Source: Sipunculus nudus (taxonomy: Eukaryota > Annelida > Sipuncula > Golfingiida > Sipunculidae). From it: 64,000 nucleotides of DNA. The notes below the pieces were generated by a model, which was not told the DNA's origin, ran no database searches, and saw nothing but the letters and a program-made list of their open reading frames with translations. Shown in pieces: positions 1-64,000 of the stretch. Positions within the stretch are counted from its first letter, which is position 1. Every line of letters starts with the position of its first letter. The stretch is from assembly GCA_026874595.1 (NCBI GenBank), contig CM049322.1, forward strand, positions 47,029,840 to 47,093,839, given 5' to 3'. The translations under genes and the position numbers were made by a program.

Positions 1-35
1 GCATCATTATGTTGTGAGGAATTATTGTAAGATAA

Positions 36-38
<3 letters not shown>

Positions 39-98
<60 letters not shown>
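39..98. repeat. (TA)n microsatellite
   Basis: An uninterrupted TA dinucleotide tract of about 60 bp. Apparent reading frames through it are an artefact of the repeat. Confidence 0.97.
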
Positions 99-103
<5 letters not shown>

Positions 104-1426
104 ATTGCCTTTGCCAAATATTTCGGCCCTCTCCCCTCCCTCAATCCTGGCTACGCCACTGTTCATTTTAGACCAAACGTATTAGTTTACGCCTGGGAAT
201 AGTTGATTTTTAAAGGATAAGCTCAGAAACACGTGTAAAATCACATTCCTAAAGTCCAAGAGAATCCCCTTTGTCACTTCAAAATCCAACATGGCGATCA
301 AAATGGCTGTCATTTCCCAAAATTCATCATTCATTCGCTTTAAGACCACTTTTAAATATACATAAAATTGAAACGTATGTTTTAAGGTACGTGAAATCTT
401 TTAACACGGTTAACAAGAGCCATCGAAGCATTAGTGTCCATAACAAAGATGGCATTCAAAATGTGGTCTTTATTCTAAAGTGGTCTCATAAGATGGTTCA
501 GTTTTAACCCACGTGACAGCAACGTGAATCACTCTTAAGAGGTTGTCTAATCTACTGGGGGTCTTTCAGGCGTTTTCTATCTTGGTTCAAGAGACACACA
601 CACACACACACAATGCTGAGTCACAGGGACAGAAACCACAGCAGACCACCGTTACTTGCAGTTTATAGGTTCGTGAAAAATTATCCATTGATATGATTCA
701 GGCAAATTTTTAAAATTATTTCAACAATAGATAAAGTGTGGTATCACTCCGAGGACGACTTGCATGTTAAAAGGGTTCCCCTGGGTTAGAGCCCTGCGCC
801 GCTTCCTATTTGCGCCGCCGCCAGCCGAGATTAAATCAAGCCAATCATGAAAAATTTATAAGGAGGCGCTGCCGGTATTTCATTTAGCTGAAGTGAGCGT
901 ATTTTGCACTGCTCAGTCTGTATTGAGAACAAATTGATACAAAAGATCAATATTTCACAATAAAAAATCCCGAAACAAATATTTAAGTTTTGCTAATTTA
1001 TATCTCTTCGCTGTAAGGAAACGCTGTGATTGTGTGACAGTATAGAAGTGTTGGCTTGTGAAACCATCAGGACAAACCGCATGTACACGATATTTAATCA
1101 CAGACCAGTTAAATGAAGCATAGATACATGCAATATATCACACTTACGTAGATAACTTGTTTAAATATAAGGGATACTTTGTAATATCGTCAAATGAATA
1201 GGTTTTCAGGTCAGTTTAAGCCAGCCGACATTTTGCAAGTCGAGTCGAGCCACGAAACTCGGCTAATTACTAATTTCAACCGTCTTTTTGTCCTGCAGAG
1301 GCTACTCAGAACACAACCTCCTTCGTTTGTGTTTCGTGCGGAATCAACCACAGGCCTATCCGGGACATCTTATCTATTGGAAATCATAAAAATAACAGTA
1401 ATCATTCTTTTTTTTTCTTCTTTCAG
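99..1426. other. Intergenic stretch without a recognised gene
   Basis: I see no convincing exon here. It holds a short (CA)n tract at 594-612 and one GC-rich patch near 790-835, described separately as a possible promoter. Short open frames in this stretch have no splice sites or protein features that I can support. Confidence 0.5.
795..905 (+). promoter_or_regulatory. Possible core promoter (CCAAT plus TATA-like)
   Basis: A locally GC-rich segment is followed by a CCAAT motif near 840 and a TTTATAAGG TATA-like motif near 855, in the usual order for a pol II promoter reading rightwards. It lies about 570 bp upstream of the first candidate exon at 1427. No transcript evidence is available, so this is only suggestive. 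Confidence 0.2.
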
Positions 1427-3255
1427 ATTGCCCTGGAGATAATGCCACACGTTGGTTAAACGAGATCCTTTCCGAAATTGACCCATGGGTAGGAGTTATG
1501 TTTTATAATTTATTAACGGAAAACAAATTGACGAAACAAAGAGATCAATACATAATTTGTTTACGAAACTTATGGTGCTCGACAGCAACAGAAAATAAAC
1601 TTCTTGTAACGGTCACACGACACTCACAGGTCTCAGCCTATCCAAAGGTAGCCTATCCCGCGGCAACATGTAGCTGGGTTTTCATCCATTTGTCTGTGCA
1701 CGTTATAGATAAGAAGAAAATCAAACATTCAAAATCTGAAAAATCGCACTGTTTTACCCCTACGACTTGAAAAATAGGTCACGGTTAATGAAACTGGGTC
1801 AAATTAATTGAACAATGGTATGCTACATCTTTGAATGAAATCGGATGAAAACAATTGGCAGGATAATTAGAAGAAGAAGAAAAATTATAATGGATAGATT
1901 GAGGCAATAAATGTATTTAATCTAAATAGCCTATCTACACAAATACATCCACATAAACTACATGTAGATTATATAGTCCAATAGTGTTGCCTGAACCAGG
2001 AATATTAATAAATAATATATGATGCAGCACCAGGTTGAATGATATTCATGTGCAGTAATCATTGGTTGTGTTACATTGCGCATGCTCAAGTAGTAACAGT
2101 ACTAGCGTCGTTCAGACTCGACCGTACAACTGCTCCCCAGTTAGCTCACTTTTATGTCAAATCCAGTTGAGCGTCAAGGCAGATGTGCCATTTGTTTAAT
2201 AGAAGGAGAGCCCTATGTTTTAGCAGCAAGGCATTAAATATATTTTTACTTTGTTATACTCTATTTTGTAGTATGAGTTTACTTAATCTCAGTTTGAGAT
2301 TAGATTTACTTTTTATTTCACTCCTATCAGAAATATGCGATTAAAAAAAGAATAGTTCATGGATAAATACTTTACTTTTTATCATTAAAAAAATTTATAC
2401 CAATGTTAAGACGAGATCAATCCCCGTAGGTACAGACACATTGGTTTCAAAAAAAAGGTTCTTTCATTGGGATCAACGTAACGCTTCCGTCTTATGTAAT
2501 ATTAAATTATGGTCATAACAGATGACGCTGTTTTTTAACTGCATGGAAGGTGAGTTGGTCAGTGGATCTGAAATGTGCTTTGGAATGTCAAAGGTAAGTA
2601 ACAAATCAGAAAAAAAAAATTATATTTATATTTCATACCATTCGTAATTATGTCATTCGTAAGCTAAGTTGAATAATACTATACTTTTCAACATAAAGAA
2701 TTTATATAATGAAAATGTAAGCATATCATATTGTTAGTGTACAGAGGCGTCAATACAGGGGGGATGGGGCGTATATATCCCCTCCCTTCACTTTTCATCA
2801 AGGAGGAATGGGCAGTGTTAACCCCCCCCCCCCCCCCCCGCAATTCAGAGAAAAATATTTAGACATTGTATACATTTTTGAGTTTACATTGAAATATTAT
2901 ACATCTAAACCTGGTCTAGAAGTAAGTTTAGCTGATATATCATACCTTATTTTTTAAAACCTTATACTTAATTGCAATTTACATGAAATGTGTCACATAG
3001 ACAATAAAAGAGATATACACTTATACAATTATACACACACACATATATAATATATATACATATACACACATATATATTAAATATACACACACATATACAT
3101 ATATGTTGTTCTAACTATGATATCTTTCCCACTCTTAGTAATTCCCTAAATAGGAAGATAAATTGACGCCACTGTTAGATTTATATAAATTATGTATATT
3201 ATTGTACGATATTGTTCGATTTATATATATTCTGTACATTATTGTACCATATGTT

Positions 3256-3295
<40 letters not shown>

Positions 3296-3462
3296 AATGT
3301 ATCATATTGTTGGTTTACCGTGATTCCAGCTGACAAATGCCACACAGACGTGCCATAAGCAAGCTCAAGACGCGGACCATAAGGAATACGTAACTACAAG
3401 AGCAAATTTCATCGATCCCTTTATGGAATACTTCCAAACCTTCCTTGAGGGTAATTGTTTAA
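1427..3462 (+). CDS. Candidate unrecognised gene, three internal exons, cysteine-containing product (partial)
   Basis: Three exon-like segments fit together: 1427-1488, 2522-2593 and 3330-3462. The first follows a strong pyrimidine-rich acceptor at 1401-1426. All three end at good donors (GTAGGA, GTAAGT, GTAAGT). Junction phases agree: exon 1 enters with two leftover bases and ends in phase 0, exon 2 is exactly 24 codons, exon 3 starts in phase 0 and leaves one base. The joined frame is open for about 88 residues. It starts CPGDNATRW, contains the cysteine contexts FNCM, EMCFG and QTCHK, and ends in GNCL. The spaced cysteines and helical character suggest a small secreted protein, but I do not recognise the family. 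A miniature transposon (2741-3175) sits in the second intron. The first exon with a start codon was not found and the 3' end is uncertain. The acceptor of exon 2 is weak. Confidence 0.4.
2741..3175. mobile_element. Miniature inverted-repeat element, family A, copy 1
   Basis: The ends are inverted: ACAGAGGCGTCAAT on the left and ATTGACGCCACTGT on the right, one mismatch over 14 bp. The inside has a poly-C run at 2821-2839 and AT-rich filler with (CA)/(TA) tracts, and no coding capacity. Related sequence recurs at 9904-10357, 26530-26790, 39735-39975 and 57945-58150. It lies in an intron of the candidate gene at 1427-3462. Confidence 0.65.
3261..3292. repeat. (TA)n microsatellite
   Basis: A pure AT dinucleotide run just upstream of the acceptor at 3329. 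Around it are several degenerate copies of a short TATTGTACCATATTG-like phrase. Confidence 0.9.
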
Positions 3463-4714
3463 GTAAGTATATTTCTCTCCAGGTTTTCTATTACTTTTTT
3501 AAACGAATATTAAACTTAAACAGTTAAGCAAGTACCGTTATATTCCAATAAGCGCCCCGACGCTACACGTGTTAAGTACAATAGAGCGTAGTTTATCCGA
3601 AAACATCGAGGTGACAAGCTTTGTGTTCGGATAAGCGATAACGCGGATAAACGATTTTTTTTAAGCAGCGGTGAGTTTATCAATGCTTTGCACTCGGATG
3701 CATTATATATTCAGCAATATGTATCACAGCTGATCTACCTACATTTGTTTGGAATCATACGATCTTTTATACCATCTTTTTTTCTGGTATTTTGTCATGG
3801 TTCTGATTTTAGATAAATGGTGAAATGTTCGGTTCTGATTAAGGTTCGATTATGTGTTGATTATTATCTCTTAAGAGCACCACGTGCACCACCATCCATC
3901 TCCCAACCTCGCTCTTATAGTCCAGTTTTCCCCTACTTCGTCGAATCGCTTATTAGGTCAAATGCTGTGATTACAATTGCTTATTCATAATCAATCAGGT
4001 GACTTGAATCCATGCCTGAACTACATGTTTCCCCAGACCCTCTTTACCCCTAGCCCTGGGTCCCTAAAACAACCCTTAATCCAGCCACGAATAGCCGCAA
4101 GTGAGCGGTAATAGGGATATTCGGAATGAATAATTTAACTTAGAGTTAAATTCAGCTCTTCACCTAACTTTTCTATAGAATGCATATGATTTCTGACTTA
4201 CCCTGTGTACATATTAGGAAACTCATGGTAATTTCTATTATTACAAGTTCTTATAACATTCCTATGGTGGGTGTATCAGCCTGTTAACCTACAAGCTGTT
4301 AGAAAAAACAGTAATATTGACAAACGGAAAAACAAACATGTAAACTAAGGTGATCGGGTGGATGTATGTGGAAGTTTGACAATCCAAAAGGTAGCAAACC
4401 TTTTTTCTGGTTCATTTGGTTTGTCGCAAAATATCCTTGCTGAATGTGTTTCGTACTTTTGGCGGGTCCATACTCTACTTTGATAAAAACAAAACGAACA
4501 GAATGTGTGCAGTGGGCTCTAGGTTTATCTGTCCTTACAGCCATATTGGAAAGTTAGCGCGAACAGGGAAAGAAACGAGTGATAAAGGGTGAAAATCTAT
4601 GGAGTGTACGCCCTTTGAAGGAAAGGTCAAAGTCAATAATATGTATCAGGTGCAAATGTGTTATTGATGACTTTTGCCCACGCTCGAGTACGCATAGGTA
4701 TTGCGTTTTCTTTT

Positions 4715-4766
<52 letters not shown>

Positions 4767-5542
4767 AGCGTCAGATATGGGGACGCAAACCCTTAGGGGA
4801 AGATAAGTGTTCAAATTTGGTGCTATGGGATATTTATTAAACCTGTGTTATTCCTTGAAAAATTTGAGCTGAAAATATTTTGGAAAAAAAAACACCATGG
4901 ATATCGCGGCATTGCTATCCTGGAGTATGAATATAACAAACAATAACCATCCCCCTCCCTTTCCCCCACTCCTTCCGTTAATGCACGTTGGTTAATTAAT
5001 GGCACTATTTCAGGGTAACGGCATGTGTAGTGACGTCATTGTCCTATGGGGCATCATGAATCGCCCTCCAAAGATGGCCATATCGTCACATGCTACGTCA
5101 AAGTGTTATCTTATGTGCAATAAAACCCCACAGAACATTTATTCAGGGGTTATTCAAGCTTGTATTATACAAAAATTGAACTTCTTTGACATTTTTACAT
5201 ACCAACCCATACGCTATATTTCAATAACATCCGTTACACAATCTCCAGATATCTAGATATGGCGCGGACATACACACATATATACACACGCAAACGAGTG
5301 AAAACAATAACCTCCGCTTTTAGGAGGTTGACTATATATTATAAAAAAATCAAAAGCACATTGAACATTGTATTACCGTTAGTCAAGGGTGCGGGGAGAC
5401 ATAAAAAAATTATAAAAAATAGCATATTTTAGAATAATACAGATTACACTTACAATTCATGGCTAAAGATCAGCTATAGATAAGCAGCCAGTCACTAGCA
5501 CAATAGACTGGGAACAAGTTTATTGATGTATATTTTGACCAG
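3463..5542. other. AT-rich non-coding stretch
   Basis: I see no supported gene. A fragment at about 3590-3660 has phrases (TTATCCGAAAACATCGAGG, GTTCGGATAAGCG) resembling the pogo-like miniature element at 6808-7087, so it is probably a decayed relative. A (TA)n tract lies at 4717-4762. Short frames here look like chance. Confidence 0.5.
4717..4762. repeat. (TA)n microsatellite
   Basis: An uninterrupted TA repeat of about 46 bp. Confidence 0.95.
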
Positions 5543-5627
5543 GACAATTTGGTCCAAACAACAGAACAAATGGAGGCCTTCAGAGCACCAATAAAAAACA
5601 CTAATTTTCACCGGGGCAAATGCGTAG
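5543..5627 (+). CDS. Candidate exon, possibly of the same unknown gene
   Basis: An 85-bp segment lies between an acceptor-like TTTTGACCAG and a donor-like TAG|GTCAGT. Frame 0 is open throughout and ends HRGKCV plus one base. Like candidate exon 3330-3462 it enters in phase 0 and leaves in phase 1, and both end in a Gly-Asn/Lys-Cys-Leu/Val phrase. It cannot be spliced directly after that exon in this frame. It is therefore either an alternative exon, part of a duplicated exon set, or chance. Confidence 0.22.
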
Positions 5628-6807
5628 GTCAGTACATGTATTTAAACGGGTCTTAATTAGTTGCCTATTGTGTTTGTGTAATCCTAGTACTAACAATCTC
5701 CTAAAGTAACAGAAAAGTTCCACGTAGACGTCTGCACCATCAGTTATAAAAATAACCAGCTTATGAACATGACATCAAGGTCCCGTGTGTTATGGTTTAA
5801 GATGGGTAACAGTTTAAGCTGAACACATGAGTTTATATTCTGGTTTTCATCCCACTAGAAGATAAAATAATACAATTTTGGTACGATTTTCTTTGTTATG
5901 TGGTGTTTTTACCCTTTGTAGCAGAAAAGAAACGTCATTCTCATGCTTTTCCTTGATCATATGACATTTTTATACAAACATACAAAAAAGGTCAACAATA
6001 AAATACCGTCCGTTCGCATTGATTTCTGAAAAAAAGTGCCTGAGAACCGGACTTTTTTTATTATTATTTTTTTTTTGGCCTTAGGGTAACAAGTTTACAA
6101 CTGAATAGTAAGTCTAAACAATTTGGAATTAATATGGATCACCGTGATATATTTCTACTTTTAAAAATGTCTAGTGTCACCAGGGCTAAGAACAATTCCT
6201 TTGTCCCATGTAGGGCCTCCTATGCATACGTACATGTATTAGAGTAGCGTTTGGTCGGCATCTCTCCAGGCGACCCTTATTACAAAAGCTATATGCAATA
6301 CATGCACTATATTATATATCGCATATATTAAATACAAAACGTGTATGGGACACAGCTATAGACCGTATCAAACTCACGGAGAATTTTCTGTGGTACCGTG
6401 CTTAGTGTGACTTGCATACTGCGTTTTAGTTACACTCGTGGTTTAAGCGAATAGTCTGTAGAAATTATCTCTTTACACTCATAGTAATCAAATGTTTATC
6501 TGATAAGAGTTCATGGGAATACATACATGGTAACAGAAGCAGATAATATAAGGGGGAAATGTCCCTTGTAATGCCTACAATAGGTGTCTAACAGGACGTA
6601 TTTACGTCTTATGGTTAGGAATAAACAGTCAGGTTCATTAAATTAAATATAACTTATCAGTAACATTACCTACGTGCCTACATGGATATTCAATGTTAAA
6701 TGTCTAAGAGAAACATATATGTCAATGATATTAGTCAGACCACATGGTCATATTTGTATACTTGATTAACGAGAAGTATTACGGGTATTAATTCGATTTG
6801 TTATATA
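5628..6807. other. AT-rich non-coding stretch, nothing recognised
   Basis: Apart from T-rich runs near 6055-6075 I see no repeat structure, exon or RNA gene here. Confidence 0.45.
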
Positions 6808-7087
6808 TTGTGGAGCGCCGTTCATCCAAACATCGTTTATCTGAAGAACCGGTTATCCTGATTTTGTTTACAAAAGTTTTCTTGGTGGTCTGCTATTATT
6901 ATTATCAAAATCGGAATAACAAATTGTCGCCAGTGTATTACTCCCATTCTCCACTAATAAGTGCATGCGTCATGCATCACATCGTTACCACGATTTTATT
7001 TTGCACCTGACCGTTCATCCAAACTTTCATTAATCCGAACAAAAAACCCGTGCCCCTCGAGGTGTTCGGATAAGCGGCGCTCCACTG
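6808..7087. mobile_element. pogo/Tigger-like miniature inverted-repeat element
   Basis: The left end TTGTGGAGCGCCGTTCATCC and the reverse complement of the right end, CAGTGGAGCGCCGCTTATCC, match at 16 of 20 positions. The element is flanked by TA at 6806-6807 and 7088-7089, as expected for TA-targeting Tc1/mariner/pogo transposases. At 280 bp with no transposase, it is a non-autonomous copy. Confidence 0.75.
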
Positions 7088-7107
7088 TATATCATTTTGT
7101 TTTTCAG

Positions 7108-7177
7108 CTTCAACTTCTCCTGCGACTCCCTAAGGGCCGATACCCTAGCGGTGTGTGCGATGGTTACCATCTTATAA
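7108..7177 (+). CDS. Candidate terminal exon (weak)
   Basis: A good acceptor (ATTTTGTTTTTCAG) precedes 7108. One frame, needing two bases from a previous exon, is open to TAA at 7175-7177 and includes the phrase FNFSCDSLRAD. Another frame stops after eight codons. The phases do not connect cleanly to the upstream candidate exons, so this is only a pointer. Confidence 0.15.
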
Positions 7178-7774
7178 CCCGAGGCTGATGATGTATCTTC
7201 TGAAGCACGGCACAGATATCAGAATGGCACTGTTCACTTGTATATTGTCACGCTTACTCTGTAATATGATCATCTTCAGGGGTACTCTGGTATTTTGTTT
7301 GGGGTTACTCTGTATTAATGCACTGTCATCCCGGAAGGTCTTCTGTTTAGACTGAGCTATTTAAGGGTCAGGTCAATCCATTTTGTGATGTAAAAATTGG
7401 AGAGCTCAATGAATAGTGCAGAGCAATAGAAAATTTCAAACAAACTAATTTGAAAATCAACATACCATTTATAGCACGTTTCTGATATGGGAAATTTAAT
7501 AAATTAAGAAAAAAATGGGAGTGTTGGCCTTTTTGCGTTTTTGGTGGAATGTTATGGTGAAGTTGTATGCGTGTCCACGTGTTCCTGTGCCAATATCTGT
7601 GACCTGGTTTAGAAGTTGTCATTTTACTTAAAACGAGATCTACAGCCCCTTGTTTTCCTGAATAACATAAACGTGTATGAGGTGAGCTTCAAATAACAAG
7701 ATTCCAAAGGCGATAAGCAACACTTCACTGGGCAACCAATACAAGGTCTGGCAAACGTCCCTCTAATCCTCACG
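7178..7774. other. Non-coding stretch, nothing recognised
   Basis: Unique-looking sequence leading into the 23-bp minisatellite. No supported feature. Confidence 0.4.
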
Positions 7775-8710
7775 TGTACCCTGTAATATTCTTCACAATT
7801 ACCTTGTTATATTTTTCAAGGTGACCCTGCAGTATTCTTCACGGTGACCCTGTAATATTTTTCGTGGTGACTCTGTAATATTTTTGATGTAGACCCTGTA
7901 AACTTCCTCACGGTGACCCTGTAATATTCTTCATAGTGACCCTGTAATATTCTTCACGGTTACCGTTTAACATTCTTCACGGTTACCCTGTAATATTCTT
8001 CATGGTGTCCCAGTAATATTCTCCACGGTTATATTGTTAAACACTTCACTGTAACCCTGTAATATTCTTCACAATTACCTTGTTATATTCTTCACGGTGA
8101 CCCTGTCATATTCTTCTTGGTAACCCTTTAATATTCTTCACGGTGACCCTGTAATATTCTTCAAGTGTACCTTGTAATATTCGTCACAATAACCTTGTAA
8201 TATTCGTCACAATAACCTTGTAATTTTCTTCATGGTGACCCTGTAATATTCTTCACTGTTACCATGTAATATTTTTCACGGTTACCGTGTAATATTCTTC
8301 ACGGTGACCCTGTAATATTCTTCACGGTGACCCTGTAGTATTCTTCAAGTGTACCTTGTAATATTCGTCACAATAACCTTGTAATATTCGTCACAATAAC
8401 CTTGTAATTTTCTTCATGGTGACCCTGTAATATTCTTCACTGTTACCATGTAATATTTTTCACGGTTACCGTGTAATATTCTTCACGTTGACACTGTAAT
8501 ATTCTTCACGGTGACCCTGTAATATTCTTCACGTTGACACTGTAATATTCTTCACGGTGACCCTATTATATTCTTCACGGTGACCCTGTGATATTTTTCA
8601 CGGTTACACTGTAATATTTTCACTGTTACGCTGAATTATTTTTCACAGTTACACTGTAATATTTTCACTGTTACGCTGAATTATTTTTCACAGTTACACA
8701 GTAATATTCG
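7775..8710. repeat. 23-bp minisatellite
   Basis: About 40 diverged tandem copies of a 23-bp unit of the type CTGTAATATTCTTCACGGTG. The period was measured between copies at 8291 and 8314. A block of several units (about 8155-8280) is repeated at about 8340-8470, showing higher-order amplification. Confidence 0.93.
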
Positions 8711-9327
8711 CACAAGGCAGTTTAGTGCGATGTAACGTGACTACTAGACCTAAAGGGACCAGTTGCCCCTTCTCCATTAACTTGTTTGCGTAAGAATATT
8801 AACCCAAACAGTCACATTTGTATACAGCTTCAGTATAAAATGACTCAGGTCTACAGCTTTGTCTGAATGTTTTATGAACCTTTCTCAAAGACCACCTGTC
8901 TAATAAAACCACCGGCCTATTAATTAGGACCCCACTCTCAGCAAGGTCCTCGTCTCCGATCCTCCATGGTATAACTTGAACAGTTGTAAACCGATTTTAT
9001 CTTCTTTCTTAAATTATTTTACCATCATGCGGTTGAATCTATATATAATAAAATATTTTAAACAGACCTTTCTTCAGTACAGTCTGATAGGGATATGTAC
9101 ATGTTCCTGTTAGGGCCTTTTTTTCAAAGATACTTAAATTTATTTCAGATGATCTGTGTCTTTTTCAAGATATGAATGTGGGGTTAAGAATATTCAGCTT
9201 TTTAAAGTTCATAATAAGGCTTTAAACATATATCAATATGTAATTAATTAATCATGATTCATAGGGGATACTATTTTAAGGGAAGGGGTAAAGAAGTCAC
9301 ATCGTAACAAATTGCCTTCAGGATAAT
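8711..9327. other. Spacer between the two minisatellite blocks
   Basis: AT-rich sequence without repeat units, exons or RNA genes that I can support. Confidence 0.4.
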
Positions 9328-9903
9328 ATTCACCACGGTTACCCTGTAATATTCTTCACGGGAATACTACAGTATTTTCAAGTTTGCACTATACGATTTT
9401 TTTCCCGATTAAACTGTGGTGTTCTTCCCGGTTACACTGGATTAATCTTCACGGTTTCATTGCAGTATTCTTCATGGTATAACTGTAATATTCTTTAAGG
9501 TTACACTGTAACATTCCTAACAGTAACACTGCAGTATTCTTCGTGGTAACATTGTAATATTCTTCCCGGTTACACTGCAGTATTTTACGGTTACACTATT
9601 ATAGTTTTCTTGGCTATACTGTAATTTTTTTCACGGTTACACTGTAATATTCTTCACAGTTACACTGAAGTAATATAACGGTTACACTGCAATATTCTTC
9701 GCGGAAACACTGTAGTATTTTTCGCGATTACAATGTAATATTCTCTACGGTTACACAGTAATTTTCTAAACGGTTACACTGCAGATTTTTCACGGTCACA
9801 CTGTAATATTCTTCACAGTTTCACTGCAGGATTTTTCAAGGTTATACTGTAGTATTCACACGGTCACATTTATTTTTTTCACGGTTATACTGCCGTATTC
9901 CTA
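9328..9903. repeat. Second, more diverged block of the 23-bp minisatellite family
   Basis: Degenerate copies of the TTACACTGTAATATTCTTCA-type unit with frequent substitutions and indels. It is an older relative of the 7775-8710 array. Confidence 0.8.
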
Positions 9904-10209
9904 ACGATACAAGAGGGGGGGGGGGGCTAATCTCCAAACTGTTGAAGAAGGGGGGGGGGGGTGTCAATGTTAACAAGCCCCCCCCCCCCCGAAATTCAGA
10001 GAATAATATTTGTATATTAACAATTGAATTTATTAATAATTAGAATTCTATTCCTTGGTTCATTTTCTGAGTTTACTATGCTACATTATATATCTAAACC
10101 TGGCTTATAATAAAACTATACTGGAAACGTTAAACAAAATACCTAATTTTTTTTAAAACTGAACCTCAATTGTAAGATATTTGAAATTTGTTACATAGAC
10201 AATGAAAGG

Positions 10210-10273
<64 letters not shown>

Positions 10274-10357
10274 TTTAAGAAAACAAGTTCTCCCAACTAT
10301 GATTACCCTCCCATACGAGTCATCCACCTACCCTTCAAGATAAATTGACGGCACTGT
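9904..10357. mobile_element. Miniature inverted-repeat element, family A, copy 2 (degenerate)
   Basis: It shares with 2741-3175 the poly-C run followed by GAAATTCAGAG, the central TATCTAAACCTGG phrase and the right end ATTGACGGCACTGTTG. The left end is eroded into G-runs. It contains a (TA)n(TG)n microsatellite at 10210-10271. Confidence 0.55.
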
Positions 10358-10883
10358 TGATGAGTTTATATCTGTGTCACTCTGCGTCCTTTGGGGCGAA
10401 ATATTGGTTCCTTAAGTTCTCAGGAGTTCAAAGCCATCGACGAAAATTGTTTTTCTTTTTCTAGGTTATTAACTGCCACCTATCCGCTTATACAGTTATT
10501 TTCTAAAACTAACCTTAAATCAGAGAAAATAACAAAGTTGACACATTTAAACCTGATAATTAATTTTCACATTGCCCTTATTCTCATGATATGGGACAGC
10601 TTCCCCTTTCTATTTTGCTCGGCGATTGCAGCTGTTACATTAAGTTTCAAATTTGCTTGAAACATTTCAAACATATATTCTTACTACATGAATAAATGAT
10701 TATAACTACGTACAGTTTAGTCATTGTCATATTTAATATAACTCAGGAATAACAAACATATTGTGTGTAAAGATTGTATATTCATATAATGCTACATTCC
10801 AATTTGTCCTTTAAAATATAATATTCAATCATCTTGAAGTCTAAAAGTAAGTAAAAAACTAGAAAAGCACTCAAAGAATGCAC
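10358..10883. other. AT-rich stretch, nothing recognised
   Basis: One 89-codon open frame near 10391-10660 has neither splice context nor family resemblance and is probably chance. Confidence 0.4.
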
Positions 10884-11157
10884 ACCTCCGCCCAGGTAGC
10901 TAATTACCACCCCCGCCCCCGCCCCCCCCCCCCCCCCCCCATAAAACAGCATTGTTCCTTTAAAATTTCCTTGATCCAGATGGTGCTCTGGATTATCCCC
11001 AAATTTAATCAAACATTTCTGGTTTCATTGAGCAGCTATCCCGAAAATATCATCAAAATCCGTTAATAGCTTTTTGAATAATGTTCCTAACAGACAGACA
11101 AACAGAGAGACAACCAAACCTACGCCAGCCAAAACATAACCCTCGCTAGGCGGAGGT
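10884..11157. repeat. Foldback-like interspersed repeat with CCTCCGCC/GGCGGAGG ends
   Basis: The left end ACCTCCGCCCAGGT and the right end GCTAGGCGGAGGT are inverted. Near the right end is an ACAGACAGACAAACAGAGAG tract leading into the GGCGGAGGTAAT tail, a style of interspersed repeat common in invertebrate genomes. It contains a C-rich run at 10907-10940. Short relatives with the same end motif occur upstream of the GST genes. Confidence 0.5.
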
Positions 11158-11351
11158 AATAAAGGAAACGTAAATGAAACAAACAAATCTATGCTCGACC
11201 CATCAGTTTGACTTGTTCACAGGTGTGGATAGATAGTATATATTAACAAACAGGATATTTCAACTAGACAATACGTAACATGTCACATTGGCTATACGGA
11301 CATGTCCTTGAGGTGGCGATACCCAGCTGTTGTGGTCACACTGACACGTTG

Positions 11352-11361
11352 TATATATAAA
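11352..11361 (+). promoter_or_regulatory. TATA box of the lysozyme gene
   Basis: TATATATAAA lies 46 bp upstream of the start codon. Transcription would start around 11382-11390, giving a very short 5' UTR of about 20 nt. No other promoter element is obvious. Confidence 0.7.
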
Positions 11362-11406
11362 CCAGCACGGTGACAGATGCGTCGTGTGGTTCACCTGAGC
11401 GTCAAA

Positions 11407-13157
11407 ATGGTTACCCTCTTTGGACTTCTTGTTTTGACTGCTGTTGCTTACGGTAAGTTTTAAACAAGTTAAAATAGAAACGATAAGGCTATATTAAGAT
11501 ATTTGTTTCAGTTTCTAAATAGTTTTTTTTAATTAAAATCTGATTGAAATCACCCTTAATTCAGAAACAAAAAGCAACATACTAAAATGTACGCAAAGGT
11601 TTATGACGATTCAACCAGGCAATTGACACATAATTAAAACCGTTTATCCTCGAATACAGGTCACAGTGACCTAATTTTATGTTTCCTTTGAATATAGCAT
11701 AGGGCCTCCTAAATAATTATATTCTGAATATGAGATATCTAATTGAAAGATTATAATCAGGAAATATGAAGAAACAAATTAACCTCTGGATAACCGGATC
11801 ATCTAACAATCTCTATATTGAAACAAAAATATATTACTTTATTGCCCTAAAAGGTGAAGGGGACGCAGGTTTGGAGGATGCCTGCAAGTCTACCTTGAAA
11901 CAATGCTATTGATCTGTCCCTTAACATTTTACAATACCTTGTAATAATGTCCAGCTTAATGTCGCAGGATTATATGATTTATCCCCTGACATTTGCTAAA
12001 TTTGAACTTACACAGACCATTTACATTTTGTAAAAAGTATGATATATAGCCAGTCTGAGAAGGCCAAACTTTTATTAGTTTCATGTTAATTTTAATACAA
12101 AACCTCAACATTTTAATTATATGTGATAATACATGATGTTTCTTAATCTTTAAACTCTTTAAATATCGAAACTACACTATATTGTATTTTTACCTTCAAA
12201 CTGAAAATACACCACAAGTTTATTGACAATAGAATTATTATGTTAATATAAAAGAATCTTCTTCAACAACTGTCTGGTAGATGATTTGATGTGACCTTTG
12301 ACCTTTTATCTCCTGTCCAGGCGAGGACGTCGGGTGCAGTGATACGTCCAGGGACGGGCGTGACGGCACGTGCGTCCAAAGGGGATGCTGTAGATTTGAC
12401 TTCCAAGTGACTGACGCCAATCTATGCGACGGATCAAACGAGGTGTGCTGTTACCAAGACAACACATGTGAGAACAATTTTTGAACAAACAGTTTTATAA
12501 CAGATAAATAATCTGTTTACAGTGCAACACAACATCTTAGGATGGGATAAATAACATAAACAAATACTGAGTGGTCATGTAAACATAGTCATACATATAT
12601 GTTATTATATGTATTTTATATATTATTTCTGTATGAAATGTGTTGAGAATGAAATGCCTGGTCATTTTTTTTTTGTTTTAATAACACTCTAAAATTAAAG
12701 TTCTTCTGATGTATGTTTTGAACAAGGTTTTTCAAGGTGATAATTTAAAAATTTAATGATATAGGATTTATGCTTGCTTTATTCTTGGCCTGATAACAGG
12801 TGGCACTGGCGGCGGCGGAAGTGGTCAGTACACGTGTTACGGTGACATGACGCTGCTAAGCCCAACTGGCGCCAGCTCCGACACAGCCAGACAGGACGGC
12901 CTCTCCTATACCGGTCAGTGAGCTTACATAAACATACGTACATACACCCCTATATACACCTAAGATACAATATTAAAAGTTATGCCATACCAATACAGGA
13001 ATTAGTATTGCGGTGATATCATATGTAAGACATAGCGCTGAGTGAAAAACAAAGACATAGTAGTATAGTGTTAAAAAATAAGAAATAATATTATATTTTG
13101 ATTTTTCTATGCAGAAAATAATCGAATCGCCTTCGGTACAATATAAACATACATACT

Positions 13158-13224
<67 letters not shown>

Positions 13225-16200
13225 ATATTTATTTATATATATAAGTTTAAGCTAATATATTTATTCTACTAAATTTTTATATCTCTATATGCTATTTTTC
13301 TATGCTTTTTCTATACCATGGGAAGGACCAGCCCCATCAGCAAACCTCCCTATAGGCTTACGTATTGCCTTTGCACATCATTAAATGGAGATATACGCCT
13401 TTGCAAGCCTTCATCATTGTTAGTTTAACACTGAAATTTTATATATCGAAGGTTTCAGGCCCCACCCCGCATTCATCCGTACCTTTGCCACAGCCACGTC
13501 AACAACTAACATGTGATTTCACTTAAAGGGGCCTTATCACCTATACAGTACGTTAGGTGATTTTGAAAAAGAAAAACAATTGGAAACCCGCCACAGCCCG
13601 GATATATGGCTCATTCGACATTTTTGTGAATAATAATCAAAATATACATACACAGGGAGTAAATAAAGAGATATAAGTTGATTGCGGCTGATTTTTTTTT
13701 TTTTTTAATTGTATTTTTTGACAGGAGTCCGTGCTTCCAACACCATGGTCTCTAACGACATTGATGAATTGGACAGAATCAGGAACTGTTATGACCAGGT
13801 CGGACGGAAACACTGTAAGTAAATCAATCCTGATACCTTTAAACCACAAGACAATAGGATCAAGTACATACTGAATAGACTTACGTAACCTGCATATAAA
13901 TAAATAATAGGAGACATCAATATATACTGCCGGAATGTAGGTCTACATACTTCGGATAAAGAAACAAGAACCGACTTTAAAAAAGTGATGCGATAAAATA
14001 TGCTAACTATGACGATATTAAACGGTTGCTTCAATTTGTCGAATACTAAACCTGAAAAGCTGGTATTAAGGAGAGGAGACCTACTACTTGCTGTTTACGA
14101 CTACCAAAAAAATGGTCGCTTACCTGTCTTGGATTGTCGTCCAGGTTTGAACCCCGCCCTGATCGCTGCCCTGGCCAGCCGTGAGTCACGTGGTGGAAGG
14201 CTGCTCCGTAGCACAAACGGCTGGGGTGACTGTGGCAGCGGAGAATGCAGAGCCTACGGCATCCTCCAAGTAAGTGACTGTGTCATCGTTAAGTATAGGT
14301 CTGTGACTGTGTAACCGTAAGGTGAAGGTCAGCGATTGTGTCTCTATAAGGAAAAGGTCAGTGACTATGTCTCAATAGAGTATTGGTCAGTGACTGTGTC
14401 TCTATAAAGAATAGGTCAGTGACTGTGTCTCTATTAAGTATAGGTCAGTGACTGTGTCTCAATAGAGTATAGGTCAGTGACTGTGTCTCTATAAAGAATA
14501 TGTCAGTGATTGTGACTCCATAAAGTATAGGTCAGTGACTGTGTCTCTATCAGGAAAAGGTCAGTGACTATGTCTAAATAGAGTATAGGTCAGTGACTGT
14601 GTCTCTATAAAGAATATGTCAGTGATTGTGACTCCATAAAGTATAGGTCAGTGACTGTGTCTCTATCAGGAAAAGGTCAGTGACTATGTCTAAATAGAGT
14701 ATAGCTCAGTGACTGTGTCTCTATCAGGAAAAAGTCAATGACTGTGTCTCTATAAAGTATAGGTAAGTGACTGTGTCTCTATCAGGAAAAGGTCAGTGAC
14801 TGTGTCTCTATAAAGTATAGGTCAGTGACTGTGTCTCTATCAGGAAAAGGTCAGTGACTGTGTCTCTATAAAGTATAGGTCAGTGACTATGTCTAAATAG
14901 AGTATAGGTCAGTGACTGTGTCTCTATAAAGAATAGGTCAGTGACTGTGTCTCTATAAAGTATAGGTCAGTGACTGTGTCTCTATCAGGAAAAGGTCAGT
15001 GACTGTGACTCTATAAAGTATAGGTCAGTGACTATGTCTAAATAGAGTATAGGTCAGTGACTGTGTCTCTATAAAGAATAGGTCAGTGATTGTGTCTCCA
15101 TAAAGTATAGGTCAGTGACTGTGTCTCTATAAAGTATAGGTCAGTGACTGTGTCTCTATCAGGAAAAGGTCAGTGACTGTGTCTCTATAAAGTATAGGTC
15201 AGTGACTATGTCTAAATAGAGTATAGGTCAGTGACTGTGTCCCTATAAAGAATAGGTCAGTGACTGTGTCTCTATAAAGTATAGGTCAGTGACTGTGTCT
15301 CTATCAGGAAAAGGTCAGTGACTGTGACTCTATAAAGTATAGGTCAGTGACTATGTCTAAATAGAGTATAGGTCAGTGACTGTGTCTCTATAAAGAATAG
15401 GTCAGTGACTGTGTCTCTATAAAGTATAGGTCAGTGACTGTGTCTCTATCAGGAAAAGGTCAGTGACTGTGACTCTATAAAGTATAGGTCAGTGACTATG
15501 TCTAAATAGAGTATAGGTCAGTGACTGTGTCTCTATAAAGAATAGGTCAGTGATTGTGTCTCCATAAAGTATAGGTCAGTGACTGTGTCTCTATAAAGTA
15601 TAGGTCAGTGACTGTGTCTCTATCAGGAAAAGGTCAGTGACTGTGTCTCTATAAAGTATAGGTCAGTGACTATGTCTAAATAGAGTATAGGTCAGTGACT
15701 GTGTCCCTATAAAGAATAGGTCAGTGACTGTGTCTCTATAAAGTATAGGTCAGTGACTGTGTCTCTATCAGGAAAAGGTCAGTGACTGTGACTGTATAAA
15801 GTATAGGTCAGTGACTATGTCTAAATAGAGTATAGGTCAGTGACTGTGTCTCTATAAAGAATAGGTCAGTGACTGTGTCTCTATAAAGTATAGGTCAGTG
15901 ACTGTGTCTCTATCAGGAAAAGGTCAGTGACTGTGTCTCTATAAAGTATAGGTCAGTGACTATGTCTAAATAGAGTATAGGTCAGTGACTGTGTCTCTAT
16001 AAAGAATAGGTCAGTGACTGTGTCTCTATAAAGTATAGGTCAGTGACTGTGTCTCTATCAGGAAAAGGTCAGTGACTGTGACTCTATAAAGTATAGGTCA
16101 GTGACTATGTCTAAATAGAGTACAGGTCAGTGACTGTGTCTCTATAAAGAATAGGTCAGTGACTGTGTCTCTATAAAGTATAGGTCAGTGACTGTGTCTC

Positions 16201-19200
16201 TATAAAGTATAGGTCAGTGACTGTGTCTCTATCAGGAAAAGGTCAGTTACTGTGTCTCTATAAAGTATAGGTCAGTGACTATGTCTAAATAGAGTATAGG
16301 TCAGTGACTGTGTCTCTATAAAGAATAGGTCAGTGACTGTGTCTCTATAAAGTATAGGTCAGTGACTGTGTCTCTATCAGGAAAAGGTCAGTGACTGTGA
16401 CTCTATAAAGTATAGGTCAGTGACTATGTCTAAATAGAGTATAGGTCAGTGACTGTGTCTCTATAAAAAATAGGTCAGTGACTGTGTGTCTATAAAGTAT
16501 AGGTCAGTGACTGTGTCTCTATAAAGTATAGGTCAGTGACTGTGTCTCTATCAGGAAAAGGTCAGTGACTGTGTCTCTATAAAGTATAGGTCAGTGACTG
16601 TGTCTCTATCAGGAAAAGGTCAGTGACTGTGTCTCTATAAAGTATAGGTCAGTGACTATGTCTAAATAGAGTATAGGTCAGTGACTGTGTCTCTATAAAG
16701 AATAGGTCAGTGACTGTGTCTCTATAAAGTTTAGGTCAGTGACTGTGTCTCTATCAGGAAAAGGTCAGTGACTGTGTCTCTACAACGTATAGGTCAGTGA
16801 CTATGTCTAAATAGAGTATAGGTCAGTGACTGTGTCTCTATAAAGAATAGGTCAGTGACTGTGTCTCTATAAAGTTTAGGTCAGTGACTGTATCTCTATC
16901 AGGAAAAGGTCCGTGACTGTGTCTCTATCAGGAAAAGGTCAGTGATTGTTTCTCTATAAAGTATAGGTCAGTGACTATGTCTAAATAGAGTATAGGTCAG
17001 TGACTGTGTCTCTATAAAGAATAGGTCAGTGACTGTGTCTCTATAAAGTATAGGTCAGTGACTGTGTCTCTATCAGGAAAAGGTCAGTGACTGTGTCTCT
17101 ATAAAGAATAGGTCAGTGACTGTGTCTCAACAGAGTATAGGTCAGTGACTGTGTCGCAATAGAGTATAGGTCAGTGACTGTGTCGCAATAGAGTATAGGT
17201 CAGTGACTGTGCCTCTATAAAGTATAGGTCAGTGACTGTGTCTCTATAAATTATAGGTCAGTGACTGTGCCTCTATAAAGTATAGGTCAGTGACTGTGTC
17301 TCTGTCAGGAGAAGGTCAGTGACTATGTCTAAATAGAGTATAGATCAGTGACTGTGTCTCTATAAAGAATAGGTCAGTGACTGTGTCTCTATAAAGTTTA
17401 GGTCAGTGACTGTGTCTTTATCAGGGAAAGGTCAGTGACTATGTCTAAATAGAGTATAGGTCAGTGACTGTGTCTCTATTAAGAATAGGTCAGTGACTGT
17501 GTCTCCATGAAGTATAGGTCAGTGACTGTGTCTCCATAAAGAATAGGTCAGTGACTGTGCCTCTATAAAGTATAGGTCAGTGACTGTGCCTCTATAAAGT
17601 ATAGATCAGTGACTGTGTCTCTATCAGGAAAAGGTCAGTGACTATGTCTAAATAGAGTATAGATCAGTGACTGTGTCTCTATAAAGAATAGGTCAGTGAC
17701 TGTGCCTCTATAAAGTATAGATCAGTGACTGTGTCTCTATCAGTGAAAGGTCAGTGACTATGTCTAAATAGAGTATAGGTCAGTGACTGCGTCTCTATAA
17801 AGAATAGGTCAGTGACTGTGTCTCTATAAAGTATAGGTCAGTGCATGTGTCTCTATAAAGAATAGGTCAGTGACTGTGTCTCTATAAAGAATAGGTCAGT
17901 GACTGTGTCTCTATCAGGAAAAGGTCAGTGACTATGTCTAAATAGAGTATAGATCAGTGACTGTGTCTCTATAAAGAATAGGTCAGTGACTGTGTCTCTA
18001 TAAAGTTTAGGTCAGTGACTGTGCCTCTATAAAGAATAGGTCAGTGACTGTGTCTAAATAAAGTATAGGTCAGTGACTGTGCCTCTATAAAGTATAGGTC
18101 AGTGACTGTGTCTCTATCAGGAAAAGGTCAGTGACTATGTCTAAATAGAGTATAGGTCAGTGACTGTGTCTCTATAAAGAATAGGTCAGTGACTGTGTCT
18201 CCATAAAGTATAGGTCAGTGACTGTGTCTCCATAAAGAATAGGTCAGTGACTGTGCCTCTATAAAGTATAGGTCAGTGACTGTGCCTCTATAAAGTATAG
18301 ATCAGTGACTGTGTCTCTATCAGGAAAAGGTCAGTGACTATGTCTAAATAGAGTATAGATCAGTGACTGTGTCTCTATAAAGAATAGGTCAGTGACTGTG
18401 TCTCTATAAAGTTTAGGTCAGTGACTGTGTCTTTATCAGGGAAAGGTCAGTGACGATGTCTAAATAGAGTATAGGTCAGTGACTGTGTCTCTATAAAGAA
18501 TAGGTCAGTGACTGTGTCTCCATAAAGTATAGGTCAGTGAATGTGTCTCTATAAAGTATAGGTCAGTGACTGTGTCTCTATCAGGAAAAGGTCAGTGACT
18601 ATGTCTAAATAGAGTATAGATCAGTGACTGTGTCTCTATAAAGAATAGGTCAGTGACTGTGTCTCTATAAAGTTTAGGTCAGTGACTGTGTCTTTATCAG
18701 GGAAAGGTCAGTGACTATGTCTAAATAGAGTATAGGTCAGTGACTGTGTCTCCATAAAGTATAGGTCAGTGACTGTGTCTCCATAAAGAATAGGTCAGTG
18801 ACTGTGCCTCTATAAAGTATAGGTCAGTGACTGTGCCTCTATAAAGTATAGATCAGTGACTGTGTCTCTATCAGGAAAAGGTCAGTGACTATGTCTAAAT
18901 AGAGTATAGATCAGTGACTGTGTCTCTATAAAGAATAGGTCAGTGACTGTGTCTCTATAAAGTTTAGGTCAGTGACTGTGTCTTTATCAGGGAAAGGTCA
19001 GTGACTATGTCTAAATAGAGTATAGGTCAGTGACTGTGTCTCTATAAAGAATAGGTCAGTGACTGTGTCTCCATAAAGTATAGGTCAGTGAATGTGTCTC
19101 TATAAAGTATAGGTCAGTGACTGTGTCTCTATCAGGAAAAGGTCAGTGACTATGTCTAAATAGAGTATAGATCAGTGACTGTGTCTCTATAAAGAATAGG

Positions 19201-19789
19201 TCAGTGTCTGTGTCTCTATAAAGTTTAGGTCAGTGACTGTGTCTTTATCAGGGAAAGGTCAGTGACTATGTCTAAATAGAGTATAGGTCAGTGACTGTGT
19301 CTCTATAAAGAATAGGTCAGTGACTGTGTCTCCATAAAGTATAGGTCAGTGAATGTGTCTCTATAAAGTATAGGTCAGTGACTGTGTCTGTATCAGGAAA
19401 AGGTCAGTGACTATGTCTAAATAGAGTATAGATCAGTGACTGTGTCTCTATAAAGAATAGGTCAGTGACTGTGTCTCTATAAAGTTTAGGTCAGTGACTG
19501 TGTCTTTATCAGGGAAAGGTCAGTGACTATGTCTAAATAGAGTATAGGTCAGTGACTGTGTCTCCATAAAGTACAGGTTCATGATTGTATTACAGTATTC
19601 TATTGATTTAATTTCTATTTTTCAACGTCACGTATATTAACAAACTATTGTTACATCATTATAATGCCACGAATCGTAAGTTACCAAAATATAATATATA
19701 TTATACATGTTAGATGTACACAGGCCAACTGAATAAATTGTAAGAAAAAATATTAACATTGTTAAAACCAATAATATATATATATATAT

Positions 19790-19853
<64 letters not shown>

Positions 19854-22800
19854 AGACCGATGTTTTAGTTATATAGCGTGTTTGTTTTATAGCAACAGTG
19901 CTGTAAAACTTCATAGATTCAGAGTTGCACGCATGTGAATTTATATATTTTTAACGATTATTATCAGTCTTCTTAATGCTTACTTTCATTTTTCTCTTTT
20001 TTTTACATCTTTTAGTCTTGTGCAATTTGTATTGTTACAACTATATGGCATATGTTAATTATTATAAAAGAATTGTACATTATAAAGCACGTTTGAACAC
20101 TCTCAGGGTGAAATTATAATAATTATATCACTAATAATAAAAAATAATATAAATAACAATAATAGTAATAATAAGATTTGTTCTAATCATATATTTTGTG
20201 TTTACAGTGTGACATCTACACATCGGGCCTCGGCAGCCGCTGTACCGCCTATCCCTGGGACAGCTGTGAACACATGGATATGATGATTAATGAGGTGTTC
20301 CTGCCCAAGGTCCGTGGGGTCCAGAATAAACACCCAAGCTGGCTGAAGGAGAGACAGCTCCAAGGTAAATATCCCGGTCAAAAACACGTAATATGACGTG
20401 GTTACTCCCCATGCTGTAGTGACTCTCCATGACGTACTAACCTACCGTGATGTAGTGACTGTCCCTAATGCAGAGATTCTCCGTGATGTAATGACTCTCT
20501 GTGATGTAATGAATCTCCGTGATGTAGTGACTCCGTGATGTAGCGACTCTCTGTGATGTAGTGATTCCCCATGATGTAGTGACTATCCTTGATGAAGTAA
20601 CTCTCCTTGATGTAGTAACTCCCCATGATGTAGTGACTCTCCGTGATATGTGACTCTCCTTGATGTAGTGACTCTCTGTGATGTAATGAATCTCCGTGAT
20701 GTCGTGTCTGTCCGTGATGTCGGACTCTCTGTGATTCAGTGACTCTCGATGATGAAGTGACACCCCATGATGTAGTGACGCTCCACGATGTAGTGACTCT
20801 CCTTGATGAAGTAACTCTCCTTGATGTAGTAACTCCCCATGATGAAGTGACTCTCCTTTATAGAGTGGCTAACCATGATAAATGCTTCTCCTTGATGTAG
20901 TGACTCTCCATGATGTAGTGACTCTCCCTGATGCAGTGTCTCTCCTTGATGAAATGACTCTCTATGATCTAGTGACTCTCTTAGATGTAATGAATCTGCG
21001 TGATGTAGTGTCTGTCCGTGATGTCGGACTCTCTGTGATGTAGTGACTCTCGGTGATGAAGTGACACCCCATGATGTAGTGACGCTCCACGATGTAGTGA
21101 CTCTCCATGATGTAGTGACTCATCCTGATGCAGTGTCTCTCCTTGATGTAATGACTCTCTGTGATATATTGACACTCGATGCTGAAGTGACACCCCATGA
21201 TGTAGTGACGCTCCACGATGTAGTGACTCTCCTTGATGAAGTAACTCTCCTTGATGTAGTTACTCCCAATGATGAAGTGACTCCCCTTTATAGAGTGACT
21301 CACCATGATTAAATGCTTCTCCTTGATGTAGTGAATCTCCATGATGTAGTGACTCTCCCTGACGCAGTGTCTCTCCTTAATGAAATGACTCTCTGTGATG
21401 TAGTGACTCTCTATGATGTAATGAATCTGCGTGATGTAATGTCTGTCCGTGCTGTCGGACTCTTTGTGATGTATTGACACTCGATGATGAAGTGACAACC
21501 CATGATGTAGTGACTCTCCTTGATGAAGTGACTCTTCATGATGTAGTGACTCTCCGTGATGTAGTGACTCTCCGTGATGTAGTGACTCTCCGTGATGTAG
21601 TGACTCTCCGTGATGTATTGACCCCAGGTGGTGAAGTAACACTGCGTGACGTTATGATCCCCCATGATGTGGTGATTCTACGTGAAGCATTGATTGTGTA
21701 TGACCTAATGATTCTTCATGACGAAGATATTCTCTAAAACGCAGTGACTAAATGACTGTTGTAATGACTCTTTCATGGCGTACCAACCTATCATGATCAA
21801 ATAACTCAACTTGATAATGTAACTCTCCGTGACGAAGAGACTCTACATGATGAAGTGAAGCTCCATGATGTAGTGACTCTCCGTGATGTGTGACTCTCCG
21901 TAATGTAGTGACTCTCTGTGATGTAATGAATCTCCGTGATGTAGTGTCTGTCCGTGATGTCGGACTCTCTGTGATGTAGTGACTCTCAGTGATGAAGTGA
22001 CACCCCATGATGTAGTGACGCTCCACGATGTAGTGACTCTCCTTGATGAAGTAACTCTCCTTGATGTAGTAACTCCCCATGATGAATGGATTCTCCTTTA
22101 TAGAGTGACTCACCATTATTAAATGCTTCTCCTTGATGTAGTGACTCTCCATGATGTAGTGACTCATCCTGATGCAGTGTCTCTCCTTGATGTAATGACT
22201 CTCTGTGTTGTAGTGACTCTCTGTGATGTATTGACACTCGATGATGAAGTGACACCCCATGATGTAGTGACTCTTCATGATGTAGTGACTCTCCGTGATG
22301 TGTGACTCTCTTTGATGTAGTAACTCTCCTTGATGTAGTGACTCTCCGTGATGTAGTGACTCTCCGTGATGTATTGTCCCCAGGTGGTGAAGTAACTCTG
22401 ACACCCCATGATGTGGAGATTCTAAGTGAAGCATTGATTGTGTATGACCTAGTGATTCTTTATGAAGGAGATATTCTGTAAAACGCAGTGACTAAGTGAC
22501 TGTTGTAATGAATATTTCATGGCAAACTGACCTACCATGATTAAGTAACTCAACTTGATAATGTAACTCCTCGTGCCGAAGAGACGCTACATGATGAAGT
22601 GAAGCTCAATGAAGTAGTGACACTTTGTGATGCAGTGACTCTCCGTGACGTTGTTACTTTCCAAGATGTAATGACTCTTTGTGACGATATGACCCTCCAT
22701 GACATGGTGATTCTATAGAGAGCATTGATTGCATAAGACCTGGGGTTCCATCTGACGTAATTATTCTCTATTACGCAGTGACTTAGTGGCTGGTGTCATG

Positions 22801-24640
22801 ACTCTGCATGACATAGCAACGTGCCGTTATGTAGTGACTCTCCGTGATGTAGTGACTCACTGTGATGTTGTGACTCTCCGTTATGTCCTGACTCCCCGCG
22901 ACGTAGGGAATCTCCGAGAAGTAATGACCCTTCGTGATGTGGAGATTGTACATAAAGTATTGATTGTGTATGAACTAGTGTTTCCTGATGACGAAGTTTT
23001 TTAACTGTTAGGAGTGACTATGTAACTGATGTAATGTCTTTCCATAACGTACTAACTTACCGTAGTTAAGTGACTCTGCGTGATGTAGTGACTCTCCGTG
23101 ATGTAGTGACTCTCCATTATGAAGTAACTCTCTGTGATGTAGTGACACTTTGTGATTTAGTGACTCTCCGTGATGTAGTGATTCTCCGTGATGCAGTGAC
23201 TCCCCGTGATGCAGTGACTCTCCATCATATTGTGACTTTCATGACGTAGTGACTATGGATGATTTAGTGCTCCAATGATTTAGGGACTCTCAGTGATGTA
23301 GTGACCTTCCGTGATGTGATGAATCTCTGTGACGTTATAAGCCCCCAATGATGCGGTGATTCTACATGAAGTATGTGAATGTATTGCTTGTATATGACCA
23401 AGTGATTCCTTTTAAGGTAATTTTTTCTCTATTTCACAGTGACTAAGTAAAAAATTTAATGACTCTCCATGATGTTCTGACATCCCTTTACTCTCTTTGA
23501 TGTACTGTCTCTAGTTGATGTAGTGACTCATTGTGATGTACATATTGACTCTAGGTGGTAAAGTGACTCCTTATGATGTAGCATAACTCTCCATGATGTA
23601 GTGATTCTCCATGCTGTAGTGACACTCTTTGATGTAGTGACTCTCCGTGATGTAATGACTCTCCAGGATGTAATGACTCTCCGTGACGATATGACCCTCC
23701 ATGATGTGATGAATCTACATAAAGCATTGATTGTATATGACCTAGTGATTCCATTTGACTTAATTATTCTCTATTACGCAGTGACTTAGTGGCTGGTGTC
23801 ATGAGTCTGCATGACATAGCAACGTGCCGTTATGTAGTGACTCTCCGTGATGTAGTGACTCACTGTGATGTTGTGACTCTCCGTTATGTCCTGACTCCCC
23901 GTGATGTAGTGAATCTCCGCGAAGTAATGACCCTTCGTGATGTGGAGATTGTACATAAGTATTGATTGTGTATGAACTAGTGTTTCCTAATGACGTAGGT
24001 TTTTTTTTTTACTATTAAGAGTGACTATGTAACTGATGTAATGTCTTTCCATAACGTACTTACTTACAGTACTGAACGTGAAGTCGAAAATCAGCCGAGG
24101 AGTTCTTTTTCCCCGCGGTCAGCCCCCGTCCAGGGTCAGCGCTTTGCATGCCTAACTGAAAAGCCGTGCCCAACGGCCGTGTATCAACCACAGTGGAGAC
24201 GGACGTTATGGCGTTCATAGGGTTATGACCCGACCATCTGTATGGCTGCATAACAAGACCAGCAGGCACTGTAGACACTGGGTCTTGATTACAGCATTAT
24301 ATTATTGTGTGCTACTGCACTGTAAAAAAATCTCCCGACCTTATTTGACCTGCAAAAACTCTTTGACATAATTACATGCTGCAACGTTTGTGAGTATATC
24401 TTTCACACTGAGTGCAAAGTATATAGCTACTTAATGATAACGTATGATTGGTTTTCCTTATATATTATTAAAACTTCATGTTACTGTCTTTTTCAACCAG
24501 GTGGAGTTGCTGCTTACAATTTCGGCGTCAGTAACGTGCAGTCTTGGGAGCGACTTGACATTGGCACGACCGGAAATGACTATTCTAATGACGTCATGGC
24601 GCGTGCGCAGTATCTGATCGACGAGTACGGATGGGAATAA
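11407..24640 (+). CDS. Goose-type (g-type) lysozyme, secreted, seven exons
   Basis: Exons: 11407-11452, 12321-12467, 12800-12913, 13725-13814, 14145-14269, 20208-20364, 24501-24640. They give 819 bp, 272 aa plus stop, with GT-AG introns and consistent phases. Residues 1-15 are a signal peptide. Residues 16-65 form a small module with eight cysteines (21, 33, 38, 39, 51, 58, 59, 65). A Gly-rich linker (66-73) leads to the GH23-type g-lysozyme domain, which begins QYTCYGD. The domain hydrolyses the MurNAc-GlcNAc bonds of peptidoglycan. By alignment to the family from memory, the general acid is Glu146 (ASRES), and Asp161 (GWGD) and Asp176 match the other conserved acidic residues. The downstream motifs AAYNFG and DIGTT, and the C-terminus, are also typical. 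The start is in good context (CAAAATGG). Introns 5 and 6 are dominated by minisatellites. The likely role is antibacterial defence or digestion of bacteria. Confidence 0.95.
13159..13220. repeat. (TA)n microsatellite in lysozyme intron 3
   Basis: A pure TA run of about 60 bp. Confidence 0.95.
14270..19576. repeat. 29-bp minisatellite filling lysozyme intron 5
   Basis: About 183 tandem copies of a 29-bp unit that begins GTCAGTGACTGTGTCTCTAT. Main variants end in AAAGTATAG, CAGGAAAAG or AAAGAATAG, or read ATGTCTAAATAGAGTATAG. Variants are ordered into a higher-order repeat of about five units (145 bp), clearest at 14900-16500. The array begins exactly at the exon 5 splice donor, whose GTAAGTGACTGTGTC is itself a unit-like start. 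There are no unique spacers, so it is not CRISPR-like. Confidence 0.97.
19577..20207. other. AT-rich remainder of lysozyme intron 5 with (TA)n
   Basis: A (TA)n tract lies at about 19769-19851, followed by AT-rich unique sequence up to the acceptor TTTGTGTTTACAG of exon 6. Confidence 0.8.
20400..24060. repeat. 18-bp minisatellite filling lysozyme intron 6
   Basis: About 200 copies of an 18-bp unit of the form GATGTAGTGACTCTCCGT, with a diverged left edge. Eighteen is a multiple of three, so several frames stay open on both strands and give long repetitive pseudo-proteins. Larger blocks are duplicated: a landmark at 21011 recurs 936 bp (52 units) later, and a block at 22764 recurs about 1.0 kb later at 23764. 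Confidence 0.95.
24091..24182 (+). mobile_element. SINE-1 fragment in lysozyme intron 6
   Basis: Shares with the fuller copy at 44852-45010 the phrases CAGCCGAGG, a CCCCCRYCCAGGGT-type stretch and GCCCAACGGCCGTGT. It has only the body, without the tRNA-like head. Confidence 0.6.
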
Positions 24641-25605
24641 GATAAAATAGATTCATATCTCATCGAGCACCTTTGAGGCATATTCAAGCACAGATCACCA
24701 TTCAAATGTTCATAACAGTTAAAGAACTCCATTGATACTTTTGTGTTGTTTTTCTGTCATTCAGTAAACTCAGATGTACCAATATTACATTCACTGAAGA
24801 AAAACACATAATAATTCTAATACATACACCGAACCATCAGTTTATCTGTCCTAGAAGAATTGTGCCTGTGCTGTCCCTCCATTTTGTCTCCCCAAATCCG
24901 ACTTGCAGCATCTGAGGTTCAGTAAGTATAAAAGGTGGCGGCACGTGAATTACTTTGAATGACTGCGATGAATGAATCGGTTAGGGTTTTATAAGGACAG
25001 TAAGACACGAAACACCGCTAGGACAATCACAGGACGCTAATTTACATGCGAAGATAGTTTAGCCCTGATCGGACCTGTAGCAGCAGAGAGGAGGCAAGGT
25101 GGTCGTGTCCATGTTTTATTTAAAAAAAGCAATTTACATACGTTGGTCAAACTAACATATGTTATTGTGCTTAATAAGGGGAAATTACAGTGGCCACCAT
25201 TGTTTTAGCTTCCTCATGACTACCTGTAACAAATAGATTGACAGTAAATGTTTTGTTAAGTTATGACAATCATTCTAAATATAGAATAGAACACTAAGCA
25301 AATAGATACATTAGGAAACTTTTTTTTTGTGGAGACAGCTCTTTTATATCATTATTCACTACATCTTAAAACATATCGTAAATGATCATTGTCATACATT
25401 GCATATACAGTATCACCTAGTTACATAAAATACATACTACACAAATTTTTTTAATGCACTTATTAGCGCCTATTCACACTGTTATAAACATTGCACTAGT
25501 GTACACATAATTGCCTTGTGACTAGCTACATACCACATGTTACAATTTCATCCTACAGATTAATATTAGTGTAGGGATGACACAAGATTAAAAAAAATTA
25601 TTCCT
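24641..25605. other. 3' flank of the lysozyme gene
   Basis: It should contain the 3' UTR. I find no canonical AATAAA within 300 bp of the stop; a variant AGTAAA lies at about 24762. Beyond that the sequence is AT-rich without recognised features. Confidence 0.45.
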
Positions 25606-25970
25606 TTATATACAAATGCATTCTTAAGGCGATTTGTTCTAATCACTGGTAAGGCTAAACTTTCTCCTGATCGCAAGAATTTAAAATTGCCATTCAAGGG
25701 GTGAGATTCATCTTTCATGATTTTGTTTACCATTTTCAGCATGTAAGTATCATATAAATCATGGAATTAGAGAGCATTTGCACCAATCTTCCAGGAAAAG
25801 TTGACAATTTTTCCCAGTTTGTGTCTATAATTACCATTTAGGCAAACATACCATACAGTGTGTGAGAAACAGAGAACAAATTCAATGATTGCCTCAGAGA
25901 AGAGTGACTGAATAATTTTGTCTACATTTAAATTCCTCAGTATCTCCTTGAATACATGTACTATACACTA
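25606..25970 (-). pseudogene. Non-LTR retrotransposon fragment, C-terminal end of reverse transcriptase
   Basis: Read on the minus strand, two frames separated by a frameshift and stop give the typical C-terminal end of CR1/Jockey/Rex-like LINE ORF2. First come FKEILRNLNVDKIIQSLF and, further on, the HKLGKIVNFSWKIG phrase. Then follow LKMVNKIMKDESHPLNGNF and ALPVIRTNRLKNAFV, matching the family's 'SHPL...LP..RTNR.K.SF' ending. Only the 3' part of the element is left, with internal stops, so it is dead. It lies directly between the lysozyme flank and the first GST duplication unit. Confidence 0.75.
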
Positions 25971-28217
25971 GCCTTGTCTTCCCTGTACCTCTTCTCTTTC
26001 AACTTTTTATTTTTTTATCACTAAATTGGATGGTACACATTGATTTTTGCTGAAGTAAAACAACATTGTTTTTTCACATTCAATTTCAGAAAGTTCTGTT
26101 CATACCAGCTGACATATATTCTGATTTGTGCCACATATGAATCTTCATTTCCATTTGTTATTTTACCAATAATAAGAGTAACATCTGCATATTATATTAC
26201 AGAACAGTTATATCAAACATATTATAAGTTCCTTAAGTAAACGTTGAAATGTAAAGAAATTTGACATATCATATACTGTAAGTAAAATGAACTTTCCATA
26301 GGACAAGGTCAGTCCATCGTGGTCACCTGGGTCACGTGTCCGGGCGCGCGTGATGAGACTTTGAGTATCAATTCACTCATACTTTAGATATCTAGCCATT
26401 TGCTAACAAAGAGTAAATATGGGTCGCGCGAAAAGCAGCTTATTAATTTGCATATTTATTACATGATCAATTATTATACGTGTGCAAAATCTGATGATAG
26501 CAGCTGTAACGGCTGTTGAAATATTTGGTAACAGTAGGGGCGTCAATACGGGGGGGGGGGTTATATACCCCTTCCACTGTCTAGCAACAACGGATTTCTA
26601 GATTTCTGAGTTTACTATTAACCATTATATATGAGCTTGGTTTGTAATTAATCTCTCCTGAAAACATAATACTTGTTTTCAAACACCAATACTTAGCTGT
26701 GATATGTTTGAAATGGGTCCCATAAATATACTTCGGGGAAAATGTGACATTTCAATATAAACTGAGCCCCCCCCCCCCCCCCCCCCCCCTCTGTGAAGCA
26801 AGTAACAGACAGTGACCGTGGGATAGCAGACGTTGCACCACTGCATTTATGACTCCATAGATTGTACAAATATATCGAGCGAAACTAACAAACAGGCGCC
26901 TCTTCATGCAAGAGACAAGATTACAACAGTGCACGTGATTACGACTAGAGATTGTAAACAATTAATATCAATTCCAGAATGTATTTCCGACCTACATACA
27001 TTTACGGGCATCGTAATAGAAAACAAACGATAACGCGTGATTAGAACTTACTCAACTGACACGTGAGACATTAGATAAGATCATAAATTAAACCGTATTA
27101 ATAAATAATCCTAAGTACCGTGACTTAGCGTTTCCCTTCAAGTTCGAGAGAGTTGGGGAATATGTGAGTGTGTGCATGCGTGCATGTATGTCCACGTTTG
27201 TGTGGTTAAATGCATATACGGGATTTTTGCACATGTAGCAACACTTTCTTGGCTCAAGTCTTGTTACTACAATTAATTGAATGATACAATAGGTTTAACA
27301 TATGTTTAAAGTACTACGTAAAATGGTAGGGGATTCAGAGGACAAAGCCTCCCCCATCCTTTTACGCCCGTAGCTACCCGTTTTAGGGTTTCAGTATAAT
27401 TTTACGGTCTGGTCCCCCTTTTTTCCGGACTTGCGAACCTTTTTTTTAGGTTCTGTCATTAATCATCCTGGGTTTCCCCTCATTCGCCAAAATCCTCTGG
27501 TGACAAACATTTTACTTGCTTATAGTTATACGATGATTTTATATGTGTGGTAGCATATTTCGAACAACATATTGCACAGTCAATGAACAATGTTACCTCC
27601 TAGAAACGTAAAACGACGGATTCAAACATATCACGGCCGCACTATAATATGCAACGCAATCCTCATTTATGGTTTATATATACTATTTGCCAAACACCGG
27701 TAAACGGTAATGACTAGTTTGAAATGATAATAATGTTCTTTTTTTAATAAAACCATAATGTTTATTGTTAAACATTCCATTTAGTTTTGCTGTTGTTATA
27801 ATGTACTCTGAACTGTATATGAATGTTCCTTATTGTCAACAAGGGAAACAAAAAATCATGCAACTAATCAATAGATTTTAGCATGTGGCATTGTAGGCAT
27901 TTACTTGACATTTTATTAACAATAGAGTTAACAAAGATAGCGCACACAAAAAGCTTTCTTTGCCTATTAATTATATCATCAATACGTATGCAAAATGTCA
28001 TGATGATAGCTGCAACGACTGTTGAGATATTTGGTAACAGGCAGTGAACGGTGGTCGGCTGACGCTGGACGCCGCGCCCTCGCGTAAGTTCATAAAATGG
28101 ATTAGAATATTTACCGAAACAATAAGACAATACAAAAGCAAATTAATTATTACGATATATCACTTTTCAGTGAAAGGGATTACAAGCATGAAATTTAGAA
28201 TGAAAACAAGTGAAGCC

Positions 28218-28371
28218 TGATTCAGCATTTTTCATCAGAAAGCAGCTATCTGTCCATGACCAGAAGCACGAAGGTCGTTGCGCAACATACATCGTCACGG
28301 GAGAAGCGAGTGTATTAAACCTGCGCGCGGCAACGATACCATTAGCCGACGACTCTCCTGAAGCGTTACAG
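28218..28371 (+). promoter_or_regulatory. GST copy 1 promoter and 5' noncoding exon
   Basis: This segment is strongly conserved in all three units (also 41314-41467 and 59635-59791). It has TGATTCAGCA at 28218-28227 (close to the Maf/NF-E2-type antioxidant element), a TATTAAA TATA-like box at 28313-28319, a likely start about 30 bp later, and a splice donor ACAG|GTGAGC at 28371/28372. The coding start lies 3.4 kb downstream, behind an acceptor CTTTATCAG just 5' of the ATG, so the first exon must be noncoding. Assignment as promoter is by inference from conservation and architecture. Confidence 0.55.
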
Positions 28372-28488
28372 GTGAGCATAGCAAATTATGTATTCTGCTT
28401 TCTCTGGTCATTTGCTGCAGGGATGTATGTGAAATAGATCCCGTACCGTGTACTGACACCTTAACCGGCTTGCTTATTGTTGTTTTAG

Positions 28489-28507
28489 GTAAGGAGCAGG
28501 TCAAGCA
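28489..28507 (+). other. Possible 19-nt noncoding microexon of GST copy 1
   Basis: GTAAGGAGCAGGTCAAGCA lies between a TTGTTGTTTTAG acceptor and a GTAAGTC donor. The same arrangement is kept at 41584-41602 and 59987-60005. It could be a 5' UTR microexon, or simply a conserved intronic motif. Confidence 0.3.
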
Positions 28508-29623
28508 GTAAGTCTAAAATTTAACACTGGTAATTTTAAGCAGTATTTATATCAGTTATATGATTATCTGTATCACTATGATAAGTATGACGTGTACAGA
28601 CAGGAGTCGCATCGGTGCTGATAAGCAAGACTTGTACTGTTGGCTTTATATTCGCGAGGCTGAAAATGCGCGATTTTTGTTCTTTTTGAACGTTTCACGA
28701 GGGTTTCATTTTCACGATTGACGGGAACCTGTAAAATTTAAGTAAAGCAGGATCTGTATTGATTTAAAATTTAGGAAAAAAAAAATCCTAAAAAGTCTTA
28801 CTAATTATTGGTCCAGTCATTGAATCATGACTTGTATCACAGTCGATATGTATCACAGCCAGTGAATACGTTAATGCATGGGCCAGATTCGAAACCGGCC
28901 TCAGATAAGGTTGCTGAATAGGTTGTTTTCAGAGGTCATCTTAGTTCATGGGCATCTTATTCCCAAGGGTTTCATACTCCGTATTATTTCACATTCGTGA
29001 ATATCGCGAAATTAAATCCCTCGCAAATAAAAAGGCAACTACAGTATACGCTATAGTAAACCTGGCCCTTCGATACTATATAAACATGATACCAAACACA
29101 ATTCCTTGAATCTCTCTCCCTAAATTGAATGCCCTCTGCAAACCTGTCCACTGTACCCAATGGCATATAGGTCAATCCCTGTAAATCAGATAAATGTGAT
29201 TTCCAGAAAGAAACTATGTATATAAACAAGGAAAGTTAAACAGATTCTCACATATTATCCGCTTTAATATGCAATTTGAACACTCACTTTTTCAGTAATG
29301 TGCGTGTTTTTAGTCGAATTATATTACTGGACATATATGACATATATTACAGAAATTGAAAATTTATATTCAATGGAATATTAACACATTTATACAATCG
29401 ATAGTTCTAGACAGCTTTATGCAGTAAAATAGAAAATACCTGATAAGGACTGACTTAATTGGCACGGCCAGATAAGAGCGGAAACCTCGCTGTATCAGTA
29501 AATATTCTTAATTAAGGAGCGTGACTAAGCGTCTTTCGTTCCGTGCAAGACAGTACGGCACGCTTGTGTGTGTCCATGCGGCCCCTGCACCTATCAGTGT
29601 TCATGTGAGGAGATTGCCTACTC

Positions 29624-29626
<3 letters not shown>

Positions 29627-29688
<62 letters not shown>
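29627..29688. repeat. (TA)n microsatellite
   Basis: A TA run in the 5' UTR intron of GST copy 1. Unit 2 has one in the corresponding place (43483-43532). Confidence 0.95.
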
Positions 29689-29690
<2 letters not shown>

Positions 29691-30789
29691 CCGACCTTTT
29701 ACTTATGATCCATTTGTTTATTTGTTTATTTGTACACTGTGGCCGTGGTTGGCTTCATATTCGTTGGGATAAATTTTCGCAATCTTCCGTTTTAAGTGTC
29801 TCCCGAGAGTTCCATTTCGATTTCGCCATAGATTAAACGATACAGTATATACATTAACATTTATATCACTGTTTGAAATTTAAAATTTTAAAAGTGAAGA
29901 CCTGTTAATGTGATCCTGTTAAGAGATACTGTATATCTTTATTTCTTAAACATTCCTTCGTATGCGGTGAGTATGTTTCAAGTGTCATTATATACGCCCG
30001 TTTATGACCAGACGTGTTATGGCATACCCACGGTCCGTCCGACTGTCTGTCCGGTCGTTGATTTTTGTATCGCCAAAATAACTTACCGGGGCTTTTATGG
30101 ATTTTCACGAAACTTGCCATAACTACTTAGCATCAGATAATCTCGCCCGTATTCTATTATTGGCAATATTCATGCATATTTAATAAGGTCAGCGGTCACT
30201 GGGAATATTTGTAGTGTCGCCTAAATAACTTTCCCAAAATCAGATGGATTTTCATTTAGTTCAACAAAATAATTTATAGATATAATATTTCGCCTATGTT
30301 CGATTTTCAGCTAAATCCATGCATATTAAATAATTTCAGTACGTCACCAAACTTTGGCGGTGCCGCGATGACTTACCAAAATCTTATAGATTATCATTAA
30401 ACTCATGATGAATATTAACTTGTACAGTTTCCCGCCTGAATTACATTCACAGCAAAATTCAAGCATATTTAATGAGGTCCTAGGTCCGATATGAGAACGA
30501 GTGTATGCACCATTTGCGATGCTTTGCTTTAAGATTTTTTTTCAATTTTTTTTTTATTACTTTTTTGTTGTTGGAGGTAACCGCCTCCATTTGTTAATGC
30601 TAGCTTAACTAATTATATGTACATCTGCAGATTTCCATTCCGGTTTCGGACTACGTGACAGGGCAGTATCACACGCTTCATCTCATTTTATATCCTGGCG
30701 TTAACCAGGCCCGGTTACTACTGCACCTGCGGGCTCTGAGTTGGTAATCATACCACCGAGGACCCCCCAAAGGCGCACTCGTTTGTTAA

Positions 30790-30870
30790 TGAAACACGGC
30801 CGTTCCCATTAAGCCTGCAGAGCGCTCACCCTGGGTGAGGGCCGACCGTGAATAACCTCACCGCCTCGGT
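30790..30870 (-). mobile_element. SINE-1 fragment, minus strand
   Basis: The reverse complement matches the body of the SINE at 44852-45010 (CCGAGGCGGTGAG, CACCCAGGGTGAG, CTCTGCAGGCT, ACGGCCGTGTT). The orientation and position differ from the unit 2 copy, so it is an independent insertion. Confidence 0.6.
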
Positions 30871-31803
30871 ACCAAAGGAAAAACAATATTTACAATTTTT
30901 TTGGAAACATAGGATGCTGGTAATAGGAATGCAGATTACTTCGGGTCGGCTTCAGGGCGGGAAAAAAAAGAGAAACTAGAAATCTAGATTTGTATCCATT
31001 TCAGCAGTTTTCCCCGTTGTCCCAGAAAGCAGTAGTGACAGCCTGCCACCCCAAACGTCGATTTTAGATGAACTGAAGAACGATGGGCCCTATCGGTTTA
31101 TTTACGATGCCTGAGTGTCATATTGTCATGGCTAAGAAAGCAGCAAATCAGGTCATTGCGTCATCATTGGAGAGTGACGGATTACGTCATTGAGGATAAA
31201 CCATTTTTTTTGTTTATATCCATTTATTTTATTAATATTATTGCAAAAATCATACAATACACATGCATTTCATACATTTTTTACACAGTCACATCAAATA
31301 CAATGTATACAATTTATAGCATACTTCCTGGATATTATTTCAATCTTACTTCAAAATTCCAACGCGTGTAATTTGTATATGCAGTATATACAAGAATAAA
31401 AATTTCCCCATGCTTTCCAGTACTTAACCTACGAAAGCTACAGTATGTAATAATTAAAAGATATTGAAGAAAACCTTGTCGATCCATCAAATAACATGCA
31501 GCGTGATGATGAATGTTAATTGATTTTATTTGTAAATCTAGAAATCTGCATTACAAGAAACACATGCCTCCGCCATGAGGGCATTCACGTATTAGACCCA
31601 TATTCCCAAGGTCATTTGTGCATACTTTACTTAACATGTGTGAATATTCATTGATGATGTTCTTGAATCCGTATCATATGTGCCAGGTCCTCGCCTAAAT
31701 CTTATTGTTTCTCAATTGGCCAACTCCTGAAATGCTCTGAAATGCTCATGATAATTTTATTGTTTTTTTATTTTTGTTTTCCTTTATCAGTGACGACTTA
31801 AAG

Positions 31804-34800
31804 ATGCCATCCTACAAGCTTATTTACTTCGATTTCAAGGGTAGGGCGGAAACGGCCCGGATGCTGTTCGCGCTTGCTGGTCAGTCTTACGACGATGTCC
31901 GTCTGGAATATAAAAGTAAAGAATGGAACGAATATAAACCAAGTGAGTACTGGTCCGCATGTCCATGCATCGAACACTGTAATAAAATTAAACCGGTGTC
32001 GGGCCATATCAGAGATTTTTTTCAATTAAGTGTTATTACAAAAAGTTCGATTCGAGAGCAGTAAAATGGGAACATGAACAATAATCCCCGAAGGGGGTTT
32101 AACCTTGCCTGTGGCAGCCTTGGTTGCCTTCAGCTACCAGGTCCAAAACAGTATTAAACGATGCTCCAATGCGCGGCTCACCGGCATACATTCCTCAGAC
32201 TACATCCGTGGAGAAAAAAGACATCGCAAGTTGAACATCTAGGTGTTTTTCACAACATTACAAAGAACATTACTTACCAGAAATGGTTTGAACAAATGCA
32301 ACGCATTAAAAAATGTTGGAGACATTAAACCCCTGCTAGAATGATCATTGCCTTGACGGACACAAAAAAAAAACCTCTAACGATGCGGTCAGGACACTTA
32401 ATAACCTCCCTCCCCCCCCCCCCTGCTTTTTGAATGCATAAGAAATGTCTTGACAGTCCAGTTATGCTTCAGGGTCCAGCTGTAATTAGTCAGCATACAT
32501 AAACTGACCAATTATAAATCGGGCCTATTATCCCCAACACAAGCTGTTCCCTGGCTTTTAACCTATCAGTCCAAATTGATAAAACACTCACTCCCCGAAC
32601 TCCACAGGAGTGGCACCTTTGAAAAGCGTACACATAAACCTAAATAAACATGCGCCAACATAACAATCCAGGAAACACAGCTCTTCCACCTGGGCAGGAT
32701 GTAACATAATTTATCTGGCTTTGCATATTAGAGCCTCACGTCCCCTCCTCAGCCCCAGAATGAAACACGAATCTCAACAAATCTTCATCAATTCAATTTC
32801 ATGTCTGATGACACACTCCTCACACAGCGGTTTACACCGCATTCGTTCAAGATCTCCTTCGTTTTAACCGCTGCTTTATTTGCATTTTTTTCGGGGTCTC
32901 GGCACCAGGGCTGCATTGCACATGGGCAATAATCAGACCCACGAGAGCAGGGTCCATCAGATTTAAAAGTTGGAATTAATTGGGAAATGCGATTGGTCTA
33001 TTCATTGGTCTGTTTACAATTGCTTTCCCTGTGCGAGCCCTTGTGGTGTGACCATAAGAATCTTGCTGTACAAAGCAGCGGTTACAAAGAAGGAGATAAA
33101 GAACCACTGCAGTGTATTACCGCTGCGCAAGGAGTAAAGTCTCATTTTTATTTTTTTTATTTTCATTATTTCTGACACCAGACATAGAAAACCAGAGTTC
33201 CAGGGTACATTCCTATTTGATACATGTAACACTAGTTTATCTTTATCCGAATAGGAGGGACAGTACGCCAACATATCATGAACTTATTATTTTATACTTT
33301 AGAGTGTTTTTTTAAAGTAAAATGACAAGAAAATTCGTTCCCCAATCCTGTCCATTTAAAAAGAAACAAGGAACTGTGCTCTCTTTAATACGCTTACAAA
33401 TATTGTGTATCGTTAGAAGTATTAAATTTGTTTACTTTTTTTTATAAATTAATGGATTTGGCAAAACTAGCCACATTATCATTATTTTTAATATTTATTT
33501 CGTATATTGTTCCTTTATTTCAGAAACTCCATTCGGGTATTTACCTCTTCTGGAGGTGGATGGCGTTGTCATCGCTCAAAGCCATGCCATATCAAGGTAC
33601 CTGGCCAAAACGTTTGGTAAGCTGCGTGGTGATGACTTTAAATTCTATGTGGAATTTTAAACTACATCGATGCCTATATATCTTAGTATGCTTCCTGTCA
33701 TATGTTAATCGATGATTCAGTAAACAAACCGGGCGCGCGTCACTGTCGGACAAATAGTCCAAGGTATATGTAAGCTCATCACATGGTAAAGTGCGTGTAC
33801 TAAATTCGTAACTATGTGGTTCATTGACCTCGGTGTCATAAAGGATCCTTCAATATATGCCTTAAGATTGACAAAATTACAACCCTTTTACTCTCTCCTA
33901 CCCAACCTGCTTATCTTGTTGATGCCATATCTCCCCTTTGTGCTCGTGAAGTGACACACAATTCACACAACCTAAAATATCTAAAATGATAAATGCAAAG
34001 TAAAAGTATGAAAGAATAAAGAAAGAAATAATTAATAGGAAAGCAGGGCATCTTGCGATTTTGATAAGAAACTCGCACCCTAGTGTGAAAACGCTTTAAT
34101 ACTGCCACCGGCATCTGGCTACTGCATGGTCTAACATCTGACATATCACATTTTCTTTCACCAAACCACACAGTATCCCTGTACAAAGCAGCTATTATAT
34201 CTTAAATCCTTATACTCTCATGGTGACAGGTAAAGATTTACTTTTCACTTTCCGAACCTTCTTCAGGTTTTGCGGGTAAAACCCCTCTGGAGGCGGCCCG
34301 TGCTGATATGATCGTTGACACAATGGAAGATCTCGTGCAACCACTAACCGAAATAATCGTGTGTCAGGATGAAGGTAAAAAGGTGGGTTTTCTGAAATAG
34401 TAATTTTCACATTCACCCGGATCAATCTGTCATTTGGTGTATGTCGGACCAGGTAGAATTAGAATAAAATATTGAAAGCATGTAAACGTAATAACCTCTT
34501 TTTTGTCTCAGCGCGTAATGAATTCTAAAAAGCAAACAAGCAAACAAAGAGACAGAAAGGCATACATGTTGCTAAAACGTGTAAACAGTCAAGCGTACAG
34601 TGACATAGTTACCACAGGATTTACAAACAAACCAATAGACCAATGAACTCTTAATGTTCCACCACCTTAGGCTGAAATTAAGAAGAAATACACGACCGAA
34701 ACACTCCCAACCATGTTGGCCAGTCTTGAAAAGGTATACTGCTTGAACAACAATGGATCCGACTTCCTTGTCGGTGATGGGGTACGTATTTTGCCATACT

Positions 34801-35335
34801 GTTTCTATTATTATTTAATCTAAAAGCTTTGATGTCGCAGAATTTAGGAAAAGGGTACATCTGAAAAGGACAAGGATATGCGTACCTATGATGTCACAGT
34901 TAGACATATATATATGTGTTTGTGTGTGCATCCGTTGGAAAAAGACGGTTCTATCTGATAATTCTGCAAAATAGTTTTATAATGCGCTGGTGGGGACTTG
35001 ATGTCTCATATTTTAAGCCTCCGCTTTTTGCAGGGACATTTTTTTCATGTGATTCATTTACATGATATAAAGATAACTTGTGCTAGAATCGTGAACTTAT
35101 TGCATGTGTGTGTGTTTAATTTGCATATGGATTTGATGAACCAGTCATAATATATTCACTCTTTTAGCTGACCTGGGCGGATCTGTGTTTCATGAACCTC
35201 ATCACCTGGCCGGGCATGTTTGAGATAGAGGTACCGTGGGAAAAAGCGCCAAAACTGAGGGCTCTGAAAGTGAGAGTAGAGGCCATACCAGCGATCGCAG
35301 ATTGGATCAAGAAGAGGCCACAGACTCAATTCTAA
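31804..35335 (+). CDS. Sigma-class glutathione S-transferase, copy 1
   Basis: Five coding exons: 31804-31942, 33524-33616, 34267-34382, 34671-34781, 35168-35335. They total 627 bp, 208 aa plus stop, with GT-AG introns and consistent phases. The N-terminal thioredoxin-like domain starts MPSYKLIYFDFKGRAE, with the catalytic Tyr8 that activates glutathione. Residues 48-60 (TPFGYLPLLEVDG) and Gln65-Ser66 (AQSHAISRYLA) form the rest of the glutathione site. The C-terminal helical domain runs from about residue 79, with LTWADLCFMN and a WIKKRPQTQF end. The family is cytosolic and dimeric. Members conjugate glutathione to electrophiles or isomerise prostaglandin H to D, and S-crystallins derive from it; which activity applies here cannot be read from sequence. 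The 5' noncoding exon is probably at 28371 and upstream. Tandem AATAAA signals lie at 35419-35429. Confidence 0.95.
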
Positions 35336-35418
35336 AAACCCGAAACAAAGGAAAGGATTTGTTTTCAGTAGAAATTTGCCGATTTTCAGTTCCAGTCGCT
35401 CATACATTTGTTTCAAGA

Positions 35419-35429
35419 AATAAAATAAA
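35419..35429 (+). terminator. Polyadenylation signals, GST copy 1
   Basis: Two overlapping AATAAA hexamers about 85 bp after the stop codon. Confidence 0.6.
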
Positions 35430-36961
35430 CATTATTACATTTAATTTTTCAATTATGTGTTTTAAACTGTTTAGTAAAGCATTTCGTTGTCATCAATTTT
35501 TTTTTTCTTCATGTGAATGTTACATCAAAAATTTAAAAAAAAATATGGTTGAAAATGAAGTCTCCCGTCAATACTTATTTAGCAAAAAAAGTGCCTAAGA
35601 ACTCACATTTAAGGCCATAAACAAAAAATAATGGACAATGGATTACTTTTTTTTCCAAGTCCACGGTGCATGTTTAAACATAATGAGGAAGAATATATAT
35701 GATCCGTCAAAATTAGCTGGATACGATTCTTTTCGAGGCCAATCACATGACCATAGATGTTTCTGTGGAAAAGACGTCACGGAATAAGAAATATCTTTCA
35801 AGCATGCGCCGTGTTAACAGAAAGCGTGTCGTTGACAAATATTGATTTTCGAGTTTAATAGTTGGTACAAGTAGTAACAGCCGTCACAATTTCCTCACTG
35901 AAAGATAGTGTTTTTGGGTAGAAACAACCACTGGCGAAAGGGTGTATACAGAGTAAGGGGGTTCATCCCTTGCGGATATTTTACTCAGCAGCCCCTTTAC
36001 AATGTAGTGATCGCCCCTCTGGTGAACGTTAAAACAACTTGGTCCAAGGGCAAAGATATAAAAACATATTGATTTTAATTGAATGATAAACCACATCGAT
36101 ACGGTCACTGATATGATATGCGTGCTGTATCGTCGTATCATTTAAAACCACGAAGTGATAACGGACTCGTGTCAAGTTTTTAGGAACTTGCTTTTGGACT
36201 GGAGGGTCCTGGAATCGGACTTTCACTCGGGCTCGGAGGTAAAGAGTCGATAAACAGACTGGGCCCATCTCGAGTCCAGCAAAAAAAAAATCTCTATCAC
36301 ATATTATAAAGACTATTGTACATGTAAGAATTACTGACAGAAAAATACAAAATAATAATGCTATATATACCAAGCTTTGCTCAGCATTAAAAACTAATAA
36401 TGCAATTAATCATTATTAATAAACACACGTGTAAATTTCTTTGAAAACATACATGATAATCTAAAATTTTCATTTTAAGGGTATTTGTATAGGACCTGAA
36501 CACAGGTTCAAAACGACTCGAACGCGAAAGAGGTTGACTCAGACTCGTACTTAATGGACTCGGACTGGGCCTGAATTCTGACTTGCCAGACTCGGATGGA
36601 GTAGACTCGACTTCATCACTGACTGAAAAACAAAAACTGCAAACAATTATATACAGGTTATACTGTTAACCTAAACTATAATCTGAGTTATTGATAAAGC
36701 TGATTTTCGTATATTAACCTTTTGAGACTTATATAAGATCACGTATTGCTGTATGATTGATAAGGAACGTATAAACATATATTCTTTATAAAGATTTCGG
36801 TCCTTCCATCGATTCCATTGCCTTATGTAATGATTTTTCCTTATTTGTTCATGAAACACTTCCCACAGGGCTTTTAGATTTCCATTTTGTTGAATGGTTA
36901 TTTAAACTCTGAATTTAAATAAATGCGCTTTGTTGTTTACAAGGAATATAAAGCATTAGGC
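35430..36961. other. 3' flank of GST copy 1
   Basis: No gene is seen. It holds two patches rich in GACTCG/CGAGTC words (36160-36285 and 36490-36620), also present in unit 2 (56145-56265 and 56480-56600). It also contains the two intact sites matching the positions of the BEL element (near 36105) and the miniature LTR element (near 36733) in unit 2. Confidence 0.6.
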
Positions 36962-37200
36962 ACTTGGACAGCTGAGTTGTAAAACGCTCGGCCTTCTCCG
37001 CTGGCGACTCGGGTTCGATTTCCGGCGTGGCTATGACAGTGGGTTGTAGGGGGCCGTCCAAGATCGGTGGTTTTCTCTCGAACTTCCAGTTTTTCCTTCA
37101 CCTTTACCGAATATCAGGAGCCAACGTCCGGGCCACGGCGAGTGTCTCGTATTAGGTATTATACCTAGTTTTACAATCCATGTAAAATAAATAAAGTTTA
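36962..37200 (+). mobile_element. SINE-2, tRNA-derived
   Basis: A tRNA-like head with a degenerate A box (CAGCTGAGTTG at 36969) and B box (GGTTCGATTTC at 37012). Their starts are 43 nt apart, close to the spacing in tRNA genes. A unique body and an AT-rich tail with AAATAAATAAAG follow. A homologous copy sits at the same place in the next unit (57371-57612), so it predates the duplication. Confidence 0.7.
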
Positions 37201-37769
37201 TATTTAAATTAAAGCAGTAAATCTATCAATTAATCAGTCAGCAGCTATTTGGTTGAACAAAAAATATCGATCCGAACACACAGACAATGCATTAGCAAAT
37301 GAATTAAATCGGATGGTACATATTGATCTTCCTGAAGTCAAACAACATTTCTTTGTTTTATTTACTTTTATTTCAAATTCAGATTAAGAAAACTCTGCTC
37401 ACACCTGCTGACATATTTTCTTATTTCTTATTTGTGCAAGATAGGAATTTTTATTTCCATCTGTATTTTACCAATAACTACAGTATCATCTGCATGTTTG
37501 ATGACTGAACAGTAATATCAAACGTGTTCCAAATTCATTAAGTATTTGAAATGTAAAGGAATTTAACATCTTATATACTGTCAGTAAAATTAAGTTTTCA
37601 TAGGACAAGGTCAGTCTATCGTGGTCAACTAGGTTACATATGCGGGCGCGCGCGATGAGACTTTGAGTATCAATACACTCTTAATTCAGAAATCTTGCTA
37701 TGAAATCTTGTATGGCATTTTGCTAACAATAGAGTAAATACAGGTTGCGCACAACAAAAAAAGAGCTTA

Positions 37770-39651
37770 CACTCTAAGGAAAAAGGGTTCCAGGTAGAAT
37801 CCAAAAGGTTCGTCAGAGTGGACTGAGTGGGGAACCTTTTAAGGTTCCAGCTGGAACTTTAATGGCGGGGTTCTTTTTAGAACCTCCCGAAGGTTCTTTT
37901 TCTGGAACCTTATAGGTTCCATCTAGAACCTCCTCAGAGGTTCTGAGAGGAACCTTCCAAGGTTCTTTACGATGAACTGAGTGGGGAACCTTAAAAGGTT
38001 CTGGGTGGAACCCCATGTGTAGGGTTCTTTATGGAACCTTCAATGCAGGTTAACATGGTTAACACAAAAAAATATCGTTTTTTCTACTTTGTGATACACA
38101 ATGCCATGTGCATTATTAACAGGTGTTATGATTTAAAAATATCTCTGGGATAGCCTACCATGTTATAATCGCCAGTCCGTGTTACAACAATCATCTCTTC
38201 TTTTTCATTTGCTTTCTCGCTAGCCAGGCAGATGTATCTGGTTCCTACAAAAAGAAAGAATGGGTGGTAACTTTAGTATATTCTACACTTTGTAAAATTA
38301 ATTAAAGAACGTCTTCAACGAATGTGTAATAAAGCGTGACCACACCTAAAGAGACTCAGATGAAAGTTTCCAAAACATTAAACAATCATAATACAAATAT
38401 AGTGTGTATGTGTGCAATTGTTTACAACGATATGTCAACATATAGTAAGTAACCTTATCTAATTAATTTAAATGTAAAGGTAGGGTCCTCATAATCAGAT
38501 GTAAATACAGACATAAAAAACTCCGATTTTCTACTTTGTGATACACAATTCCATGTGCATTATTAACACGTGACACGTTACAATTTAGAAATAACTCTGA
38601 ATATTTTACCCTGTTATAATCATTAGCCTTTTCAAATGAAAATCCTTCTTCTCTTTCATTCGCATTATAGCTATCCAGGCAGATGTATCTGACCACTTCA
38701 AAGAGAAAGAATGGATAGGCGACCTTAGTAAAGTCAACGCTTGTTAACAATTAGGCAATACAACACCACAATCATTAGAGAACACCTTCAGGGAATGTGT
38801 AATTAAGCGTGATCAAACACTGGGAGAGTCCATTTGGTTCCTTGGGCCACTTTGTTGAACACCCAAATTAACCAGTTTTCAAAACAGCGCTCCATTCAGT
38901 CCCACATACTGGTTATGCTCAAAATTTGTTTGGCGATGCGTTTTAACACTCTTTGTATGATAAATGATCTTAAGGACAATTTGAAGAAATGACTGAGGAT
39001 AGAGTAATACGGTAAACACCATTCAATATGTTATGTGTATTCCATCTACAGTTGCCTGGTTTGTTTAGTTTCAGACACAAAAGCCGAATTTTATTTTTGT
39101 TTGGTAAATGTTGTTAAAAAGTGGTCATTTTCCTTTTACACTGTTAAAACTGTTGAAATTCTACATGACTGGTGTTACTATGAATTTGTATTACTCAAGA
39201 CCGCACAGCATGTTCATCATCGGCCTTGGCCCACGTTTAGATTAAGTTAACGTACCGGTAACTTCTTTTGCAGACGGGGACTAACTGGGTACATTAAGTC
39301 ACTGGACATTAAATCTCTAGCCATAAGTTCAATATTCTTCACATGAAAATATATATAAACATAGGTCTTACCTCATAATTATTCCCTCTTCCAATAGACC
39401 AAAACATCCGACCGTGAACAGTTGACCTCATTAGTTCAAATAGCTTGCGCATGCGCGTCCTAATCATCGGGATATCCAGTCAATACACAGGTTCCATCTG
39501 GAACCTTGTATAAGTGATCGTTAGGGCACCAACCTCCAAGTGCTAGATGGAACCTTTTAACGAAGAAAAGAGTTCTAGATGGAACCATGGTCCTACTCAG
39601 AACCATATGGGTTCTTAAATGAACCATCAAGAACCTTTTTTTCTTAGAGTG
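37770..39651. mobile_element. Non-autonomous DNA transposon, TA target site, GGTTC/GAACC-rich ends
   Basis: The left end CACTCTAAGGAAAAAGGGTT and the right end read inward, CACTCTAAGAAAAAAAGGTT, are inverted repeats. TA flanks both sides (37768-37769 and 39652-39653). Unit 1 shows the uninterrupted site at 26450-26465, proving insertion. The subterminal 270 bp on the left and 160 bp on the right are packed with GGTTC and GAACC words in both orientations. The middle contains a direct duplication with a 447-bp period (landmarks 38081 and 38528). No transposase frame is visible. The superfamily is not certain. Confidence 0.8.
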
Positions 39652-41313
39652 TACTTGTTTGCATATTAATTACATGATGAAAACGTGTGCAAAATTTGAT
39701 CATGACAGCTGTAACGTCTGTTAAAATATGTGGTAGCAGTAGGGGCGTCAATACATGGTTAATTCTAGAAAAAAGGGATTTCCTGATTTCTGAGTTTACT
39801 ATTATATAGAGGAGCTTTGTTTGTAATTTATCTTCTCTGAAAACATTATACCTTTTATCAAACACCTATACTTAGCTGTGCTATGTTTGAAACGGTTCAC
39901 ATATATATATACTTTAGGAAAATGTGATATTTAAATATAAACTGAGTCACCCCCGCCCCCCCCCCCCCCCCCCCATCCGGTTAGGAACGATTTACGCATC
40001 TCCGTAGGAGTAACAAGAGTGAACGGTGGATAGTGGACGTTGTGCCACTGCATTTATTAGTTCATAGATTGAACATAAAAATCGAGCGAAACCAACAAAC
40101 AACCGCCTCCATGTGCAAGAAACCAGATTACTACAGTGCACGTGATTACGACTATGGATTGTAAAAAATAATGTTTAATATCAATTTCAGAATGTATTTC
40201 TGACCTACATACATTTTCTGGCACCGTAATAGAAAACAAACGATAATGCGTGATAAGAACTTACTTAACTGACACGTGAAAAATTAGATAGGAACATAAA
40301 TTATACCGTTTTAATAAACAGAGTACCGTGACTTAGCGTTTCCCTCTAAGTTCGAGAGAATACGGGAATATGTGTGTGCATGCGTGCATGTATGTCTACG
40401 TTTGTGTGGTTAAATGCATATATGGGATTTATGCACATGTACCAACACTTTCGAGCCTCAATACTTGTAACTACAATTAATTGAATTATACAATAGGTTT
40501 TGGGATTCGTTAACATATGTTTCAGGTACTACGTAAAATGGGAGCGGATTCAGAGGATCCTTTTATGTTCTGTCATTAATCATCCTGGGTTTCCCCTCAT
40601 TTGCCTAAATCTTTGTTGGTGACAAACATTTAACTTGCTTATAGTTATACGATGATTTTATATGTGTGGTAGCATATTTTGAACAACATAATGCACCGTC
40701 AATGAACAATGTTACCTCCTAGAAACGTAAAACGACGGACTCAAAAATATCAAGGCCGCTTTATAATATTGGTCATTTTTGGTTTATAATTACTATTTGC
40801 CAAACACCGGTAAACTTAGTTTGAAATTATAAGAATATTCTTTTGTCAATAAAACCATTATATTTATTGTTTAATATTCCATTTAGTTTTACTGTTGTTA
40901 TAATGTACTCTGAATTGTGTATGAGGTTCCTTGATGTCCACAGGGAAAACAGAAATCATGCAACTAATCAATAGTTTTAAGGATTTAGCATTTTTAGCAT
41001 TTACCTGGCATTTTACTTTAAAGAGAGTTAACAAAGATAGCACACACGAAAGCTCATTTTTGTCTGTTTATTCTATCATCAATACGTGTGCAAAATGTAA
41101 TGATGATAGCTACAACTACTGTTGAGATATTTGGTAACAGACAGTGAACGGTGGACGACTGACGCTGGACGCCGCGCCCGTAAGTTCAAAAAATGGATTA
41201 AAATATTGACCGAAACAATCAGATAATACAAAAGCAAATTAATTATTACGATATATCACTTTTCAGTGAAAGGGATTACAAGCATGAAATTTAGAATGAA
41301 AACAAGTGAAGCC

Positions 41314-41467
41314 TGGTTCAGCATTTTTCATCAGAAAGCAGCTATCTGTTCATGACCATAAGCATGTAGGTCGTTGCGCAACATACATCGTCACGGGAGA
41401 AGTGGGTGTATTAAACCTGCACGCGGCAACGATACCATTAGCCGACGACTCTCCTGAAGCGTTACAG
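41314..41467 (+). promoter_or_regulatory. GST copy 2 promoter and 5' noncoding exon
   Basis: Homologous to 28218-28371. The Maf/antioxidant-like word is changed to TGGTTCAGCA (41314-41323), while the TATTAAA box (41409-41415) and the donor ACAG|GTGAGC (41467/41468) are kept. The altered upstream word could mean different induction, but this is inference. Confidence 0.55.
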
Positions 41468-41583
41468 GTGAGCATAGCAAATTATGTATTCTACTTCCGT
41501 TGGTCATTTGCTGCATGGATGTATGTGAAATAGATCTTGTACCGTGTACTGATACCTTGACCGGCTTGCCTTTTTTGTTTTAG

Positions 41584-41602
41584 GTAATGGGCAGGGCTAG
41601 CA
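41584..41602 (+). other. Possible 19-nt noncoding microexon of GST copy 2
   Basis: GTAATGGGCAGGGCTAGCA lies between a TGTTTTAG acceptor and a GTAAGTG donor. Unlike copy 1 it contains an ATG. If spliced to the coding exon, that ATG would open an upstream frame different from the GST frame. Confidence 0.3.
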
Positions 41603-42574
41603 GTAAGTGTAAGATCTTCACTTGTATTTTTTTAGCAGGAATTATATCAGTTATATGATTATCTGTATCACTGTGATAAGTATGACGTGTACAGACAGGA
41701 ACGGCATCGGTTCTGATACACTAGACTTATACTGTGGTTGGCTTTATATTCGCGAGGCCGAAATTCTTTTTGAACGTTTAACGAGTGTTTCATTTTCGCG
41801 ATTGACGAGAACCTGTAAAATCTTAGTACAGCAGGATCTGTATTGATTTAAAGTTTAGAAAAAAAATCCTACAAATCCTAACTAATTATTGGTCCAGTCA
41901 GGAATCATGACTTGTATCACAGTCGATATGTATCACAGCCAGTGAATACGGCTAATGCATGGGCCAGTTTCGAAACCGGGCTCAGATAAGGTTGCTGAAT
42001 AGGTTGATTTCAGAGGCCATCTTAGTCGATGGGCATATTATTCCCAAAGGTTTCATACTCGCTATTATTTCACATTCGCCAATATCGCGAAATTAAAACC
42101 CTCGCAAATAAAAAGGCGACTACAGTATACGCTATAATAAACTTGGCCCCTCGATACTGTATAAACATGATACCAAACACAATTACTTGGGTCTCTGGCC
42201 CTAAACTGAATGCCCTCTGCAAACCTGTCCACCGTACCCAATGGCATATAGGTCAATCCCTGTAAATAAGATAAACGTGATTTCCAGAAAGAAGCTTTAT
42301 ATATAAACAAGAAAAGTTTAACAGAATTTCACATATTATCCGCTTTGTTATGCAATTTGTATACTCACGGAAATTTGCATGTTTCAGTAAAGTGCTTGAT
42401 TTTCAGTCGATTTATTTTACTGGACACATATGACATATATGACAGGGATTGGAATTAATATTCAATAGAATATTTTTTTACCAAAGAAAAAACAATTTTT
42501 ACCAATGTAGTGAAACATAGGATGCTGGCAATAGGAAGGCAGATTACTTCGGGTCGGCATCAGGGCGGAAAAAA

Positions 42575-42925
42575 AGAGAAACTAGAAATCTGCATTCTAA
42601 GGAGTGCAGGCCTTAATGTGTATCCTTAATGTGGGGTGATCCCAAACCCGTGTTTGCATTAAATCATTCGGTCCGTATTCCCAAGATAATTCGTGTATAA
42701 GCGACTTTACATTTATGAATATTCCATAATAGTGTTCGTGAATCCAGATCATGTGCCGGATCCACACCAAAATCTAAGTGATTCTTTATTTTCCCTTTCC
42801 AGAAATGCCCTGAAAATTTCATAACCTTAAATTAATGATTCCGTGGGGTATATTTTGAAAAAAAACACACACATACACAAATAAACACACGAACGTGGGT
42901 GAAAACTTTCCCTCCTGACGGAAGC
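42575..42925. repeat. Foldback-like interspersed repeat (GST units)
   Basis: Begins around ACTAGAAATCTGCATTCTAAG and ends in a CACACGAACGTGGGTGAAAA stretch with a degenerate GACGGAAGC end. It is related to 60655-61000. Confidence 0.4.
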
Positions 42926-43480
42926 AATCATCCAAAGAAATTTCAGTGAGAGATTAAGAAAAGCCAAAACAAGAAGGAAGGGTTAAAGGTTAAGATCTAA
43001 TGAAGGTGTTTCGAGGCCACAAATTTTATCTGAACAATTGCTTAGAGTTTCTGTGGCACCTTAAAAATGTCATGTTTGATTGAAAACAATTGCCCTCTCC
43101 ATTTCAGCATTGAACACTAGTCATTTCCTGAAATTAGGCACCAATTAGGGTTTACATAAAGAACGTGATGTCAATATTATGAGTGTTTTATGCAACGGTG
43201 TTGTTTCCGAGCTACATTTACACACTTGTACAATCGGAAGTTCCAGACAGCTTCATGCAGTAAAAATGATGATACCTGATAAGGACTGACTTAATTGAAA
43301 CAGCCAGATAAGAGCATAAACCTTGATGCATCAATAAATATTATTTAGTACCGTGACTAAGCGTCTTTCGTTCCGTGGTACGTATATACCGTTTGGCACG
43401 CTTTTGTGTGTCCATGCGGCCCCTACACCTATCAGTATCAGTGTTTATGTGGGGAGATTATCTATGCATAACATTTTAAA

Positions 43481-43482
<2 letters not shown>

Positions 43483-43532
<50 letters not shown>
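43483..43532. repeat. (TA)n microsatellite
   Basis: A pure TA run in the 5' UTR intron of GST copy 2. Confidence 0.95.
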
Positions 43533-43536
<4 letters not shown>

Positions 43537-43888
43537 TGCATATATATATCAATTGCCGAAGTTGCGAACCTTTTTAATTATGATCCATGTGTTTATTTGT
43601 ACACTGTGGCCGTGGATGGCTTTATATTTGCGGGGATTTTTTTTTTCAATCATCCGTTTTAAGTGTCTCCTGAAAGTTACATTTCGATTTCGCCATTGAT
43701 TAAATGATACAGTATTTACATTAACATTTATATAAAAAAAATTATAATTTAAACACCTGTAAAAGAGAAGACCCAGGAGTAAATCTTTTGCCTTCCGACT
43801 TTGGACACTAGAGACGTAGACAAGATTATGCAAATGAAGTTCCAGAATAACTTAACTAATAATGTTCATTCGCGACGTATTCAGGAAT

Positions 43889-44052
43889 GTTTTAATTTCA
43901 AGATAATTTTCCTGTCGGTAATATTGGAAAATTGAAACCCTTGGGAGCATAAAATTAATAACTTCATACATGTTTTAATTTCACGATAATTTTCCTTTCA
44001 GGAATATCGGAAAATTGAAACCCTTGGGAGCATAAAATTAATAACTTCATGT
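43889..44052. repeat. 82-bp tandem duplication
   Basis: Two adjacent copies with an 82-bp period, both containing GAAACCCTTGGGAGCATAAA. They differ at a few positions. I do not see it in units 1 or 3. Confidence 0.9.
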
Positions 44053-44851
44053 TCTTTGTAAATATATGTTGACACTTCGGTTATCAGGATTCCGTACAAG
44101 AACCCTCGTTCATACTCAACTACCTCCAATATGCATACATACATGTATCTATCAACACTATCAAATATTTATTTAACATATGAAGTAATTAATTTATCCT
44201 AAACGGGATATTATAACATCAAAGACTGTTTGAACAAAAACCGCATTAAACTATATTTCAAGTGTTTTATAGGCCTATACGCCCGTTTATGACCGGACGT
44301 AATATGACATTCCCACAGTCCGTCCGACTGTCTTTCCGGCCGTTGATTTTTGTATCGCCGAAATAACTTACCGTGACTTTGAAGGATTATGGGCAATATT
44401 CACGCATATTTAATAAGATCAGCAGTCACTGGGCTTCTTTGTAGTGTCGCCTCAAAAACTTACCCAAAAGCAGATGGATGTTCATGAAGTTCAACAAAAA
44501 TATTAATAAATATAATATCTCGCCTCTGTTCGATTTTCAGCTTAATCCATGCATATTAAATAATATCAGTACGTCACCAGACGTTGGTGGTGCCGCGATG
44601 ACTTACCAAAATCTTATGGATTATCATTAAACCCATAATGGCTAACTTGTACAGTTTTTCGCCTGAATTACATTCACAGCAAAATTAAAGCATATTAAAT
44701 GAGGTCAGAGGTCACAAGATATGAGAACGGGCGTATAATGCACCATTTGCGGTGCTTTTGTTTAATATCTTTTGCACACGATGTGATTCATAAGAAAATG
44801 ACACACGTCTTGTTCAGATTTATGTATTACGTATAAAATGGTTTTCCATCG

Positions 44852-45010
44852 GATTCTCTGGCTCAGGGGTAGAGCGCAGGACCCAAAGCCGGGAGAGCGT
44901 AAGTTCGAATCACAGCCGAGGCGGTGAGTTTTTTAACGCTCGGCCCCCACCCAGGGTGAGAGCTCTGCAGGCTCAATGGCAAGGTCATGCCCAACGGCCG
45001 TGTTTCGATT
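44852..45010 (+). mobile_element. SINE-1, tRNA-derived
   Basis: The head has a perfect A box (TGGCTCAGGGG at 44859) and a degenerate B box (AGTTCGAATCA at 44902), 43 nt apart. The body carries CGGCCCCCACCCAGGGTGAG and ends near ACGGCCGTGTTTCG. The acceptor-stem halves do not pair, so it is not an intact tRNA gene. Confidence 0.7.
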
Positions 45011-45299
45011 TGGGAATTTTATCCATTTCAGCAGGTTTCCCTGTTGTACCAGGAGGCAGCAAATCAGGCCATTGCGTCATAATTTGAGAGTAACGGATTG
45101 CGTCGTTGAGGATAAACGATTTTTTATGTTTATATCCATTTTTTTAAATTATTTTATTGCTAAAATCATATAATACCATTCAATTTAAACATTTTTCTAC
45201 ACAATCGAATCAAATACAATGTATACAATTTAAAGCACATTTCCTGGACATTATTCCAATCATGCTTCAACATTCCACCGCTTGTAATTTGAACATGCT

Positions 45300-45326
45300 G
45301 TATATATATATATATATATATATATT
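45300..45326. repeat. Short (TA)n tract
   Basis: A TA repeat of about 26 bp in the 5' UTR intron of GST copy 2. Confidence 0.85.
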
Positions 45327-45484
45327 CTAATTGTCCCTATAGAATAAAAAATTTCCCATGCCTTACCAAAAACTAAACCTAATAAAGGTACAGTGTGTTA
45401 TAATTAAAATATTTGGAAGAAAACCCTTGTCGATCCATCAAAAAACATGCAGCGTGATGATGAATGTTAATTGATTTTATTTGT

Positions 45485-45853
45485 AAAACTTGAACTCTGC
45501 ATTACAAGAAACACATGCCTCCACCATGAGAGCATTCACGTATTCAACCCATATTCCCAAGGTCATTTGTGCATAAATGACTCAAAACTTGTGAATATTC
45601 GTCGAAGATGTTCTTGAATACGGATCATATGTACCAGGTCCTCACCTAGATCGTATCGTTTCTCCATTGGCAAACTCCTGAAATGCCCTGAAATGTTCTT
45701 GATATTCCGATCATGATCGTTTATGTTACACAACACACACACACACACACTAACGGGAATGATCGCACACACTCCTGGCGGATGCAATAAATGTTCACAA
45801 CCACACGAACAAGAATGCATGCATAACCCCCTGGCGGAGGGAATGTAAACCAT
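45485..45853. repeat. Foldback-like interspersed repeat upstream of GST copy 2
   Basis: Starts near CATGCCTCCACCATGAGAGC and ends with CTGGCGGAGGGAATG, so the ends are roughly inverted. A (CA)n tract lies at 45731-45750. A fragment with the same left part lies at 31565-31740 and a fuller relative at 61770-62108. Confidence 0.5.
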
Positions 45854-45957
45854 AATGTCATAACTGTCACTGAATGGATTTCATGATAAGTTTCATGATA
45901 ATTTTATTGTTTTTTTTTTTTTTGTTTTTGTTTTCCTTTATCAGTGACGACTTCAAG

Positions 45958-48899
45958 ATGCCATCTTACAAGCTTATTTACTTCGATTTCAAAGGTCGGG
46001 CGGAAACTGCCCGGATGCTGTTCGCGCTGGCTGGTCAGCCTTACGACGATGTCCGCTTAGAATTAGAAGCTGATGAATGGAAAGAATATAAACCAAGTGA
46101 GTACTGGTCTGCATGCCCATGCATCGAACAGTGTACTGAAATTAAACCGGTGTCGGGCCATATCAGAGAGTTTTTTTCTAATTAAGTTTTTTTTACAAAA
46201 GTTCGACTCGACAGCAGTAAAATGGGAACATGAACAATAATCCCCGAAGGGGTTTTTACCTTGCCTGTGGCAGGCTGGGTTGCCTTTGTCTACCAGGTCC
46301 AAAACAGCATTAAACAATGCTACAATGTGCGGCTCACCGGCATATATTCCTCAGACTATATACGTGGAGAAAAAAGACATAACATTTGAACATAACAGGT
46401 GTTTTTCACAACATTACAAAAGAACAGTACTTACAAGAAATGGTTTGAGCAAATGCATCCCAGTAAAAAAAGTGGTGAACATTAAAACCCCCCTAGAATG
46501 ATCATTGCCTTGACGGAAACAAAAACACATCTAACAATGCCTCTAAGGAAGCTCGATGGGTCGGGACACTCAATAAACCCCCCCCCCCCCCCCGCTTTTT
46601 GAATGAATAAGAAATGACAGTCCTTTTATGCTTCAGCTATAAGTATTCAGCATACATAAACTGCTCATTTATAAATCGGACATATTATTTACAACACATT
46701 TGCTATTCCCTGAATTTTAACCGATCAGTAAAAATCTATGAAATACTGTCTCATAATTTATCTGGCTTTAGTCATTAGAGCCACACGTCCCTTCCTCAGC
46801 CCAAGCTTGAAACACGAATCTCAACATAACTTCATAAAATTTAATTTCATGTCTGATGACACAAACCTCACACAGCGGTTTACACCGTATTCGTTCAAGA
46901 TCTCCTTCGTTTTAACCGCTGCTTTATTTGCCAGGGCTGCATGGCACATAGGCAATAATCAGACCCACAAGAGCAGGGTCCAGCGGATTTAAAAGTCGGA
47001 ATTAGATGCAAAATGCGATACCACGCTTTCATTGGTCTGATTAAAATTGCTTGTCCTGTGCGAGCCCTGGTGGTGAGACCCAAAGCATCTTGCCATACAA
47101 AGCAGCGGTTAAAAAGAAGGAGATATAGAACGACTACAGTGTATAGCAGCTTTGTGAGGAGTGTAGTCTGATGACCTCAATTATTTCAGACACCAGGCAT
47201 AGAAATCCAGGGTTGTAGATAACATTCTTATTTTGATACATGTAACACAAGTTTATCTTTATCCAATTACAAGGGACAGTACAACAACCTGTCATGGGCT
47301 TATTATGTTATATTTTAGGGATATTTACTTGGCAAAATGACAAGTAATTTCGTTCGTCAATCCTGTTCATATTAAAAAAACAAGGAACTGTGCTTTTTTA
47401 ATACGCTTACATATAATGTGCATCGTTAGATGTATTATATTGGTTTGCTTTATATTAATTAAGGGCATAACTAGCAACAATATCATTATTGTTAATATTT
47501 ACTTCGTATATTGTACCTTTATTTCAGAAACTCCATTCGGGTATTTACCCCTGCTGGAGGTAGATGGCGTTGCCATCGCTCAAAGCCATGCTATATCAAG
47601 GTACCTGGCCAAAACGTTTGGTAAGCAGTGTGGTGATGACTTTAAATTCTATGTGGAAATTTAAACTAAATCGATGCCTAATCATCTTAGTGTTATGCAT
47701 TCCTGTCATACGTAAATAGATGATTCGGTAAACAGACCGGTCGCGCGTCACTGTCGGTTAAATAGTCCGAGGTTTATGTAAGCTCATCACATATTAAGTT
47801 CGTAACTGAGTGTTTCATTGACCTCGGTGTCATATAGGATACTTCTAACATATCCCTTAAGATTGTACTCTCTCCTACCCAACCTGCTAATGTTGTAGAT
47901 GCCATATCTTCCCTTTGTTCTCTTGAAGTAACATAAAATTCATACAGTCTGAGATATCTGAAATAAATATAAATGCAAAGTAAAAGTATGAAAGAAAAAG
48001 GAAAGAAATAATTAATGGGAAGGCAGGGCATCTTGCGATTTTGATAAGAAACTTGCAACCTGCGGTGAGAGCGCTTTGATACTGCCACCGCCATTTAGCT
48101 ACTGCATGGTCTTACTTCTGACATATCGCATTTTCTTTCACCGAACCCCACAGTATCCCTGTACAAAGCAGCTATTATATCTTAAATGCTTCTACCCTTA
48201 TGGTGACAGGTAAAGATTTACTTTTCATTTTCCGAACCTTTATAGGTTTTGCGGGTAAAACCCCTCTGGAGGCGGCCCGTGCTGATATGATCGCGGATAC
48301 ACTGCAAGATCTTGTGCAACCACTAGGCGAAATATTCGTGTGTCAAGATGAAGGGAAAATAGTGGGTATTCTGAAATAGGAATTATCATATTCATCCAGA
48401 AAAATATCTGCCATTTAGGATCAGGTAGAATTGAAATAAAAGACTGATAAAATATGGAAGGCATGTATAAATAACTCTTTCATTTCCAAGAGCGTAATGA
48501 ACTCTGAAAAGCAAACAGGCAAACAGAGAGACAGAAGAGCATATATGTTGCTAAAAAGTGTCAACAGTCAAGCGAACACAGTGACCTTTAGTTACCGCAG
48601 GATTACAAACAGACTAATGAAATCTTAACGTTTATCTCCAATAGGCGGAAATTAAAAAGAAATACACGACCGAAACACTCCCCACCACGCTGGCCAGTCT
48701 GGAGAAGGTTTTCTGCATGAACAACAATGGATCCGGCTTCCTTGTCGGTGATGGGGTGCGTATATTTCCATACTGCTTTTATAATGATTTAATCTGAAAG
48801 CTTTGATGCTACAGATTCAGATACCCCGTAAATGAATTCAATCAAGGGTACATCTGAAAAGGAACGAGGATATGCGGGCCTATGATATCACAGTTAGAC

Positions 48900-48947
<48 letters not shown>

Positions 48948-49376
48948 AATATATATATATATTACATGCACCGGTGGAAAATCCACGGTTCTATCAGCTA
49001 ATTCTGTAAAAAAAATAGTTTTATAATGCGCTTGTAGGGACTGAATGTCTCATATTTAAAACCTCCACTTTTCGCAGTGACTTTTTTATCATTTTTGTCC
49101 ACTTACATGATATAAAGATTGTGCTAAAATTGTTAACTTATTGCATTTGTGTGTGTTTAACATACACATTGATTTGATGAAGCGGTCATAATAAATTCAC
49201 TCTTTTAGCTGACCTGGGCGGATCTGTGTTTCATTAACCACATCATCTGGCCGGGCGTGTTTGACATAGAAGTACCGTGGGAAAAAGCTCCAAAGCTGAG
49301 GGCTCTGAAAGCCAGAGTCGAGGCCATACCAGAGATCGCTGATTGGATCAAGAAGAGGCCACAGACTCAGTACTAA
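45958..49376 (+). CDS. Sigma-class glutathione S-transferase, copy 2
   Basis: Five coding exons: 45958-46096, 47528-47620, 48246-48361, 48645-48755, 49209-49376. Exon lengths are identical to copy 1 (139, 93, 116, 111, 168 bp), giving 208 aa. Tyr8, TPFGYLPLLEVDG and Gln65-Ser66 are kept. Differences from copy 1 cluster at the end of exon 1 (LELEADEWKEY against LEYKSKEWNEY) and in exon 3 (TLQDLVQPLGEIFV against TMEDLVQPLTEIIV), a region near the substrate pocket in sigma GSTs. Exon 4 uses donor GTGCGT instead of GTACGT. The protein ends in QTQY. All frames are intact, so it is probably functional. A poly(A) signal AATAAA lies at 49456-49461. Confidence 0.95.
48902..48961. repeat. (TA)n microsatellite in GST copy 2 intron 4
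   Basis: A nearly pure TA/AT tract. The corresponding intron of copy 1 has only a short TATATATATG. Confidence 0.9.
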
Positions 49377-49455
49377 AAACCCGAAATAGAGGACAAGAAT
49401 TTTTTTCATTAAAAATTTACCGATTTTGAGTTCCACTCGCTCATTTATTTACAGA

Positions 49456-49461
49456 AATAAA
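49456..49461 (+). terminator. Polyadenylation signal, GST copy 2
   Basis: AATAAA 80 bp after the stop codon, in the position equivalent to that of copy 1. Confidence 0.6.
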
Positions 49462-49828
49462 TTAAACATTATTACATTTTATTTTTCTATGTTGTTTTAA
49501 ACTGTTCAATACAACATTTCGTTCTTATCATTTTTTTTCTCCTCTTTATGTGAATGTTTCATCACATATTTAAAAAAATATGATGGAAAATAAAGTCTTC
49601 CCATCAATACTGATTTAGCAAAAGAGTTTCTCACTGAAAGAGAGTGTTTTGGGTAGAAACAACCACTGGCGAGAGGGTACATACTGAGTCAGGGGGTTCA
49701 TTCCTGAGGGTCAGCAGTCGTCGTAGTCGCCCCACCGGAGAACGCTTAACCAACATGGTCTAAGGGCAAAGATATATAAACATATAAATTTTGATTTAAT
49801 GATACGCAACATCGATACGGTTACTGAT

Positions 49829-50111
49829 TGTTGTGGATTCCGATGTGAAACAGATTTATTAATTCATTAATTAGCGTCAATTATTATCATGTCAATGTGC
49901 ACCAGAAATATTATCCATATTTAAATGTAAGTTTTTGTTTTGGTCAGGCTATGTTTCTATTGCCGGAACCTTCATCTAATAAATCACTTCCGGAAATGTC
50001 TGAGAGCCGTTGAAGTCGTTTTGAGGAACGTGGGTGTTTGTGAATCTGTTTTGAGGCAGAATAAATGGAGGACGAGCTATCTCGAAGTGGACAGAAGGAG
50101 ACCTCGCTACA
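49829..50111 (+). repeat. 5' LTR of the BEL/Pao element
   Basis: Homologous to 55808-56087, with differences concentrated in its last 30 bp. It contains AATAAATGG near the 3' end, a possible polyadenylation signal. The shared start is TGTTGTGGATTCCGATGT. Confidence 0.9.
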
Positions 50112-50129
50112 TGGTGCTAAGACTCGGGA
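50112..50129 (+). promoter_or_regulatory. Primer-binding site candidate of the BEL/Pao element
   Basis: TGGTGCTAAGACTCGGG follows the LTR end immediately and begins with TGG, the complement of a tRNA CCA end. The tRNA species is not identified. Confidence 0.55.
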
Positions 50130-50239
50130 AAGGCAAGAATATTGGTTTATTTAGTCAAATTGCCTTTTTGTAAAACTAGCTCCTCCATTGCTTCGTGGTA
50201 GTGGGCGATAATGTGTGAGTTTCGTCGTCCCCGCAACAC

Positions 50240-51045
50240 ACAGTGTTATTGCGTTTGTAGTCGTCCGTGCGCCTTGTTGTGGTAGTTATAGGCTACATAT
50301 TTGGTTTGAGACTGTAGTCGTCCGTGCGCCTTGCTGTGATAGGTGGAGGCTACATATTTGGTTTGAGACCATAGTCGTCCGTGCGCCTGGTTATGATAGG
50401 CGGAGGCTACATATTTGGTTTGAGAATGTAGTCGTCCGTGCGCCTTGTTGTGGTAGTTGGAGACTACATATTTGGTTTGAGACTGTAGTCGTCCGTGCGC
50501 CTTGCTGTGATAGGTGGAGGCTACATATGTGTTTTGAGACTGTAGTCGTCCGTGCGCCTTCTTGTGATAGGTGGAGGCTACATATGTGTTTTGAGACTGT
50601 AGTCGTCCGTGCGCCTTCTTGTGATATGTGGAGGCTACATATTTGGTTTGAGACTGTAGTCGTCCGTGCCCCTTGCTGTGATAGGTGGAGGCTACATATG
50701 TGTTTTGAGACTGTAGTCGTCCGTGCGCCTTCTTGTGATAGGTTGAGGCTACATATGTGTTTTGAGACTGTAGTCGTCCGTGCGCCTTGTTGTGATAGGT
50801 GGAGGCTACATATTTGGGTTGAAACTGTAGTCGTCCGTGCGCCTTGTTGTGATAGGTGGAGGCTGCATATTTGGTATGAGACTGTAGTCGGCCCTGCGCC
50901 TTGTTGTGATAGGTGGAGGCTACATATTTGATTTGAGACTGTAGTCGTCCGTGCGCCTTGTTGTGGTAGTTGGAGGCTACATATTTGGTTTCGGACTGGA
51001 GTCGTCCGTGCGCCAAATTGTGATAGGTGGAGGCTACTTATTCAG
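50240..51045. repeat. 57-bp minisatellite in the leader of the BEL/Pao element
   Basis: About 14 tandem copies with a 57-bp period containing GTAGTCGTCCGTGCGCCTTG and GGTGGAGGCTACATAT. Fifty-seven is 19 codons, so one frame on each strand stays open (238 and 256 codons). It lies between the primer site and the first gag ATG at 51348. Confidence 0.95.
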
Positions 51046-51347
51046 TCAGAGACTCAAGTTGTGTAAGTACCACTTGTGTGCGTCATACACACTCCAGAAC
51101 TGAGAGTTGTTTTTTTTTTTTTTTTTTTTTGTCACACTTTTGGAACTTTGGTTAAATTGGCTACCGTGTGATTGTCACCACAGTATCAGAAATATATTAG
51201 AACATAAGTGTGTTGAGGAACTATTCAAGGCGAGTAGTTCTAGTACATGACCTTTTGTTGTAACATTGCGTGTCGTTTAATGCACACTGTGTAGGCGCAG
51301 TGTGAGGATACACGTGAACGTTATGTTTTCCTTGTGACAAATCAACC

Positions 51348-52668
51348 ATGTCGCTGGACGTGAAAAGAGTGCGTGCAGGTGCCCGTGGATGGGCTAACCG
51401 TGCGTCCAAAAATCTGCAACAGCTTGTCGACAAAGCGGACATTGATATTCACTATTTAAGGGATGCTGTTGAGGAGCTGGATAAACGCTTGGATACACTG
51501 GACGATGCTTAGTTTAATGTTGAAATGCAGTTATCCGAGGAGGAACCGTCCGTGGATATTGACGAGGCTGCTGATTTTAGGGAAAAGTGCCGAATGCTGC
51601 GAATTCTAGCTATGAAAATGATATGTTCCCAGGAGGGATGCTGCGAATTCTAGCTATGAAAATGATATGTTCCCAGGAGGGATGCTGCGAATTCTAGCTA
51701 TGAAAATGATATGTTCCCAGGAGGGATGCTGCGAATTCTAGCTATGAAAATGATATGTTCCCAGGAGGGATGCTGCGAATTCTAGCTATGAAAATGATAT
51801 GTTCCCAGGAGTCTACAGTAGCAAGTGATGGTAATTTATCATAGATGTCTCAGTCAGTTGACGCAAAACTGCCAAACTCCCTACTTTCAGTGGTGAACCA
51901 ACTGAATGGCCTTTGTTTTAGGACCAGTTTAAGGATATTGTACATGATTCTGGATTGTCTGATGTCGCTAAGTTTTCCTAAGTACTCTCTTTACTCAAGG
52001 GTGAGGTTAAGCTGGCTGTTCAAGGACTATCACTTACTGCTAAGCATTTTCAGATAGCTTTTGACCTGCTCAAGAAAAGGTATGGTAAAAGGTGTTGAAT
52101 ATAAATGTTAGTTCAAGATCATCTGTCAGTAATCTTTGGAGGTAACAAGACATGTTACTGAGTAATATTCGAAGCTAAGAGACACTTGATGTCAAGGGTG
52201 AGCAGTATGGGGTGATTTTGACTCCTCTTATTTTATCGCGTTTACCACAAGACTTACGTTTGGAATGGGTCAGACAAGGTGAATGTCATGAGTCAGAAAT
52301 GCAGTTTTTACTTGACTTCCTTCGTGGCGAAATCTAGAGCCGAGAGCAGTATCAGACATTTCGTGTTACGACGTTAGACTCTGAGAAAAAAGCCTTCTCA
52401 CAACCTTCCTACTGGTGCTGCCCTGCACTCGTCTTCACTGACCTCAGTAGGTGGCGTCACGTGTAAATGCTCCCCTTGTCATAAATCCCATGCCACTGAG
52501 CGCTGCTGGGATCTTAAAAGGTTGTCCCCCGAGGAACGCAAGGACAAAATACAACAAGCTGGACTCTGTTTTAGGTGTATTGTAAAGGGTCACTCTGCTA
52601 AAGAGTGTTTGAAGAAATGTGCTAAATGTAATGGGAGGCATCACCTTTTATTGTGTGGAATACAAGTC
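51348..52668 (+). pseudogene. Gag remnant of the BEL/Pao element
   Basis: A good ATG at 51348 opens a frame starting MSLDVKRVRAG that stops at 51510-51512. Reading on in frame still gives protein-like acidic sequence until a 44-bp tandem repeat (51590-51811) breaks the frame. Later pieces include LLKKRYGKR near 52080. Two zinc-knuckle motifs follow, CSPCHKSHATERCW at about 52470 and LCFRCIVKGHSAKEC with KCNGRHHLLLC at about 52565-52660, as in BEL/Pao Gag. Multiple disruptions mean no complete Gag can be made. Confidence 0.8.
51590..51811. repeat. 44-bp tandem repeat inside the gag remnant
   Basis: Five near-identical copies with starts 44 bp apart (GAATTC at 51601, 51645, 51689, 51733, 51777). 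Forty-four is not divisible by three, so the expansion shifts the reading frame. The near identity shows it is recent. Confidence 0.95.
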
Positions 52669-52829
52669 ACTAAGAAGCCGGAATCTCCTGTACGTTCTCA
52701 ATCAAAATCTAATGCACCAATCCTTGACCTTGATCAAAATACTCAGCAGCTCAGAGCAGCTAGTAATGTTAATATGTCCCACAATTTCCTTGAAAACGTG
52801 TTTTTTCAACAGACGACCTGTGGACTTCT

Positions 52830-53270
52830 TTCTGGCACTAAAGGGATCCATGAGGCTACAGTGTTATTTGACACGGGTTCTAATAGGTCATATGTGTCTT
52901 CCGCCTTAATTGAAAAAATTGGCCCGGAATGGGTTTCTACTGCCTGGGTCTCTTATTGCCCCTTTGGTTCTAAAAAAATCCTGGTGAATCAAACTTAAGG
53001 AACATATTCAAGTTAAACCTTAAAGATGTTAATGGCTCTTTTGTTTCAGTTTTGGCCACAGGGATACCAAGCATTTGTTCTCCTATATACTGCCCCCAGG
53101 TCACAGATGAGATACTACAAACCTTTGGTCAATTTGCATTTAAGACCAAGAAAAATAGTCGAATTAATGTAGATATTTTACTTGGGTTAGATGTGTATTG
53201 GAAGCTAGTAATTGCAAACACAAGATACATTAGGCCAGGTTTAGCTGCACAGGAGACTGTGTTTTGGTAG
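52830..53270 (+). pseudogene. Retropepsin-like protease remnant of the BEL/Pao element
   Basis: The active-site motif VLFDTGSNRSYVSS is present, with the catalytic Asp in DTGS. The frame breaks near 52998 and resumes at about 53000-53270, where DILLGLDVYWKLV resembles the second conserved protease segment (ILLG.D.YW) of BEL/Pao elements. Confidence 0.75.
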
Positions 53271-54230
53271 ATTCTTTCTGGCACTGGGATGAATCCATAA
53301 GCAAGGTACCTGCTGTATCAGGCTCAGGGCATCAATTGTTATGCTTAAGTAATGTCTCTGATAAAACATTGCATAAATTCTGGGAGCTTGAATCTGTTGG
53401 CATTACAGATGACATGTCTAAAGATACTGATCATGTACTTTCAGATTTCATACGGCAGGTAAACTTTTCAGATGGCCGTTATCAGGTTCCATTGCCATGG
53501 AAATCAGCTGAGGTCAAAGGTAAAGTCATGAATAATGCGAAATTAGCAAGGAAACGCCTCGACAGTTTGTGTAAGCAGTTAGCCAAAACCCCTGATTTAG
53601 AACATCGCTATCAGGAAGTATTTACAGACATGTAGAACTCTGGTATCATTGAGGAAATTCCTGCAGGTGAGTTGGTTACCCCTCATCCTACATTTTGCTT
53701 ACCCCATAGACCTGCCCTAAGAGTAGATAGTTAACCACTAAAGTTAGACCTGTCTTTGAAGCATCTGCCGAAGGATATAATGGCATATCTCTGAACGATT
53801 GTATAGAAACAGGACCTGGCTTGATACCCAACTTGGTCAGCATTCATATTCGTTTTAGGAGATGGAAGGTAGCCATTACTGCAGATAATACAAAGGCTTT
53901 TCTCCAGATCCGGGTTACGAACTGTGACCAAGATGTGGAAAGATTCCTTTTAAAAGTTTATAATTCGGAAAGAATCATGAGGTTAGTCAGAGTCTTATTC
54001 GGGAATCGTGCCAGTCCTTTCCTCTTAAATGCAACTGCCATGTTTCACCTAAAGACTGTTCCAGATACACGTGTTGTACATGAGCTGAAAGATAACATGT
54101 ATGTTGATGACTGGCTGTCAGGGGCCGATGACGATTTGGAAGCCTGTAGCATGGTTGTGGAAGCGTCCAGCATCATGGAAAAGCTGATATGTCATTTTCA
54201 AAATGGTGTTCTAACAGTGAAGTAGTTTCT
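53271..54230 (+). pseudogene. Reverse transcriptase remnant of the BEL/Pao element
   Basis: An N-terminal linker (QVNFSDGRYQVPLPWK) is followed by a stop at 53633-53635 and another near 53731. The palm pieces then read ITADNTKAFLQI (first catalytic Asp), FGNRASPFLLNATA and YVDDWLSGADD at about 54100, the two Asp of the active site. The spacing is nearly full length but the frame is interrupted. Confidence 0.85.
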
Positions 54231-54712
54231 GAAATGTTGAACACAAAATTTAAGGGCAAAAGCCTAGATACTAGTTCCCTAAAGGTTTTGGGTCTTCAGT
54301 GGATAGCAGGAAGAGATAGCTTTTCTTTTGACGAAATCAAAATTCCTGAATATATTCTAGTACAAAGAGAGTAGTCTTGAGTTTTGTGTCAAGGGTATTT
54401 GACCCTTCGGGGTTCATTGCTCCCTTTGTTATGCAAGGGAAATGTTTTTTCCAAGATATCTGGAGAATAGGATTCCTCTCGGATGATGAACGTCCTGATA
54501 ACATGAAGAAACAATTCCTTCAATGGATTAAGGACCTAGAAAAGCTAAAGTCCTGGTATATTCCTAGAACATACTCATATTAGGGTTGGAAAGACAGTCA
54601 TGATATCACTCTTAATGCTTTCGGGGATGCGAGTGAGAAAGCTTTTGGGGCATGTGTGTACATTATAGCCAAGTCAAGGCTCTTTCCCCTTTGCAGTGAC
54701 TGGTTTTGACCA
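54231..54712 (+). pseudogene. RNase H-region remnant of the BEL/Pao element
   Basis: Pieces VLGLQW, SRVFDPSGFIAPFV and AFGDASEKAFGACVYI are typical of the connection and start of RNase H in BEL/Pao. The frame stops at about 54708, and the rest of RNase H and the N-terminal part of integrase are missing, so an internal deletion joins this to the integrase core. Confidence 0.75.
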
Positions 54713-55620
54713 CGCAAGACCTTTATATTGTGCAGATCACCCGAGACACAAGTTTTATGTTATTATTCACGTTTGGAGTGGTGAGGGCTCTGCATATTGA
54801 GCTGGTGAATTCACTGTCATCAGACGATAGCACTTTAGCTTTATGGCGATTTATTTCACGGCGTGGATTGCCTTCTGTATTGTATTCAGATAATGCCAGA
54901 TCATTCAAAGCAGCTTATTGTAAAATGATAAGTATATATTGGACACTTAGTCCCAAGTGGAAATACATAGTTTCTAGGGCCCCCTGGTGGGGAGGATGGT
55001 GGGAGAGATTGGTAAGAACAATCAAGTTAGCACTAAGAAAGACACTAGGTACAAGGGCGCTTACTAGATGCGAATTAGAAACAACTCTACAAGAAGTTGA
55101 AGCAAGCATCATTTCTAGGCCCTTGACATTTGCAGGTGATGATGTATCAGCTACAAATCAGGACTTCACGTTTCCAGCCTGCTGAGGTAAGTAATGAGGA
55201 TTTATAAGACGACATAGACTTGTTAATTATGGACAAAGCTAGGAAGCAGTTATTAGATCATTTCTGGTTGTTATGGAGAAATAACTATATTAGACAGCTA
55301 CCTCCCTGTATGGGATCCGAGGCGTAAGGTAAGTTGAAACAGGGTCCTGTGGTGCTTTTCCGGAATGCGGACAGGTTTCGATCACAGTGGCCTTTAGGCG
55401 TGGTGAATGAGGTATTTCCTGGTAAAGATGAAAATATGAGAGCTGTTAGTGTTAAAACAGCCAAAGGAATGTTCATTAGACCCATTCTGTTGCTACACAA
55501 GTTAGAGGTCACTGCTCAGCCGGGTGAAATAACACCACAGCCTCATGAATCATCCAAATCCCAGTCCCAGGAATCAGTCAGAACAACCCACCTGATCAGT
55601 CCCAGGGTATAAGTGATTCT
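54713..55620 (+). pseudogene. Integrase remnant of the BEL/Pao element
   Basis: The core begins inside the DDE domain: VVRALHIELVNSLSSD, then LPSVLYSDNARSFKAA (second Asp) and APWWGGWWERLVRTIK, leading to the expected Glu region. The first catalytic Asp and zinc-binding N-terminus are missing. A frameshift near 55185 separates the C-terminal segment with GPVVLFRNADRFRSQWPLG and VKTAKGMFIRPILLLHKLE. Confidence 0.8.
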
Positions 55621-55807
55621 GTTGATCCCATCTCCATGACAAGATATGGCAGACAAATTAAACCTGTCCAAAGGCTGGGCTTTTAAGGTCCATCTTTCAA
55701 CTCCATATTATATTGTTTTATATGTATATTTAATGAAAGTTATGCTCTGGTTACTTCAATAATGCTCATATTAGTGTTGGAGTGTAACCCTCCAACAGGT
55801 GGGAGAA

Positions 55808-56087
55808 TGTTGTGGATTCCGATGTAAAACAGGTTAATTAATTCATTAATTAGCGTCAAGTATTATCACGTCAATGTGCACCAGTAATATTATCCATGTT
55901 TAGATGTAAGTTTTTGTTTAGGTCACGCTCAGTTTCTATTGCCGGAACCTTGCAACTAATAAATCACTTCCGGAAACGTCTGAGAGCCGTTGAAGTCGTT
56001 TTGAGGAACGTCTCTGTTTGTGAATCTGTTTTGAGGCAGAATAAATGGAGGACGAGCTAGTAGTGGACAATAACGAGAACCTCTACA
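55808..56087 (+). repeat. 3' LTR of the BEL/Pao element
   Basis: Matches the 5' LTR. It is preceded by a polypurine tract (GGTGGGAGAA) and followed by CTTAT, the near-copy of CTGAT before the 5' LTR. Confidence 0.9.
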
Positions 56088-56723
56088 CTTATACGTTATG
56101 CGTGCTGTACCATCCTATCCTTTGAACCATGTAGTGATAACCGACTCGTGTCAAGTTTTTAGGGACTCGGTTTTCGACTGGAGGGTCCTGGAATCGGACT
56201 TTCACTCGAGCTCGGAGGTAAAGACTCGATAAAACAGACTGAGTTCATATCGAGTCCAACAAAAAAAACTGTGTCACATATTATAAAGACTATTACACAT
56301 GTGCGAATAACTAACAGAATAATACAAATTAAAAATACTCTATATACCAAGCTTTGCTCAGCATCGGGAGCTATTAATATTATTAATCATTATTAATAAA
56401 CAAACGCGGAAACTGCTTTAAAACCATATGATATTCTGAAATTTTCATTTTAAGGCTATCTGTATTGGATTTAGACTTAGGTTCAAAAAGACTCGGACTC
56501 GAAAGAGGTTGACACAGACTTGTACTTCAAGGACTCGGAATTGAACTCAAGTGGCCTGAATTCTGACTTGCCAGACTCGGATGGTGTGGACTTGACTTCA
56601 TCACTGAATGAAACACAAAAACTGCAAACAAATATACACAGGTTATACTGTTAACCTAATCTATAATCTGAGACATATAATTGATATAGTTGACTTTTGT
56701 TTATTAACCTTTTAAGACATATA

Positions 56724-57136
56724 TGTTACGTAGACAAATTATTCAGGGGAAAATACTGGGCCGGTCCGGGATTCGAACTCATGTCGGTGACACACGTTCC
56801 AACCGCTTCGCTAGCTTCACTAGCTAGACAGTTCGGTCCGCTTTTATGTCACCCCGTAACACACCCCCTATAAAGAGCGTTCTGCAATCAGAGCAAGACT
56901 AATTATCCCAGGAGTCACACTTTGGTGAGCCTATTCCCTGGGCCACAAAGTTAACCGTCACATTGGACGAGCCCCCGTTTTGTTACGAAGACCAATTATT
57001 CAGGGGAAAATACTGGGCTGATCCGGAATTCGAACCCATGTCGGCGGCGCACATCTCCGGCGTTCCAACCGCTTCGCTAGTAAAGCAAGCTTCACTAGCG
57101 AGACAGTTCGGTCCTCTTTTATGTCACCCCGTAACA
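56724..57136 (-). mobile_element. Miniature LTR retroelement (TRIM-like) with tRNA-like boxes in its LTRs
   Basis: Two related terminal units, 56724-56861 (138 bp) and 56981-57136 (156 bp), start TGTTACG and end GTAACA. They flank a 119-bp interior. Read on the minus strand, the interior starts 3 nt after the LTR with CGGGGGCTCGTCC, 12 of 13 matching the classic tRNA-Pro primer site. It ends with the purine-rich AGGGGGTG before the second LTR. Each LTR has an ACATAAAAG TATA-like box and a perfect pol III A box, TAGCGAAGCGG. The B box is AGTTCGAATCC or GGTTCGAATTC. Flanks TATA and TGTA look like a 4-bp target duplication, and unit 1 has the empty site at about 36733. It has no coding capacity. 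Confidence 0.7.
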
Positions 57137-57370
57137 TGTAAGATCAAGTGTTGCAGTATGATTGACCGGATATAGAACGTATAAACATATATTTTATATA
57201 CAGTTCACGGTGCTTCCGTCGTGTGATAACGACGATACACTTATGTTACGGTCTTCCTTATTGTTCATGAAATCACTTCCCACAGGGCTTTTAGATTTCC
57301 GATTAGTTGTATTGTTGTTAAAACTCTGTATTTTAATGATTGCTTTTTGTTCTTTACAAGGAAAATAAAG

Positions 57371-57612
57371 TATTAGAGGCCTTGACTGCTGAGTTGTAAA
57401 ACGCTCGGTCTTCTACGCTGGCGACCCGGTTTTGCTTCCCGGCGTGGCATTGACAGTGGGTTGAAGTGGGCCGTCCCAGGTCTGCGGTTTTCTCCGGGAC
57501 TATCGTTTTTTTCTCCACCTTTACCGACTTCCAACCGTCAACTTAAGGGCCAAGGAGAGTGCCTCGTATTAGTTATTATAGCTGGATGTACAATCCATGT
57601 AAAATAAATAAA
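57371..57612 (+). mobile_element. SINE-2 copy at the end of unit 2
   Basis: Homologous and syntenic to 36962-37200, with a degraded B box (CGGTTTTGCTTCC) and the same AAATAAATAAAG tail. Confidence 0.65.
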
Positions 57613-58700
57613 GTTTATATATTAAATAAAGCAGTTAATCTATCAATCAGTTAATCAGCAGCTATTTGGATGAACTGAAAACATTGATCGGAACAAATAA
57701 ACAATGCAGTAGCAAATGAATTAAATCGGATCGTACACATTTATTGTCCTAAAGTCGAACAACATTTCTTTTTTTTTTCAAATTCAGATTCAGAAAATTC
57801 TGCTCACACCTGCTGACATATTTTCTTATTTTCTATTTGTGCAAGATATGAGCCATATTATTTATTTGCATATTTATTACATGATGAAAACGTGTGCAAT
57901 ATTTGATCATGATAGATGTAACGGTTGTTGAAATATGTGGTAGCCGTCGGGGCGTCAATACATGGTTAATTCTAGCAAAAGGGGATTTCTCATTTAACTA
58001 TTATATATATGAGCTTGGTTTGGAATTAATCTTATCTGAAAACATAATACATTGTATCAAGCACCTATACTAAGCTGTGCTATGTTTAAAATGGGTCACA
58101 TATATATACTTCAGAAAAATGAGACATTTCAATATTAATTGAGTCCCCACCCAACCTGTAAAATTCGATTTACCCCTCTCCGTCTGAGTAACAGAGAATG
58201 ACCGGTTGATAGTGGACGTTGCACCACTGCATTTATTAGTTCATAGATTGAGCAAATATACCGAGCGAAACTAACAAATAACCGCCTTCATGTGCAAAAC
58301 ACCAGATTACAGCTTTGCACGTGATTACGACTCGGGATTGTGAGAAACATTAAATAATATTTTATATAAATTCCAGAATGTATTTCTGAGCTACATACAG
58401 TTGCAGCCACCGTAATAGACAAAAAAAAGATAATGCGTGATGAGAACTGACTTAACTGACACGGGAGGGATTAGATAAGAACAAAAATGACACCTTATTA
58501 ATAAATAACTCTAAGTACCGTGACTCAGCGTTTTCCTCTAAGATCGAGAGAGTAGGGGTACATGTGAGTGTGTGCATGCGTGCATGTGTGTCCACGTTTG
58601 TGTGGTTAAGTACATATATGGGATTTGTGCAAACGTACAAACACTGTCTTGGCTAAATACTTGTTATTACAATTAATTGAATAATACGATAGGTTTTGGG

Positions 58701-58735
58701 ATTCTGTAACATATATTATATATATGTTACAGAAT
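58701..58735. repeat. 35-bp near-perfect palindrome
   Basis: ATTCTGTAACATATAT and its reverse complement meet around a 3-nt centre. Units 1 and 2 have only one arm-like phrase (near 27297 and 40505), so the palindrome arose in unit 3. Confidence 0.85.
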
Positions 58736-59634
58736 TAAAGATACTACGCAAGAAGGACGCGGTCTTGACACCCCCCCCCCAAACTCTTTAACATCCGCAG
58801 CAACCTTCATTATAATTTTACGGTGTGGACCCTCCCCCCCCCCCCCCCCTTCCGGACATACGGACCATTTCTTTATGGTTTTGTCATTAATCGTCCTTGG
58901 TGGGACCCCTCATTGGTCTAAATAGGTTTGATGATGAGGTGACAAACATTTTACTTGGAACAAACAATTTACTTGCTTATAGTTATACGTAATTTATATG
59001 TAAGGCAGCATATTTCGTACAACATATTTCAGCCAATGAGTAATACTATATGCTAGAAACTGAAAACGACGAACTCAAATATATCAAGGCAGCTTTATAA
59101 TATGCAACACATCTGCCATTTATATTTTATATATACTATATGCCAAACACAGGTAATTGTTGATTATTGAAGGTTCAAATGTTATTAATGTTCTTTTTTT
59201 TTCAATAAAACCATTGTGTTTATTGTTTAACATTCCATATAGTTTTACTCTTGTTTTAATGTACTCTGAATTGTATATGATTGTTACCTGTTGTCAACAA
59301 GGGAAACAGAAATCATGCAACCAATCGATAGTTTTTAGCATTTAGCATTTGTAACATTTACCTGGCATTTTATTAACAAGAGAGTAAACAAAGATGGCGT
59401 ACACAGAATCTAATTTTTGCCTGTTAATCCTATCATCAATAATTGTGCAAGCTGAACAGTGAACGATGGACAGCTGACGCTAGACTCCTCGCCCTCGCAT
59501 AAGTTCATAAAATAGGTTAAAAATATTGATCGAAACAATCAGACAATACACAAGCAAATTAATAATCACGATAGATCACTCTTCCTCTGACAGGGGTTAC
59601 AAACATGAACTTTAGAATTAATACAAGTGAAGCC

Positions 59635-59791
59635 TGATTCAGCATTTCCCACAGAAAAAAACAGCCATCTGGCCATGACCAATAGCACGTGGGACGTTGT
59701 GCAACATACATCGTCACGGGACAAGTGAGTGTATATAAACCTGCACGCGGCCACGATACCATTAGCCGACGACTCTCCTGGAGCGATACAG
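59635..59791 (+). promoter_or_regulatory. GST copy 3 promoter and 5' noncoding exon
   Basis: Homologous to 28218-28371. TGATTCAGCA (59635-59644) is kept and the TATA box is a stronger TATATAAA (59732-59739). The donor ACAG|GTGAGC is at 59791/59792. Confidence 0.55.
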
Positions 59792-59986
59792 GTGAGCATA
59801 GCAAATTATGTTAACTCCTTTCCCGGGTCAGTGTTAGCCGGGTTTCGAAAGACATGTGACTGGCTTTAGCGCCGACTGCACTTAAGTCAGCAGTCCTCTT
59901 CTGGGTCATTTGCCGCAGACGGTGTGTGTAATAGATCCCGTACCGTGTAACTGATACCTTAATCGTCTTGCTTAATGTTGTTCTAG

Positions 59987-60005
59987 GTAATGAGCAGGGC
60001 AAGCA
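59987..60005 (+). other. Possible 19-nt noncoding microexon of GST copy 3
   Basis: GTAATGAGCAGGGCAAGCA lies between a TTGTTCTAG acceptor and a weaker GTGAAT donor. Like copy 2 it contains an ATG. Confidence 0.27.
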
Positions 60006-60287
60006 GTGAATGTAAGATTTTTCAGTGGCACTTTAAAGGAGGATTTATATTCGTTATATGATTATCTGTCTATTCTGACAGGTTTTGCATGTATAGGCAT
60101 TAATTGTTTCTAATGCGCAAGGCTTATAAACGCTATATAGTTAAACCTGCCCCGCCAATACTATAAACGGACCACCAAACACAATTCATTGGGTATCTGG
60201 CCCTAAACTGAATGCCCTCTGCAAATATGTCCAGTGTCCCTAGTAGCACATCGGTAAATCTCTGAAAATAGAAAAAAAATCGTCGAC

Positions 60288-60289
<2 letters not shown>

Positions 60290-60340
<51 letters not shown>
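60290..60340. repeat. (TA)n microsatellite
   Basis: A TA run of about 50 bp in the 5' UTR intron of GST copy 3. Confidence 0.95.
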
Positions 60341-60342
<2 letters not shown>

Positions 60343-60654
60343 CCATTGGATTATTACTATTGTGGTTAATCGTGGAGATTTTCTAGAAAACTAGAAAAAA
60401 AATTCATAGATATAAAGACATGAAAAATGTAAAATGTTATCATTTTATCCGCTTTGATATGCATTTGCATATTCTTGTTCAGTTTAGTGCGTGATTTTAA
60501 GTCGATTTATATTACTGGAGACAGGCATTGAAAATTATTATTCAATAAAAAAAAATGTTTCCCATGGGGATAACAATTTGTAGAAATCAAGTGAAAATGG
60601 AAAGCAGGCAAAAGAAAAAAACAGAGATCTTAGAGTCGGCGTTAGAGGAGGAAA

Positions 60655-61000
60655 AAGAAACTAGAGATATGCATTCTACGGAGTGCAAGCCTCCGCCATA
60701 TATGATACTTAATGCGGGCTGCTCCAAAAACTGTGTTTGCATTCAATCATTCGGGCCATATTCCCAAGTTAATTCGTGTATAACTGACTGTCCATTTGTA
60801 TATACGCAATGATGACGTTCCCATATCGGGATCATTTGCCGGATCCACAGTAAAATCTCATTGATTCTTCATTTGCTCTTTCCAGGAATGCCCTGAAAAT
60901 TTCATAAGATCAAGTTTATGATTACGTGGGGTATATTTTGAAGAAACCAACAAATACTTATACTCAAACTCGCGAACGTGGGTGAACTGCCACCCCCATT
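60655..61000. repeat. Foldback-like interspersed repeat (GST unit 3)
   Basis: Contains CTAGAGATATGCATTCTACG, CAAGCCTCCGCC and a later CGAACGTGGGTGAA stretch. It is related to 42575-42925. Confidence 0.4.
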
Positions 61001-61769
61001 TCAACAATAGAACATCAGTAATTCCCTGATATTCTGGCACAAATAAAACTGAAAACGTGATGTCCATATTATGTGTGTATTATGTAACGGTGGTGTTTCT
61101 GAGCTACATATACACACTGGTACATCGATAGCTCATGACAACCTTATGCTGTAAATAATGATAAAACCTGATAAGGACCGACTTAACTGACACGGTCAGA
61201 TAATAGTAGCGCCAGATCAGCCCTATGACATTATGGCAAGATCACTGGCCTGAGTCATGTTTGTCGCAGCAACCACGCTGTATATATAAATAGCCTTAAA
61301 CACCATGACTAAGCGACTTTCGTTCCGTTCAAGACAGTACGGCACGCTTGTGTGTGTCCATGCGGCCCCTCCACCTATCAGTGTTTATGTAGGGAGATTA
61401 TCTGAGCATATATACAGATATGTGTTTGGTTTGGGAGGGCGTGTGTGTCGACGATGTTGCGGACTCTTACTTGTGATCCATATGTCTATTTTCATACTAT
61501 GGCCGTGATTGGCTACATATTCGCTCGGTTAAATTTCCGCGATATTCCGTTTTAAGTGTTTCTAGAGAGTACATAGTCCCAATCATACAGAATACAATGT
61601 ATACAATTTATACAAGGGACTTTTCCTGGATATTATTTCAATAGATAAAATTTGCACCTGCAGTCTATACATATACTCTATATTCCAATGCTTAAACTAC
61701 AAAAGCTACTGCATGTTATAACATGCAGCATTATGATGTATGTTTAATTATTTTTTTCTTTGTAACTAG

Positions 61770-62108
61770 AAGTCTGCATTCCATGAAATACAGGCCTCCG
61801 CCATGTGGGCATTCACTTATTCGACCCGTATTACCTGGTCCATTTGTGCATACGTGACTTTACATTTGTGAATATTAACTGATGGTCCTCCCCTAAATCA
61901 CATAAATTTCTCCATTAATCCACTCCTGAAATGCCCTGACATTGTTGCTAATATTAAGTTCATGATCGTGTATGATATGTTGTTAACAAACACAACACAC
62001 ACAAACACACAAACGTGAATGAACGCATACCCTACTGGCGGAGGCAACAAGCGTTTACAACCACACGAACTGGAAAGAACGCATATGTCCCTGGCGGAGG
62101 GAATGAAA
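61770..62108. repeat. Foldback-like interspersed repeat upstream of GST copy 3
   Basis: The left part has CAGGCCTCCGCCATGTGGGC. The right part has two successive CTGGCGGAGG ends (at about 62034 and 62092), each preceded by an ACACGAAC/ACAAACGTG phrase. It is related to 45485-45853. Confidence 0.5.
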
Positions 62109-62198
62109 ACTAGAACTTCATAACTATCACAGAATTGATTCCATGATAAGTTTCATGATTTTTGTTTTTTTTCTTTCCTTATCAGTGACGACTTCAAG

Positions 62199-64000
62199 AT
62201 GCCATCCTACAAGCTAATTTACTTCGATTTAAAAGGTCGGGGGGAAACTGCCCGGATGCTGTTTGCGCTTGCTGGTCAGCCTTACGACGATGTCCGCCTG
62301 GACTATGAAGCTAATGAATGGAAAGAATATAAACCAAGTGAGTGAATGTCCGCATGTCCAAGCATCGAACACTGTACTGAAAGTAAACCAGTGTCAGGTC
62401 ATATCAGATATCTTCTTTATTTTATTACTAAATGTTTGGTTCGAAAGTAGTAAAATTGGAACATGACCAATAATACCTGAAGGGGTTTAACCTTGCCTGT
62501 GCCAGCCTGGGTGGCTACAAATAAGAACACCTCCCCCCCCCCCCCCGGATGTAATATCTCTCATTGTATCTATTTATTTTCCCAGCTTTTTATTATTCGT
62601 ATCTTTTTCATATATCTTTTTTATTCCCTTTCATTAAAGTTATCCACGGTTCATTATGAGCAGCCGTGGGATATGTTTCATTAATCATGAAAGCATTCAA
62701 ATTTACTTTACTGAGAGAGGCTTCTCGTCATTACAGCAACCTTTTTCATATAGTATATTACGTAATAATAATAACAGGACATGCACATCCCCGTATAAAA
62801 TACATGCACAATTCATGAAATATATTTTTTTTCTTAAAACCCATTAACCGCTTACCCCGAATTACCGCCCTCTTGTTCACGAATTTATGGATTCGCCATT
62901 GTGCTACCAGATATAAACAGTATTGAAACATTCACCCAAACTGGTTTGATCAGAAGCAACGCAGGGAAAAAGAAAGATGTCGGAGACATAAAACCCCTGA
63001 TGATCTTCAATCTGACCGTTCCATGGTAATACAGATCTAGGGTAGGATGTAACATAATTTATCTGGCTTTGCACATTGAGCCACAGGTTCCCTCTTAAGT
63101 ACCAGTCTGAAACACCATTTTAAACATAACTTCATAAATTCAGTTTCATATCAGATGACACACTCCTAACGCAGTGGTTTACCCTGCATTCGTTCAAGAT
63201 CTCCTTCGTTTTAACCGCTGCTTAATTTGCAATTATTTCGGGGTCTCGACACCAGGGATGCATTGCACATGCGCAATAATCAGATAAACGAGAACAGGGT
63301 CTCGCGGATTTAAAAGTTGGAATTAGATGCAAAATGCGATACCACGCTTTCACTTGTCTGATTATAATTGCTTGTCCTGTGCGAGCCCTGGTGGTGAGTT
63401 CCGAAGAATCTTGCTGTACAAAGCAGCGGTTACAAAAAAGGAGATAAAGAACGACTGTTGTGTATAACCGCTGCGCAAGGAGTAAAGTCTCATTTTGTTT
63501 ATTTTCATTATTTCTGACACAAGACATAGAAAACCAGAATTCTAGGGTACATTCTTATTTGATACATGTAACACTAGTTTATTCCTAATAAGAGGGACAG
63601 TACACCAACAGATCATGGACTTAATACTGTATACTGTAGGGAGCTTTTTTCGTAAAATGACAAGTAAATTCGATCACCAAATACTGTTCATATTAGAAAA
63701 AAATACAAGGAACTGGGCTCTCTTTAATAAGCTTACAAATAATTTAGTTTAAACATATTTATTTTAGTTGGATTATACAAATAGCACAAAGTGCTTATGA
63801 ACGTACTCTCCAATGCCCTTCGTTTAAAGGTTATATAGGTTTACTTATTTTTTTTTTTTAAATTTACGGATATGGGAAAACTAGCAACAATGTCAATGTT
63901 TTTTATAGTTACTTCGTACATTGTACCTTTATTTCAGAAACTCCGTTCGGGCAGTTGCCCTTGCTGGAGGTAGATGGCGTTGTCATCGCTCAAAGCCATG
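62199..64000 (+). CDS. Sigma-class glutathione S-transferase, copy 3 (partial, runs off the window)
   Basis: Coding exon 1 is 62199-62337 (139 bp, same length as copies 1 and 2). Exon 2 starts at 63938 after TTTATTTCAG and is cut by the window end. Exon 1 begins MPSYKLIYFDLKGRGETAR with Tyr8 kept. Two changes from copies 1 and 2 are Phe to Leu in FDFKG and Ala to Gly in GRAE. The end of exon 1 reads LDYEANEWKEY. Exon 2 starts TPFGQLPLLEVDG, with Gln where copies 1 and 2 have Tyr, which is the more usual sigma-class residue from memory. Both visible exons are open and splice sites are intact, so nothing suggests a pseudogene. Confidence 0.9.

Follow-up and report, generated by a model that had tools for sequence, protein, structure and literature searches.

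The described systems closest to the locus studied here are the TRIMs with tRNA-derived LTRs, which were named Helenus by Kojima 2024 (PMC10886601) and which form, together with Cassandra and Ajax, the group TRIMp3. According to that paper, Helenus occurs in animals, in fungi and in one plant; pteriomorph bivalves account for 51 of the families, and Pteriomorphia is the only molluscan group in its table. Animal Helenus elements are described there with 4-bp target duplications, tRNA-Pro is among the primers of the bivalve families, and a Gypsy element, Gypsy-13_CGi, shares its primer with Helenus (PMC10886601). Helenus LTRs that would encode a proper tRNA are few, according to the same text (PMC10886601).

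The window analysed in the present study is a stretch of 64 kb, and its minus strand carries a 413-bp element that was compared with these systems. The locus is very probably the degenerate copy of a Helenus-type, non-autonomous LTR retrotransposon, a TRIM whose LTRs include a tRNA-derived segment.

Structure of the element

The first-pass annotation had described a 413-bp minus-strand element with TG...CA LTRs, a tRNA-Pro-like primer site and a purine tract, and its coordinates and orientation proved to be exact (Table 1). With two LTRs, a short non-coding interior and a length below 1000 bp, the element has the make-up of a TRIM. The inverted termini TGTTACG/CGTAACA are perfect over 7 nt in both LTRs. 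The alignment of the LTR pair revealed 127 identical bases out of 138, with 11 substitutions and two 9-nt gaps, which corresponds to an identity of 0.92 when the gaps are excluded. The interior starts with AAAC, and GGGGGCTCGTCC follows from interior base 5, i.e. 4 nt after the LTR. This 12-nt run is identical to the complement of the 3' terminus of tRNA-Pro, taken from published zebrafish and human sequences, and the agreement over the full 18-mer is 13/18. The 12-mer GGGGGCTCGTCC occurs once in the 64-kb window; ungapped 13/18 matches to the 18-mer were obtained at three other places in it, so the primer-binding site (PBS) was assigned from the 12-nt run together with its location. The interior ends with AGGGGGTG, in which the purine tract is worn down to AGGGGG. 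The tetramers flanking this copy, TACA and TATA, are equal at three of four bases, for which about 6% is expected by chance. No further copies were found in the 64-kb window, where the best BLAST matches of element parts outside the element had E values of at least 0.09.

Table 1. Positions of the element and its parts within the window
Feature	Position	Strand	Description
Whole element	57136..56724	-	413 bp: LTR 156 nt, interior 119 nt, LTR 138 nt
5' LTR	56981..57136	-	156 nt, ends TGTTACG...CGTAACA
TATA-like box, 5' LTR	57116..57123	-	CATAAAAG; possible upstream promoter element
A box, 5' LTR	57069..57079	-	TAGCGAAGCGG, perfect
B box, 5' LTR	57026..57036	-	one mismatch; begins 43 nt past A box start
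TTTT after B box, 5' LTR	57007..57010	-	possible pol III stop
Interior	56862..56980	-	119 nt; taken as non-coding
Primer-binding site	56965..56976	-	12 nt, complement of tRNA-Pro 3' end
Purine tract	56864..56869	-	AGGGGG, then TG before 3' LTR
3' LTR	56724..56861	-	138 nt; without two 9-nt pieces found in 5' LTR
TATA-like box, 3' LTR	56841-56848	-	CATAAAAG; possible upstream promoter element
A box, 3' LTR	56803..56813	-	TAGCGAAGCGG, perfect
B box, 3' LTR	56769..56779	-	one mismatch; begins 34 nt past A box start
TTTT after B box, 3' LTR	56750-56753	-	possible pol III stop

Upstream, on the plus strand at 49829-56087, lies a second element, whose two LTRs measure about 280 nt each and which we take to be BEL/Pao-like. 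It contains broken gag-pol-like frames (52378-55185) and an internal 57-nt tandem repeat (50256-51042), and the Pfam search gave a sub-threshold reverse transcriptase match only. As a partner of the 413-bp element it was rejected on the grounds that its LTR ends differ and that, by eye, no tRNA-Pro site follows its 5' LTR. Elsewhere in the window, two long minisatellites (14273-19578 with 29-nt units, 20393-23943 with 18-nt units) together occupy the interval between two pieces resembling exons of goose-type lysozyme (13997-14311 and 24326-24637). Three similar frames resembling a first GST exon (31741-32064, 45874-46185 and 62139-62345) suggest a putative tandem cluster of GST genes. The GST identity was tested for the copy at 31741 using a query joined from two exons, of which one only had GST_N above the cut-off, and the frames at 45874 and 62139 showed weak or no Pfam GST match. 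The lysozyme pieces and the GST exons point to an animal host, possibly a mollusc.

The family in the host genome

Searches of the host genome, 153 contigs with a total of 1.43 Gb, were made with the whole element, the interior and the LTR. The whole-element search listed 61 matches, the best 40 of 3271 first-look candidates being scored; the interior search listed 41, namely the window copy and 40 further (best 40 of 1454 candidates scored), and the LTR search 42 (best 40 of 2623 candidates scored). The PBS motif string GGGGGCTCGTCCNNNGTGAC was present at 512 exact sites, while the reversed-pattern control had 0. Four samples were analysed. The whole-element-picked sample comprised 39 stretches at the places of the whole-element matches, the window copy being left out, and the interior-picked sample comprised 34 stretches, which represent 36 of the 41 interior matches, the others being four places sampled before and the window copy. 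The PBS-picked sample, blind to the LTRs, comprised 80 stretches for 81 of the 512 motif sites on three contigs (C1-C3), again with places sampled before omitted; the LTR-picked sample consisted of 20 LTR matches absent from the earlier samples.

The host genome holds a large old family of such elements. LTR or interior sequence was present at the motif in all 80 PBS-picked stretches, among which 52 were LTR-interior-LTR copies, 16 had tandem units and 12 were cut-off; the genome search for the LTRs and for this arrangement, proposed along with the original description, has revealed a large family so built. An LTR-to-LTR chain could be built for 72 of the 73 loci in the similarity-picked samples, and 52 of these chains had both outer ends complete, and 36 of the 80 PBS-picked loci qualified as complete copies. 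The median length of the 5' LTR was 156 nt in both the whole-element-picked and the interior-picked sample. The tRNA-Pro PBS was exact in 36 and carried one mismatch in 46 of 94 family interiors. The commonest purine tract of the family, AGAGGGGGTG, was found in 50 of these 94 interiors, and in 25 of 90 in the PBS-picked sample. Tandem arrays were observed in 14 of 72 chains of the similarity-picked samples and in the 16 of 80 PBS-picked stretches. The arrays at L039, L040, L041, L045 and L123 consist of four to six LTRs with shared interiors; L040 and L041 have like layouts and lie on one contig about 70 kb apart in opposite orientation.

The flanks of the complete copies were compared for target duplications. 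Perfect 4-bp duplications were found in 37 of the 52 similarity-picked copies (mispaired control 142/2652) and in 22 of the 36 PBS-picked copies (control 79/1260), leaving 15/52 and 14/36 copies without one. Identical flanks at 3, 5 and 6 bp were seen in 1, 0 and 8 of the 52 and in 0, 0 and 4 of the 36, and the 6-bp matches seem to stem from AT repeats. ATAT accounted for 11 of the 37 perfect duplications in the similarity-picked samples. Target duplications also bordered the arrays: of the 11 complete arrays in the PBS-picked sample, 8 had one at the outer ends. A family interior borders 12 of the 20 LTR-picked matches, as judged over 15 nt on each side, and is missing next to the other 8; one of these 8, L177, has a purine-tract-like sequence upstream and may be misfiled. 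Complete LTRs with no adjoining interior showed a perfect 4-bp duplication in 2 of 6 cases (control 1/30), so that solo LTRs seem to exist, the sample being small.

These data bear on the SINE alternatives. A tRNA-derived SINE, having no LTRs and no PBS and inserting by target priming, is contradicted by the LTRs, the PBS and the 4-bp duplications; the duplications and the structure of the family together identify it as a TRIM and not as a SINE. Two tandem tRNA-derived SINEs might resemble LTRs by chance, and the tRNA-like units do stand in direct repeat, as do those of the common arrays. This is very improbable and is refuted in the samples by the constant, unrelated 119-nt interior with its PBS and purine tract, by the 4-bp duplications at the outer ends, arrays included, by the perfect inverted ends and by the further LTR matches that adjoin an interior. 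From established LTR biology, the LTR parts and the 4-bp duplications point to reverse transcription and integrase-type insertion by the enzymes of another element.

The divergence of the LTRs was used to judge age. In the PBS-picked sample the median LTR identity within a copy was 0.872 (25 complete two-LTR copies). No copy with identical LTRs was present in the samples, the best reaching 0.955 (PBS-picked) and 0.97 (similarity-picked). The family is old, the window copy is old and probably dead, and there is no reason to regard it as active. The LTR identity within elements was close to that between elements (0.907 vs 0.887 whole-element-picked, 0.874 vs 0.854 interior-picked), and the nearest LTR of a 5' LTR was its own 3' LTR in just 6 of 59 cases. 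Such near-equal values are expected for an old, star-like family, and no odd mechanism was read into the LTR comparisons. At eight columns with common variants, the mismatch was 0.221 within and 0.489 between elements (n=59; 0 of 2000 permutations as low), and for 18 interior-picked copies with perfect duplications it was 0.309 within and 0.463 between (3 of 2000 permutations). Three copies, L061, L070 and L084, have perfect 4-bp duplications, yet their 5' and 3' LTRs differ at linked variant columns; their unlike LTR haplotypes are perhaps due to gene conversion.

The internal deletions were at first sight unevenly distributed between the two LTRs, occurring in 19/29 last LTRs vs 0/29 first LTRs in the whole-element-picked sample and in 11/29 vs 3/29 in the interior-picked sample (Fisher p 0.03). 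A true bias of this kind would suggest that the LTRs were not made identical at insertion. It was gone in the PBS-picked sample (first 14/52, last 12/52, p 0.82); since it is absent when LTRs are ignored in sampling, the bias was regarded as an artefact of picking copies that resemble the window copy and was discarded.

tRNA likeness of the LTRs and transcription

The A and B boxes were scored against what we take to be their consensus. The B boxes GGTTCGAATTC and AGTTCGAATCC have one mismatch each with the consensus GGTTCGANTCC. The perfect A box, the near-perfect B box and the spacings of 43 and 34 nt given in the first-pass annotation were all confirmed and lie beyond chance in shuffles: the box pair was absent from all 40 dinucleotide-shuffled versions of the 64-kb window, searched on both strands, and on the sense strand it arose in one of 5000 shuffled versions of the element. 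The imperfect B boxes of the window copy might be taken to mean box-like strings arising by chance within an unrelated repeat, a reading that is extremely improbable and is refuted by these shuffles and by the conservation in the family reported below. The viral contigs scanned with the A/B pattern gave 0 matches.

The LTRs were also aligned with four human tRNAs, with 1000 shuffles for each sequence. The longer LTR scored 60 on the sense strand, equalled by none of its 1000 shuffles, and the shorter LTR scored 54, equalled by 16 of 1000; the control alignments of the interior and the two antisense LTR strands were equalled by 596, 143 and 463 of 1000 shuffles. The best alignment was with tRNA-His and pairs LTR bases 51-123 with tRNA bases 1-75. 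A true tRNA gene was rejected, as neither ARAGORN (window and 21 family loci) nor the Rfam models called any tRNA. The Rfam models were applied to the region 55000-59000 and to 20 family loci, and the sole tRNA-clan match there was a tmRNA fragment in L070 with 11.8 bits, far under the cut-off. The predicted RNA fold of the LTRs, with structures judged by eye, is built around a hairpin including the A box and is not a cloverleaf (z -2.45 and -2.80), and the interior RNA showed no unusual folding (z 0.44).

The conservation of the promoter parts was analysed in 127 LTRs of at least 140 nt, out of 164 LTR pieces of the PBS-picked sample. With at most one mismatch, the A box was present in 110, the B box in 104 and both in 88 of the 127, and the starts of the boxes were 43 nt apart in 73 of these 88; the shuffled LTRs gave 7 A boxes, 1 B box, no pair and no 43-nt spacing. 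The motif ATAAAA near the LTR start was kept in 99/127 family LTRs vs 0/127 shuffled ones, and TTTT after the B box in 100/127 vs 23/127. For all 164 pieces the counts were 123 (A box), 115 (B box), 93 (both), 78 (43-nt spacing), 118 (ATAAAA) and 109 (TTTT). The result is in accordance with the interior-picked LTRs, which had the A box in 57/70, the B box in 53/70 and both in 44/70, with the 43-nt spacing in 39/44. The 43-nt spacing, as in the 5' LTR of the window copy, is the family state, so the 34-nt spacing of its 3' LTR is most simply explained by a deletion in this copy. What would have spoken against the original description, units occurring mostly in SINE-like form with no duplications or primer site, or a family with no boxes, was not seen in the samples.

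The TATA-like box, the A box, the B box and the TTTT follow one another as in a pol III unit. On the sense strand of the element, TTTT runs occur only at the two positions of Table 1, one per LTR. Because the A and B boxes are kept at tRNA spacing, the RNA of the element would most likely be made by RNA polymerase III. A TTTT right after the B box of the 5' LTR would, however, end many pol III transcripts early, so that under pol III this first TTTT would need read-through. The expected hindrance of read-through favours the main rival explanation, by which the element is an ordinary pol II TRIM, with CATAAAAG as the TATA-like box from which transcription starts and with the tRNA-like piece as the fossil of a SINE insertion. 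It also gains from the place of CATAAAAG near the start of both LTRs and from the retention of ATAAAA in the family. The pol II explanation is possible but somewhat unlikely, as most sampled LTRs retain the A and B boxes with starts 43 nt apart; moreover, the eight common variant columns avoid the boxes save for the free N of the B box, which by our estimate would happen by chance about one time in three.

Transcription by pol III remains the preferred reading for the source copies. In these, the A and B boxes of the 5' LTR would most likely have served RNA polymerase III as promoter, and the RNA would then have been reverse transcribed, with tRNA-Pro as the putative primer, and integrated by the enzymes of an autonomous, probably Gypsy, element. 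A more detailed layout is speculative and, taken as a whole, unlikely: the LTR would be a pol III unit, transcription would begin shortly before the A box, the R region would be the tRNA-like piece between this start and the TTTT, the full-length RNA would arise by read-through to the TTTT of the second LTR, and the host may lie outside the groups with known Helenus. The order of these parts suggests a testable layout for pol III copying of such elements.

Comparison with known systems

Among the 20 papers listed, out of 206 matching a literature search on such elements, the name Helenus was present only in Kojima 2024 (PMC10886601), and for TRIMp3 no relevant source besides it was found; searching LTR sequence strings gave unrelated papers only. 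By the description in that paper, the element shares with Helenus a tRNA segment with A and B boxes in the LTRs, a tRNA PBS, a purine tract and 4-bp duplications, and its 413 bp fall within the Helenus length range of 311-1263 bp (PMC10886601). High copy number in some Helenus families and tandem arrays in a zebrafish family are described in the same text (PMC10886601). The likeness to the bivalve Helenus families is one of published description and not of Repbase consensus sequences.

A second comparison is with biv-TRIM (Satovic et al. 2019, PMC6934838), a miniature LTR element of bivalves that also forms tandem arrays. Compared by description, its LTRs of 202-218 bp and interior of 77-80 bp differ from the 156 and 119 here, and the paper reports no clear PBS and a PPT that is mostly GGGGAGA, whereas the present element has a clear tRNA-Pro PBS (PMC6934838).

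The parallel to the plant Cassandra elements, drawn in the first-pass annotation, holds at the level of the family and is already made in Kojima 2024 (PMC10886601). Both are TRIMs whose LTRs include a small-RNA segment resembling a pol III promoter; this segment is 5S rRNA in Cassandra and tRNA here, and pol III transcription has been shown for Cassandra, as stated in that paper (PMC10886601), while here it is suggested by the boxes. The 4-bp duplications in most complete sampled copies and the large copy number support the view that TRIMs with tRNA-like LTRs are true LTR retroelements and that they can make up an old repeat family abundant in an animal genome. The element is a further member of Helenus and TRIMp3, a kind published in 2024, and its family is possibly already catalogued.
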